Source of the DNA: Imbricaverruca yamaguchii
Lineage: Eukaryota; Arthropoda; Thecostraca; Neoverrucidae
DNA length: 64,000 nt
Assembly (NCBI GenBank): GCA_034440575.1
Contig: JAOTOL010001368.1
Span: 184,001 to 248,000 of the forward strand
Direction of reading: 5' to 3'
The translations under genes and the position numbers were made by a program. The notes below the pieces were generated by a model that saw nothing but the letters and a program-made list of their open reading frames with translations, was not told the DNA's origin and did no database searches. Within the stretch, counting starts at the first letter, position 1; every line of letters begins with the position of its first letter. Below are positions 1-64,000 of this stretch, one piece after another.

Positions 1-779
1 ATATAAGCAAACTCTGAAAGTTTAATTAAAATATCTGTATCCATGAAAGTGTGACAGCTGGTTGAACGTTTTTGGAGGTTACCTCACTTGATCTTGACTA
101 AATTGTTGACCCTAGATGACCTGACTTCAAAATTTTGAAACAGAATGCCAAATTGATGTGGGAAAAGGTATGCAAAATTTGGGTATGCTGCCATGCACAG
201 TTCGTCCATGATAAGTGAAAAAAATGGAGGGGGTCCATTGAAGGCCCCTGAGATGGGACAGGTTAATCATGAGGACTTCCTGAATGCATACAATATTGAC
301 CAAGGAATCAGTCATCAACAATAATGAAAGCCAGGTGTGGTACTCATTCAAGAGTACAACAGACTACTCAGCCAGGATGAGGACCAACTCCAGCACCTCT
401 TCCAAGCTGGCACAGTACATTGCCAACAGCATCCTGGGCCAAAAATATAACCTGATCAAACAACACTGAGTGCAGTGATATCCATGATACCACAGACTGG
501 CACCTACTTCTATAAGCTGCAAATACTTTGATTGGGAGGGGATCTGAATGCCAGCATTTATAATTTGGCTACAATGACCCAAACCCTTCAAGATGACCAG
601 CAGCCTGTGTTATAAGATTACACTTAAATTGCATAAATGCATGCAACTTCAAGATTGTTGTGCTTCCCCTAAATATTGATTTAGCCATGCAACACTTTAC
701 ACACCTTCATTTTACATGCAAGGGAACACATCCCAAGGATGGGAAGTGGAAAAATTGGAAGAAAAATGTATCCCATATA
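1..779. other. AT-rich spacer, no gene seen
   Basis: Short overlapping open frames occur on both strands but none has recognisable domains, codon bias or splice signals. I see no RNA gene or clear repeat here. Confidence 0.5.
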
Positions 780-1190
780 GCTAAGGGCCACCCCACCATG
801 CAGGCTTATACTGCGAGGCCTGCACCAGTGGGCTGATGCAAAAGGACTCTATATTTTGCTCAAAGATATCAATGACCCTCCCCACCCCAAAGTCATCTGG
901 CATATTCATCAAGAGCATAAGACAAAAATGAGATGAGTCTGAGCCAGATTGTGAGCCACAAGAATAGTACTGGAGTTTGAAAAATTGTGTTAGGCACTCT
1001 GAAAATCCCACTACTGCCCCCAAATTCACACCAAAGCCCCTGAAAATTGCACTGGGGCCTAGAAAATTGTACAATGGGACCAATCAATCTTATTGGTACC
1101 TCAATAAATCCCTGTGCAGCCAAAAAGCTGCACACCCCTAAAAACAATGTTGGGCACAAAAAAAAATTGCACAGGCCTATAAAAATAATA
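780..1190. repeat. Degenerate GGGGCC/GAAAATTGCAC-type satellite
   Basis: Irregular units of roughly 25-30 bp alternate a 'ggggcc' or 'ggcccct' block with an 'aaaattgcac' block, for example around 1020-1075. The same motif alternation recurs much longer at about 24165-25560, so the two stretches look like one family of old tandem repeat. Units are too diverged for a consensus by eye. Confidence 0.5.
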
Positions 1191-1925
1191 TTATTTTCAC
1201 ATTAACCATTCTGCCATACATGCCTATTGTGTCAATGCCAATTGGTGTGATATGAGATAGTGAATACCCTCATTACACACAATCTCCCAAAGAAATGGTA
1301 AAGGAAGGAGTTGCTAGGTAAACTTCAGCAAGTACAGCCCATACATTTTTTCTCCAATTTGTGCTTGAGGGCCTCTGTAGAAGTGCCAAAGACCAGGATA
1401 AATGACAAGCATCCTGGAATAAAAGCCATTTGATTTCTGGTAAGCATATTTAGGAACAGGGCTAAAACAACCAAAAAGGAGGTACAAATTAAATTGAGTG
1501 ATTATTTGAAATTAAGGGCAGATAATCTACCAGTAAAAAATATGTGGTGATAAATCATTCATGAAATAGGATGTAATACACCACTTTCTGAAATTAAATC
1601 AACATACTTCCCTGAGAAGTATCAACATCCTGCTCCTTAATGTGTGCTTGTGAGGTCTTTGTGTATCCCTTCTAACAGTGTCTCTTTTATAAGCATCATG
1701 TTCATGCTCTCAATAAGGAATGGTGATATGCAAACACTTTGCAACACAATTTCAGGTAAAGTGGTATGACATGCAATACCAATTCACAGCATAGACATTA
1801 TTCTCCCTATCTGAAATATAGGTATATATCAATCTTATGTAACTTATGTCTCCCCATATCTACATCTATATATGTGCATAAATCTCTATCTATCCATATC
1901 TCTCTATCTATACCTAGATATACAT
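1190..1925. other. AT-rich spacer, no gene seen
   Basis: No supported coding region. The right end (about 1810-1940) is a run of short 'tatatctatctatc'-type simple repeats that abuts the LINE fragment. Confidence 0.5.
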
Positions 1926-2340
1926 AGATATATGGATCTGGAGATATAAAGTCATAAAGACATAAAAGATTAGTGCAACTATGAGCCACAAGGGTTCTTG
2001 TACACTGAACCAGTTGCCCACCAAATCTGTCAAGCAGCCCTCCCTGTAATACTGAAAAGCAAGCCCTCTATTCTTATAATGATTGTCTATGCTGTTTTTA
2101 AAGATGTTCATTGTGCTGCTACTGACAATGTTTTCTGGCAGCTGGTTCCAGTGTTCCACCACCCTGTTGGTGAAGAAAGTCTGCCCCAACCTTGTTCTGC
2201 TGCGGCTAACTTTAATTTTGAATTTATGACCTCTAATTGCATCATTTCTGTTCAATTCAAACATTTCCCCAAGATATCCCCACTCCAGACCATGGACAAA
2301 TTTAAAGACCTCGGTGAAATCTCTTCTCAGCCTTCTATAT
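1926..2340 (-). mobile_element. 5'-truncated LINE, reverse transcriptase C-terminal fragment
   Basis: The minus strand encodes the tail of a non-LTR retrotransposon ORF2, including the motifs EVFKFVHGLEWGYLGEMFEL and RVVEHWNQLPENIV, followed by the 3' tail with repeated 'tatgtctt'. The same segment occurs at 18245-18895, 24319-25097 and 37090-37475, so this is one family of 5'-truncated copies. The terminal stop codon seen after YREG in other copies is replaced by a Cys codon here, consistent with decay. The motif pattern fits the jockey/CR1/L2 group, but I cannot assign the clade. Confidence 0.85.
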
Positions 2341-2854
2341 CTATATAGATATATGGAGATGCAAAAATGCATGTATACCTATACATACATCTACTTACCT
2401 ACCTGGAATTATGTTGGTGCATTGTTTAACATCTGGTTTCATATTGGTACACGTCTTACCTATATCCTACCTAGGTGCAGAAACCGCAAACTGAGAATAA
2501 TGGTCACAACTGAGCCAAGGTACCCACCCACCCGCGCCCACCACTGCCCACCAGCACGATCACAATACTGTGCAAGGCCGCCCCTGTCAATGTTTATTGG
2601 CAGCCGGGGACGTCATCTGGGCGCTGATTTGGGTTCAGCAGATTATCACGACAGCAAGAAATGGTACTTTTCCGCGTACGTTCCTGACTAACAAGTATAC
2701 GTGAGTGGTGCAAGTTATACGTCATCTGAAAGCTTGTTTCATGGTATTTCGATAATCATGGGAGACTTTCACATGAATATGTTAGCTATTGTGTAAAATG
2801 GTGTTATTTAGACCCATGTCATATCCATCGACACTATTTAACTTAAGCGGGCCG

Positions 2855-2960
2855 AGCGGTTCGGTGTTGGTAGCGCAGTTGGTAGCGCGTCGGTTTGCCG
2901 ACCCGGAGGTAGCCGGTTCGAGCCTGGAGGCTGGCAGCTTTTTGTGCTCGTCGTGGCAAG
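2855..2960 (+). repeat. tRNA-derived SINE head
   Basis: A box A-like 'tagcgcagttggtagcg' and box B-like 'ggttcgagcc' lie at tRNA spacing, but the acceptor arms do not pair. It is followed by a non-tRNA body. Best read as a SINE rather than a functional tRNA. Confidence 0.6.
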
Positions 2961-4070
2961 TCCTTCTAATAAGCGACAGTGAATTAAGACACTGTTCACA
3001 TGGGACGATCTTTTTCATAAAGAGAAGGGAAATACGCAGATATTCTGCAAGGCTGGGGTTCTGCCACCTTCAATTTATGGTTTGGCACTTCTTCTAATCA
3101 GCCAGGCATAGGAAATACGGAACATGTCACCGCTTATGGCAGTGTCCAGGCCCACTGTCCCTTACTGACACGGGCGGCGGACCATCGGGGGTGGGACAGG
3201 AGACAGGAATCCCCTGAATTTAATCATGTGTGGCACTACGGCAGTGCATTGCAAATATTGAGCTAAAAACTAACGGTTCCCCTTTCCCCTCCCACCAGTA
3301 CAGCCGACCAACATTAGTCCCTGCTCCTCGAGGTGTGCATATAATAACAGTACATGATCATCAAGGTGACAAAACCAACGATTATGCATGCTGCCGAACA
3401 GTCAAATGACTGGACCCGAGGTGGAGTCAGAGTGATGCCACTTCTAAGCTCGTCTCCACGCCTTTTACGATACACGGCGAACACACGCCACCAGGACTGT
3501 GACAAGCATTGCTTTGACAGGAGCAGACGTTTACTAAAATATTTCGGTGACAATCCTGAACTTTCTGCAGTGCCGGCGCAAAATAAAAAATCACGCTTTT
3601 CGTACCATGAACGCTCGATTTAGATTCGGCAAAAACTTTGTGGAACCCGTAAGCGCTAAGACGGATTTTAGGTGCCCGCATGAGGACTTCGGTTCGATTA
3701 TCATGCATTGTCAAAGGCTTTACGCGGAACTTGGCAAGATTGGGGAAGCAACCCCGTTCATTCCCCACCGTAGCTTTGCCCATGTTCGCACACCGTTATT
3801 CGGCATTTTCAGTCGAAATGAATTGGCTGGCGTCGCTGACGCCATGTGAATCAAACTTCTGTCATGCATGCAATAATGCAGGGGTAACAGCAATTTCTAT
3901 GCCAGACCAGCTCGGAAGCAACTTTAATAACAACTTAATTTGTGTTTAGAATGGACAGTTGCCACGTAATACCATACATATTTTTAATTAAATGTGTTCT
4001 ATTTTTAACTAAAGAAAATATTTTCCTTTTAAAATATGATTTCTTTATTCTCCTCGTGCAACCTGAAATG
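2960..4070. other. Spacer, no supported gene
   Basis: Several overlapping open frames exist at about 3350-3950 on both strands. None shows a recognised domain or splice-compatible context. No function is claimed. Confidence 0.4.
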
Positions 4071-4285
4071 CCACCCCGGTAGCTCAGTTGGTTAGAGCGC
4101 TGGCTTGTGCTGGTCTCCCCTGTCCTGGCAACACAGGGTTCGGGTCGCTTCGCGCGCTTAGCCCCCAGCCGGGAGTGTGAGTTGACAGCTGGCCCGATAA
4201 GGCCGGAGACGAGCTGCCGGGCGGCCGTGTCGGCGTATTGACGCCACGTTAAACTTTCGATCAAAATTTTGCCGTTGAAAAGGAA
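4071..4285 (+). repeat. tRNA-derived SINE
   Basis: The sequence 'ccggtagctcagttggttag' is a clean box A and D-arm, followed by a disrupted anticodon region and 'cacagggttcgggtcgc' as box B. An unrelated GC-rich body follows to about 4280. The anticodon stem does not form, so this is a tRNA-derived retroposon, not a tRNA gene. Confidence 0.65.
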
Positions 4286-4734
4286 TTCGTGGATCGGGTG
4301 GTTGGGCGAGGGTTCACGCAACAAGCTCTGCTTAGCAATAGAAACCCCTGGTTCCTAAAGCCACCCCAGCAACAACTGGGACGAAATTTTAAATTTAAAA
4401 AAAATCACGCATTTTGCAGTACAGCACGACATAAATACGGCAACAAAAGTTGTTTATCAATCAGACTTGAATACGAGGAGCATGCATCTGGATAAGACGA
4501 GACTGCCAAGATTGAGGAAGGCCCTCACTCCCACTGCCGATTGTTTCTCGGTTGTGTACTCTGTGGTGGAAGTGAATGTGCATTTTGGGCGCATGGACTG
4601 CGTTCGTCATTTTGCGCACATGAATATATATCTTCCGGCGCCCAACAGAGTGCGTATTAAAACGATATATTGAGGCAGCACAACACAAGACATATATTGG
4701 GAGAAGCAAACACATGAAGCAGAAAAAGAACCTT

Positions 4735-4915
4735 GGGTTCCTTTACGACGCAATTAACTGCTCGGCCATATAGCGTCGCCAACTTCTCAAACCGATTGGT
4801 CGCGGGTGGACTCGGTAATTCCGCTGGTTGCCGGACTCGAAACCATAGTCTTGCGGTCAAGAACCCAACACCCTACGGACTAAGCTACCGCGGCTCCACC
4901 AAACGCGTGACATAA
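4735..4915 (-). repeat. tRNA-derived SINE, minus strand
   Basis: Read on the minus strand, a tRNA-like head 'gccgcggtagcttagtccg' and box B 'ggtttcgagtcc' are followed by a body containing 'accaatcggtttgagaag' and a tail with 'gcgtcgtaaa'. The same body appears at 28485-28600 and, in part, at 34600-34680 and 43935-44010, defining a SINE family with a conserved 3' half. Confidence 0.7.
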
Positions 4916-4979
4916 GAGGTTATCGGTAGCAGGTGCAGATAAGCCACGGTACTTAATGAGATTGCATTGCGGCAATACA

Positions 4980-6790
4980 TTACAATACCTAACATTACAG
5001 TACGTACATAGCTGGCACCTTATAAATCGGACGAACTGGCAAGAATAGATGGAACATCCTCATCGTGACATCTGTGGCTGAGAACAACTCGACATGCATA
5101 CATACACAGACTAGTCACGAGCACCGTAGTGGGACGATGAGTACGTGTAAACATACAGGCTACGCTCTACCGACTTCACAAACACAGGCACATATCAGTT
5201 GTTGAGCTTGACATACACTCTGTGTGACTGCAACACGTACGTCTAGTCTCGTGTAATATTTGTGTAGAAAGTCCTGATATGCTGCTATATGATCAACGGC
5301 AGATGATGCACCAATACGTCCAAACAATGAAAGATTCAAACACGGATCTGAATGTGAAGTATCGCACAAGTGCGACCCATACTTCGCAGTCACTGAGCAA
5401 ACTGCTCGGCTTTCCGCTGCTGCCACTTTGCGAGCTTGGCGACGTTCACCTTGTTCAATAGCCCGAGATGAATAAATGTCCGGATCCTCGCAAAGCACTT
5501 AATTATATTTTAGCTATGGAATTGAATCTGGATTCCAACACCTGGCGGAAACTTTCAATGACCTTTGGATGTCTGCTGAGCTTGTTGGGTTCTTGGGCAT
5601 GGTGAACACAAAACGCAGCATCCATCTCTCGGAATGTGTGGAAGAATTCCTCGGTGGAAACCGTCAAGCCGCTAAGGCTTAGGATGCGAGTTCAGAACGC
5701 TTCTCGTGGTTCATCTTCGGGATACGCAAATGGGTGCCCAGCGATCGGTCCGCTGGTTTCTTTCTGGCCATGGACCAGACCACACATCATCCCCCCCCCC
5801 ACCGCCACGCTTAGCATTTAACATTCATTCAATTCACATCATTATCTGATGTGATTTGAAGGAGTCTGATATTCACTTCTATGGGAAATGAATTCTCAGC
5901 AAATCGGCAGTTCAAGTTCATCTGCTGATATCTAGAAAAAAGTAATTTCACTAAAAAATAATATTAATATCATTCAACTAAGATTTTTCAACACTAGTAA
6001 AGACAATAATGTTGTGGTGATAACTCAACCAGCATAGTTGCATATGTGATATCAAAGATATTCAATGGATGACATTGGTTTGGATGTACTGTTTATACAT
6101 TTAACATTATCCTTCATTACCAATTACCCCACTCAAAGCAACACATTTCGCATTACTTCACTTACGAACTGAAAAGCATGCATTTGCGCTGGAATACAAT
6201 GATCATATCATCTTAATGACATTCAGAAACATGCATTTACAATTTTTTCTTCAAATGCCACCTCAACTAAAATGCAAATCTTCTTCTGCAGGTGCAATTG
6301 TAAAAACCTCACACAGCTCCACCCTTGCCTCTTTTCAGAAGGGAACATAAATTAGCTTCCAATTAAAAAAATAACATCCATGAACAATTCGATCTGAAAA
6401 TTGAGGAAGCTAAAGAAATGCCTAACTTATCCCAACCTCATTTTAGCTTTGCCTAGGTAAAAATGTGCAAAACGTCACTTATAAACACCAAAACTGCAAT
6501 AATTAACCCTTAAATCACATCTCACACAGTACAGGTGAGATTGATCACATTTTAACCACATTAATCAACTTTGCATTGGAAAGGCATATCAAGAATTCAA
6601 ATATTAACTAAAAAGTACATATTTCCCTGAAAATGTATTTTAAGGTCCGATATTTTTTGCAATTACACCAGTATTTTTAGTGGCTACTAATAATTGGTAC
6701 CACAACAGCTACAGTGAAATAATCCTGCACAACCACTTTCATGTTCAGAATGTGGCACAACACTACAAAACAATTATATGTTTTAAAGTA
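4980..6790. other. Spacer, no supported gene
   Basis: About 5160-5800 has moderate GC and small open frames on both strands, without a recognised domain. From 5820 onward it is AT-rich with no coding signal. Confidence 0.4.
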
Positions 6791-6796
6791 GCTCTA

Positions 6797-6900
6797 TGCA
6801 TAGGCGTAGGAACCGGTGGGGCCGCTGGGGCCATGGCCCCACCACTTTTTGACCTGGTGGGGCCAGCAATGTTAACTGGCCCCACCACTTTTTGAGCAAT
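6797..6900 (+). mobile_element. Fragment of GGGGCC-rich MITE family
   Basis: Begins 'gcataggcgtaggaaccgg' and contains 'ggccccaccacttttt' twice. The same head is found at 15393 and the reverse-complement end at 8680-8694 and 15663-15677. Only a head-proximal fragment seems present here. Confidence 0.6.
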
Positions 6901-7020
6901 AACTACCAAAGATAAATAAGAAAACAACGTGATGTAAAGTAATTATTAGAACCATGAGAGAAACCATTAAAACAATCATATAGATGACTGGTACACATGG
7001 CGTGCCTTTTATTTACAGAC

Positions 7021-7458
7021 CGGGGCTGCGGAGTCGGAGTCGACAAAATTATGCCGACTCCGACTCCGCCTGACACGGGCTGGTGACATTAGCTTGCTAA
7101 CCAATGTTCGCCGTTTTCCGGTGCAAACCATGTTAATTCGAGCGTACTAGCAACATCTCCAGAAACGGAGGATCAACCGTTGCTATAAGCACGTTTTCCC
7201 GCGTCTTCCTGCGCGAGAAAAAAGCCGGCAGAGCATTTATCCGTCGCCGGCATTGCATTCAATTATTGATGCAGAAAATTAAGTCTCGGTCTGTTATATT
7301 TATGAGTTTGTGATACTGGCTTTTACTGGTAACTCGAGCCGGAGTCGGAGTCGACTCCGGGGGTCAGAGTCGGAGTCGACTCCGGGGGTCAGAGTCGGAG
7401 TCGACTCCGGGGGGTCGGAGTCGGAGTCACCCAGAAACCCATCGACTCCGCAGCCCTG
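7021..7458. mobile_element. hAT-type MITE with exact 8-bp TSD
   Basis: Terminal inverted repeats read 'cggggctgcggagtcggag' on the left and 'cgactccgcagccctg' on the right. They are flanked by identical 8-bp direct repeats, ttacagac, at 7013-7020 and 7459-7466. The interior carries several copies of 'ggagtcggagtcgactccgg'. An 8-bp duplication is the signature of hAT transposition. No coding capacity, so non-autonomous. Confidence 0.88.
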
Positions 7459-7635
7459 TTACAGACTAGCAGTTTAGTCACTTACGTCTATTGCTAGCTT
7501 GATTTGGCGCACAAGAGACATTTCTGACAACTAGCCAAAACCCGATTTATAAATGTGTATGAAGGCACCTTGGCCCAAGCCGCCCGCCCCAAACTGATGC
7601 TGGATGCAGGTTTCTTGACTCAATAGTGGAAGCAA

Positions 7636-7784
7636 CACTGGCGGATCCAGGGGGGCATTAGTGGCAAATGCCCCCAAAACCAAAATGGCCGATATTTCGT
7701 AAAAACCATGTTTTTCGCGATTTTTCCGGAAATGCCCCCCCCTCCCCCAAACCGATAAAAATATCCGTCCTAGATCCGCCAGTG
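7636..7784. mobile_element. hAT-type MITE, 149 bp
   Basis: Inverted ends are 'cactggcggatccag' and 'ctagatccgccagtg'. Flanks ggaagcaa (7628-7635) and ggaaacaa (7785-7792) match at 7 of 8 positions, consistent with an aged 8-bp target duplication. No open frame of note. Confidence 0.8.
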
Positions 7785-7902
7785 GGAAACAACTGGTAAT
7801 TAATGTATGCATGGCTATTTGAAGTTGTCAATGATAAGATAATATGAATGCTAATTCTAACGATGACCCTTGATACCATATTTGCCATTTGTCATGAAAG
7901 AT

Positions 7903-8329
7903 CAGTGCTGGGCACGCGATCGAAAATAGGTGGTCCGCGATTGGTATTCCGCTATCGAAAATTTGGCGTTCCGCGATCGCGGAATATTGATTTAATTTTC
8001 AATTAAAATTCCGCGATCGTTAATCGCCATCGGTAATCGCTAGCGAAGTTTTTCAGCACCCAAAAGCACCCCAGCGAAGTTTTACCGCTTATTCGCGCAT
8101 TTCTTCAAAGAAATGAAGTCAATAAGCGGTAAAGCGGTAGCGCGGGACAATTTTTGTCTTTTCTAGCTTTACATTTTGGATCGCGGACTAAAAATCGCGG
8201 AATTTAAGGAGGAAAAAATCCGCGATCGCGATCGCGGAATTTATTCAAATTTAATAAATTTCTGCGATCGATTTTTGGTAGTCTGCGATCGCGGAATCGC
8301 GAAGTATAATTCCGCGATGCCCAGCACTG
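7903..8329. mobile_element. hAT-type MITE rich in CGATCG palindromes
   Basis: Inverted ends 'cagtgctgggca' and 'tgcccagcactg' are flanked by tgaaagat (7895-7902) and tgaaagag (8330-8337), a 7-of-8 match to an 8-bp target duplication. The interior repeats 'ccgcgatcgcggaat' in both orientations, so long parts could fold into a hairpin. A minus-strand open frame crossing it is a by-product of the repeats. Confidence 0.82.
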
Positions 8330-8445
8330 TGAAAGAGTATCTTTTACCTTGCCTCGCGTTTCAGGCCGGGAGAAGACATGGTTATTGTCATGATTGGGAC
8401 GAGTGGTGGGGTCACGACCCATCTGCCACTTACTCCCTTGGTGAC

Positions 8446-8694
8446 CATGGGCGTAGCAATGTGCCGAAAAGTGGGGGGAGGGCGAAGAAAACTTTGGTCC
8501 TGTATTATATAAAAAAAAAGAAATCCACACCATCCTGATAAAATTTATCAACGGATTTGGGCTCCTTATGATTTGGTCTTTCTCCTCAGATATAAAACTT
8601 CTATGTAGCAAAATATTTGGCAAAATTAAGGAATTGTTTCGACTGAAAAGTGGGGGACATGGCCCCCTGCCCCCCCCTGTTCCTACGCCTATGC
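8446..8694. mobile_element. MITE of the 'cataggcgtaggaac' family
   Basis: Left end 'catgggcgtagcaa' and right end 'ttcctacgcctatg' form imperfect inverted repeats. The interior carries 'aaaagtggggg' near both ends, as in the copies at 6797 and 15393. I could not identify a convincing target-site duplication. Confidence 0.65.
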
Positions 8695-9505
8695 CATGGT
8701 CTGTGTGAATGAGGATTGTTCATATTTGTACTATTGTGATCTTAGCAATAAATACGTCTAGTTGCAGATCCAGGAAATGTGAATTGGGACCTTAGATATT
8801 CCTCAGACATGTGCACCAATGTGCCACTGCCTACTTTCCACTTTTAACTTTGGTCTATAGAATGGCACATGCTAGACCACCAGACATCTTTTGTTGGTGA
8901 AGTAGAAAAGTTCTGCTTTATCAACAATCTATGGATGAATATGGACCCTGTTCTAAACTTGATAAATGATGAGTTTACCAATAGGTGTATCTAGCTAACA
9001 TCCTTCTTCCAATGCCATGAGAGGATGAACTTCCTCGGACATGAGGGGCCACCTCTGACAAATGGGTGACAAAGTTGTTATGTCCTGGTGCTGGTATGCA
9101 TTTTGTACTCATTTGGGTGATGATTCCTTTCACAACACCTACATTCCACAACTTTTGTGTGTAATGCGGGTTCCATATTTGAGGCAAGTTCACGTTGCTT
9201 TTCACCGAATTTCAGTCGTTTCATTAAAAAAAACACACACATGTCAATTTTAACCGGGGAGGTCATGTCATCTCTCTTGAAACCTGAAATCCCATCAGCT
9301 ACGTAATACTTAGCTGGAAATCGCATCTACCATCCCCCTCCCACATGGTATGAAAAAAGCGAAAAAAACTCTAGCCGGAAGGGTAATTTCCGGCTACCGG
9401 AAGGCAAAATTTCGGCTACCAGAAGGTGTTTTACACTCACACGGCCTAACCGGAAGGCGATAATAACAAACAAAAAACCGCACATAACGATATATGTGCG
9501 GCCCC
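8695..9505. other. Spacer, no supported gene
   Basis: Small open frames around 8975-9330 on both strands overlap each other and show no domain. No other feature recognised. Confidence 0.4.
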
Positions 9506-9511
9506 AGTCAC

Positions 9512-9609
9512 TAGTTTGGCTTTTTCTCCTACCGCGCCCTCCCCCGGTTGACGACACTCGTCCGGGCAATTTGCCCCTCTTGGGCAAAATCCGTGGCGTC
9601 GCCACTGCA
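9512..9609. mobile_element. Probable small hAT MITE
   Basis: Identical 8-bp repeats ccagtcac (9504-9511 and 9610-9617) flank a 98-bp insert that ends 'gtggcgtcgccactgca'. The left terminus is diverged relative to the right one, so the inverted-repeat evidence is weak and the call rests mainly on the exact duplication. Confidence 0.5.
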
Positions 9610-9905
9610 CCAGTCACCACTTTCCTAACACATGAGGGAGCATCAAGCAATTTGACTAATCTAGCTTCAGATATTTGTTTTATACATACAGTTTTACTCA
9701 CCATTGAGCAACTGTCTACCCCACCCAATGCCATTTTTATTTGTGTTGTATAAATGTAATAATAACATAAGGTGGCGGATGCTGGCAGATATCCTAAGGG
9801 TTCCTCTTCATTTCCAGAAATCGTGTTTTACAAAAAAAAAAAAAACTATTCCATGACCAACTGCTTCACCATCCTGTACCTCTGGTTGTGCTAGAGGCTC
9901 TGAAG

Positions 9906-12900
9906 ATGGACATACGAAGTTTCTTCGCGAAAAAGGTAAGTAAGGGTGGATGTAATTATGCATCAACAAACAGTTGATCGCGCTACTTACCTATGCAGCT
10001 AAATGAAAAACTACGTTTTTCCATTAGGCACTTTATGCCATGCCAACATTCACTCTTCACTGTTGCTATGCTGAACGATATGCCTGTATATACCTGTAGC
10101 GATGTATGTGTATACCGATATACCTGTTACCTGTTTCGTCACTTCGAATAATACTAATAATAATAGCAATAATAATAATTAGCATAATTTCTCCAAATTC
10201 ATAATTAGTGGCATCGTAGATTGAATTAAAATTAGGACATCACCACTATGTGAACATGTTGGTTGGAGCGCTTTCGATCCGTATTACGAATCGTCATCGG
10301 CAACACTCGGTACGGATTCACTCAGTGGTGATGTCCTAATTTTAATTGAATTATCATAATATTGTCAACTGCAGTTGCTTCATAGAAGTCCCTTCATTGA
10401 TGGATATTTATCACATGCTGCTATTCACAGTCCACCCTGGATAATCCATCCGCTCCTGCGCCTACACCTGCACCGTCTGCTCCTGCGTGTTTGCCTACGC
10501 CAACGCATCCTGTGCCAGAACCCACGTCTCCTTCTGCGCCAGCATCCGCTTCTTCAAGCAGCCCCTCTGACCTGCATACTGATGCTGAGGGAAAGATAGA
10601 GCTTGTCTTCGGCAAATCGGCAAACAGTGGGATATCGCCGGCAACTGCAGGTAATGTGAACAACTCCTTGCCGGTTTGATATGCATACCTACTTTTAATT
10701 TCTGTTTTGGTGACTTAACCCTATTACTGGCGGGCCTTACGAGGTTCAGTTTCTGGCGGGGGGCCTATTCGGCCCCCCTAAGATCTGGCGATCTATGCTT
10801 CCTAGCGCAAATCCGAAAATGGCGTTGGATAGCTCGTACCGTGAACTCTAGAAAGTATTTCGGTAATTTTGTACCTCAGGTCAATGGTTTGACCTCCAGA
10901 GGTCATCGACCATATAGAGGTTACGCAAAGTTTTTCGCCAATAACTTTTCACCTAATTCAGATAGAGACTTAAACTCAACGTCATCGTGTTCGCCTTGTT
11001 AAGAAGGTTCGAATGATATATAGTCTACCCTAGCCAGGTCAATTTTGACTGTTGAGCTTAGGTCACGTGACCTACGATGACCTAAAGTCACCGAAAGGGG
11101 TCAAGCTGCATATCATATGAAAGCTGGTGATAAAACAAACACAATGGCGTTGAGTTTGACGCTCTAGCTCAATGTGGCGGAGAGCAGTGGTCCAAAAACG
11201 GTTTTTGAGCCCTGGTGACCTCGGATGACCTCAGAAAGGGAAACCGTCAAATTTCACCCCGGGAATCTGTGAAAAGGTGGGAGTGAACATGATTCTGAAA
11301 GTTGTGAGCCGTTTTGATCATATTTGTGGCTTTGGCAGTGTCATTTTTATTTTTCCCATGTTATTCCAATTGGAGAGGTCACCTCGTCACCTGACGTCAG
11401 GTCAACGCTAGAGAAAAAAACCGAACTATATGTTATACATCTCTGTAGGGCCATGAAGTGTGGTAATTTTTAAATTGACCGGTGTAAAAGTGTGGGTGCG
11501 ATGGGGCTCCAAAGTTGAAATGAGGTGACCTCAGTTGGCCTGATCTGGTGACCTGACCTGACGTGACCCGGGGTTAAAATTTTGACACAACCTGTCAAAA
11601 GGACCAATAAAGAAAGTCAGAAGGTTTCAGGTCTTTATCGCCAGCCGTTCCGGAGAAACTAGCAAAAAACCTGAGGGAGGCCTTAAAGGCCCCCGCCAGC
11701 AGTAATAGGCTTAATGTGTTTCTGAATTCCATTACACCGAATGTAAATGTCTAATGTGCTATATCATCCAAAGTGAGGCAGTTAATTAATTTGGTCAAAT
11801 CCGATATTGCTTATTTTACTGCACATACCCCACTTATATGTTATTCGTACCAAGTACCAACACAAATGTCACACATTGCGATTAAGAGAGGTCTGTAGTA
11901 GTGTACATTTATCGTTCCTTAGGGGTTTAAACGTACATAAATGAAATAATGGGGTTTGCAGCTGATTGACTTGTGTAAGATCCTAGAAATGACATTAAGT
12001 TCATAACCTATTCTGCTTAAAGTTATCTAATCAGCCAGTGAAGCAAAGAAGCAATGGCCTTATAATGGAAGTAGTGTATCTGCACAGGTGGTATAGCTAA
12101 CTGATTTTTGGTTGTGTTGAGGACTTGAGGTCAATACAGGGGCGCAGCCAGGGGGGAGGGGCAATTGCCCCCCCCCGTTACGACCGATGTTTTTCTTTTT
12201 TACCATTGGAACTGCCCATCAGCAACAGTCTACCCCTCCCTTTAGCATTACCTTGCTCCCCCCTTAGGACAGTCCTGGCTGCGCCCCTGGGTCAATATCT
12301 CCATGAACATGAGAAGCATTACTTGTGGCACCTTTTTATAAATGAAGGTAATTCACACCTGCAAAGTGGTGCAATAAGACAGCTGTTTCAAACAATATAA
12401 ATGAATTGCAGGCAAAACAATCGACAGAACAACCCAGTGAAAAACATGTTGTGCATAAAAATATAATTGCTGTTGTTACCATCACACAGTCAATGATCAC
12501 AGCTGCTGGAATACCAAGACTCGCAATTTTTTTGTGAAAATAACGAGATAAATAATTGGTAATTAGTCGTATTTCCTGTTTTCAGTTCCACCATGCTCAT
12601 CGCCTTGCTGTTCCACGGTCCATCCCCACCAACCGACCGACACTGCCACGCTCTCAAAGACTGCGCGTGATCAGGGCGGACGAACGCGATCATTTTGTCC
12701 CGAATGGTACAATAATTATGCGTGGCTAAGCCTCTGCTTAGAGTCTGGAAAGGTTTTCTGTCATGTATGCCGGAGGCAGCACAAGCTCGGAAAGCTAACG
12801 ATGAGCAAAAACAAAGAGGCTGCGTATGTGGAAGATGGCTTCAACAATTGGAAGAAGGCGCAAGAGAGTTTCAAAACGCATGAAAACTCAATGTGTCACC

Positions 12901-14714
12901 ATGAGGCATGCACGAAAGAACTGAAAGAGAAACAGCAGACCATCTCTGCGCTTCTGTCTCAGCAGACCAGCGAGGAGCAGTCCCGGCGCAGAAAATGCCT
13001 GAAAAAGGTCATCGAGACTCTGGTATACTTGTTGCGACAAAACATTCCCATAAGGGGGAAACACGAAATGGACGGGAACCTCAGCCAACTCCTCCTCATC
13101 AGAAAGAAGGACGTGCCAGAGCTCAACAACTGGAATCACTACCTGTCTCCCGTGATCCAGAACGAGCTGATTCGTTCGATCGGCACGACACTTCTGCGCA
13201 ACATGCTGAAAGACATCCGAGAGGCAAAGTTCTTTGCTATTCTAGCAGACGAGGCCACTGACTTGTCACTCAAACAGCAGGTCAGCCTCTCCATACGTTG
13301 GGTGGACGCCAATCTGCAGATCAACGAGGATCCCGTGGAACTGATTCACACCGAGGTAACCACCGGTGAAGTACTTGCGGACACGCTTAAGGACGCACTG
13401 GTGCGTATGGAGCTGCCGCTGAGTCGCTGTCGCGGACAAGCCTACGATGGGGCTGCAAATATGCAGGGGCGAGTGAAAGGAGTGGCGGCGAGGATCAGCG
13501 AAGAGTGTCCATCAGCCCTGCATGTCCATTGTCTGGCACACTGTACAAATCTGGCGTTGCAGGAGGCAGCCAGGAAAAACAAGATGATTCGAAATGCCCT
13601 GGATATTACCAACGAGCTGACATCCTTTGTCAGAAACTCGCCGAAGACGGCCGCAGCACTCCGACGCGTGACGCTGTCCGCAGAGTCAGCTGGCGGCACT
13701 CTGCGGCCGTTGTGCCCCACGCGATGGACCTGCCGTACCGCGTCGCTGCGAAGCGTAGTGGATAACTACGAGCACGTGATGAGCACCCTGGAGGAAGTCA
13801 GTGCTGAGGCAAGTGACGATCATGGTCGAAAAGCAGGAGGAATGCTGGCGCTCATGGAGCAGTTCGATACGTTTATCGGGCTGCTCATTGCGATCGAGGT
13901 ATTCTCTCTAGCAGAGGACCTGTCGCGTGGCCTCCAGTCAGCGACAGCGACAGTGGGAAACACACAGGAGGCGGTGAAACGTGTGTGCGAGCGCTATGAG
14001 GGGATGCGCTCAACTGAGTCTTTCGACAGGATGTTCGAGAGAGCTGAAAGGTTGGCAGCGGCAGCAGGTGTGGATGGTCCCAAACTGCCTCGAAAGCGGA
14101 AAGTTCCCATGCGACTGGACGGCGGTGGACAGTACCACGACTCCACCGTGAAAGACCTACATCGACGCCAATTCTTCGAGATATTGGACACACTGACCAC
14201 TCAGCTCAAGGAAAGGTTCCTGCAACCGACGTTCCAGAAAGTGCGCGAGGTGGAGCGACTGTTGGAGGATGCGAGTGCGGGAAGGCACTTCACCGTCCCC
14301 GTCGCCGTAAAGGATCTGTATGGCGGCGATCTGGACCTTGCACGATTGGAAGTGCAGCTGCAAATGCTACCTGATGTGGTTGGAGACGGAGGAAAGAGCG
14401 TGCACCAAGTGATTCAGGCTCTCGTGGGGGCAAAGCAGTCGGGTGGTACAGTGTTCAGTAACATGATGAGCGAAGTGCTGACGCTGGTAAGGCTGTACCT
14501 TACTGTACCAGTAACAACGGCCACGGCAGAGCGCTCTTTCTCCTGTCTCCGACGCATCAAGTCGTATCTCCGCTCTACCATGGGTCAGGCCCGACTTAAC
14601 GCTGCGATGGTGTGCACTGTGCACCGTCAGCGCGTCGACGAGCTGGATGTGGATGCCATTGCCTCGGAGTTCTTCGCAGCAAATGATCGGCGTCGCTCGT
14701 TCTTCGGCGTGTAA
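9906..14714 (+). CDS. hAT-family transposase, TTF-finger (ZMYM1-like) type, three exons
   Basis: A cut-and-paste transposase or a gene descended from one. Exons by phase: 9906-9935 (MDIRSFFAKK, donor gtaagt), 10431-10650 and 12586-14714; they join as phase 0, then phase 1, and sum to 793 codons including the stop without interruption. Domains in order: a DIRSFF N-terminus typical of this group; a Pro/Ser/Ala linker (residues 11-84); a TTF-type zinc finger with WYNNYAWL and likely ligands C142, C145, H182 and H188; the RNase H-like core with LADEATD near residue 304 and YDGAANM near 369; an insertion with CPSALHVHC; and a C-terminal dimerisation region with TATAERSFSCLRRIKSYL near 727. I did not find the transposon's own terminal repeats, so an active element and a domesticated gene are both possible. 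The intact frame argues for recent activity or selection. Confidence 0.9.
10211..10350. repeat. Inverted repeat of about 23 bp in transposase intron 1
   Basis: The arm 'aattaaaattaggacatcac' near 10217 is mirrored by 'gtgatgtcctaattttaatt' near 10328. The spacer includes 'gagcgctttcgatccgtatt', which looks like a retroelement or MITE terminus. It would form a stem-loop in the pre-mRNA of intron 1. Confidence 0.65.
10719..11710. mobile_element. Non-autonomous piggyBac-like element, 992 bp
   Basis: Flanked by TTAA at 10715-10718 and 11711-11714. Its ends read 'ccctattactggcgggcc' on the left and, reverse-complemented, 'gcctattactgctggcggg' on the right. TTAA duplication plus inverted ends starting with a C/G-rich CCTATTA motif is the piggyBac signature. 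The interior is full of 'gaggtcacctc' and 'gacctgacgt'-like motifs and has no transposase frame. It lies wholly in intron 2 of the hAT gene. Confidence 0.78.
12137..12289. mobile_element. hAT-type MITE, 153 bp, exact 8-bp TSD
   Basis: Inverted ends 'caggggcgcagccagg' and 'cctggctgcgcccctg' are perfect reverse complements. They are flanked by identical ggtcaata at 12129-12136 and 12290-12297. It sits in intron 2 of the hAT transposase gene, about 300 bp before the third exon. Confidence 0.9.
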
Positions 14715-15042
14715 TCCAGGTTGGACATCACTGTGGCACTCTGTCTGCGAGATATACCCTGCGACTATTCCGAAATGCTAAGCAATGCTTGCTAAACCAG
14801 GTACGGAGTGTATGTTGTGCTAGGATGGAGCTTAAGTCCTGTACTGCTTGTTTCCGTGGTCGTGGCTCGTTTATTCGTAAAATCCCTGGTGCCCCGGCAC
14901 TCAATCTTCGTGTTTGGGGCCTCGAATCGCCAGGGATAGATACTCTTTAGTTGCGATGGAAATATCAATCTTAATGAAAATGGCATGATTGACAACTAAA
15001 AAAGTACATGCCTGTAATTTTGAAAGGAAATTGGGATGAAGT

Positions 15043-15048
15043 AATAAA
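15043..15048 (+). terminator. Candidate polyadenylation signal of the hAT gene
   Basis: AATAAA lies 329 bp after the transposase stop codon, in AT-rich sequence. It is the first canonical hexamer I noticed downstream. Confidence 0.35.
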
Positions 15049-15049
15049 T

Positions 15050-15390
15050 GTGTAATGGTACTGCTCCATTTGATTTTGTGGTTAAAGCCAGAGACGGAGT
15101 TATTGAGGTGGAGGTACAGGGGTAAAAAATAAGGTGGTCGCCGACCACACTTCCTCGGTGGTCTCCCTACATGGGGTATTGAACGTTGGAGATATTGATT
15201 TTGGGACTCCGGACATCGGTTATATTTTGGTTAATCCTCGGCAAATAAAACGGTACATAGCATAGCATTCCCTCGCTTCCTTCGTATATTCTAGATAGTC
15301 GACTATTTACTTACATTCTATTTACCTGCAGGGCTCCTAAGGATAAGGTGCATGTTCCTAATAATTATACCTATGCAAATGTATCCGTTT
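15050..15390. other. Spacer after the hAT gene
   Basis: No coding frame or RNA gene seen. Confidence 0.5.
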
Positions 15391-15392
15391 TT

Positions 15393-15677
15393 GCATAGGC
15401 GCAGGAACCGGTGGGGCCACTGGGGTCATGGCCCCACCACTTTTCATTCTAAATAATTCCTAAATTTGCCAAATAAATTAATATTTGGAAGTTTTATATC
15501 TGGAGAGGAAGACCAAAGCACAAGGAGCTCAAATCCGTTGTGAAATTTTATCAAGAGGGTCTGGATTTTTTATAATATGGGGCCAAAGTTTTCTTGGCCC
15601 CACCACTTTTCCGCGAACATGCGTTTTTGCCACATGAGGCTGGCCCCACCACTTTTCAAAACGTTCCTACGCCCATG
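15393..15677. mobile_element. MITE of the 'cataggcgcaggaac' family, near-complete copy
   Basis: Left end 'cataggcgcaggaacc' and right end 'gttcctacgcccatg' are inverted repeats. The interior has 'ggccccaccacttttc' three times. It is the most complete of the three copies in the window (others near 6797 and 8446). No matching flanking duplication was found. Confidence 0.7.
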
Positions 15678-15679
15678 AA

Positions 15680-16190
15680 ATACCAATAAATAAAAATATT
15701 TGTTTTGATCTAGGATAAAGACAACGTAATTTCATGATTAGGAAATATATCTTCAGTGTATTGATTCCCATATAACTGAAGAAAAAAGGTAACACCGTAT
15801 TGACGTATGAATTCCTATTAAAGGCGACAGGAATTGAGGTCAAGCAGCGGTCTTGAAATTGTGTAAATATTGCAGTCATGTTTACACAGCGACCACGCTT
15901 TGACCGCGCGTTTCGCCTCGCTGCTTTGTCCTCTTCCCTTTGTGCGAAGATCTTTGTCTCGATTGGTTGGGTATACTCGGGTTGGGACAAAGTTTTGAAA
16001 GCTTTCCGGAGAAAAACCTAGTAAGTGCGAGTGAATTAAGTGGGCGTGATTGAAGTGACTTAGGGTCCAGTAAAGGGATGTAAGTATGCTTGTAAGTAAG
16101 CGGCTTGTATGCTTTTTATCAATCATCTTTTTTGGGCTCCGACACAAGTAGCTTTCTGTTTTTTTAGGGGGGGTGGGGTCCGAGGCCATT
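15680..16190. other. Spacer, no supported gene
   Basis: Minus-strand open frames at about 15670-16190 show no recognised domain. Confidence 0.4.
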
Positions 16191-16589
16191 TTTTTCTTCT
16201 CCGACTCCAGGTCAGCGAACCACTTTTCCCACGCTGCTCCCCCAGTTCCCTCTGCCTCCCACAGTACCCGCGCTCTTGCGCGGCACTATTAAAGCACCAA
16301 GTCATACATGTACTCTCAAGTGCGCTGCAATCTTCTTAACCACCAAAAGTAGGATAGTGACGTCATCTGGTTACATACAACGTGTGTGCGTGAGAGGGTC
16401 CCTAGAGGCTATTTCCGACTTCTAGAGACTCTCTCCATCGGCTCACTAACCATTTCGGCTCAAGGGCCTCGCCATTTGCTTAGGGACCCTCTTTACTGGT
16501 CGGACCCTGGCCGTCAGCCCGGACACCCTCCGTCGGTCCAGGAGCCCTTCACGTCGGCTCATGGGGTCTTCATGTCTGTTGTTGGTTCC

Positions 16590-16795
16590 CCCAGCCGTGT
16601 ATTGTTGTTGGTTCCACACCCCAAGCCGTGTATTATTGTTCGTTCCCCACCACAGCCGTGTATTGTTGTTGTTTCCCCACCCCCAGCCTTGTATTGTTGT
16701 TGGTTCTCCACTCCAACCGTGTATTGTTGTTGGCCCCCCACCACAGCCGTGTATTGTTGTTGGTTCCATAGCCCTGTATTGTCGTTGGTTCCCCC
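16590..16795 (+). repeat. Minisatellite, unit 1
   Basis: Tandem units of 25-30 bp centred on 'ccgtgtattgttgttggttc', with short variable blocks such as 'cccaccacag' or 'catagcc'. About seven units. Confidence 0.85.
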
Positions 16796-16995
16796 ACTCT
16801 GGACCCGGTCTTGTGCGCGGCCATCGCGTGTTTATGCGAGTTTAAATTCGATGTGAGCTGTCATGTTTATGGAATTTAGAAAGGTGACACAATAATATTG
16901 CAAAACATGGACAACACCCATGACGACTATTCCTCGTTGCTGCTGGATCCGCCCCTGCTCGTGACTGAAGTTGGAGCTGGCCGATTCCGAGTGGT

Positions 16996-17068
16996 GGCGC
17001 CATGGCTTAGTTGGCTAAAGCGCCTGTCTAGTAAACAGGAGACCCCGAGTTCGAATCTCGGTGGTGCC
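16996..17068 (+). tRNA. tRNA-Thr (anticodon AGU), copy 1
   Basis: 73 nt with full cloverleaf: acceptor GGCGCCA pairs TGGTGCC, D-stem GCTT/AAGC, anticodon stem CCTGT/ACAGG around loop CTAGTAA, T-stem CCGAG/CTCGG. Box A is TGGCTTAGTTGG and box B GTTCGAATC. A run of five T follows directly as Pol III terminator. No intron, no encoded CCA. Confidence 0.93.
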
Positions 17069-17867
17069 TTTTTCTCACGCCTCTCGCTGGTCGCAGTGCG
17101 CAATGACGACGTACCAGAGAGGGTCCAGAGTGGGGAAGCAAACAACAACTGGGAACAAACACGACTGGCAGGTCACGACATTGCCCGTGAACCACTTCGT
17201 GGTGCGAGATCAACTGTCGTTCTAAGAGGACCACAGGAGGTTCGGCACGGTAATATTTGGCTCTTCACTTGCTCGACTATTTGTTCGGTATTTGAATCGC
17301 AGGGAATTTGCAATGCTTACCTGTGATATTATACGGGAGCCTCCAGAGTAGCACTGGCGTAGGTACGCAGCACACCAAATTTGCTTTTGCAACAACAGTG
17401 ACACAAGAAGTGTTTCAAGGTTACCAATGGCAGATCCATTTTAAAATGGATTATTTGTTGCACGCAACACCCAGTGCCAATGTTCGGTGGGCTGGGCTGG
17501 GGTGGGGCGTTGTGCCCTCTGCCTCCCCCAGTTCCCTCTGCCTCCCACAGTTCCTGCGCTCTTGCGCGGCACTATTAAAGCGCCAAGTCATACATGTGTG
17601 CTCAAATGTGCTGCAATCTTCTTAACCACCAAAAGTAGGACAGTGACGTCATCTGGCTACATACAACGTGTGTGCGTGAGAGGGTCCCTAGAGGCTATTT
17701 CCGACATCTAGAGACCCTCTCCATCGGCTCACTAACCATTTCGGCTCAAGGGCCTCGCCATTTGCTTAGGGACCCTCTTTACTGGTCGGACCCTGGCCGT
17801 CAGCCCGGACAACCTCCGTCGGTCCAGGAGCCCTTCACGTCGGCTCATGGGGTTTTCATGTCTGTTG

Positions 17868-18248
17868 TTGGTTCCCCAGCCGTGTTTGTTGTTTTCCCAC
17901 CAGCCGTGTATTGTTGTTGGTTCCCCACCACAGCCGTGTATTGTTGTTGTGCCCCACCCGCTTGTATTGTTGTTGGTTCCCCACCAAAGCCGTGTATTGT
18001 TGTTGGTTCCCCACCAAAGCCGTGTATTGTTGTTCGTTCCTCACCACCAGCCTTGTATTGTTGTTGGTTCCCCACCCCAGCCGTGTATTGTTGTTGGTTC
18101 TCCACTCCAACCGTGTATTGTTGTTTGTTCTCCATTCCAACCGTGTATTGTTGTTGGTTCCACACCCCAGCCGTGTATTGTTGTTGGTTCTCCACTCCAA
18201 CCGTGTATTGTTGTTGGTTCCCCACCCCAGCCGTGTATTGTTGTTGGT
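17868..18248 (+). repeat. Minisatellite, unit 2, interrupted by LINE
   Basis: About a dozen 25-30 bp units of the 'ccgtgtattgttgttggttc' type. The array stops at a LINE insertion at about 18245 and one remnant unit ('gaattgttgttggttccccc') resumes after it near 18903. Confidence 0.85.
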
Positions 18249-18895
18249 TAATAAATAGGAATGTATCATACAGAAGTGAGGAAGTGATCAGGAAGCTTTA
18301 CTGTGCATACGTCAGGCCACATTTGGAATACTGCATCCAAGCTTCGTCTCCTAGCTATGAAAAAGATTGTTGGCTTTTAGAGAGAGTACAAAAGAGGGCT
18401 ACAAAAATGGTTAATGGCATAAGCAACCTGGCATATGAGGAAAGATTGAAGAAATTGAATATGTTTTCACTTAGATATAAAAGGCTGAGAGGAGATCTCA
18501 TCGAGGTCTTTAAATTTGTCCATGGTCTGGAGAGGGGATACATTGGGGAAATGTTTGAATTTAACAGAAATGATGCAATTAGAGGTCATAAATTCAAAAT
18601 TAAAATTAACCACAGCAGAACAAGGTTAAGGCAAACTTTCTTCACCAACAGGGTAGTGGAACACTGGAACCAGCTGCCAGAAAACATCGTCAGTAGCAGC
18701 ACATTGAACATCTTTAAAAACAGCATAGACAATCATTATAAGAATAGAGGGCTTGCTTTTCAGTATTACAGGGAGGGCTGATTGGCAGATTTGGTGGGCA
18801 ACTGGTTTAGTGTACAGAGTGCAACCAAGAAGGGCCCTTGTGGCTCATAGTTGCACTAATCTTTTATGTCTTTATGTCTTTATGTCTTATGTTAC
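18245..18895 (+). mobile_element. 5'-truncated LINE inserted in the minisatellite
   Basis: Encodes the reverse transcriptase C-terminus uninterrupted from SEEVIRKLYCAYVRPHLEYC to YREG plus stop (18779-18781). A short 3' UTR follows and ends in repeats of 'tctttatg'. This is the cleanest copy of the family in the window. The N-terminal part is missing, as expected from incomplete reverse transcription. Confidence 0.9.
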
Positions 18896-19123
18896 ATAGC
18901 CCTGAATTGTTGTTGGTTCCCCCACTCTGGACCCGGTCTGGTGCGCGCCAATCGCATGTTTATGCGAGTTTAAATTCGATGTGAGCTGTCGTGTTTATGG
19001 AATTTAGAAAGGTGACACAATAATATTGCAAAACATGAACAACACCCATGGCGACTATCCCTCGTTGCTGCTGGATCCGCCCCTGCTCGTGATTGAAGTT
19101 GGAGCTGGCCGCCCATGGCTCGT

Positions 19124-19196
19124 GGCGCCATGGCTTAGTTGGCTAAAGCGCCTGTCTAGTAAACAGGAGATCCCGAGTTCGAATCTCGGTGGTGCC
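19124..19196 (+). tRNA. tRNA-Thr (anticodon AGU), copy 2
   Basis: Same cloverleaf as copy 1, with one difference in the variable loop (AGATC instead of AGACC). Terminator is four T. Confidence 0.93.
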
Positions 19197-19679
19197 TTTT
19201 ACTCACGCCTCTCGGTGGTCGCAGTGCGCAATGACCGCGCACCAGAGAGGGTCCAGAGTGGGGAAGCAAACAACAATACACAGCTGGCAGGTCATGACAT
19301 TGTCCGTGAACCACTTCGTGGTGCGATATCAACTGTCGTTCTAAAAGGACTAAAGGAGGTTCGGCACGGTAATGTTTGGCTGTTCACTTTGCTCGCATAT
19401 TTGTTCGGTATTTGAATCGCAGGGAATTTGTAATGCTTGCCTTGGATATTAAACGTGTGCCTCCACAGTAACATCTGACGTAGGTGCGCAGCACACCAAA
19501 TTTGCTTTTGCAACAACAGTGACCCAAGAAGTGTTTCAAGGTTACCAGTGGCAGATCCATTTTGAAATGGATTATCTTTTGTTTCCGGTCATTGCAACAC
19601 CCGAAGTGTCAATGTTCGGTGGGCTGGAGCTCGGGGTAAATCGGGGCGTGTGTAGCGACCCATCGGCCTCCCCCAGTTC

Positions 19680-20045
19680 CCGCGTTCCCCACCACAGCCA
19701 TGTATTGTTGGTGGTTCCACACCACGAGCCGTGTATTGTTGTTGGTTCCCCACCACAGCATTGTATTGTTGTTGGTTCCCCGAGCCGTGTATTGTTGTTG
19801 GTTCCCCACTCCAACCGTGTGTTGTTGTTGGTTCCCCGCCCCAGCCGTGTATTGTTGTTGATTCCATAGCCCTGTATTGTTGTTGGTTCCCCCAGCCGTG
19901 TGTTGTTGTTCGTTCCCCCAGCCGTGTATTGTTGTTGGTTCCACAGCCCTGTATTGTTGTTGATTCCACAGCCCTGTATTGTTGTTGATTCCATAGCCCT
20001 GTATTGTTGTTGGTTCCATAGCCCTGTATTGTTGTTGGTTCCCCC
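19680..20045 (+). repeat. Minisatellite, unit 3
   Basis: About fourteen 'tattgttgttggttc' units. The right part is enriched in the shorter 25-bp variant containing 'catagccctg'. Confidence 0.85.
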
Positions 20046-20249
20046 ACTCTGGACCCGGTCTGGTGCGCGCCCATCGCGTGTTTATGCGAGTTTAAATTCG
20101 ATGCGAGCCGTCATGTTTATGGAATTTAGAAAGGTGAGACTGACAATAATATTGCAAAACATGGATAACACCCATGACGACTATTCCTCGTTGCTGCTGG
20201 ATCCGCCCCTGCTCGTGATTGAAGTTGGAGCTGGCCGCACACGACCCGT

Positions 20250-20322
20250 GGCGCCATGGCTTAGTTGGCTAAAGCGCCTGTCTAGTAAACAGGAGATCCC
20301 GAGTTCGAATCTCGGTGGTGCC
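20250..20322 (+). tRNA. tRNA-Thr (anticodon AGU), copy 3
   Basis: Identical in the mature region to copy 2; followed by five T. Confidence 0.93.
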
Positions 20323-21109
20323 TTTTTCTCACGCCTCTCGGTGGTCGCAGTGCGCAATGACCGCGCACCAGAGAAGGTCCAGAGTGGGGAAGCAAACAAC
20401 GATACACGGCTGGCAGGTCACAACATTGCCCGTGAACCACTTCGTGGTGCGATATCAACTGTCGTTCTAAGAGGACTACAGGAGGTTCGGCATGGTAATG
20501 TTTGGCTGTTCACTTTGCTCGCCTATTTGTTCGGTATTTGAATCGCAGGGAATTTGTAATGCTTGCCTGGAATATAATACGTGTGCCTCCACAGTAACAT
20601 CTGGCGTAGGTATGTAGCACACCAAATTTGCTTTTGCAACAACAGTGACCCAAGAAGTGTTTCAAGGTTACCAGTGGCAGATCCATTTTGAAATGGATTA
20701 TTTGTTGCATGCAACACCCAGTGTCAATGTTCGGTGGGCTGGGCTGGGGTGGGAGCGCTGTGCCCTCTGCCTCCCCAGTTCCCTCTGCCTCCCACAGTTC
20801 CCGCGCTCTTGCGCGGCACTATTAAAGCGCCAAGTCATACATGTGTCCTCAAGTGTGCTGCAATCTTCTTAACCACCAAAAGTAGGACAGTGACGTCATC
20901 TGGTTACATACAACGTGGGTGCGTGAGAGGGTCCCTAGAGGCTATTTCCGGCATCTAGAGACCCTCTCCATCGGCTCACTAACCATTTCGGCTCAAGGGC
21001 CTCGCCATTTGCTTAGGGACCCTCTTTACTGGTCGGACCCTGGCCGTCAGCCCGGACACCCTCCGTCGGTCCAGGAGCCCTTCACGTCGGCTCATGGGGT
21101 CTTCATGTC

Positions 21110-22100
21110 TGTTGTTGGTTCCCCCAGCCGTGTATTGTTGTTGGTTCCACACCCCAAGCCGTGTATTGTTGTTGGTTCCCCACCGCAGCCGTGTATTGTT
21201 GTTCGTTCCCCCAGCCGTGTATTGTTGATGGTTCTCCACTCCAACCGTGTATTGTTGTTGGCCCCCACCACAGCCGTGTATTGTTGTTGGTTCCCATAGC
21301 CGTGTATTGTTGATGGTTCCACACCCACAGCGTTGTATTGTTATTGGTTCCCCACCACAGCCGTGTATTGTTGTTGGTTCCCCACCACAGCCGTGTATTG
21401 TTGTTGGTTCTCCACTCCAACCGTGTATTGTTGTTGGCCCCCCACCACAGCCGTGTATTGTTGTTGGTTCCCCCAGCCGTGTATTGTTGTTGGTTCCCCA
21501 CCACAGCCGTGTATTGTTGTTGGTTCCCCACCCCAGCCGTGTATTGTTGTTGGTTCCACACCCCAGCCGTGTATTGTTGTTGGTTCCCCACCACAGCCGT
21601 GTATTGTTGTTGGTTCCACACCACAGCCGTGTATTGTTGTTGGTTCCCCACCACAGCCGTGTATTGTTGTTGGTTCCCCACCACAGCCGTGTATTGTTGT
21701 TGGTTCCCCCAGCCATGTATTGTTGTTGGTTCCCCACTCCAGCCGTGTGTTGTTGTTGGTTCCATAGCCTTATTGTTGTTGGTTCCACAGCCATGCTGTT
21801 TGTATTGTTGTTGGTTCCCCACCCAGCCGTGTATTGTTGTTGGTTCCCCACCCCAGCCGTGTGTTGTTGTTGGTTCGCCACCACAGCCGTGTATTGTTGT
21901 TGATTCCATAGCCCTGTATTGCTGTTGGTTCCCCCAGCCGTGCATTGTTGTTGGTTCTCTCAGCCGTGCATTGTTGTTGGTTCCACAGCCCTGCATTGTT
22001 GTTGGTTCCCCACCACAGCCGTGTATTGTTGTTGGTTCCACACCCCCAGCCGTGTATTGTTGTTGGTTCCATAGCCCTGTATTGTTGTTGGTTCCCCCAC
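21110..22100 (+). repeat. Minisatellite, unit 4 (longest array)
   Basis: About 35 units of 25-30 bp around 'ccgtgtattgttgttggttc'. Long stop-free frames run through it on both strands (repeating QPCIVVGSP or VYCCWFPTT on plus, NNNTRLWWGT on minus). These come from unit composition, not from a gene. Confidence 0.9.
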
Positions 22101-22297
22101 TCTGGACCCGGTCTGGTGCTCGGCCATCGCGTGTTTATGCGAGTTTAAATTCGACGTGAGCTGTCATGTTTATGAAATTTAGAAAGGTGACACAATAATA
22201 TTGCAAAACATGAACAACACCCATGGCGACTATCCCTCGTTGCTGCTGGATCCGCCCCTGCTCGTGATTGAAGTTGGAGCTGGCCGCCACGACCCGT

Positions 22298-22370
22298 GGC
22301 GCCATGGCTTAGTTGGCTAAAGCGCCTGTCTAGTAAACAGGAGATCCCGAGTTCGAATCTCGGTGGTGCC
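22298..22370 (+). tRNA. tRNA-Thr (anticodon AGU), copy 4
   Basis: Mature region identical to copies 2 and 3; followed by five T. Confidence 0.93.
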
Positions 22371-22827
22371 TTTTTCTCACGCCTCTCTGTGGTCGCAGTG
22401 CGTAATGACCGCGCACCAAAGATGGTCCAGAGTGGGGAAGCAAACAACGATACACAGCTGGCAGGTCACAACTTTGCCCGTGAACCACTTCGTGGTGCGA
22501 GATCAACTGTCGTTCTAAGAGGACTACAGGAGGTTCGGCATGGTAATGTTTGGCTGTTCACTTTGCTCGCCTATTTGTTCGGCATTTGAATCGCAGGGAA
22601 TTTGTAATGCTTGCCTGGGATATTATACGTGTGCCTCCACAGTAACATCTGGCGTAGGTACGCAGCACACCAAATTTGCTTTTGCAACAACAGTGACACA
22701 ACAAGTGTTTCAAGGTTACCAGTGGCAGATCCATTTTAAAATGGATTATTTGTTGCATGCAACACCCACAGTATCAGTGTTGGATGGGGTGGGCTGGGGT
22801 GGGGACGCTGTACACTCTGCCTCGTTG

Positions 22828-23165
22828 GTTCCCCCCCAGCCGTGTATTGTTGTTGGTTCCCCATTCCAACCGTGTGTTGTTGTTGGTTCCCCACCCCAGC
22901 CGTGTATTGTTGTTGGTTCCATAGCCCTGTATTGTTGTTGGCTCCATAGCCCTGTATTGTTGTTGGTTCCACACCCCCAGCCGTGTATTGTTGTTGATTC
23001 CATAGCCCTGTATTGTTGTTGGTTCCCCACCACAGCCGTGTATTGTTGTTGGCTCCACAGCCCTGTATTGTTGTTGATTCCATAGCCCTGTATTGTTGTT
23101 GGTTCCACACCCCCAGCCGTGTATTGTTGTTGATTCCATAGCCCTGTATTGTTGTTGGTTCTCCC
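22828..23165 (+). repeat. Minisatellite, unit 5
   Basis: About a dozen units, dominated by alternation of the 'catagccctg' short variant and the 'cacccccagccgtg' variant. Confidence 0.85.
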
Positions 23166-23369
23166 ACTCTGGACCCGGTCTGGTGCTCGGCCATCGCGTG
23201 TTTATGCGAGTTTAAATTCTATGTGAGCTGTCATGTTTATGGAATTTAGAAAGGTGAGACTGACAATAATATTGCAAAACATGGATAACACCCATGACGA
23301 CTATTCCTCGTTGCTGCTGGATCCGCCCCTGCTCGTGATTGAAGTTGGAGCTGGCCGCACACGACCCGT

Positions 23370-23442
23370 GGCGCCATGGCTTAGTTGGCTAAAGCGCCTG
23401 TCTAGTAAACAGGAGACCCCGAGTTCGAATCTCGGTGGTGCC
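23370..23442 (+). tRNA. tRNA-Thr (anticodon AGU), copy 5
   Basis: Same fold; variable loop AGACC as in copy 1. Followed by four T. Its downstream flank is more diverged than in the other units. Confidence 0.92.
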
Positions 23443-24164
23443 TTTTCTCACGCCTCTCGCTGGTCGCAGTGCGCAATGACGTCGTACCAGAGGGTCCAGA
23501 GTGGGGAAACCAACAACAATACACGACTGGGAGGTCACGACATTGCCCGTGAACCACTCCGTGGTGCGAAATCAACTGTCGTTCTAAGAGGACCACAGGA
23601 GGTTCGGCACGGTAATGTTTGACTTCCAACTTTGCTCACATGTTCATTCGGCATTTGAATCGCAGGGAAATTCTAATGCTTGCCCAGGATAGTATACAAC
23701 GTGTGTCTACACATTAGCATATGGCGTAGGCACACATCACACCAAATGTGTTTTTGCAACACCAGTGACACCGGAAGGGTTGCAGTGTTGCCAGGGACAG
23801 ATCCATTTTAAAATGTATTATTTGTTGCATGCAACACCCACAGTGTCAATGTTGGGTGGGGTGAGCTAGGGCGGGGCTGGGCTGGCTGGGATGGGGGCGC
23901 TGTGTCCTCCGCCTCCCCCAGTTCTCGCGCTCTTGCGCATCGCTACTAAAGCACTGAATCATACATGTGCGCTCAAGTGTGTGCTCATCTTCTTCACCAC
24001 CAAAATGGGACAGTGACGTCATGGATTGCGTCGGTGATGCATCACCCTTCTTTACCTTACTGGGTTACCCTAATGGGGAATGGAGGTACTCAAGTAACTG
24101 AAAGTTAGCCGATTTTCACCAGAACATGTCTCACGTCTCAAGTGACTCAAATCTCACTGACTGG

Positions 24165-25560
24165 GACTCCGGGGTTGATAAAAATTGCTCCTGGCTCCCT
24201 ATAAATATAACTGGGGCCCACAAAATATCGCACAGGGCCCCGTGAAAATCACATTGGGCCCTACAAGTCGCACAGAGGCCCCTGCAAATGACTAGGGATA
24301 CAAAATCGGTAAGCAGCATATGAATGCTCCCTACTTGATGGGTGGCCAAGTGTTATCAGTGACTCAACAGGAGAAGGATTTAGGTGTTATTCTAAGCACA
24401 AAATTGGGGGCATCAGAACAGACCAAGGAAGCCAGGAAGAAGGCACTGAGAATGCTCAGGGCAATACATAGGAATGTATCATACAGAAGTGAGGAAGTCA
24501 TCAGGAAGCTTTACTGTGCATATGTCAGGCCACATTTGGAATACTGCATCCAAGCTAGGTCTCCTAGCTATGAAAAAGATTGCTGGCTTTTAGAGAGAGT
24601 ACAAAAGAGGGCTACAAAAAATGGTTAATGGCATAAGCAACCTGTCATATGCGGAAAGATTGAAGAAATTAAATATGTTTTCACTTAGATATAGAAGGCT
24701 GAGAGATCTCATCGATGTCTTTAAATTTGTCCATGGTCTGGAGAGGGGATATCTTGGGGAAATGTTTGAATTTAACAGAAATGATGCAATTAGAGGTCAT
24801 AAATTCAAAATCATAGTTAACCACAGCAGAACAAGGTTAAGGCAGACTTTCTTCACCAACAGGGTAGTAGAACACTGGAACGAGCTGCCAGAAAACATTG
24901 TCAGTAGCAGAACACTGAACATCTTTAAAAACAGCATAGACAATCATTATAAGAATAGAAGTCTTGCTTTTCAGTATTACAGGGAGGGCTGATTGACAGA
25001 TTTGGTGGACAACTGGTTCAGTGCACAAGAAGGGCCCTTGTGGCTCATCACTAATCTTTTATGTTTCACTAATCTTGTATGTCTTTGTCTTTGAAATCCC
25101 ACCAAGCACCTTGAAGATCATATTAGGGGCCTACAAAAATCGTTCAGAGGCTCCTAAATGTGGGAACGAGGCCACTGCAAATACATTGCGTCCCCCAAAA
25201 GTCGCGCAAAGCCCGTGAAAATCACGCCTGGAACCTCAAAAGAAAACGTCCGGGGAACCTGGAAATTTCACTGGGGGCTTAAGAAGTTTCGCCGGGCCAC
25301 TGAAAATGACGTTCTAAAAGACCCCAGAAAGTTACGCTGGGTGTAGTCAGGCTGTGGCCACTGCGAATCACGCTGGGGGCCTGAGAAGTTCGCGTTTGGG
25401 GCCTTGGAAATCGCACTGGGGTCAAAACATGGCGTCGAGTCTTCAATATCATGACAGGGGTCCCAAAAGGTCGACCCGTGGCCCCGGAAAATCACGCTTA
25501 GTCTGGGGGTATGAAAATGTCGCACCCGGGACACCAAAAATCACGCCGGGGCTCAGCAGG
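24165..25560. repeat. Degenerate GGGCC/GAAAATCAC satellite split by a LINE
   Basis: Irregular 25-30 bp units alternating 'ggggcc' and 'aaaatcgcac' blocks lie at 24165-24300 and resume at 25100-25560. A LINE copy sits between the two halves. Related stretch at 780-1190. Confidence 0.65.
24319..25097 (+). mobile_element. 5'-truncated LINE, frameshifted
   Basis: The longest LINE copy: reverse transcriptase C-terminal coding begins about 24320 with EKDLGVILSTKL, extending about 50 codons further upstream than the 18245 copy. An extra A near 24619 shifts the frame inside the ERVQKRATK motif; the remainder reads in the next frame to YREG and stop at 24990-24992. Dead copy. Confidence 0.88.
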
Positions 25561-26820
25561 TCGTACATTGGTCCAACAAGTCTGATTGGAACCCGATACA
25601 AGTTTCTTAGCCACCGAAAAATGTGGGATGAAGAGAACTAATCAACGAATTGAATTCAACGAATTTTCCAAGAAAACCTTACACGAGCATTCAATCATAT
25701 CAAATATTGCAGAAAACTATTATGTGGTAGCAGTTAGCAAAACGTAGGCCCAGCAGAAACTGTAGAATCGCACGAAGTGTGGCGAATGCTCCGGATACGC
25801 AGGAGGGGTGTAAAGGTGTACGAACGTTGGCGTGGAGGCAACCGGCCGTCATGAACTGGAACACATGAAATGATTCCAGTTGCATGAAATTGGAGAACTT
25901 CAAGTGTTTAATTTTCAAGCATTTATATCGATGTAATTTCAGGAATGTGAGGTGACTTGCCGAGGGATGCCAAGAGAAAAGCATTCGAACAGGGTGGGTG
26001 GAGTTGAAATTCGGTGAGTCAGAAACGGTGGTGGTGGGTTGGGCTATCTCCACAGCACAATTAGGTTTGTCACTAATTATATTACTTAAACGTACAGATG
26101 GCTCCCCTTGGAAGTCACCCAAATTCGGACTATTGAAAAATTGGGATTGGCGGCCCCTCCAAGACCGTCCGCCTACCCCTGGCGCAGATCCTGGGTACGC
26201 CACTGATCTGGTGTGCGAGCCTTAGCTTAAGCAAATGGAAACCACGCCCATCAGCGTCTAATTGGAGGTGTATTGACCGTTTTTGGTCGATCTTCTCGCT
26301 TCCGCCTGCCGATGCTAGCTTTCCAGAGAAGCAGTAGATATGCTGTATGGAAAAGGCACAGCATGTTCCTGAGCAGCATATTATATTGCCATGCTCTTAC
26401 ATGCATTCATTTCAGGCATTTAAACATCGGTTTACAACACAGCTATCCATACGGATTTATGGGAGATCAAAAGTCCAGAAATCAAACCTTATTCAGAAAA
26501 GCATATAAAATAGTTTAGTCGAGCTTTTACAGTCAACACTGGTAAGCTCTTCCAATCAACACTGGTAACTCAGGATATTACCAGTGGTTACCTTGGGTGG
26601 AGCAATGTACTTGAATACATATGCATGCCAACAACATACAGCACTTTGCAAAGTTTATCATCTTCATGAGCGCATGCTTACTTTCAGCAGAAAGTGAGAA
26701 AGGGCGCGTGCCACCCACCCTACAGGCATATCCACTTTGAGACCTTTGCCACCGGCTGAGACGCTTGACACTTCTGGCCCCTTATCGCTCCACACCACGT
26801 GCACAATCATGGAATCCAAG
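25560..26820. other. Spacer, no supported gene
   Basis: Open frames at 25700-26230 on both strands have no recognised domain. No RNA gene seen. Confidence 0.4.
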
Positions 26821-26821
26821 G

Positions 26822-26930
26822 CCGGGGGTCACAGTCGGACTCGGTAAATGCCGCCGGCTGTGAGATTCGAACCCACAATATTGCGATCAAAAGTCAGGCG
26901 TTTTACCAACTGAGCTACCGCGACCCCCAT
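26822..26930 (-). repeat. tRNA-derived SINE, minus strand
   Basis: On the minus strand 'gcggtagctcagttggtaaa' and 'gtgggttcgaatctcac' are clean A and B boxes with a near-tRNA anticodon arm. The 3' acceptor strand is replaced by SINE body 'agccggcggcatttaccgag', shared with 4735-4915 and 28485-28600. Not a functional tRNA. Confidence 0.7.
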
Positions 26931-27103
26931 TTGTGATGGCGGCTGTAAAGCACTATAATTGTACATTATTGCATCGCCTTCACCTTCCTAATATGCGTTA
27001 TGTGCGCCTGCATCACGATGAAGAAGGGGCGATTCAAACTACCTCACAAAAGTGACGAACCCTTTCGATCAATGGCAGTCAAATAAATCACTGAACCGCG
27101 TCG

Positions 27104-30100
27104 TCAGCTAAACATCACATAGTCCTCGCCTTCTTGCAAGCCTAGACTGGCCAGGTTGGCCTCGAACTGACCACCCGTAATGTCCATTTTGACGCAGATA
27201 ACGAACGGCTTTTGAGCCTTGCTGAAGTGCAGGATGGGTACACGCGGTTTTGGCACAACGCTGCTGTTCTCGTATACGTAGACTCCCTGTCGAAGCTTGC
27301 GCTCGTCCACGTCGCAGAAGGCCAGAACCTGAGAGGAGACAGAGGCGCAAGTCAGCGGAGCTGCGTGGTCCCAGGCTACATCAGCATCAGTACCTGAGAA
27401 GAGAGGCACTGCGTGGTCCCAGGCTACATCAGCGTCAGAACCTGAGGAGAGAGGCACTGCGTGGTCAGCACCTGAGGAGAGAGGCACTGCGTGGTCCCGG
27501 GCTACATCAGCGTCAGTACCTGAGGAGAGAGGCACTGCGTGGTCAGAGCCTGAGGAGAGAGGCACTGTGTGATCCCCGGCTACATCAGCGTCAGTACCTG
27601 AGGAGAGAGGCACTGCGTGGTCAGGGGCTGAGGGAAGAGGCACTGTGTGATCCCCGGCTACATCAGCGTCAGTACCTGAGGAGAGAGGCACTGCGTGGTC
27701 AGTACCTGAGGGGAGAGGCACTGTGTGGTCCCGGACTACATCAGCGTCAGTACCCAAGGAGAGAGGAACTGTGTGGTCCCGGGCCTGAGGGGAGAGGCAC
27801 TGCGTGGTCCCGGGCTACATCAGCGTCAGTACCTGAAGAGAGAGGCACTGTGTGGTCCCGGGCTACATTAGCGTCAGTACCTGAGGAGAGAGGCACTGCG
27901 TGGTCAGCACCTGAGGAGAGAGGCACTGCGTGGTCAGCACCTGAGGGGAGAGGCACTGCGTGGTCCCGGGCTACATCAGCGTCAGTACCTGAAGAGAGAG
28001 GCACTGTGTGGTCCCGGGCTACATTAGCGTCAGTACCTGAAGAGAGAGGCACTGTGTGGTCCCGGGCTACATCAGCATCAGGACCCGAGGAGAGAGGCAC
28101 TGTGTGGTCCCGGGCTACATCAGCATCAGGACCCGAGGAGAGAGGCACTGTGTGGTCCCGGGCCTGAGGGGAGAGGCACTGCGTGGTCCCGGGCTACATT
28201 AGCGTCAGTACCTGAGGAGAGAGGCACTGTGTGATCCCCGGCTACATTAGCGTCAGTACCTGAGGAGAGAGGCACTGTGTGATCCCCGGCTACATCAGCG
28301 TCAGTACCTGAGGAGAGAGGCACTGCGTGGTCCCGGGCTACATCAGCATCAGGACCCGAGGAGAGAGGCACTGTGTGGTCCCGGGCTACATGAACGCGAA
28401 GCGAAGTGCGAATTACACACAGCGGCGTCGCTAATCCGCCTCCACACACATGGCCAGTACTCACATTGTGGGGGGGGGGGGTCTTTTACGACGCATTTAG
28501 CCGCTAGGTCATATAGCGTCGCCAACCTCTCACGCCGATTGGTCGCGGGTGGGCTCGGTAAATACCGTCGGTTGTGAGACTCGAGCCGGCAGTGCCTCAC
28601 CTTGTCGCGATGCCGCTGCGCCAGGCTGCGGCATCGCGTGTAAATGCCGTCGGTTGTGAGACTCGAGCCGGCGCTCCAGTGCCTCACCTTGTCGCGATGC
28701 CGCTGCGCCAGGCTGCGGCATCGCGTGTAAATGCCGTCGGTTGTGGGATTCGAGCCGGCGCTGCAGTGCTCACCTTGTCGCGATGCCGCTGCGCCAGGCT
28801 GCGGTACAGCCGCCGACCCTGCTTCCCGGCGTTCCAAATGGTGAAGCCCGGCCAGCAGTCCAGGTAGGCGGCGACGAGCCGCGCCAGCCGCAGCCGCCAG
28901 ATCGTGTCCCTGCAGCGACACGACATGTCACCACATGTCATGACATGGCACATGGCACCACACGGCACAACATGGCATGACAAGGCACGACGTGGCACGG
29001 CATGTCACATGTCACCGCATGGCGCAACATGGCATGACAAGGCACGATATGACACGACATGGCACATGACAATACATAGCACGACATGGCACAACATGGC
29101 ATGACAGGGCACGACATGGCACATATGAAGACATGGCACGACAGCAGGCTAGAGCCAATGGCAGCAGCAGCACGACATGTGACGACATGGCACATGGCAC
29201 GATGGCACGGCGTGTCACGGCGTGGCACGACAGCAGGCTGGAGCCAATGGACGTCAGGCAATATAATAGGCAATCTGCACTACACACAAAACTTCAATTT
29301 TGTTATTTTTTAATTTAGTTAGTTCGTGTTTAGTTTTATAACCATGTCGTGCAGCCTATTTGGTGAGTGCTGTATCAATACAAATCTGGAATCAAAGGAG
29401 CATTTTCAAACTTCACCAGAATTTAATATTTCTGCAGCTCGACATTTATTTCATGGAAAAAATGATACAATGACGATATATTATTCGAGAAGTACCCGAC
29501 GGCAGCGCGTAGCTAAGTAGCTAATGGTGCCACGTGCCTGACAGTGTAGTCACCGACACATTCGCATCCAGAATTGCTCGCAATTGCGCTATCATATTTC
29601 AGCGCTAAAGTATACGTGTTGCTTGTGTTGTGGTGGCTCACGGTACACTGTACGCACTATGACTGCCAATGATGCCGCCCGCACTGCCTCGCCGCCGGGC
29701 CGCGAGACTGGCAAGTGTGCTCCGAATGGCACGAGCGTTCAACCCCTTTGTACCCCTTTGTGCCCAAAGTTGACCACTCAAATAACTCGGCCATCCCTGT
29801 GCGTCCCTGAACTTAGATTGACCATACACCATACTCCTTCACCACAGTGATAAAATATTCGTGAAATAGGGTGGAATATACCACTGCCTGGGCGCTCAAG
29901 ACATCCTTTCGAAGGAAGCATTGACATCGTGTTTGTTGATGTGTGCTTATGGGGTCTCCGTGATTCATTTATAAAAGTATTTCGTGTGCAAGTATCATGC
30001 TGATGTTCCACATTACGAATTGTGATGCACAAACATCTAGATACACACTTCCGAGTACAGACATTATCTATGATGTGGTCTGCTAAACAATCAAATGTGC

Positions 30101-33100
30101 GATGTGGTCTGCTAAGGTTTCAAGAAATGAAACCATATATTAATTGGCATACTTCGAGGACAAATTACGACGTCCTACTATACCCACTTCGACATCTCAC
30201 ACCTAACGAAAAACCATTATTTTACCACTGCTTCATCGTCTCAGTGATTTTTGACGTGTTGGGTTCGTCGCCTCCACTCCATCGGCTCCACTCCACAATG
30301 AGGCGAGGTTCAGGATGCCGCCGACATGTGACGATGCCAGGTAGTGTCAGCACCAGCGGCTACTACCTTCGGCACCACCTCACGCATTACCGCTGATAAC
30401 CGAACCACTGCCAGACTGTGTACGATCACTGTCACCGCACCACGGTCGGGACCTTTATACGACCACCACATCATGTGTGGATCTGTCTCCTGCACGGCGA
30501 CCGACTGTCACTACACCACGGTCAGGACCTGTACACGACCACCACATCATGTGTGGATCTGTCTCCTGCACAGCTGACTGTCACTGCACCACAGTCAGGA
30601 CCTGTACACGACCACCACAACCTTTGTGGATTTTTCTTCTCACCACACTGACACCACAGTCAGGACCTGTACACGACCACCACATCATGTGTGGATCTGT
30701 CTCCTGCACGGCGACCGACTGTCACTACACCACGGTCAGGACCTGTACACGACCACCACATCATGTGTGGATCTGTCTCCTGCACGGCTGACTGTCACTA
30801 CACCACAGTCAGGACCTGTACACGCCCACCACATCGTGTGTGGATCTGTCTCCTGCACGGCGACTGACTCGTGTATGGAGAAGGTGGCCGCGTCGGGGTG
30901 GTACCGGTACACCAGCACCTGCTGGTCCACCCGGCGGACGGTACCGGCCAGGTCCAGGTGCCGGTAGAAGAAGATGAGGTCCTCCGGCGTGCCAGCTCCC
31001 GTCTCGTCAAACCCACCGACCCTGCAGACAGACGTTACCGGTCAGGTCAGCACCCGTCCCGTCAAATCCATCAACCCTGCAGACATGTCACGGGTCAGGT
31101 CAGCACCCGTCCCGTCAAATCCATCAACCCTGCAGACAGACGTTACCGGTCAGGTCAGCACCCGTCTCGTCAAACCCACCGACCCACGGGTCAGGTCAGC
31201 ACTCACCCAGTCAAACCCACCGACCCTGCAGACGTATGGCACCCAGTCAAACCCAGGTCAGAACCCACCCAATCAAACCCACGGGTCAGGTCAGCACCCG
31301 TCCCGTCAAATCCATCAACCCTGCAGACAGACGTTACCGGTCAGGTCAGAACTCACACCGTCAAACCCACCGACCCACGGGTCAGGTCAGCACCCACCCA
31401 GTCAAACCCACCGACCCTGCAGACAAACGTCATGGGTCAGGCTAAACCGAGTCAGAGTTCCAGTCGCATATCAAAGGTCAAATGTTCGACATAAAAGATC
31501 AAGAGTTTGAATGCCAAAGGCCATCACTAGACATCAAAGGCTAACATTGAGATTAGTGCTCAACATGGGTGTCTAAGGTCAAACTTCACGTCTTAGAGAG
31601 CCGACGTTCGATTTTACAAATAAAGTTATTGACGTCAGGTGCCAGAGGTGAAATGTCATCAGTTAAATGCCAGAGGTACAATACACTCAGTCGAATTCCA
31701 GTCAAAATGTACCCAGTAATGCCAGATATTATGTAGGAAGGCCGGCAGGGTACGTTTGCTATCTGTATTAAGTCCTGCAATTATTCAGCACAGTGCCAGG
31801 AGCCGGGCAAAAGCGAAATGCTAGACTACATATCAGGTCAGATCAAATGTCCGGCTACATCATCTAACAGGTATCAGTTCACAAACCGCAGGTTATGCAA
31901 GGACAAATATGCCCGGTCAGGTCAGGTCATCTCACATCACACGGATCGCATCAGCAGACGAGACAGCTCACCTGTCGTACACCTGTCTGCTGCAGTACCA
32001 GGTGGGCATGATGACGGTGGGTCCGTGGGCAGTCAGCACCTGCAGGCTCAGCTGGCTCTGGGTCAGCTGGTTACACCAGCGGGTGTACCTCTCTGTGGAG
32101 CCGGCTGGGTCTCGCACGAACCTACCTCCCACGATCTGCAGCACGGGTACGTGTACATGTACATAGGTACAGGTACAGGGGCATAGGTTAATGAGTACAG
32201 GCACAGGTGTACTGATGTGTGGACGGTGTGGTTGGTTGATTACCTGTGGTTAGGGGCGCATTGCCAGATGGTGTGACATGTTGTTCTGAAGCGTAGAGTG
32301 GGTGGAAATGCATTTCCATTATCGACCCCTTCATTCACAGAGAAGTAGCCGCCACTCACGCTTGGTTCATATTGACTGGGTGAATATGATGGTGCACGAT
32401 GGAGAAATTAAACTCTAAATCCAGTTCACGTTTGCTGCCATTACAACGTTTTGACACGTCGTCTGCATGAATAAACAAGACACGTATTTCAAGAAAACAA
32501 CATTAGTAACAGTAGTTGTCAATGGGGAGCGGGAACCATTCGTATCGAGAACCATTATTATGAGTGCCCTGCTATTACGGCAACACTCTTGGGCAAGGCT
32601 GTTGCACACATTCATATTAGGCAGATGCTGCAACTGTCTGATAGCACCTCCCCCTCCACACTGTTGGTCACACGACCATCTGACATTTCGACTTTGAACA
32701 ACACGAAAAAACCGGCGAAAATAAACAGAAAAGGCCGATGTTGAACATCACAATGTTTTTCCCACAAATATGCTTCCATATGTCCTGACATTGTTGCACA
32801 GAGTGAACAAATACTATCAACAACTCAACATTCCCGGCAGCGGCACACCTCCTCGAGACAGCTCAGCGTCGCTACCATCCCCCACTGGCAACTGCACCAG
32901 TGCCGACGACCCACGTGACTGCCCCGCGCCGCCACCCTCTCCAACCCCACCCGCGGGCGGGGGTAGGTGTGGGGGGGGCGACAGGTGCCGCGTCGCAGGT
33001 TGAACAGGATACCCTAACCGACGGGTGGCGCGGAGACGTACCGCGTTAGGATCGGCCAGCGCCGCCGCGTGCTGACACCGCACGCGGTCCGGCAGCATCT

Positions 33101-35745
33101 CGTCATCCTGACGTCACACAGGTCAAGGTCACACCGACACCGCACCCGGTCCGGCAGCATCTCGTCATCCTGACGTCACAGAGGTCAAGGTCACACCGAC
33201 ACCGCACGCGGTCCGGCAGCATCTCGTCATCCTGACGTCACAGAGGTCAAGGTCACACCGACACTGCACGCGGTCCGGCAGCATCTCGTCATCCTGACGT
33301 CACAAAGGTCAAGGTCACACCGACACCGCACGCGGTCCGGCAGCATCTCGTCATCCTGACGTCACACAGGTCAAGGTCACACCGACACCGCACGCGGTCC
33401 GGCAGCATCTCGTCATCCTGACGTCACAAAGGTCAAGGTCACACTGACCTGACCACACGGGTCAACCAGCAGCCAGGTACTCGGATATTTGGGCCTAGAG
33501 GCGCATCGACTGCTTCGGTCATACAGCACAGCCAGATACTCAGGTCTCCAGAAACGGCAAACAAGTGCAAAACGTCGCACGTCAGATCAAGGTGGCCTGC
33601 GACAGAAACACGTCTGGCGGCCTTCAGCTAGCCCTCGATGGACGCCGGCCTCGGCAGGGAAGTAGATCCAACACAAAACTGACGCGTACCTTTCCTTCTC
33701 TAAGCTACCGAATGGTGGATGAAGATGAAATAGATGCATGGCTAAGTAACAGAAGACACTGCTGCAAAACTTAGGAAAGTTGTGATTTACTTCAGTAAAT
33801 CTTTTTAGCTAAAGATTGTGTGAACGTCATGTTTATAAACATCATTAAGACGATGTGACCCTTCATTTTCATTGGAAATGCTTGTTTTTCATTTGCATGG
33901 AAAATAATGCAAACTATGGGTGAGGTAGGTGATACATAAAGAAGAATATTTTATTTTTATTTAAACTAGCCTGACTTAACCTAACTTAACCTCGTTTTTC
34001 ATGAGAATATATAATAATATGGCACTTAACGTAATTAGTTGCATCAGCTGAAATAATTCCGGTGCACCAGTGTGTGACACAAAGAGATATTAGGACATAC
34101 TTCCAAGAGCTTTCACCTGATGGCTGATGCACTATCTGGGCTTTATGGTCCATCGACAAACCTTTGGCTCACACAGAGCTCAATTCAACGTTTTACAATA
34201 TGAATGTATTGCTTACGATATGCCAGCCAGACATGCTCAACTTAAAATGTGCCATGCGCCGATGGCAAGGCAAACAGCAATAGAAACTAAACCATGCACA
34301 AGACTAATACCGTTGTGCTACGCAGACATACCGAATCCAGAAAGCAGAGGAAGCGTCCAGTACTTTGCTCCACAGCGCGGTTCTTGGCGTACCCCACTGA
34401 GAATTAGGAGACAAGCCGACGGTTAAGTGCTGACTCCGCAGGTATCACTGAATAACTACTTGGAGTAGTCTGGGGGTAAGTTGCCCATCTCACAATCGAA
34501 ATATTGTGGGTTCGAGTCTCACCTGTCGCTACTCTTCGGTTGGTTATTTGGGCTTACGGGCGCATCGACTGCGTTGGGCATACAGCGCCCATTGTGCCGC
34601 TACTCTTCACCCGCAGCCAATCGGCGTGAGAGATTGCAGACGCTGCATGACTCAACGGTCGACGTGCCGTAAAACCAATAACCACCACGGAATAATTACT
34701 TAAACTGGATGTTAAGTGGCCGGATTCAAGACAAAGCATTGGAACAGATCGTGGTGGAGGAAGAATGCTACTTCACCAAGGATAATGTGTTCATACGCCA
34801 AACACAGATTTCGCCCACAACTGATAAATTATGTGAATGAGTGCTTACAGAAGTCAGTTAATTTGGGCCGAAAACCACGCCAAACAGGCTTGAAATTGAC
34901 ATCTTCCTGTATTTTTTTTTTGTCCTCTAGAACATCATCCTCTCCGGAATACTATTCATGTCCATGCTGGGACGCTGAATGTCGCCGTTTGCCAATCACT
35001 TTAAATGCTCCATTTGCTATACAAAAATGCCAAAGGCACAAAGCACAAGGGAACTTCTGTCACAAAGAGAGTTGAAACATGTCGCAGCGAGCAAGGAAAC
35101 TATCGTCTCCGAGCTGGACGACGCAAATGTTCACTTTCGGCATCAAACGCGGCAAAATACACACCCACCGGCTCCACCAATACCGCCCACCGCCGCCACC
35201 AACACTGCCCACCGGCTCCACCAATACCGCCCACGGCCGCCACCAACACTGCCCATCGCCAACACTACCCACCTTCGCCACCGACACTGCCCATCGCCAA
35301 CACTACCCACCGCCTTCACCAACACTGCCCACCGCCGCCACCAACACTGCCCACCGCCACCACCAACACTGCCCACCGCCGCCACCAACACTACCCACCG
35401 CCACCGCCAACACTGCCCACCGCCGCCGCCAACACTGCCCACAGCCGCCAACACTGCCCACCTCCGCCGCCAACACTACCCACCGCCACCACCAACACTG
35501 CCCACCGCCGCCAACACTGCCCACCACCGCCCACCTCCGCGCGCCGGCTGTCCGCCGGAGACCAGCAGGCGGTAGCCGCTCCGCTCCAGGTCGGCCCTGT
35601 GCCGCTCCAGCAGCGCGGCCGACTGGTCGCTGCAGCCGTCCAGGTAGACGGACAGCTCGGCCGTCAGCTGGTGCTGCTGCTGCACCACGGAGCGCAGACA
35701 CGCCGCCAGCCACCGCTCGGCGTCGTGCACCGGCAGCACGATACT
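27104..35745 (-). CDS. B3GNTL1: Queuosine-tRNA galactosyltransferase (B3GNTL1/QTGAL ortholog), seven exons read
   Basis: GT-A fold family 2 glycosyltransferase; the vertebrate ortholog has been assigned as the enzyme that adds galactose to queuosine in tRNA-Tyr. Exons in transcription order: 35535-35745, 34332-34396, 33042-33107, 31972-32135, 30869-31021, 28774-28909, 27104-27328. All boundaries are GT-AG, phases agree throughout, and together they give 339 codons plus stop. Visible motifs: [12 protein letters not shown] nucleotide-binding strand; [22 protein letters not shown], the DxD-type metal site, split between exons 2 and 3; [62 protein letters not shown]; and the terminal [19 protein letters not shown]. 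The true start is not certain: exon 1 as listed needs an upstream exon or an in-frame ATG at 35832. Minisatellites abut six of the twelve internal junctions. Divergent neighbour: LIG1. Confidence 0.93.
27329..28395 (-). repeat. Minisatellite of 48-bp units built on the last-exon acceptor
   Basis: About twenty units, many 48 bp, each containing 'tgcctctctcctcaggtact' on the minus strand. This resembles the real acceptor of the last B3GNTL1 exon ('tctcctctcag' then GTTCTG). Because 48 is a multiple of three, a stop-free frame repeats [16 protein letters not shown] and runs into the exon. Splicing to a decoy copy in the exon's phase would read GTA CTG ACG CTG ATG TAG and stop. Confidence 0.88.
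28395..28485. other. Unique intron sequence with a G10 run
   Basis: Short non-repetitive stretch between the 48-bp array and a SINE; contains a run of G at about 28470-28480. Confidence 0.5.
28485..28600 (-). repeat. SINE 3' half, merged into exon-derived repeats
   Basis: Minus strand carries 'accaatcggcgtgagaggtt' and 'gctatatgacctagcggcta', the same body as the SINE at 4735-4915. Its head-proximal part ('ctcacaaccgacggtattta') is itself repeated in the adjoining array to 28760. Confidence 0.7.
28575..28795 (-). repeat. Three tandem copies of a B3GNTL1 exon end plus donor
   Basis: On the minus strand the exon end 'cagcggcatcgcgacaag' followed by a 'gtgag' donor occurs at 28774 (real) and twice more near 28690 and 28610. 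The copies are separated by SINE-derived sequence, giving units of about 80-90 bp. The copies therefore carry an exon fragment, a working-looking 5' splice site and SINE sequence together. Confidence 0.85.
28918..29240. repeat. Short-unit minisatellite abutting a B3GNTL1 acceptor
   Basis: Irregular 10-15 bp units of 'cacgacatggcac' type. The array starts about 9 bp from the acceptor of the 28774-28909 exon and replaces most of its polypyrimidine tract. Confidence 0.85.
29240..30470. other. Intron sequence, includes a decayed SINE
   Basis: Within B3GNTL1 intron. About 29630-29770 resembles the second SINE family (body 'gccgcccgcac' and 'gccgggccgcgag') seen at 35906 and 46590. Nothing else recognised. 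Confidence 0.45.
30470..30868 (-). repeat. About 70-bp tandem repeat seeded at a B3GNTL1 donor
   Basis: Five copies of 'gtcgccgtgcaggagacag' or close variants on the minus strand, near 30490, 30565, 30710, 30780 and 30855. The last is the sequence directly after the real donor (GA then gtcagtcgcc). Units also contain 'acatgatgtggtggtcgtgt'. Confidence 0.85.
31022..31440 (-). repeat. Tandem repeat carrying a B3GNTL1 acceptor and exon start
   Basis: Six copies of the acceptor motif 'gtctgcagggt' (near 31020, 31073, 31127, 31223, 31318 and 31415). Most continue as 'tgatggatttgacggga', a diverged copy of the real exon start 'cggtgggtttgacgaga'. Only the copy at 31021 leads into the complete exon. 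Confidence 0.87.
31440..31970. other. B3GNTL1 intron, no feature
   Basis: Unique intronic sequence with scattered 'ggtcaaatg' motifs. No gene seen. Confidence 0.5.
32136..33040. other. B3GNTL1 intron, no gene
   Basis: Contains short 'gtacaggtaca'-type repeats at 32140-32215 and a C/G-rich stretch at 32920-32985. No coding signal. Confidence 0.5.
33108..33450 (-). repeat. 62-bp minisatellite copying a splice acceptor and exon start
   Basis: Exact period of 62 bp. With the real copy at 33042-33107, there are six copies of 'gtgacgtcaggatgacgaga' continuing through 'tgctgccggaccgcgtgcgg' on the minus strand. That is the acceptor plus the first 33 nt of exon 3, encoding [11 protein letters not shown] with part of the metal-binding motif. 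Only the most 3' copy continues into the rest of the exon and a donor. Confidence 0.92.
33450..34330. other. B3GNTL1 intron, no gene
   Basis: A short frame at 33565-33774 has no domain. 'ggcgcatcgactg' at 33500 and 34560 is the reverse complement of a repeat tail that recurs across the window. Confidence 0.45.
34475..34690 (+). repeat. tRNA-derived SINE
   Basis: Head 'gagtagtctgggggtaagtt' and 'gtgggttcgagtctcacctg' with a tRNA-like arm between them. An internal insertion with 'ggcttacgggcgcatcgact' follows, then the body 'caatcggcgtgagagattgc' and tail 'gtaaaaccaataaccacc'. Same family as 43878-44010. Confidence 0.75.
35145..35534 (-). repeat. GC-rich minisatellite starting at the exon 1 donor of B3GNTL1
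   Basis: The minus strand runs 'gtgggcggtggtgggcagtg' directly from the donor GT at 35534 and continues as about twenty units of 'gtgggcagtgttggcgg' type, 15-21 bp each. Many units repeat a GTGGGC donor-like start. Confidence 0.88.
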
Positions 35746-35905
35746 CTGCCGGTGGAGACGGACACGCCTCGACAAATGGCTCAAGAGGAAACAAGCCCAG
35801 GCAAGTGGTGTTACACCTGTGCGACCCAACAACTAACAGCCTGTGTGAACTGCAACTTGTTTCACCAGGTGCAACTTGTATCTGGTAATGCACTCAATGC
35901 TCTGG

Positions 35906-36150
35906 CAGGGTGGCGTGGCCAAGTGGTTAAGGTGCTGAGCTCTGGGTCAAAGGTCTGCTAAAGGTCGCCGGTTTGGCACTGGTGCCACTCTGGACATTTC
36001 CCAATCCAGCGGCCCACCGGTGAAACAGTGTGGGCAGCACAATTAGCCATGAATGTGCATAATGGGCATCGTGAACCACCCAATAAACAAACGATGTTCT
36101 GCCGGTGGAATGTACCACCTCCGCCACGTGCACTTGTGAGGTTCACTACT
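35906..36150 (+). repeat. tRNA-derived SINE, second family
   Basis: Starts 'gtggccaagtggttaaggtg', a Leu/Ser-type D-arm, with box B 'gtcgccggtttggcactgg'. The body has 'gtgtgggcagcacaattagc' and 'gtgcataatgggcatcgtga'. The same family appears on the minus strand at 46590-46765 and 48610-48785. Anticodon arm disrupted. Confidence 0.7.
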
Positions 36151-37090
36151 TCCTGTACCAAGGTGTCAACACACTAAGTATTTTTTGGGCCACTCCACTG
36201 TTGATATTACCAGCATCAACATGCAGATATCAACCCTATATACATACTCTTATTATTTCATGCATAAGTATTTTTAGTATCACTTGCCTAAGTACTCTTG
36301 GTATTCTCTATTAGTATCACCAGTATTCACTTGATCAATATTATTAATACCATGTGTATTAATATTATAAATATTATATGTTATTAGCATCACATGAGTG
36401 ATCAGTAAGTTATGCAACAAATATTATGCTATATAGCATATAAATACAACTACATACAACATATATGGGAGTCTATGCACCAATATACACACTATATTTG
36501 TAGGACCACTTCTAAATCTATGAACCAATAGGCTTGAAGTATTTGCAAATGTTCAATAATTTAACTAGTGCCAATCCTAAAGAGGAGGGAAGCGATTCAG
36601 AATACAGTTAATGCTGAATGAATAGCAAATTATTCAAGGAAAATTTGCATTTTATAATGTTAGACAAGAACAAACTGGCCCAACTGAATGAAACCTAGCC
36701 CATTTAGTTCCTTCATGGAGGTAAAATGTGTAGAACTTGTCTAACAGATGCCTTAAACTGCAACAACATATCCTTTTATGCTATTTTGGCCACAAACTGA
36801 GAAGTAAGCATTTGCATAAAAAATGAGTGGTGATGTCATAATAATGATGCACCATGAATGACCAGTCTATGTTTAAGGTGCTTTATACATTCTGGGAATG
36901 TATCTTTCCAATACATTGATTATGAATGTGATTAGATTAAGTGGCTTGGAGTTTGGCAACCTAGCATAAAATATTCAAATACAACAAAAGTAATGTTCAA
37001 AATGAACAAACATGTAGCACAACCTAGCATAACCTACCATGGAAGAAATCAATTAAAAAATACCAAGCAACTATTCTTTTAATCAAATCA
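36150..37090. other. AT-rich spacer or intron, no gene
   Basis: Low GC, no coding signal or RNA gene seen. Confidence 0.5.
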
Positions 37091-37480
37091 TCGAGGTCTT
37101 TAAATTTGTCCATGGTCTGGAGAGGGGATACCTTGGGGAAATGTTTGAATTGAACAGAAATGATGCAATTGGAGGTCATAAATTAAAAATTAAAGTTAAC
37201 CACAGCAGAACAAGGTTAAGGCAAACTTTCTTCACCAACAGGGTAATGGAACACTGGAACCAGCTGCCAGAAAACATTGTCAGTAGCAGCACATTGAACA
37301 TCCTTAAAAACAGCATAGACAACCATTATAAGAATAGAGGGCTTGCTTTTCAGCATTACAGGGAGGGCTGATTGACAGATTTGGTGGGCAACTGGTTCAG
37401 TGTACAGAGTGCAACCAAGAAGGGCCCTTGTGGCTCATAGTTGCACTTATCTTTTATGTCTTTATGTCTTCATGTCATGT
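37090..37480 (+). mobile_element. 5'-truncated LINE fragment
   Basis: Encodes the last about 95 residues of the reverse transcriptase (VFKFVHGLERGYLGEMFEL to YREG and stop), then the 3' UTR and 'tttatgtcttt' tail. Shortest copy of the family. Confidence 0.88.
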
Positions 37481-37531
37481 GCATTGCTTGTTCACTGACA
37501 TGCATTATTTGGGTGAAATGCAACAACTTAC

Positions 37532-37540
37532 AAGATCCAT
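37532..37540 (-). CDS. B3GNTL1: Candidate first coding exon of B3GNTL1 (MDL)
   Basis: On the minus strand ATG GAT CTT is followed by a consensus donor gtaagt in phase 0, which would join the [10 protein letters not shown] exon in frame to give [15 protein letters not shown]. Length and position suit the family. Evidence is only a start codon plus a strong donor, so the in-frame ATG at 35832 (frame starting MLGRTGVTPLAW, no splice) is the alternative. Confidence 0.35.
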
Positions 37541-37559
37541 CGCTTGCCGAATGCAGTTC

Positions 37560-40500
37560 TGCGCCTAATATGCACAGCCCAAAATAAGTGTGCAGCTTAA
37601 AGTAATCTTAGCACACCTGGGTATAGCCATGAACATGTTGATGGCCTTGGTCATCGCATCGGCCATCAATTTCGCAACAGATGCCAAATGTCTCCAATTG
37701 ATTGTCGCTATTGCGCTGAGCTCAAAACACAATATGCTGGCAAATCCTACCAAATGCGAAGGACGATGGAGAAAGTTTTTAAGCAAATACTTTCCTTCAT
37801 ATATGACCAAGGAAGAACTAGCCTTTAATGCGACAGAAGCTCATGATGGATGACAATTGGCTAGAAACATTTGGTAACCATGTTCAAAGGATGGTAACTT
37901 TATGTCAAGAGAAATTTTCCTAGGTGACTATCGATTTCAATGCACCACCGTCTTTCAACCGTGCGTGCTATAACCAAGGGTCGTACATGGCCTTGAATGT
38001 AACTGTGAACGTTGAATGTCGCTAGAGCGCAACTATCGTATGCTTATGTTTTGGCGCGTAATATTCCGAAAGAACCCAACACTGCAAGTAGAAGGGTTTG
38101 TGCTGTTAGGTTGCTGTTACTGCTGTGTTTATGGGCCAATTATAGGTGAGGTGCTGTTGCTCGAAGGGTATTATGTACAATGGGTGTAGGTTTCTAGGAG
38201 CTATTGTGAGGACACAATGCATTACAGAAATGGGCTCGCCCGAGTATATTGGTTGTCCTACCACGTTCTGTCATGCTAAAAGCTGACATTGTAGGTGGGT
38301 AGGTAGGTACCTACCTAAATCAAATGAATGGGTGTGGGGCGGCCACTTCTGGAGTATGTACCTGTACACCTGCACAACAATTGTGCACTTGAAGTCATAC
38401 TTTGCTTATTTAATTACTGTAGTGAGGAAGCAAACTTCTCAACAATACAATATATTGCAATAAGGAAGCCATGATTACTTGGGATTGTTGTAGGTAGTTT
38501 AAGGTAACCATGAGACTAGTTTTACACGCATTTCACCTCCATGAAGCATACTGAGAGGTTAAGTTTGGTTCAATCAGGCTACATTTGGTTAAGATTTTGA
38601 TTATATAATTTTTAATTGGAAGTGCAAAGGGTCATTTTTCCTTTAAAGAAAACAGCTCAGGGTAGCTTTGGCTTGTGGTTTTTAATTTATGTGGGATGTT
38701 TTTTTTTGGGGGGGTGATTTCCATTTTTAAACAAACAATTTGCTTCCTTGCATGGCATCTTATGTTAGTTTATGCTACATATTTTTGGGGTAAATTTGTG
38801 CTTTAAGGTGTGTTAGGAATTCTTGGAATTGATCATTACAGTTTAATGTTTATGAATGTGACTAATATGATGGAACCACTCATTTTCTGTGCAAATGGAC
38901 ACTTCAGGATGTTAGTATGCATACTGTTTATGTTTTCATATTAACACCAACAGTGGGTTTTTGAACTAGGTAGCCTAGCATGCAAAGAAATGTCTGAAAA
39001 AACAAGTCCTTACCTAACATCCTTGGGGAAAAAAAAAAATCCACAAAGGAAAAAAATTGAGCAATTTAATTTGTGCTAAAAGTGTAATGTTTGAAACACC
39101 TAACTAAACCTAGCCTAACCTGACATAATCTGGTTTTGAACAAAAAACAAGGTACAAAAAATCATGAAAATATTTGCGACTTCAAAAACCTAATGTAACA
39201 CAACATAACCAACCGTGGCCCATTTGTTTGCTTTATTGAGGCTATTGTGTGTAAAAACCTGCCTTGTTACCAACCCAAAGCATAATAATAATAAAATTTG
39301 TTATATATTTTGAATGTTACACTTCATGCTATGTTACCCAATCTCAAGCCCATTTTTGGGTGTTATTTTACTTCCCAACTGAAAAGTGTTCATTTGTGCA
39401 GGAAATGAGTGGCCAGATCATGTTGAGTACATTCATAAACCATGGATTAGACAAAGCCAATCCACGAAAGCAGAAATTACCTTAATCTGAAAAATTTGCA
39501 AAACATGTGCTGCTAATTTATTGTATTCCCTAATTGTATCTGAATGGGTATTATGGGTAGTAGGTAAGTAGGTACCTATTCAGATCCTATGGCACACTGT
39601 GTAATGGCACCTTGGAACCAGTGTTTAAAAATTAAGCTGCTCCTATGGCACACTGTTTGTGTAATGGCACCTTGGAACCAGTGTTTAAAAATTAAGCTGC
39701 TCCTAGATTTTAGGTAGTATTGCAGTATAATGTAACTGTTAGATGTTTCACACATTTTTCCTCCTTTCAGCATGCACAGAGGTTAGATTTGGTTAAGTTA
39801 GGCTTGGTTGGGCTTTTTTAATATACTTTTTTAACTTGGGGATGATGTGCCCATAAGCCCAAATAGCCAACCAACTTTGGAATAAAAAATGGGTTTTTGA
39901 AAAAATTGAGGCTAGATTAGGTTTGTTTGCTTTAATTTAGGAAAAAAATGTTTGGAATTCTTCCATTTGAAAAAAAGAAGTTTAATTTCTCCATGGAAAG
40001 TTTGCCAATGCTAGTTTAGGTTGGGTGATATTTTCTTTCCTTCATTTTTAGCATTACTTTTCTTGCTTCATACCCAATCTCTGTACTCCAGGATTGTGAC
40101 TAGACTAAATGAAATGGTTTGTACTCCAGAAAGGAAAAGGATTGTTTGGCTGAGTGCTACCACTCAAGGTCCATTCCTGAAAACGACTAGCAGTTTCAGC
40201 ATTCCCTACATGCTGACCTGTCAATGACCACAATACGACCTCAAATGGCAGTACAAACTGTACTGACTACAACACACAAAAATTACATTCAGATCTGGAT
40301 GTTTGTCAGTGTTGTGCTAAAAATATCTCCACACAAATGGTGCCCTACAATGTCTTGTGAGAAGATGCTATGTTTGTGTCAATATAGGCAAAACTTAATG
40401 AAATATTTATTCAATATTTATTCTGATATATTCATATTTATAGTAATCAATGTTTATTCCTCATTTATTATTAGATATTTGTGCTGGAGTGCTCACCAAG

Positions 40501-42700
40501 AAGTACCAGAAATCTGTAGTTGGCATATATAGGGTACTTGGTATTGCCAGAGTGAATATTTCAAGCCTCATTTAGCCATTAAGGTGCTTTGAATGTGCTT
40601 TGAATGTACAATCAAAGGTCATTTTGTTAAAGAGACAACTTTTTAGACACAATGAGCCCATTCAATGCAAAAAAAAAGTCACTTTAAATTTCCTCAAAGT
40701 GTCTCTGGATCAAGGAAGTTCTCGGAGGTGATGACACCAATGCCACTTGTGAACTTATGAATGACAGTCAATTTAAAAAGAAATGTGTGCAAAGGTGAAT
40801 CATGTGCCTGGAAATATAGCTGCATTTGGTGTTCATCAGTGTGAGTGAAGGATCAGTAATACCTGTTCCAATTTCACTCAGACCCATCTCCTGTTTGTGG
40901 ATTCCATTAGCGATATTCTCTCCGACAACTCGAGCATTGTCCAGTCGGGACGATTGATGTACTTCTTATCTTCAGTGTCATTCTCCGCAATATATTCTCC
41001 TCGCTGATATACCTGACATGTAAACTTTGTACCACAATAGGACCATTTTGACGGCTACGAACGACGTGAAGTTTGATACTGTACTTTGTTAGCTACAAGA
41101 GTTATGGGCGCAATATGACCTTAGTAGTCCACGTGCCCTTAAGCCCAAATAATAAATCAATAAATCAATCCTCTCCTGTTTGCCGGCCGGTGATCGCCGT
41201 AGATTGTTGCTGGGGTAAGCAAATCCGACCCAGCTCTATTTCCCAGCACTCGCGATGTGTGCCCAGTATGGATGGTGTTGCTGGGTGGTAAGTGCACACT
41301 AGTGGTGTTGTGCCTTGGATCAGTGGTTTTCAGGGGTATGAGGTTTCAATTCCTTGTAGTGCCCGCCATCTCTGCCATGGTAAGAAGTGGGTAAGAATAT
41401 TGGTTTTCAGTCTCACTAAAACAAGGTTGATTTTTGGCAAGTAAATAGCTATTTTTTTTTTGTACTCCAGCTCAAAATGTCATACTCCAGCTAAAAGTTT
41501 TGTACTTCACTACCAAGAGAACAAAATCTGGAAATCCTACACTGTTTTTTTGTGTGTTATTTTGCCTTCCAGCTGAAAACGTTTTGCATATCAAAATGTG
41601 TTTTATGTTTTGTGCATTCATAAACATTGCAACAAAAACATTGAAAGAAGAAATTCCAAGAAATCAAAACTTACTTTAATCTGCAAATTTGCTGATTTGT
41701 TAGAAGGTGTCACACAATACTTGAGTTGGCACATCCTAAAACCCAAATAATCAATTTTGGGATCTAGAATATTATTATGTCCAGAAAAATCTTCTCATTA
41801 TCATTTGGAGGTTGAGTTGTGCTTTTTTGAAGGAACCAAAGTTCAAAATTTCAGAGTTAAGACGAATCTAACCTGGTCCAATGTTGTTTTTTTAACACAA
41901 ATATGCAGCCTAGCGTAACATAGGAGGCATAGCCTAACCTACCCACACAAGCAGCTGTTCTCCCCACAGACAAGATAGACAAGATCTCATGAAATGAGCC
42001 CATGCTTTGCTAGCTGATGTATCATCTGTTCACTAGGTTCAAAATGTGTTATAAATTAGCCTGGGCATAAATACCAAAGGTTTAGGTCTAAATACCAACT
42101 GTCTTTAAAATTTGCACAGCTTTCAAAATCATGAGTATCATGTCTAGGTACTGAGCAATGTATCTAGCTGTTACATACACCTATCTAATGCTTGATAGTC
42201 TTAATGGTATCCTATGATATGCTTAGTATCTAATGCTTAATAGTCACTTAGCAGCAGCACCCCAATCAGTGTTCTTAAATTTGTTTTGAGTGGGATGTTG
42301 GTGTGGAAGACAATGTCAGTGATGAGGAAAGAATGTAAGGTGAAGGTGCTTAGATGCACATTTGGGACAAATGAAATGTTGAATCCTAACTGGAGCTGTT
42401 CAATTCGGTGGAAGGAGGGAATTTGGTTGGATGAGTATGGTTGAGCTTTCATGTGTAAATTTGCAACAAAACAACCATTGGCAAACATTTCTGTATGCAA
42501 TAATAAAGAAAAATTGGGTGCATACTGCACAATCATATCCTCCAACATGTACAGAATTGACAAGTAGCTGGTGTGAGGATGCAGAAAGATATTGGAAATT
42601 ATGTAGGAAAAAGCTGTGTTATCTGTTGGTTTGCACCAAACTGCAGGAATTTGAGAACTGTGGTCCCAATAATATCTGAATACCACAAAATACCATTGCA
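37560..42700. other. Long AT-rich spacer between divergent B3GNTL1 and LIG1
   Basis: No exon recognised on either strand. Contains a direct duplication at 39581-39705, 'gcccttaagcccaaata' repeat tails near 39850, 41120 and 41740, and several A/T homopolymers. B3GNTL1 5' sequence and LIG1 upstream control must lie here if they are present. Confidence 0.5.
39585..39706. repeat. Direct tandem duplication of about 62-66 bp
   Basis: Two near-identical copies running from 'ctatggcacactg' to 'aaaattaagctgctc'. The second copy has an extra 'tttg'. Confidence 0.85.
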
Positions 42701-42808
42701 ATTAGTCTTCTGTTTGTTTTCCAGTTTTAGGATTGCTGGGCTCTTCCTGCAAAGGAGAGGTGCCTTGAAGGTGCACAGGCCAGGGAAGCCTTGAAGGTCA
42801 TCCCAGCT

Positions 42809-45800
42809 ATGGCGCAAACATCCATCACGTGAGTAAACCACAATGTTGTTTTTAAAGATGCTTTGCAATTTATCTGTGTTGAATTTTCTCAAATATGAGA
42901 TGGATGTGTATTGTGCTAATGTAACATGCTGACATGGTGCTGTGGTTCTACCCTTAAATAGCCCAGTCAAGGAGTTGGGCCAATGGGCTTGCTGGGTTAT
43001 TATGATGAAGGTGCACAATCTGTCATGCTTTAGAATGTTCAGAGAATTGTCTTCTTTTCAGGTCATTTTTTGCTTTTGCTACCAAGAAACCTGCAGGTCC
43101 TGCAGGAAGTTCAGTGAAAACTCCTGAGAAGTAAGTCATGAACACCGAGTATATGCAAGACTATCGGGCGAAATGAACCTGACAGTCGACGCACCCCTAA
43201 ACGCCGGCAAGACTATGGGATGTTAGTTTTGGACCGCGCACGCTGAGCCTATGTCGGTTAGCCTGTTTTCCAGATGCCTGTCTGCGTACTTCATTCCTCG
43301 GACTGTCACTGCCATCTATCGTCGGAGCCATGCAGCCGGAGTTGTGCCGTCGCTCGCCAGATGTCTGACGGTGCGTCGTGTCTCGCTCAGGAAGTGCGAA
43401 AGCAATGGCAATGCCTCGGACGAACCCGACGGCGACTCGCCGGTGAAGCAGCAGCGAAAGCGGCGTCTGGTCATCGCCAGCGACTCCGAGGACGAAAGGT
43501 CGGCTGCGTCAGATGTGACGGCTCTCATCTAGTCGATAGTGCCGGCATTTTCTGTGCACTTCTGATTCTTTTCTACCTGAGTTGAAGGAACATGTATTAG
43601 TTTCATATGCGCCTTTATGGTGTCGTAGGCGCTTTACGAAACAAGTCACTGTGTTGTTCTTCACATATGTGATGTTGAGAATTATGCAGAATTTCTCCAA
43701 CTACATGTATTATTAACATTGCAATGTCTGTGTCTTGCAGTCAATCTCCACAGAGCACGCCATCCACGTCTCTTTCTCCAGAGCCCGCCAAATCTGCTCC
43801 ACCGCGAGCGGCCGTCACGTCGCCCGCTCAGAAAGCAACTCTGAGAAAGACTGGTGTGTAGTGGCAAAGCAAAGGGGACGAGTAGTCCAGGGGTAAAGTT
43901 GCCCATCTCACAATCAAAAGATTGTGGGTTCGGGTCTCACCTGTCGGAGTGGGTGATTGGCGACGCTACATGACTCAACGGTCGATGTGTCGTAAAACCA
44001 ATAACCATAGTGGCAAAGCAAGCTGTATCCAATGGAAAATATTGCATAGATGATGACGAAGGAAGCTGCAGAATCGTATCCAACCTCTTTTTTAGGAGCA
44101 TGGCTTATTGTTCTGGATAGATGAGTGTGCCGTAGCAACTAAAAGACTTGTGCTTAGTATATTTTGTTCTTTAATTATTAAATTCATTGATAATTTCTAT
44201 GAAGATTTATGTTGTGGAACCAATGTGTTCTGTGGCTTCTGGTTGTTGCTGGACACAGCTTATGGGAGTGGAGCTAAAACGTCGGTTTCATTGCTGTTAT
44301 TTAGCTGGTAATCACTCCTATGTTGCAAATGCAAATGATCTGTGTAGAACTCGGATCACGAAACCAAACTAAACAACCGGTGATATGATCGTAGACTTAC
44401 ACACACATTTAAGGTAATAATACGCATTATTCTTGTTACCTCGTGTGCTTCCTGCTTTCATTCTTGTGGTGCTCCTTGCTTTTGTCCAATACTTGCAGAA
44501 CAGATGTATCTAAAGTTGTTCATATGCACCTCTCAGTTCTACTGCGTGTGTGAAGTTCATTCCAGCCTCCCATTCACAGCCCGAAAAACTGCTGGCGGGC
44601 TGAAGTCCACCGAATCCAAGCAGAAGCGACTTCTGGAGCAGAGGAAGTCGGCCAGCCCGGAGGTCAAATCCGAATCGAACAGTGTCAAGACTGAAGACGC
44701 CGACGATGAGTTGGCCGGGGACAGATCTCCCGGTCCGACGTCCGAGACGGACCGCCAGCAGCGGGGGGACCCCACACAGTCGAATTCCAAGCCGAGTTCG
44801 CAGGCTGACAAGTCTGCGCCGCGGTCGAAGCCAAAAACGAACGGCAAGGCGGTTCACAAGAGCAAGTCGCCGACAGCGAAGGCGACCAAGTCCGCGACGC
44901 CTCGCGGGCGGAAGAGCAAGGGCGCTGGAGCGGGCGGCGACAAGAAGAAGAGCGAGGGAGACGAAGCCGGGCGGAAGAGGAAGAGTGAGGACGAGGAGGG
45001 CGGCAGTACCAAGAGGGAGCGTCCGTCCGCGGCTGACGGAGGGAGCCCCTCTGAGGATGCGGACGAGTCGCGGGCGCTCGGTCGGCAGCGGAAGGCCGGT
45101 GGAGAGGAGGGTGCAAACCACGAGAGCGGTGGCAGTGACGATGCACGTGAAGAGAAAGGGGAAGACGTGGCAGAACAGGTGACGCGGGAGGAGAAAGGAA
45201 GCGGTGAGTACGACGTGACAGGGCCGGTGGGTTCTGAGCCAGATGATATCGTGAAAATGTACGCAGGAAATAAGATAATCGGGAGCTGCATGTGCCTTCA
45301 AATTCCCTGGGAAGGGAAACATGGGCTGAGGACCACGCACCATCGAATATCCGGGTTGTACTTGGTACCTAGCTGATAGCAATGTTTCACTTGTACCTCC
45401 AAATATCATGCAAAATTGCTCAATTCCATTTTTCTATCTGGTGTGCTCAGGATACCGCTGGACCAATTATCCAGGAAACAAGAATTGCGATGCTAAATAA
45501 CTTGCTCAGTCGACGCGCCCTTAAGCCCAAATAATCAAAAAATAACTTGCTACTGCCATTGATTTGAATGTGCACTAGATGTGATCAGTTATGATCAAAG
45601 GACATTCACTTCTGGTTCCGAAAAGGGAGCAGCAATTCCCGGCCCCTTCAGTGTTCTGTCGCCCGCGTCACGTTTGCCATTTGCGTCTTGAGAGAGCGAT
45701 GTTCAGTCTTTTGTTTCCCTGTGTACCGTATGCTCGGTCTGACCTGATCAAAAACGCAAGAGTCCGAGATGCCAATTCTGGGCGGAAATTACTGGTCTCT

Positions 45801-48800
45801 CCACGCCCTGACATGTTTTTCGATCGGCATTAACCCTTTGTGATATTATTTGCATTAATCCCTTCCATTTTGCTGTTGAAGTATCTCGATGCTGCGTGCT
45901 CACAGTGTTTCGTTCCGTTCACCATGCTTGGCGGATTCCTGTTGCAGGCGCGAGTAGCCCCAAGGCCTCGACCGGTATTTTCGGGCTAAAAAATAACCGA
46001 GAGTCGCACGGACCCGGGAAGGTCGACTGCAACGAGTACGACCCGCTCAAGAAGAACTACCACCCTGTCGACGATGCGGTGTGGAAGGAGGGCGATAAGT
46101 GAGTTGGTCCGCCTCGGGGGCACGCGTGGGGCGCCGCGTCACGGCCACGTTATGGCTGCGTCACGGCCACGTCATGGCTGGGCCACAGCCACCTCATGAC
46201 TTCGTCATGGCCACGTCATTCTGACGTTACGGCCACGTCATTCTGACGTCATGACTTCGTCACGGCCACGGCATGGCTGTGTCACGGTTACGTCATGGCT
46301 GCTTCACGGTCACGTCATGCTCACGTCGTGGCTGCCGTTCACAGCACAGGTGTGGATCAACGTTTGGTTGTTAGCGCCCCAGCAATTATGCACAGTGTCC
46401 TCGCGGAAGCACTGTATCCGGACGTCGCCCGAATGCTGATTTCTTCGTGACAAATTTGTGCACGAGGTCAACTTTTTTGGGAATGGTAATGGTAATCAGT
46501 GTTTCACTCTGAGGTGTGAGGTTCACCGCAGGATGCCTGGCTCTGATTCAGAGTTGATCCTTCTCTATAGCTGATTCTGTTTATTTGTTTATTGGGTGCT
46601 TCACGACACACTTTATGCACATTCACGGCTAATGGCGCCGCCCACACTGTTTCGACGGTGGGCCGCGGGATTGGGAGATGTCCCGAGCGGCGCGAGTGTC
46701 GAGCCCGGGACCTTTGGTGCCCAGAGCCCAACACCTTAACCACTCGAACATCCCAGCCACTTCCCCAGCTATCCCCGCCCCTCCACAGCTCTGACTCAGG
46801 CCGATGACGTCACCGCTCACCTGCAGGGTGCCGTACCTGGCACTGGCGCGCACGTTCGAGCTGGTGGAGGTAACGAGCGCACGGCTCAAGATGATCGACA
46901 TCCTGGCCAACTACCTGAGGTCGGTGGTGGCGCTGAGTCCGCACGACCTGCTGCCCTCTGTCTACCTCTGCCTCAACCAGCTGGCGCCCGCCTACCACGG
47001 TCAGTCCGGTGCTGCTGTCGCCGCCGGCCGCGGCTGGCTTTCCATCGACGTGTTGGAGCCTGCATGTGTTGTCTAGATATTGTAGTTTGCTCACCGTAAG
47101 TCCACGATAACCATTAGTCTGCTTGCCTTTGATTTACACATTTGGGGAGTTCACTTGTTTTTTGTTTTTTTTTTTTGGTGCACGCGTACACAGGCCGCAG
47201 TATAGGTGCTGTAAAAAAATTATTTGGAAGTGTTCGAAATGAGTCGGTTATTTGCTTGCTGTCATTATTAATAGCTAAGTGTGGTGACGGAGCTCATCCA
47301 ATGTGTTGGGCCGTCTGGATAGTGAATAGTTTTGGGCACGAGGCGAGGTCGTGTCGTCTTGGGCGCCACCGGACCGGAGGACCCGTTTGTAGTTCGAGCG
47401 TGTCTGTCTCCCTGCGCCTGACCGTGACGCAGCCCCAGCTGACGTCTCCCCATTCTGCCTCTGACCTGCATCCACTCCCCCTGATCCGCCCCTGACACCG
47501 CCTCTGACCCTCAGGCCTGGAGCTCCACTCCCCTTGACCCGTCCCTGACGCCGCCTCTGACCGTCAGGCCTGGAGCTGGGTATCGGCGACGGCGCCATCA
47601 CGCGCGCCATCGCCTCCGCCACCGGCCGCACGGTGGACAAAATCCGCGCCGACGTGGCCGAACGCGGCGACCTTGGCCTGGTGGCCGAGAGCAGCCGGAG
47701 CCGCCAGCGGGTCATGTTCCAGCCGGCCCCGCTCACCGTGGCCGGCGTGTTCCGCACACTCACCGACATCGCGCAGATGACCGGCCAGGCGGTGAGATGG
47801 CGCTGCGGTCGTGGCTGGGCGTACAGGTGGCGCCACAGTTGTAGCGCTAAGGTGGTAAAATAATTGACCATGTGGCCTGGAAATTCATAGTTAATGGAAT
47901 TGTGCTATTTCATCCTTGTCTCAGGTTTTTACCATTTTGCTACATGTGTGGGCAGTCATTATACACACTACTGCTAAAAATGTAAAATGCATGCGACTGA
48001 AGTGAAAGGCATTCCGCTTTTTTAATCCTTAAGTGGCGATCCTTTATTTTCTTCCAGGCTTTCACTATTCCCAAGCAATTTCTTTCTTCATCCACACAGT
48101 TAATGGTGAGGTAATTTTATGACACCGTGTGATGGTCGCAGTGTATAGGTGGTGCCTCAGTGGTGGTAATAGTGTCGAGGTGGCGCTGCTGTCATGGTCG
48201 CAGTGTATAGGTGGTGCCACAGTGGTGGTCGTAGTGTCGAGGTGGCGCTGCTGTCGTAGTCTGTGTAGAGGCAGTGCTACAGTTGTGGGAAGGTGGCGCT
48301 GCTGTCGTGGTCGGTGTAGAGGCAGTGCTACAGTTTTGGGAAGGTGGCGCTGCTGTCGTAGTATGTAGAGGCAGTGCTACAGTTGTGGGAAGGTGGCGCT
48401 GCTGTCGTAGTCTGTGTAGAGGCAGTGGTACAGTTGTGGGAAGGTGGCGCAAAAGTCTGGGTGCCGTGGCTGGGTCATAGATGGGGCTACATTCGCCGTC
48501 CGGTCTGGTCTAGGCTTGGTTAAAGGAGCTGTTACAATTTTGGTCTGGGCTAAGTTCAGAGAGGTGCTATAGTTTCTGTCAGGGCTGAGTTAGCAGTGCA
48601 GTTGGCTTCTTTGTATATTGGGTGGTTTTCGACGCGCCTTATGCATGATCGCGGCTAATGACGCTGTCCACACTTTCGCCGGTGGGCAGAGGGATTGGGA
48701 AATGTCCAGCGTGATGTGAGTGTTGAACCCGGAACCGTTAATGCCCAGGGGTCTACACACCGACAACATGGCAATCCACGTCCCAGTAGTGCAGTTGGCG

Positions 48801-51800
48801 TGCGTGGTTTAGAGGTGATGCTGCAGCTGTGGTCAAAGCCAGAAAGCCATCCTTTAGGCACAAGGTTATTCAGTTCAACTATTTATAAGTCATGATTATG
48901 CTGAGCACTTAAGCTGTGTAAAAATGTCCACAGGGGTTGGTTCCTACTGCCATAATTTAAGGGCCATACTATGCTATTCAGGGAGCATTGTTCCATGTCA
49001 ATATTTCTGATGTTCTAGGAGCTCGGAGCCCTTCATTGTGAGTTATCATTTAGGGCCACTCCAGGTGAAACATTGCATACTGAAGCTCATCAGAATCGTC
49101 CGCCATGTTCATTGACGAATATTAACGATACATTGGTAAATTGTGGGTCTGGAAAATCTTGTGAATGCGACCGGGAATGGGCAGGTTTATGGATGAGTAA
49201 AGAAACCTTGATAGTTAGGAAACAGCGCTGGGGCATTGAGAATTCCGAACGTATTAGCGAAATGGCGGCGTTTTATCCGCTGATCATTAAACAGTGTTCT
49301 TGAATTTGCTTATCGTAGAGTGGATGGTAGCGGGCAAAGACGTCAAAGCCGTTGCTGACGTCAAAACAATTTGGCAATATGATTGGAAAATGTGCGTAAA
49401 ATATTATATTCACGGATGAACAGCACATCTTGCAAAGTTGTGGTGGCACGTATGCCAGGAAACAAGTGTGATGAAAAAGTACCTTCACTTGTACATTTGT
49501 AATAGTACACTCGCGTGAACCGTGAAGTTTAATGGAAATTGATTCAGCATGTCAAAGCTGCTGTCTGTGTCTGTGTGTGGTCAAAGCAAATTCCTGGTGC
49601 CAGTCGTTCTACGCATTAATTTAGGAATTATGCGACATGGTGATGGGGACCGGACACACAGATGCTAACGCCCAAGTGTCCTCACCGGCATGATGTTATG
49701 TAGGTGATGAGTCCCTGACAGACACATTCTAACGTAGAAGTGTCATCACCAACATGATGTTTCGCAGGTGATGACCAAGAAGGTTGGGAAGATGCAGGCC
49801 CTGATGGTGGCGTGTCGCCACTCGGAGACCCGGTTTATAGTCCGCTCCCTGAGCGGGAAACTTCGCATCGGTCTGGCCGAGCAGTCGGTCCTCCAGGTAA
49901 CCATGGCAAAAACTCACCATGGCAACGACTGGCGAAAACGTGTGGCGGATGTGATCGACGCGGATGGCTGTATCATATTTTAACTAAGCTTGTTAGAAGA
50001 GCAGAGGATGCAGTGGGCTGGAGAATAACACTCAAAGCACGTGCTACTTTGCATTCTGACAGTCGGTGGGAAAATATTCCATGGACGTTTGCAGTTGTAT
50101 TATAAATAGTATTATTATGCATAAGGCTTCAGGTTCAATGCCGTTCACTTGTTCAGTGAACAACTCAGTATCCCAGCCAACTGTATGTTCTGCACCCATG
50201 TTCTAGCTTTTGACCAAATGTGGTGGGTCCAGGAAACAAACCGCACTGCTCGGGACCAGCCACGAATATGTCGCGGCACATTTGTCAAAAATTGATATAA
50301 TTTAAGCTGATACACAATAGCTGGCGTTTATGGCTGATGCGAAGTCCGGTGGTTGATCTGATCCCTGTGGCTGATTAGTGTTGGATGCTGCGTGATTCAC
50401 ATGGTGTGTTGTGTTGACCTGTGTCGTGATGCTCCGTGCCATGATTTGATACTGTGTGCCGTGATGTGATTGTGTTGTGTTGTGATGCTATGTGCTGTGA
50501 TGTGATTATCTATGTTGTGCTGTGATACTATGTGCTGTGATGTGATTATCTGTGTTGTGCTGTGATACTATGTGCCATGATGTGATAATCTGTGTTGTGC
50601 TGTGATACCACGTGCCGTCATCTGATTATCTGTGTTGTGCTATGATACTATGTGCCGTGATGTGATTGTCTGTGTTGTGCTGTGATACTATGTGCCGTGA
50701 TGTGATTGTCTGTGTTGTGCTGTGATACCACGTGCCGTCATCTGATTATCTGTGTTGTGCTGTGATACTATGTGCCGTGATGTGATTGTCTGTGTTGTGC
50801 TGTGATACTATGTGCCGTGATGTGATTGTCTGTGTTGTGCTATCATGCTATGTGCCGTGACGTGATATTATGTGCCGTGATGTGACGATCCGTGATGCGA
50901 TGTGCTGATCCTTCATCTGATATAATACTCCATGATCTGATGTCATACTCTGTCATGCTGTAATGTGATGTGTTATTCCTTGTGACGTGATATTCCGTGT
51001 TACCATGTGATATCCCATGACGTGACATAATGTGTCATGTTGTAATATAATATTGTATGCCATGGTGTGATATGTCGTGATATGTTGTAATATTCCGTGA
51101 TATGTGATGTTCCGTGATATGTGATATTTCGTGATGTGACGTCATGCTGTGTCATTCTGTGATGTAATAATATATTAATATTAAGCGCTATTATGTAATA
51201 TTCCGTGAAGAGATGTTCTATGTGCCATGACGAGATCTGATGTGATATCCCACGACGTGATATCGTGCTCTGTGTCATGTTGTGATGCGATGTGATATTC
51301 TATGCCAGCATATGACATGCGATGGTGCGCCTGGTGTCGCTAGCCGCGGCGGCGAGGGAGGCAGAGTTGCACGTGCCTCCCAAACACGACTGAAAGCTCC
51401 CCGTTGTTTGATGAAACAGCCCAAAGCTCTCTGGACTCTACAGCTTCTGACATGAACAACAGGAAAACAAATTTTAGGGGAAAAATTTTAGTTTGAGGGA
51501 ATTTTTCCTCCAAATAGACGCCAGAGTATACATCCAACTCTTCATTTTATGTCAGTTATGGGCGGAAAATGACCCTAGATGTCGACGCGCCCTTAAACTC
51601 CAATCCACCACCACCACCACCACTCTTCATTTTATGCATGTATTTCCAGCAAGCTTAACAATTTATGACTACCCCATCTTGTTTCGTTTTTTTTTAAATG
51701 TAACCTTTGGCGATGGCATATCGGCTTCAAAATTGCGGCGACCGACCGGAATCCGGTCAACACGGAGACCATTGTGTCACTGTTGCAGTCGTGTTATCGC

Positions 51801-54800
51801 ACGAGCCATGCTTTTCAGTTAATGAGCTGTGTGATGTCGGGAATCCCGGGAAATAAGAGTCGTTACTGACCAGACCACGTTAATTCCGACCGAAGTGGTA
51901 CAACAGCGGCATGCTTGGTGTAGACTGGTGTTGTCTGGCCCGTGTCCTGTGTTATTCGAAATGGTCCAACAGTAGCATGTTTGGTGTACACTGGTCTTCT
52001 TTCCCTTGGCACCTTTCGACTGTACACTTGTCTTTCTTCCCTTGGTAGCATTGGCCTGTGTCTTTGTTCACACTACGGTAATGTTGGCAGAATTATCTAC
52101 ACTGTCCTGCCCCGATCTACCCTGGATATTTCGTCTCACCGGGTCTCTGATCCCCAAACCTGAAACATTAAGCTTTAGCATGCCCTGTTTCACACGTTAC
52201 GTCATAGGCGGACTCTTTCTCTGTGCGTATGAAGTTCCTCGTTTTAATACTATGACAATATGCATATATTTTGGGGTGGTAGCCTTGTACGGTTCTGCCC
52301 CAGAACTAAGTCGTCTTACATGGCCATGGTTTCGTCTGAACGTGGATGGATGGGTGCCAGAATGCGGGAGCTGAGCGTAGAATAAGCGGGTGCTTGCGAA
52401 CTTTGACATTGAGGTCGATGCAAGGGAGGCGACCCGAAAGCTCGTAGTGCAGGTTGAAAAAATCCTGATGTATACAACAAGCACCTGATCACACTTTCAA
52501 GTGGCACGCTGCGATAAATATTTCCCGAGACGCTATCAGAATTGTTGTTTTTGTCCAACATATCAGCAGTCCTCACCTTGGCAACGGCCCCCAAGTCAGG
52601 GGCTGTGCCTTGCCGCGATGATATTCTGTGCCGCATCGCCCCGCGATTTGATATTCCGTGCTGTGTTGTGTGTGGTATTGCGTTGTGATGTGATATGTGA
52701 TGTGATAGTATGTACCGTGCTGTGGTGTGATATGTGTCATGCTGTGCTGTGACGTGATAATATACGCCATGGTGTGATGTAATAGTATGTACTGTGTCTC
52801 TCTGTTGTGCGATGTTTATGTGCCGTGCCTCGCTGTAGTGTGATGTTTATGTGCCGTGCCTCGCTGTAGTGTGATGTTTATGTGCCGTGCCTCGCTGTAG
52901 TGTGATGTTTATGTACCGCGCCTCGCTGTAGTGTGATGTTTATGTGCCGTGCCTCGCTGTAGTGTGATGTAATATGAGCCGTCCCGCGAAAATGTTAGCA
53001 TACGACCTTCCTGAATTCTTTATGCCGTCCAGAACGTTGCTTTTTCCGGGAAATGAGCTTTCTCTTTTTCTCGCCGAAGGACTTAACGATGTGGTTGGAC
53101 AGCGAACCAATGCAAATGATATAATTCCGGTATTTCGACATTCAAAGAATTCGCGATTCCGGCAATCATTTGTCGTCACCGATGCCAACCTGGTCAAATT
53201 CTCGTTTTTCAAAAGGCCTTTGTTCGGTTGCCAACAAGTGTCCACAAATGAATGCCTGTTGCAGTGCTGTATAACTGTGGGAGTAAGGTGTATGTGGACC
53301 TGAATTGTTCAGTTCTCCGATACTGTATTCCCAATAAGGTTCCTGAAAAGACGCACATGAACACGAAGCATATAATAAAATTAAAGGCTTTAAACAAAAA
53401 TTTGCGTCATGCACACGATAGTTGGAAAATATACATATATAGATCCAGGAAATCATAGTCCAGGAAATTGAACGTCAAGTGATCTGACGTGCCATGACGT
53501 GCCGTTACGTGCCGTTACGTGCCGTTACGTGACATGACGTGCCGTGCCGTGCCGTGACGTGCCATGACGTGATGTGACGTGCCGTTACGTGTCATGACGT
53601 GACGTGGCGTGACATGCCGTGACGTGCCGTGCCATGACGTGCCGTTACGTGACGTGGCGTGACATGCCGTGATATGACATGCCGTGCCGTGACGCACCTC
53701 GTCGACAGGCGCTGGCGCAGGCGTGTGTGCAGACGCCGCCGGAGCAGCCGCGGCCGGCGCGGCAGCTGGACGCCACGCGCGGCCTGTCCGCCGACAAGGC
53801 CAAGGCGCGCCTGGACCGCGCCGCGCTCACGCTCAAGACTACCTACTGCGAGTGTCCCTGCTACGACGAGATCGTGCCGGCGCTGCTGCGGCACGGCGTC
53901 GACGCGCTGCCCGACCACTGCCGCATCCGCACCGGCGTGCCGCTCAAGCCGATGCTGGCGCACCCGACCAAGGGCGTGTCCGAGGTGCTGGCCAGGTTCG
54001 AGGGCACCGCCTTCACCTGCGAGTACAAGTACGACGGCGAGCGCGCGCAGATCCACCTGCTCGACGACGGCTCGGTGCGCGTCTACAGCCGCAACCAGGA
54101 GGACAACACCAGCAAGTATCCGGACATTGTCGCGCGCTTCCGCGAGTGTCTGACGGACAGTGTGAGCTCGTGCATCGTGGACTCGGAGGCGGTGGCGTGG
54201 GACGTGCAGCGGCAGCAGATACTACCGTTCCAGGTGCTGAGCACGCGCAAGCGGAAGGACGCGGCCGAGGCCGACATCAAGGTGCAGGTGTGCGTGTTCG
54301 CGTTCGACCTGCTCATGCTGAACGGCGAGTCGCTGGTGACGAAGCCGTTCCGAGCGCGTCGCGAACAGCTGCGCGCCAACTTCGCCGAGGTCGACGGCCA
54401 GTTCGCGTTCGCGCGCAGCAACGACGGCACGGACGTGGAGGAGATCGCCGAGTTCCTCGACGAGAGCGTGCGCGGCAACTGCGAGGGCCTCATGGTGAAG
54501 ACGCTCGACCGCGACGCCACCTACGAGATCGCCAAGCGCTCGCGCAACTGGCTGAAGCTGAAGAAGGACTACCTGGACGGCGTGGGCGACACCATCGACG
54601 TGGTGGTGATCGGCGGCTTCCTCGGCAAGGGCAAGCGCTCCGGCAAGTACGGCGGCTTCCTGCTCGCCTGCTACGACCCCGACAACGAGGAGTTCCAGAG
54701 CATCTGCAAGATCGGCACCGGCTTCTCCGACGACGACCTGGAGCGTCACTCGACGCTGCTGGCGCAGCACAAGATCGACTCGGCCAAGTCCTACTACCGC

Positions 54801-55073
54801 TACGCGGTGGAGCCCGACCAGTGGTTCGAGGCGTCGCAGGTGTGGGAGATCAAGTGCGCCGACCTCTCCGTCTCGCCCGTCCACAAGGCCGCCGTTGGCA
54901 TCGTCGATCCGGAGCGCGGCATTTCGCTGCGCTTCCCGCGCTTCCTGCGCGTGCGCGACGACAAGAAGCCGGAGCAGGCGACGTCGGCGCAGCAGATCGC
55001 CGACATGTACCGCAACCAGGACCAGGTGAAGAACCAGGCGGCCAAGCCGGCAGACGAGGAGGAGTTCTACTAG
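42809..55073 (+). CDS. LIG1: DNA ligase I (ATP-dependent), ten exons, complete
   Basis: Seals nicks in Okazaki fragments and in excision repair, bound to PCNA. Exons: 42809-42828, 43062-43130, 43391-43498, 43741-43853, 44580-45203, 45948-46098, 46827-46999, 47568-47791, 49768-49896, 53709-55073. Every junction is GT-AG and phase-consistent, giving 991 codons plus stop (human about 919). N-terminus MAQTSITSFF is a PIP box (Q3, I6, F9, F10) split by intron 1. Residues to about 380 are a charged, disordered, Lys/Glu/Ser-rich linker. [15 protein letters not shown] opens the DNA-binding domain, with [13 protein letters not shown] and [17 protein letters not shown]. The adenylation domain has KYDGER with catalytic Lys644 (codon 54027-54029), [26 protein letters not shown] and [11 protein letters not shown]. 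The OB-fold ends in [18 protein letters not shown]. Exon 3 could also start at 43274 in the same phase. The 1365-bp last exon is strikingly long and GC-rich. Confidence 0.95.
43251..43498 (+). CDS. LIG1: Alternative LIG1 first exon encoding a mitochondrial-type presequence
   Basis: An ATG at 43251, preceded in frame by TAG at 43224-43226, opens a frame that runs straight into LIG1 exon 3 in the correct phase. Its first 48 residues (start [18 protein letters not shown]) contain eight Arg and no Asp or Glu and alternate hydrophobic and basic residues, as mitochondrial presequences do. A transcript starting in intron 2 would make a ligase with the presequence instead of the PIP box. A splice acceptor at 43273 inside it is also phase-compatible with exon 2, so part of this segment could instead be ordinary exon 3. 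Confidence 0.55.
43878..44012 (+). repeat. tRNA-derived SINE in LIG1 intron 4
   Basis: Head 'gagtagtccaggggtaaagt' and 'gtgggttcgggtctcacctg', then the truncated body 'gattggcgacgctacatgac' and tail 'gtaaaaccaataacca'. Same family as 34475-34690. Confidence 0.75.
45204..45947. other. LIG1 intron 5, no gene
   Basis: Contains the repeat tail 'cgacgcgcccttaagcccaa' at about 45513. Otherwise unique sequence; open frames without domains. Confidence 0.5.
46120..46335. repeat. Minisatellite just after LIG1 exon 6
   Basis: About a dozen irregular units of 'gtcacggccacgtcatggct' type begin about 25 bp after the donor at 46099 in intron 6. Confidence 0.8.
46590..46765 (-). repeat. tRNA-derived SINE, second family
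   Basis: On the minus strand 'gagtggttaaggtgttgggc' with box B 'gtcccgggctcgacactcg' and body 'cagtgtgggcggcgccatta'. Ends about 60 bp before LIG1 exon 7. Confidence 0.7.
47455..47580 (+). repeat. LIG1: Tandem duplication of the LIG1 exon 8 acceptor
   Basis: The segment 'gcctctgaccctcaggcctg' at 47500-47519 is repeated 53 bp downstream as 'gcctctgaccgtcaggcctg', which holds the used acceptor (exon starts 47568). A third, partial copy lies at 47455-47500. The upstream acceptor copy (exon would start 47515) would give GLELHSP then a stop. Confidence 0.85.
48125..48470 (+). repeat. Minisatellite in LIG1 intron 8
   Basis: About seven units with 'aggtggcgctgctgtcgtgg' and, later, 'ggcagtgctacagttgtggg'. 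The sequence directly after the exon 8 donor, 'gatggcgctgcggtcgtggc' at 47796, resembles the unit. Confidence 0.8.
48610..48785 (-). repeat. tRNA-derived SINE, second family, diverged
   Basis: Shares 'gtgtggacagcgtcattagc' and the 'cccaatccctctgcccaccg' region with the copies at 35906 and 46590; head poorly preserved. Confidence 0.6.
48800..49760. other. LIG1 intron 8, no gene
   Basis: A short plus frame at 49073-49303 has no recognised domain. A direct repeat of 'gtcatcaccaacatgatg' type lies at 49675-49765, just before exon 9. Confidence 0.45.
50385..51310. repeat. Minisatellite in LIG1 intron 9, about 40-bp units
   Basis: Well-ordered units 'gtgatactatgtgccgtgat' plus 'gtgattgtctgtgttgtgct' at 50450-50870, degrading into shorter 'tgtgatattccgtga' units to 51310. 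Confidence 0.88.
51310..52620. other. LIG1 intron 9, no gene
   Basis: Contains the repeat tail 'gtcgacgcgcccttaaactc' at 51580 and imperfect 'cactggtcttctttcccttgg' duplications at 51920-52050. No coding signal. Confidence 0.45.
52625..52978. repeat. Minisatellite, 31-bp units, LIG1 intron 9
   Basis: Five clean units of 'gtgccgtgcctcgctgtagt' plus 'gtgatgtttat' at 52815-52970, preceded by shorter 'gtgatatgtgatgtg' units. Confidence 0.88.
53474..53700 (+). repeat. Minisatellite ending 9 bp before LIG1 exon 10
   Basis: About 25 units of the 9-10 bp type 'gacgtgccgtt'. It occupies the region where the branch point and polypyrimidine tract of the exon 10 acceptor ('cctcgtcgacag') should be; the remaining tract is very short. 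Confidence 0.88.
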
Positions 55074-55113
55074 GCGGGCGTGCGAGTGTGGACTCTGCTC
55101 GATTGATGTTTTT

Positions 55114-55119
55114 ATTAAA
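55114..55119 (+). terminator. LIG1: LIG1 polyadenylation signal candidate
   Basis: ATTAAA, the common variant hexamer, 41 bp after the stop codon. No AATAAA lies nearby. Confidence 0.55.
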
Positions 55120-56940
55120 TCTCGAGCGGAAATATTGGGCGTCCGTTCGGAGTGCCTACGCCACAAACCGCCTAGCCTTCGGCCGGTATGCTAGACTGCG
55201 ACAGTGCCTGGTCCGAGTTCCCCGGCACCTCACATCAACTACAGGAGAAAGGTTCGCGCTACGTGGCGTCCGGTCCACTCTTGTCTGACGTGGCCCGACC
55301 ACTCCCAGCCAATAACGGTGTCGGCGACGACGCGATCTGCAGTTGACATGTGGGACAGTCGTCGCCGCGGGCGGTACACTTGGCGCGACATTGCTCCACG
55401 CAGCGCGACCATCGTCCGCGACGTCTGGCCGCTCTGAAGTGAGCGACAACTGACCTGGTGCACGTGCTGCGGCGATGCGATGCCGGCGCGGTGTTGCGTC
55501 ACGTTGCCACGCCCACTCGATGGGGTGTTCTGTGACGGGCGCTACTCGAGCACCAGAGTCTGCGTCGTGGGCACCCCCGGCACTCGGCTGGGACGCGGCC
55601 CTGTGTGGACCTTGCGAACCTACTTTCCAACCCTGTGTGGACCTCGTGAGCATGACTTGGCAGACTTACTGAAATATATGTGCTTTGAAATGGCTGATAT
55701 AGAGCGGAGAGGCTTCCGAAAACGAATCGTCCGTAGAGTGAAAAGCATAAGCCCAAAGCCTCAAGGGCTATGACGTCGGAAGACAACGTTCTACATTTAC
55801 AAGGCCAGCGATGCAAATGACCGAAGGAGAAGAAAAAAAAACGTTGAAAAATATGCTTATGATAATCGTGACAATGCGGAGTTTTGTAAAATTACGATGA
55901 AAATTCGGTTGGATGTAGTCACGTTTCACATGCGTTAATTCAGGCCTTCAAGACTTCGAGGTCAGAGCACGCTTCTATTTGGTGTTCATGTGCATTTATA
56001 AATTCAAGAACCCTTGAATGGAATTCCATCGAGATCGATTGCTTCCATGTTTTACAGCCCAGGTGGCAACGCAAGTAGTAGCACAAGCACGCTGGGATAA
56101 TTGTTTGAACTCTTCCAGATATGTCGAGTAGGGATCGATGCCTACCGTGCTTGAAGTCAGTGCCGAAGAGCACGGCTGTATGTGGGGCTGGAAAAGAAGC
56201 TTTGTTGTAGCTGGATGCCATGCTGGAAAGTGAACACAATTGGAACAACTGCTATTGTTATGTAGAGAAGCTTTGCCTTGCGGTGATTGGAACGACGTTG
56301 GGCCACGTGACTCCGCTCCTAGGTTGTCTTCACTGAAGTGGTGTCACATGTAGCGTCAAGCTGAACGATTTTATTGACAGTATATGTAATGTTTGTGAGT
56401 GTCGTGAGCTATAAAAGGGTTTGTAAGACTTTCGGCACGACTGAGCATTGTTAATGATTACATTAGTTGACGATTTTACTTGTTCATAATGAAAACATAT
56501 ATATTATATCCAGGTCGAATCGATCGTTCAGCTATGTTTTCATCGGGTAATTGCTGTGAATTTTGTATTAGTTCATCACTACTTTTAACTACTGCTCCCA
56601 ACAACCACGGACAACCAATTGCCTCCGAACGTTTGCAAACATGCAAATTATCAGAAATAAAATATTCTAATGAGTTGCTTTAAGGAATGTATGTGAGATC
56701 CCATATGCCCTTGTCACGTGCTTAGCCTTTTCCCCTGCCATTATAACAACGCATCCACATTCTCTCCGATGCATTCGATATCATCGCGGCGTTTATTTCA
56801 ACGACAATAATACGAAACCTCGGTTGGCATCCGTAATGTCAACACACCCAATGTTGGAGGTAAATCACTTGAAATTGTTGCGCACGCATTGAGTTGTTCG
56901 ATATTTCGTCAATTGTAATTCTTATTTTTGGTGGTTACTT
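55120..56940. other. Spacer between LIG1 and the astacin gene
   Basis: GC-rich to 55650, then AT-rich. Open frames on both strands without domains. A possible 3' splice site 'tgttcccttag' at 56945-56955, directly before the next start codon, would imply a 5' UTR exon upstream. Confidence 0.4.
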
Positions 56941-56956
56941 CAAATGTTCCCTTAGG

Positions 56957-58474
56957 ATGGTGACTTACGCAATCATTTGTATCCTTATTACCGTGCCGAA
57001 AATTCAACACGTGGTTGGTTTAGCGAAATGGCACAATTTGCAAGCCAGGCTGGACTTAAAACAAGCTGCCGAGAAAACTTTCAGTCCAACGGAAAAAATA
57101 ATGATTAACCAGCTCTGGGATCAAGAAGAATTGAGGAAGCAGTCCTCAGATAAATATCCGGAGTTGATCGAAGTGGATATGGATCTTACTCGTGGGCAGC
57201 GGAAAAGATACGGTGTCTTTGGCTTCTATTTTCAGAGCACAATGAATGCCGTTGCAGATCCGTGGCCGAACGGCGTCATTAAGTACCGTTTTTCTAATAG
57301 CGAATCAGTAAAGGATAAGACCGTAGTTGTCCAAGCAATGGAAAGTTGGAAAACACGTGTACCATGTATTTCTTTCAAAGAGGATAAGACCAGTCCCGAA
57401 TCCAGTGTGCTGTTGATAGTTGAGCGCAAGTTGACCTTCGCTTCGGTGGGATATCGCAGTGAACGTAAACAGCACGTGCTCTCTATCGCCGACGTCGCCC
57501 AAACAAAGCCGGTGCTGTTGCACCTGCTTGGGCACGTGCTGGGACTTCCCCACGCGCACTCGCGACCCGACCGCGACCGCTTCCTCCGATGGTTCCGGCC
57601 GAACATCGAGCTCGGCGACATCCTGTTCCTCAACCAGAAGCAGGACTGCCCGTACGACTTCGCGTCGGTCATGCACTACGACCAGTTCGCCTTCACCATG
57701 AACCGCAACGGCGAGATGTCGTTCGAGGTGCCCGACATCAGCTTCACGGACGACCCGGGCTTGAGGAAGCTGATCCAGCCGGACGTTGAGGACACTTCCT
57801 ACATGCTCGGCTACGTGCTCGGCGTGTGGACGACACCCACTTTGACCGACATTGTGCGTGTCGAGAACGGCTACGGCTGCCGGCAAACCCTCACCTGCCT
57901 CGCCTCCGGCTACCCGTTCGAAGCGATCAAGATGATCCCGCTGCCGAAGCAGATCCAAGAATACTACTCCCTCTTCCGCAGCACGGATGACGTGAGCAGG
58001 AACCAGTACTCGTTCAACGTCAACCACGCGCCCGCCGGCCTCAACTTCGTGCTGGACATGCTGTTCAGCACGCAAAGCACCATCGAGAGCGACATGGCGT
58101 GCAGCAGGCTGATGACGGTGATACAGCCGGCGCAGCGCCCCACCAGCGAGCTGCTGGCCTTCTGGCTACTCTCCGGCTGCACCTACCTGCAGATCGACAT
58201 CTACGACCTTCGCTGGGACTTGCACGACGTGTACTGCGGCGCCCAGTTCGCGCGCATGTACCGTAAGGTGATCTTCTCGTCGGTGAACTTCAGGCTGTAC
58301 CTGCGCCTCCATCGACTCGACCATCCTGCGGTGAAGTCGCAGGAGGACGGCATGGTGCTCACCATCCCGTACGAGGACTTCATCTGCACCGGGGACGCGA
58401 CCACCGAGCCGCCCTGCCAGGCGGTGCCCGACTCGAAGGAGGGCCGCACCTACCACTGGTCGGGCCACCACTGA
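56957..58474 (+). CDS. Astacin-like (M12A) metalloprotease homolog, catalytic Glu lost, with CUB-like tail
   Basis: 505 residues in one exon. Start chosen at 56957 because MVTYAIICILITVPK is signal-peptide-like and the context is aggATGg; an ATG 63 bp upstream is in frame. A short propeptide region precedes the protease domain at about residue 93 (WPNGVIKYRF). The zinc site reads HLLGHVLGLPHAHSRPDRD: His189, His193 and His199 are kept, but the Glu general base of HExxH is Leu190 (CTG, 57524-57526) and the Glu after the third His is Ala200. The Met-turn SVMHY (Met239) is intact. Residues from about 320 include SGCTYLQIDIYDLRWDLHDVYCG and FRLYLRLHR, resembling a degenerate CUB domain. Likely a secreted, catalytically dead zinc-binding protein. 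The first third is AT-rich and the rest very GC-rich. Confidence 0.85.
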   Translation: MVTYAIICILITVPKIQHVVGLAKWHNLQARLDLKQAAEKTFSPTEKIMINQLWDQEELRKQSSDKYPELIEVDMDLTRGQRKRYGVFGFYFQSTMNAVADPWPNGVIKYRFSNSESVKDKTVVVQAMESWKTRVPCISFKEDKTSPESSVLLIVERKLTFASVGYRSERKQHVLSIADVAQTKPVLLHLLGHVLGLPHAHSRPDRDRFLRWFRPNIELGDILFLNQKQDCPYDFASVMHYDQFAFTMNRNGEMSFEVPDISFTDDPGLRKLIQPDVEDTSYMLGYVLGVWTTPTLTDIVRVENGYGCRQTLTCLASGYPFEAIKMIPLPKQIQEYYSLFRSTDDVSRNQYSFNVNHAPAGLNFVLDMLFSTQSTIESDMACSRLMTVIQPAQRPTSELLAFWLLSGCTYLQIDIYDLRWDLHDVYCGAQFARMYRKVIFSSVNFRLYLRLHRLDHPAVKSQEDGMVLTIPYEDFICTGDATTEPPCQAVPDSKEGRTYHWSGHH

Positions 58475-58489
58475 CCGGCCACAGCCAGT

Positions 58490-59370
58490 CCGCTCGCTAC
58501 GGCACGCTCAGGTGTCTCAACGTAGCCGCAACACAGCCGCAACAGTTCCGGTACAGCCACAACATAGCCACACCAGCAGTCCCACTGGACACAGCACACC
58601 CACAGAAATCCCACTGAAGTCGTAACGCAGACACCAATCCCACCTGGACCGCAACGCAGCCGTAACAATCCCGCTAGAGTCACAACGCAACCATAACAAT
58701 CACGCCAGAGTCACAACGCAGCCGTAACAATCCCGCTAGAGTCACAACGCAGCCATAACAATCCCGCTAGAGTCACAACGCAGCCGTAACAATCACGCTA
58801 GAGTCACAACGCAGCCGCAACAATCACGCTAGAGTCACAACGCAGCCATAACAGTCCCGCCATAGTCACAACGCAGCCGCAGCAATCCCGCTAGAGTCAC
58901 AACGCAAACGTAACAGTCCCGACAGAGTCATAACTCAGCCGTAACAATCCCGCCAGAGTCACAACGCAGCCGTAGCAATCCCGCCATAGTCACAACGCAA
59001 ACGTAACAGTCCCGCCAGAGTCACAACGCAGCCGTAGCAATCCCGCCATAGTTACAACGCAAACGTAACAGTCCCGCCAGAGTCACAACGCAACCGTAGC
59101 AATCCCGCCATAGTCACAACGCAAACGTAACAGTCCCGCCAGAGTCATAACTCAGCCGTAACAATCCCGCCATAGTCACAACGCAAACGTAACAGTCCCG
59201 CCAGAGTCATAACTCAGCCGTAACAATCCCGCTAGAGTCACAACGCAGCCGTAACAATCACGCCAGAGTCACACCGCAGCCGTAACAGTCCCGCCAGAGT
59301 CACAATGCAGCTGTAACAGTCCCGCCAGAGTCATAACGCAGCCGTAAGAATCACACTAAAGCCATGACAC
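58490..59370. repeat. Minisatellite, about 30-bp units, downstream of the astacin gene
   Basis: About 25 units of 'gtcacaacgcagccgtaaca' plus 'atcccgctaga'. It begins within about 30 bp of the stop codon, so the 3' UTR would include it. Confidence 0.9.
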
Positions 59371-60930
59371 AGATTCACCAATCCCATCTGAACCGCACAC
59401 GCAGTCACAACAGCAGTCCCAGCGCCACCATAACACAGCCACAGCACCAGTTCCAGCATGACCACAGCACAACTGCAACAATCCCGCTACAGCAACAGCA
59501 CAGCTGCAACAGCAGCCCCAGCACGGCCACAACAGAGCTGCAACAATTCCAACACGGCTACAGCGCTCCCAACACAGCTTCGTATGTTCAAACTCAGCAC
59601 CAGCAACAGCAGTTCCAGCGCAGCTCCGGCTCTCCCAGCACAGCTGCAGCAGTGCCAGCACGTGTCCCGTATCACAGCACAGCGTCAGCACAGCACCACT
59701 CCGGCTGCTGTGAGCTGTCTGCTGCTGTGCTGTCCGTTTTCAGCTGTGGTGCCGAGTCCTTTTTTTTTGCTCGCGAACTAACCAAGACGGCTTCTGGAGC
59801 TCGTTCTGCCGTCACTTTTTGGCTCGTTTTCTTGAAATTCGGTTTGCTAACAGTAGCCGGCGCGCTTGCTGTCTGTATGTCGGTTCGTAATACACTGTGG
59901 TGATTGAACGTGCGGTGCTTGCCAGCTTCACTCCGTGATCCGTGATCCCCTTTGCGCAGGCTCTCCACGACCACAATGTCGCGGGGATCATGGCGCCTTT
60001 TGGGTCTGTTCCACCCATGCAGCGTCGATCGGCGCAGTGCAAGGTGACGACAATGTTGAGGGGGGCGTGTCTGTCTGCTTCTGCCACGGATGTCCTGTTT
60101 TTGAGGACCGCGTGCGTGTGAGGAAAACTCGGTTGATGATCAGATCATCCATGAAACCAAACCACGCGTACCGGACGGTCGGACACAATGTTAGTTCGTG
60201 TTTCTGCCCCAGACGTGGCACGAGTTCAGCCGATTCGATTCGCATCTCGAAGTTCACAGTAGCTGTGCTCAATTGCCACATGTGGAAGGTTGTCAACGAA
60301 GTCGATAACGCGAGGTATTAGGTTGCATGGGTTTCAGTGCGGCTTCAAGGAGCATGACGATGCCACTCTCAGGGCGGCGTCAGGGGCAGACGTTTGGAAG
60401 ACAGCCGGGCTTTTAATGCGTTTCTTTTCATGCCATGCCCATATACATGCGATGCTGCATGTCATAAAATTATGGAAGCCTTTCCCTCAAGCTGCCCCTG
60501 CTGGTCCCGCTGGCGCCGCTCATGCGCATCCACACATTTTCTGGCAGTAACCACCGGAGAAGGCGATACACTTAAACGTAGCAAAATTTCCTGCCCTCAG
60601 TCAACGTAAAGTATTTCGAATCCGAAGACATCAGGTATCCACTGCAGTCAAGTACTGTCACGCGAAAGGTGACTACACTGAGTTGGTCGACGCTGAGCCA
60701 CCCCATCTTACCCGTACCGGTGGACGTCGCCCTCGCACCTCTTTCCGACGATCCAACCATCCGAATACAAGATGGCGTTCTGTTGGTGTCCCTGTGACCA
60801 GGGTACGCTGGCTTTTGCTGGTTATGATTACCAGTGCGCGGGAGAAATACCAGGCTCGATTGGTGAGCAGGTAGTGGCGATTATTCACGTGCAGGACGAT
60901 GCCAGGATGAAACAAGCACTCCGTGGTACA
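59370..60930. other. GC-moderate region with unrecognised minus-strand frames
   Basis: 59370-59720 is CAG/CAC-rich and low in complexity. Minus-strand frames at 59988-60296 and 60572-60915 have protein-like composition (for example HPGIVLHVNNRHYLLTNRAW), but I recognise no family and no convincing splice pattern. They could be exons of an unknown gene or remnants. Confidence 0.25.
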
Positions 60931-62210
60931 TGAGGATGGTAAGACCTTGGGAAATGATGCTGTGGTATTACATTGGTATCCACATTGCTGCGATTGACCA
61001 TCTTTGTCTTGAGTTTGGCGTTATAATTGCTGTGTGTGCTTACCAATGAGCAATGCCAAAGAGCCAACGCGTGTGGTTTTGTGGGATCGTTACTATGGCA
61101 ATCCAGTGTTCCAACCTAGTGAAGCCCTGGTAACGGCCCGGATAGTGGTATTGCATTGATACACATTTATATCAGTGCAAATTAAGTATAAAATGCTTGA
61201 GAGCACAAGCAGAGACACAATATGTGACGACATGTGACGGAAAGTGGGGCAATGGAAAAGGAATGTTTGCAAGCGAATATGGAATATAGCTTGGGCGAAC
61301 GGCCAGGAACAATAGGCACAAATCGGTTCCCAACATCTGTCAGGTAGGACCTTCGGGTTGAATTAGCAGTGGACAGTAGCAATTGCTCGAACCGAAACAC
61401 GCGTGCTGGGAACCGTGCGTACAACAACGCCTGTCTTCCCTGGCTGTCCAATGCGCGCGGCCCTTGCACGGATAGGACTGAGTCATTAACGCAATAGCCA
61501 GCTGCACAACCTCAGCTGTCGACGCGCCCCTAAGCCCCAATAACCAACCAACGCCATAACCAAGTGACCCGCCCTTGTGTAGACTAGTTTCAAAATCCAA
61601 ACTTTAAGTGAGCTCAATGGATGCTCTTCAGCTTTGTGTTCAGTTGCGTCACTTCGCTCATGTAGCGAACCAAGTAGCATTTAGGTCAAATAGCGCGGCC
61701 GCTTAACGGTCGCAGTGACCATCGGTGGAGATTAGTAAGTCGAGGATGACGTCAGAAATGCGGTTCGCCACACCGGTGAGTATAGCGCGTGGTGCATTCC
61801 TTGACGACCAGGTGGCCAGGGGAGAATAGTTACGTTTGTGACTAAATAACGGTCCCTACCTCGGAGGCCCAGGGGAACGCGTCGCGACTTTCGCTCGGAT
61901 AGTATCACCAGTTACCGCCAGATAGACGTAAATAGCGCCGTGTGTTCTCACCGTGTGTTCTCTTCACACATGATGGCTGGATATTTGCCTGGAACTAATT
62001 CACTCTATAAGATAAATTTACAAACGAGGCAGCCGACCTGCGAGCCGTCCTCCTATGGACCAAACGTTCCCGAGTAATGTCAAAAAGGCTCAAAAGATTC
62101 TATGTGGAACTTTGAAGTGCAAGATGGGGCGGTGAAATAAAAACTTCAGCGGTATTAGCTCAAGTATAATGGTTCTTTAACCACAAAATCTCGCTGGCGT
62201 CTGCAACCCA
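60930..62210. other. Spacer, no supported gene
   Basis: Contains the repeat tail 'gtcgacgcgcccctaagccc' at 61517-61536. No coding or RNA gene seen. Confidence 0.45.
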
Positions 62211-62221
62211 GGATATGCATA

Positions 62222-62222
62222 C

Positions 62223-62320
<98 letters not shown>

Positions 62321-62338
62321 ATATTATATATATACATA
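62222..62338. repeat. Compound (AT)n-(GT)n-(AT)n microsatellite
   Basis: About 20 bp of TA, then about 38 GT dinucleotides, then 'catattatatatatacata'. Purine-pyrimidine alternation throughout makes it Z-DNA prone. Confidence 0.98.
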
Positions 62339-62389
62339 TAACGTACCTTTGAAAATAAAGTTACTCAAATCTGACGAGTTTTGGAAAAG

Positions 62390-63700
62390 TGTGTGGTGGG
62401 GGGAGGGGGGAGGGGGAGGGGGAGACTAAGTATACAGTGGGACGCCTTCAGATTTTCGCGCTTTGTACCAATCCTGGCTGTTCCATTGGAGGGGGATGAT
62501 GGCAATGACCATCCACAAAGTATGCGAAGCTACTAATGCAAGCTGAAATATTGAGAGTGGGAAACGCCAGATGGAAATAAATACTAACGTGTTACAAAAG
62601 CAGGCGGAGTTCAAGGTATTGCAAATGCTCATCCTAGATCGCGGGAAGCCATATTTTAACTCCATGCGATTGCCGTTTTGGCTTCCAGCTAGGCCATTCC
62701 ACAGACGTATCTACGTCATACTCGGAAACAGAGTGCACAAGATTATCAACGAAATATTAGTCCACTCATCTTTCCCAGATATAGTTGACCATGAAGCAAA
62801 TTATCGTAATGTTCCACAGTTCATTTTGTTGATGCACATACCCTCATACCGTGGAATTAAACGTGGTGTCGCTGTGGTTTGGGTCTAGGGGCGCATCAGC
62901 CATGAGTAAACCATTAACCATGAACCATGTAAACCATTAACCATGAACCATGTAAACCATTAAGCGCCCAAACCGGATCCGAGAACCACCTCCTCAGAGT
63001 CGCGTCTTAGTGGTATTGTTGGGCGACATGTCTTCGCCGCCCTGGATTGCTGAAAATCCCATTTCGCAGTTTCAGTTTCCACATTCCATTAGCAGACCGA
63101 CGTGTCTCCAAGAAGACTGGAGAATGTCTTGTTGGTTCCATGGTTTTGGCTCTCTCGTGCGTAGAGCTTGAATGTTAGAATATGATGCACGGTAAGTGGG
63201 GAATTGAATCATGGCACAATTGATCGACTTCATTCTTGACAGTCTGTGGCAGTCTGTGGCGCTGTACGTCATATTCATAACCGCGCTAACACCACACCTC
63301 CGCTCGTACTCTCCTGGGGGACGAGGGCCAGTGGCCTATTCTTGGTTTGGTTACCGGGAGTTGATTGGTGCGCGGAGCGTCCTAATTGCGTTGCCTTTTC
63401 CAATGCATGTACAGTGTCGCTCTCAGTTTAGCGTCACTGGATGTTGTCACTCGACGTTTAGACGTGCAGTGGAGGAGCGCGATCTCAGTGGGTGTTCTGC
63501 TTGGTGCATGTGTGGATGGAGTCGGTCTGCAGACACGGGTCCACCTCTCTTCTCTGTCTTTGTCCGTGTCTGTCCCTGCAGCCGCTGTCCCTGCAGCCGC
63601 CTGTCTTCCCATGGCACGCTCCAGCTCGTCGGAGTTCTTGCAGCCCGCTACGCCGCCAGACAAGACCAAACCACTCTCCCGTTTTCGAGCACCTTCATTA
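62390..63700. other. Spacer with a short G/A run and small direct repeats
   Basis: A 'gggggagggggg' tract lies at 62397-62424 and three 'aaccattaaccatgaacca' repeats at 62905-62960. A plus frame at 63211-63720 has no recognised domain. Confidence 0.4.
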
Positions 63701-63769
63701 TTCTGAAGACTGCGTATTGAACGAGGAACATTGCGGTTTCACTCTACAGACGGACAGACAGCGCCCCTA

Positions 63770-63904
63770 GCGGCGGCGAATGAAATGAGGGGGGCGGAGC
63801 GCGGCGCCGGAGGCGGCCGGCGGCTCTAGTAGGCGGGGCTTGCGGCGCGCGCCACCGACGCGCCCCGACCGCGCGCCCGGAACTTGGACAAAGTCGACTC
63901 GGCC
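63770..63904 (+). promoter_or_regulatory. CpG-rich promoter-like segment
   Basis: GC and CpG content rise sharply, with a GC-box-like 'ggggggcggagc' at about 63790 and many CGCG motifs, directly before a start codon in an acceptable context. No TATA box seen. Confidence 0.55.
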
Positions 63905-63948
63905 ATGTCGCAGCGCTCCTCCGATCCCTCCAGCTCCTGCGGCACCAG
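63905..63948 (+). CDS. First coding exon of an unidentified gene (runs off the window)
   Basis: ATG in gccATGt context encodes MSQRSSDPSSSCGT plus two bases, then a donor gtcagg. Fourteen codons are too few to name the protein. The exon is supported by the promoter-like upstream region and the donor. Confidence 0.5.
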
Positions 63949-64000
63949 GTCAGGTCGCCGGGTTACACCAGGTCAGGTCGCCTGGTTACACCAAGGGCGC
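63942..64000 (+). repeat. Short tandem repeat seeded at the donor of the right-edge exon
   Basis: The exon end plus donor 'caccaggtcaggtcgc' recurs 23 bp later as 'caccaggtcaggtcgc' and a third 'cacca' start follows at the window end. The array continues out of view. Confidence 0.75.

Follow-up and report, generated by a model that had tools for sequence, protein, structure and literature searches.

Why should the minisatellites of a single gene gather at its splice junctions, each built from a unit of its own? The question is raised by a B3GNTL1 gene on the minus strand of a 64,000-nucleotide stretch of the Imbricaverruca yamaguchii genome (the window), which belongs to an assembly whose 1430 contigs total 767,457,503 bases. 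An initial annotation made from the letters alone described tandem arrays at six of the twelve internal exon-intron boundaries of this gene, together with a seventh array copying an exon end and its donor. Two readings were offered: a process that repeatedly duplicates splice-junction DNA, or selection that tolerates arrays only there.

The gene was rebuilt as seven recognised exons with 12 internal junctions and an open spliced frame of 339 amino acids. Over its full length, the protein is 75% identical to the orthologue of Pollicipes pollicipes, 74% to that of Amphibalanus and 60% to that of Daphnia. The best relatives are those of barnacles and, judged by sequence, the source genome is of the barnacle lineage. 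In the annotation of several animals, the B3GNTL1 label stands for queuosine-tRNA galactosyltransferase. An exon with the start codon was not found in the rebuild, and E1 denotes the first exon recognised. The exons are as follows:

35535..35745, minus strand: exon E1, the first recognised, from the open spliced frame and the match to barnacle orthologues
34332..34396, minus strand: exon E2, small, with arrays at neither end
33042..33107, minus strand: exon E3 of the rebuilt model
31972..32135, minus strand: exon E4, with arrays at neither end
30869..31021, minus strand: exon E5 of the rebuilt model
28774..28909, minus strand: exon E6 of the rebuilt model
27104..27328, minus strand: exon E7 of the rebuilt model, with the stop codon

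Seven merged minisatellite arrays lie in this gene. Each has one edge within 34 bp of a junction, so that 7 of the 12 internal junctions are occupied and five are free (the two ends of E2 and of E4, and the donor of E3):

35164..35531, minus strand: array at the E1 donor, period 22/63, beginning 3 bp inside the intron (TRF)
33074..33448, minus strand: array at the E3 acceptor, a 62-bp unit present six times, with 34 bp of exon and the acceptor inside it (TRF)
30993..31441, minus strand: array at the E5 acceptor, 41/55/96-bp units, 29 bp of exon included (TRF)
30428..30869, minus strand: array at the E5 donor, 73/76-bp units, starting at the donor itself (TRF)
28919..29143, minus strand: array at the E6 acceptor, 10/57-bp units, stopping 9 bp short of the exon
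28558..28804, minus strand: array at the E6 donor, an 87-bp unit holding 31 bp of exon end and the donor (TRF)
27361..28391, minus strand: array near the E7 acceptor, 30/48/78-bp units, 32 bp off the exon (TRF)

The initial description of the gene thus stands: its count of boundaries agrees with the seven junctions found here, its unit lengths agree broadly with those of TRF, and arrays that include a splice site plus part of an exon, as it described for several junctions, are those at the E3 acceptor, the E5 acceptor and the E6 donor (29-34 bp of exon DNA). In the E3-acceptor array, the AG is kept in 5 of 5 upstream copies. The E7 array also contains acceptor-like motifs; its comparison with the true junction gave a score of 25, where 300 shuffles reached up to 26, and is not significant. 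Part of this array (27107-27814, minus strand) is an open frame continuing in frame into exon E7, and its units of 30 and 48 bp are multiples of three. By eye, the intronic half of the E6-donor unit (28558-28804) resembles a tRNA-derived stretch that is also present near 26840 and 34480.

To judge whether so many arrays at junctions exceed chance, each intron's arrays were placed at random within their own intron, with protrusion into exons of up to 60 bp allowed. A null barring such protrusion overstates the effect, as the observed arrays do protrude, and the fair null was used instead. In B3GNTL1, seven arrays have an edge within 40 bp of a junction against 1.71 expected (p = 5e-5), three within 20 bp against 0.87 (p = 0.039) and three within 10 bp against 0.45 (p = 0.0066).

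The second gene considered lies downstream in the window, on the plus strand. It is LIG1-like, a name assigned from the human sequence, has the ligase domains and was rebuilt with 8 introns and a frame that is open throughout. Its arrays are:

46133..46327, plus strand: array 34 bp past the donor of exon 45948-46098
47471..47577, plus strand: array covering the acceptor of exon 47568-47791, with 10 bp of exon in a 53-bp unit
48128..48450, plus strand: array 336 bp past the donor at 47792, excluded from the count of junction arrays
49639..49774, plus strand: array covering the acceptor of exon 49768-49896, with 7 bp of exon
53485..53694, plus strand: array stopping 14 bp short of the acceptor of exon 53709-55070

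Within 40 bp, 4 of the 16 LIG1 junctions have an array edge, against 0.98 expected (p = 0.0063). The exon bases in the two acceptor-covering arrays (10 and 7 bp) could be microhomology instead. The excluded array at 48128..48450 aligns with the intron flanking the donor at a score of 42, the maximum of 300 shuffles being 23. The last exon listed, 53709-55070 on the plus strand, holds the catalytic middle and C-terminal ligase domains together in 1.36 kb, and the N-terminal part is spread over several shorter exons.

Three other regions of the window were recorded alongside these genes. Between 16577 and 23443, five tRNA-Thr-like genes (at 16996, 19124, 20250, 22298 and 23370) are set among arrays of a common unit of about 30 bp, CCCCAGCCGTGTATTGTTGTTGGTTCCCCA, and the region looks like a composite block repeated several times. 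At 12567-14711 on the plus strand, an apparently uninterrupted open frame of 715 amino acids with a hAT dimerisation domain and DUF4371 is a hAT-type transposase gene. At 56873-58471, also on the plus strand, a single open frame with an astacin peptidase domain is followed by a long array of 31/62-bp units (58652-59354).

Genes outside the window were sampled through the CCT chaperonins, a family (PF00118) that was chosen before any arrays in it had been inspected. The search gave 66 matches, of which 62 were used. Splice sites were inferred from the continuity of the profile and from splice scores, the matrices for which are approximations. Thirty-five of 48 neighbouring exon pairs were kept, with contig C89 excluded as a second haplotype; nine pairs were dropped for gaps or overlaps in the profile and four for poor splice sites or fit. 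Among the dropped places, at least two (on C1246 and C1012) have arrays overlapping an exon end, and a third such array, on C912, is uncertain because the profile match may extend beyond the exon.

The initial annotation had suggested measuring array edges against splice sites with a randomised control, and the excess it anticipated is present in these genes. In the 43 introns of LIG1 and the CCT genes, an array edge falls within 20 bp of 12 of the 86 junctions, against 2.82 expected (p = 5e-5), and within 40 bp of 15, against 5.57 (p = 1e-4). The CCT genes alone give 9 of 70 against 2.33 at 20 bp (p = 0.00025) and, at 10 bp, 3 of 70 against 1.19, which is not significant (p = 0.11). The 21 better-determined CCT introns give a weaker result (4 of 42 against 1.17 at 20 bp; p = 0.019). 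With all genes taken together, the figures at 20 bp are 15 of 98 junctions against 3.69 expected (p = 5e-5). The enrichment survives the omission of any one gene, the lowest outcome being 9 against 2.43 expected.

This excess is confined to the immediate surroundings of the junction. Across LIG1 and the CCT genes, the density of edges per junction is 0.081 and 0.058 in the two 20-bp intervals flanking the junction and 0.006-0.014 per 20 bp beyond 80 bp. Pseudo-junctions placed 100, 150 and 200 bp into the introns collected 1, 1 and 0 edges within 20 bp, against 3.2, 2.9 and 3.4 expected. The arrays themselves cover 16% of the first 20 bp of introns, 26% at 50-100 bp and 8% at 800-2000 bp.

A smaller sample came from class I tRNA-synthetase genes, where five introns, representing part of that family's 26 matches with one intron dropped for a poor acceptor, had an array (period at least 9, score at least 60) at none of 10 junctions. 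On one of these contigs, L062, a (TG)n run of about 148 units at 1685-1977 begins about 70 bp past a candidate donor of a tRNA-synthetase exon. In total, 9 of 11 gene stretches have an array at one junction or more, and the two tRNA-synthetase contigs have none. Minisatellites of unrelated sequence, apparently founded locally, are thus recurrently associated with splice junctions in this barnacle-lineage genome.

What the arrays share is their location. None of the 253 pairwise comparisons among the 23 junction arrays showed similar units. Two were compared with the whole genome in a search that skipped very common words, namely the E3 array and, for E7, the first 400 bp; each matched its own place and no other. 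This upholds the earlier remark that the position rather than the sequence is common to the junctions. A dispersed repeat family is rejected for the arrays tested on the same two counts. The sampled introns contain 50 arrays, 27 of which lie elsewhere in introns, so the suggestion that arrays are tolerated only at junctions does not hold. With B3GNTL1 included, junction arrays are longer than interior ones (median 234 versus 117 bp) and richer in GC (0.61 versus 0.51), with a similar purity (83 versus 82%).

The nearest published counterpart is found in amphioxus. In two reports, "mirages" are described as tandem repeats lying over either exon-intron boundary, variable in length and apparently harmless to splicing, in Adh3, troponin C, the globins BflGb6 and BflGb9, and PGBD5 (PMC3087553, PMC3902484); the PGBD5 and troponin C cases were added by the second report (PMC3902484), and haplotypes of the BflGb6 mirage are given as having 6 and 3 copies. 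The resemblance noticed in the initial annotation is real: the spanning of either boundary, the range of units, the presence of AG or GT in many copies and the difference in length between haplotypes are common to both systems. The amphioxus repeats are further characterised by somatic instability.

Taken feature by feature, the barnacle arrays compare as follows. The boundary is spanned in 12 of the 23 junction arrays, which take in the splice site and 3 bp or more of the exon (at least 10 bp in 9 of the 23), and overlaps of less than about 10 bp could be microhomology. Both kinds of boundary are involved, with five of these 12 arrays at donors and seven at acceptors. Amphioxus units are about 10-160 bp long in several imperfect copies, and the 12 arrays have periods of 20-96 bp, likewise in several imperfect copies. 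The GT or AG is kept in 36 of the 39 repeat copies found in them, and 19 of the 39 score at least as high as the authentic splice site by the approximate matrix. The other 11 junction arrays have no exon DNA beyond about 1 bp, and the term mirage therefore fits about half. Of the acceptor-side arrays lacking exon DNA, five of seven end at a distance of 9-18 bp from the exon, immediately outside the 3' splice signal.

A difference in length between haplotypes is seen in a single pair of contigs, C1012 and C89, both of which contain the same CCT gene, presumably that of the zeta subunit. The sequences on either side of the array align at 97% (over 374 and 816 bp) and collinear pieces downstream at 93-95%, and the two contigs are taken as haplotypes of one gene on this sequence likeness. 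The unit of the array combines 23 bp from the end of the exon with the donor and some 40 bp of the intron. It is present in 8.3 copies (553 bp) in one contig and in 148.4 copies (9.4 kb) in the other, the longer form sitting on a small contig of 45.7 kb. In the long form, the GT is kept in 142 of 142 inner copies (those at least 72% identical to the probe), and 69 of the 142 score at least as high as the authentic donor. Together with the authentic donor, the long form thus has 143 similar 5' splice sites. Five other arrays in the two contigs differ little (165/165, 385/413, 317/235, 523/547 and 210/211 bp). As one of them (523 versus 547 bp) also overlaps an exon end, extreme variation in length is not a rule.

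The best explanation of these observations is probably that they are minisatellites of the mirage type, that is, tandem repeats that start at exon-intron junctions. In LIG1 and in the CCT genes sampled, array edges are concentrated several-fold around junctions, at distances of up to about 20 bp, and the units at different places are unrelated. Since about half of the junction arrays hold exon DNA together with the splice site, the founding duplication spanned or touched the junction. Short tandem duplications may arise more often, or persist longer, in the GC-rich flanks of exons than in the interior of introns. A duplication at a junction would be harmless if splicing keeps to the exon-most copy (the first donor, or the acceptor that comes last), since any further copies would then be part of the intron, while copies lying wholly within an exon would be purged. 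In B3GNTL1, using any of the 10 alternative splice-site copies examined would introduce a premature stop, and a productive message is therefore expected from the exon-most copy. If C1012 and C89 are indeed haplotypes, slippage or unequal exchange could afterwards alter the number of copies, up to 148 in one allele. The open spliced frames of B3GNTL1 and LIG1 suggest that regular splicing may be undisturbed by the arrays.

Within this explanation, the excess at exon edges may come from preferential birth of arrays there or from mere tolerance or retention there. When 40-bp probes centred on junctions were examined, 6 of 45 donors and 6 of 45 acceptors were duplicated nearby, compared with 162 of 900 random points in introns, which is no excess. 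The proposal that junction DNA itself is duplicated more than other intron DNA is unsupported by this test. The 19 arrays with a purity of 90% or more, which are presumably the youngest, show no bias, with 2 at junctions against 1.27 expected; the bias is present in arrays below 85% purity (n = 34), with 9 against 2.03. The missing bias in the purest arrays speaks against a simple bias of birth, albeit with small numbers, and the probe and purity results together fit retention or tolerance at least as well. The process put forward in the initial annotation, which would preferentially duplicate junction DNA, is accordingly not proven. It is a tentative idea that exon edges are hot spots for the birth of tandem duplications in barnacles, for instance through the making and repair of germ-line breaks at exon flanks. 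Were that so, a considerable fraction of introns would harbour minisatellites derived from their own splice sites, and copy number would turn over fast enough for one allele to offer a single exon 143 similar 5' splice sites and still give the right mRNA.

The alternative that survives best, although we regard it as rather doubtful, dispenses with any bias of birth. Duplications would arise evenly across genes, those inside exons would be purged, and those near junctions would be clipped at the splice signals or pinned to them, leaving an accumulation of edges there. The probe counts and the purest arrays are as this would predict, as are the five of seven exon-free acceptor-side arrays that end 9-18 bp before the exon and the abundance of arrays in intron interiors (27 of 50). 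However, the null that already allows up to 60 bp of exon protrusion expects 2.8 edges where 12 are observed, and arrays cover 26% of intron sequence lying 50-100 bp away from the exon but 8% at a distance of 800-2000 bp. Moreover, exon DNA in 12 of 23 arrays argues that these were founded at the junction and not clipped there.

Base composition could provide a quite different cause if minisatellites form in GC-rich DNA and the ends of introns next to exons are GC-rich. Unmasked intron GC is indeed 0.60 in the 20 bp nearest the exon and declines to 0.44 at a distance of 800-2000 bp, and the higher median GC of junction arrays (0.61 versus 0.51) is of the kind expected, but weighting the null by GC, as calibrated on interior edges, lifts the expectation only from 1.43 to 1.82, and the gradient itself could result from old arrays. 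With 12 edges observed against 1.82 expected, GC content is rejected as the whole cause, and composition is in general an improbable explanation.

More improbable still is a role in splicing for which the arrays would be retained, for example by supplying redundant splice sites or through the regulated use of inner copies. The retention of GT or AG in 36 of 39 copies and the 19 of 39 copies scoring at or above the authentic site would suit such a role. Nevertheless, every one of the 10 inner B3GNTL1 copies tested leads to a premature stop, unit lengths have no clear bias towards multiples of three (5 of 12 by hand count), and the retention of the dinucleotides is near that predicted from the identity of the copies (about 32 of 39, worked by hand). 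An artefact of assembly or annotation, or chance, is scarcely credible: the CCT splice sites come from profile matches and splice scores and not from RNA, and the 148-copy array sits on a small 45.7-kb contig, but the B3GNTL1 and LIG1 models are open throughout, errors in splice sites would be expected mostly to dilute the enrichment, and the pseudo-junction control is negative.

Returning to arrays of the mirage type, the sequence evidence indicates that the barnacle junction arrays are best filed with those of amphioxus. Among the open-licence papers surveyed, cases of this type were found in amphioxus only and none in barnacles, and the words "tandem" and "minisatellite" are absent from the main text of the P. 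pollicipes and B. improvisus genome papers. Compared with amphioxus, where single cases are described, the barnacle host is an arthropod and junctions are affected in 9 of 11 gene stretches; about half of its junction arrays abut the splice signal without any exon; and its CCT pair, with 8 versus 148 copies, is more extreme than the 6 versus 3 described for BflGb6. Two further systems share some of these features. In cases of intron gain by tandem duplication (vertebrate ATP2A1 and potato RdRp; PMC4974935), an extra copy near splice signals is likewise hidden by splicing, but a new intron is created, whereas the barnacle arrays would lengthen an intron at one end. In Caenorhabditis elegans, CeRep25B (PMC4039745) is likewise an intronic minisatellite linked with regions of (alternative) splicing, but it is one dispersed sequence family, unlike the unrelated units of the barnacle arrays (0 of 253 pairs similar).

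What is new is the occurrence in an arthropod lineage, the count of affected junctions and a junction excess that has been quantified. The mirages found in print are single genes of one chordate lineage. Their occurrence in an arthropod, with a measured junction excess and a negative control, suggests a convergent or widespread behaviour of gene DNA. Three questions become testable as a result: the place of birth of minisatellites, the harmless presence of an unstable repeat on a splice site, and the choice that the spliceosome makes when many sites are similar. For the last of these, the natural 8- and 148-copy forms of the CCT gene are ready material. The junction arrays also bear on the lengthening of introns and on intron gain.
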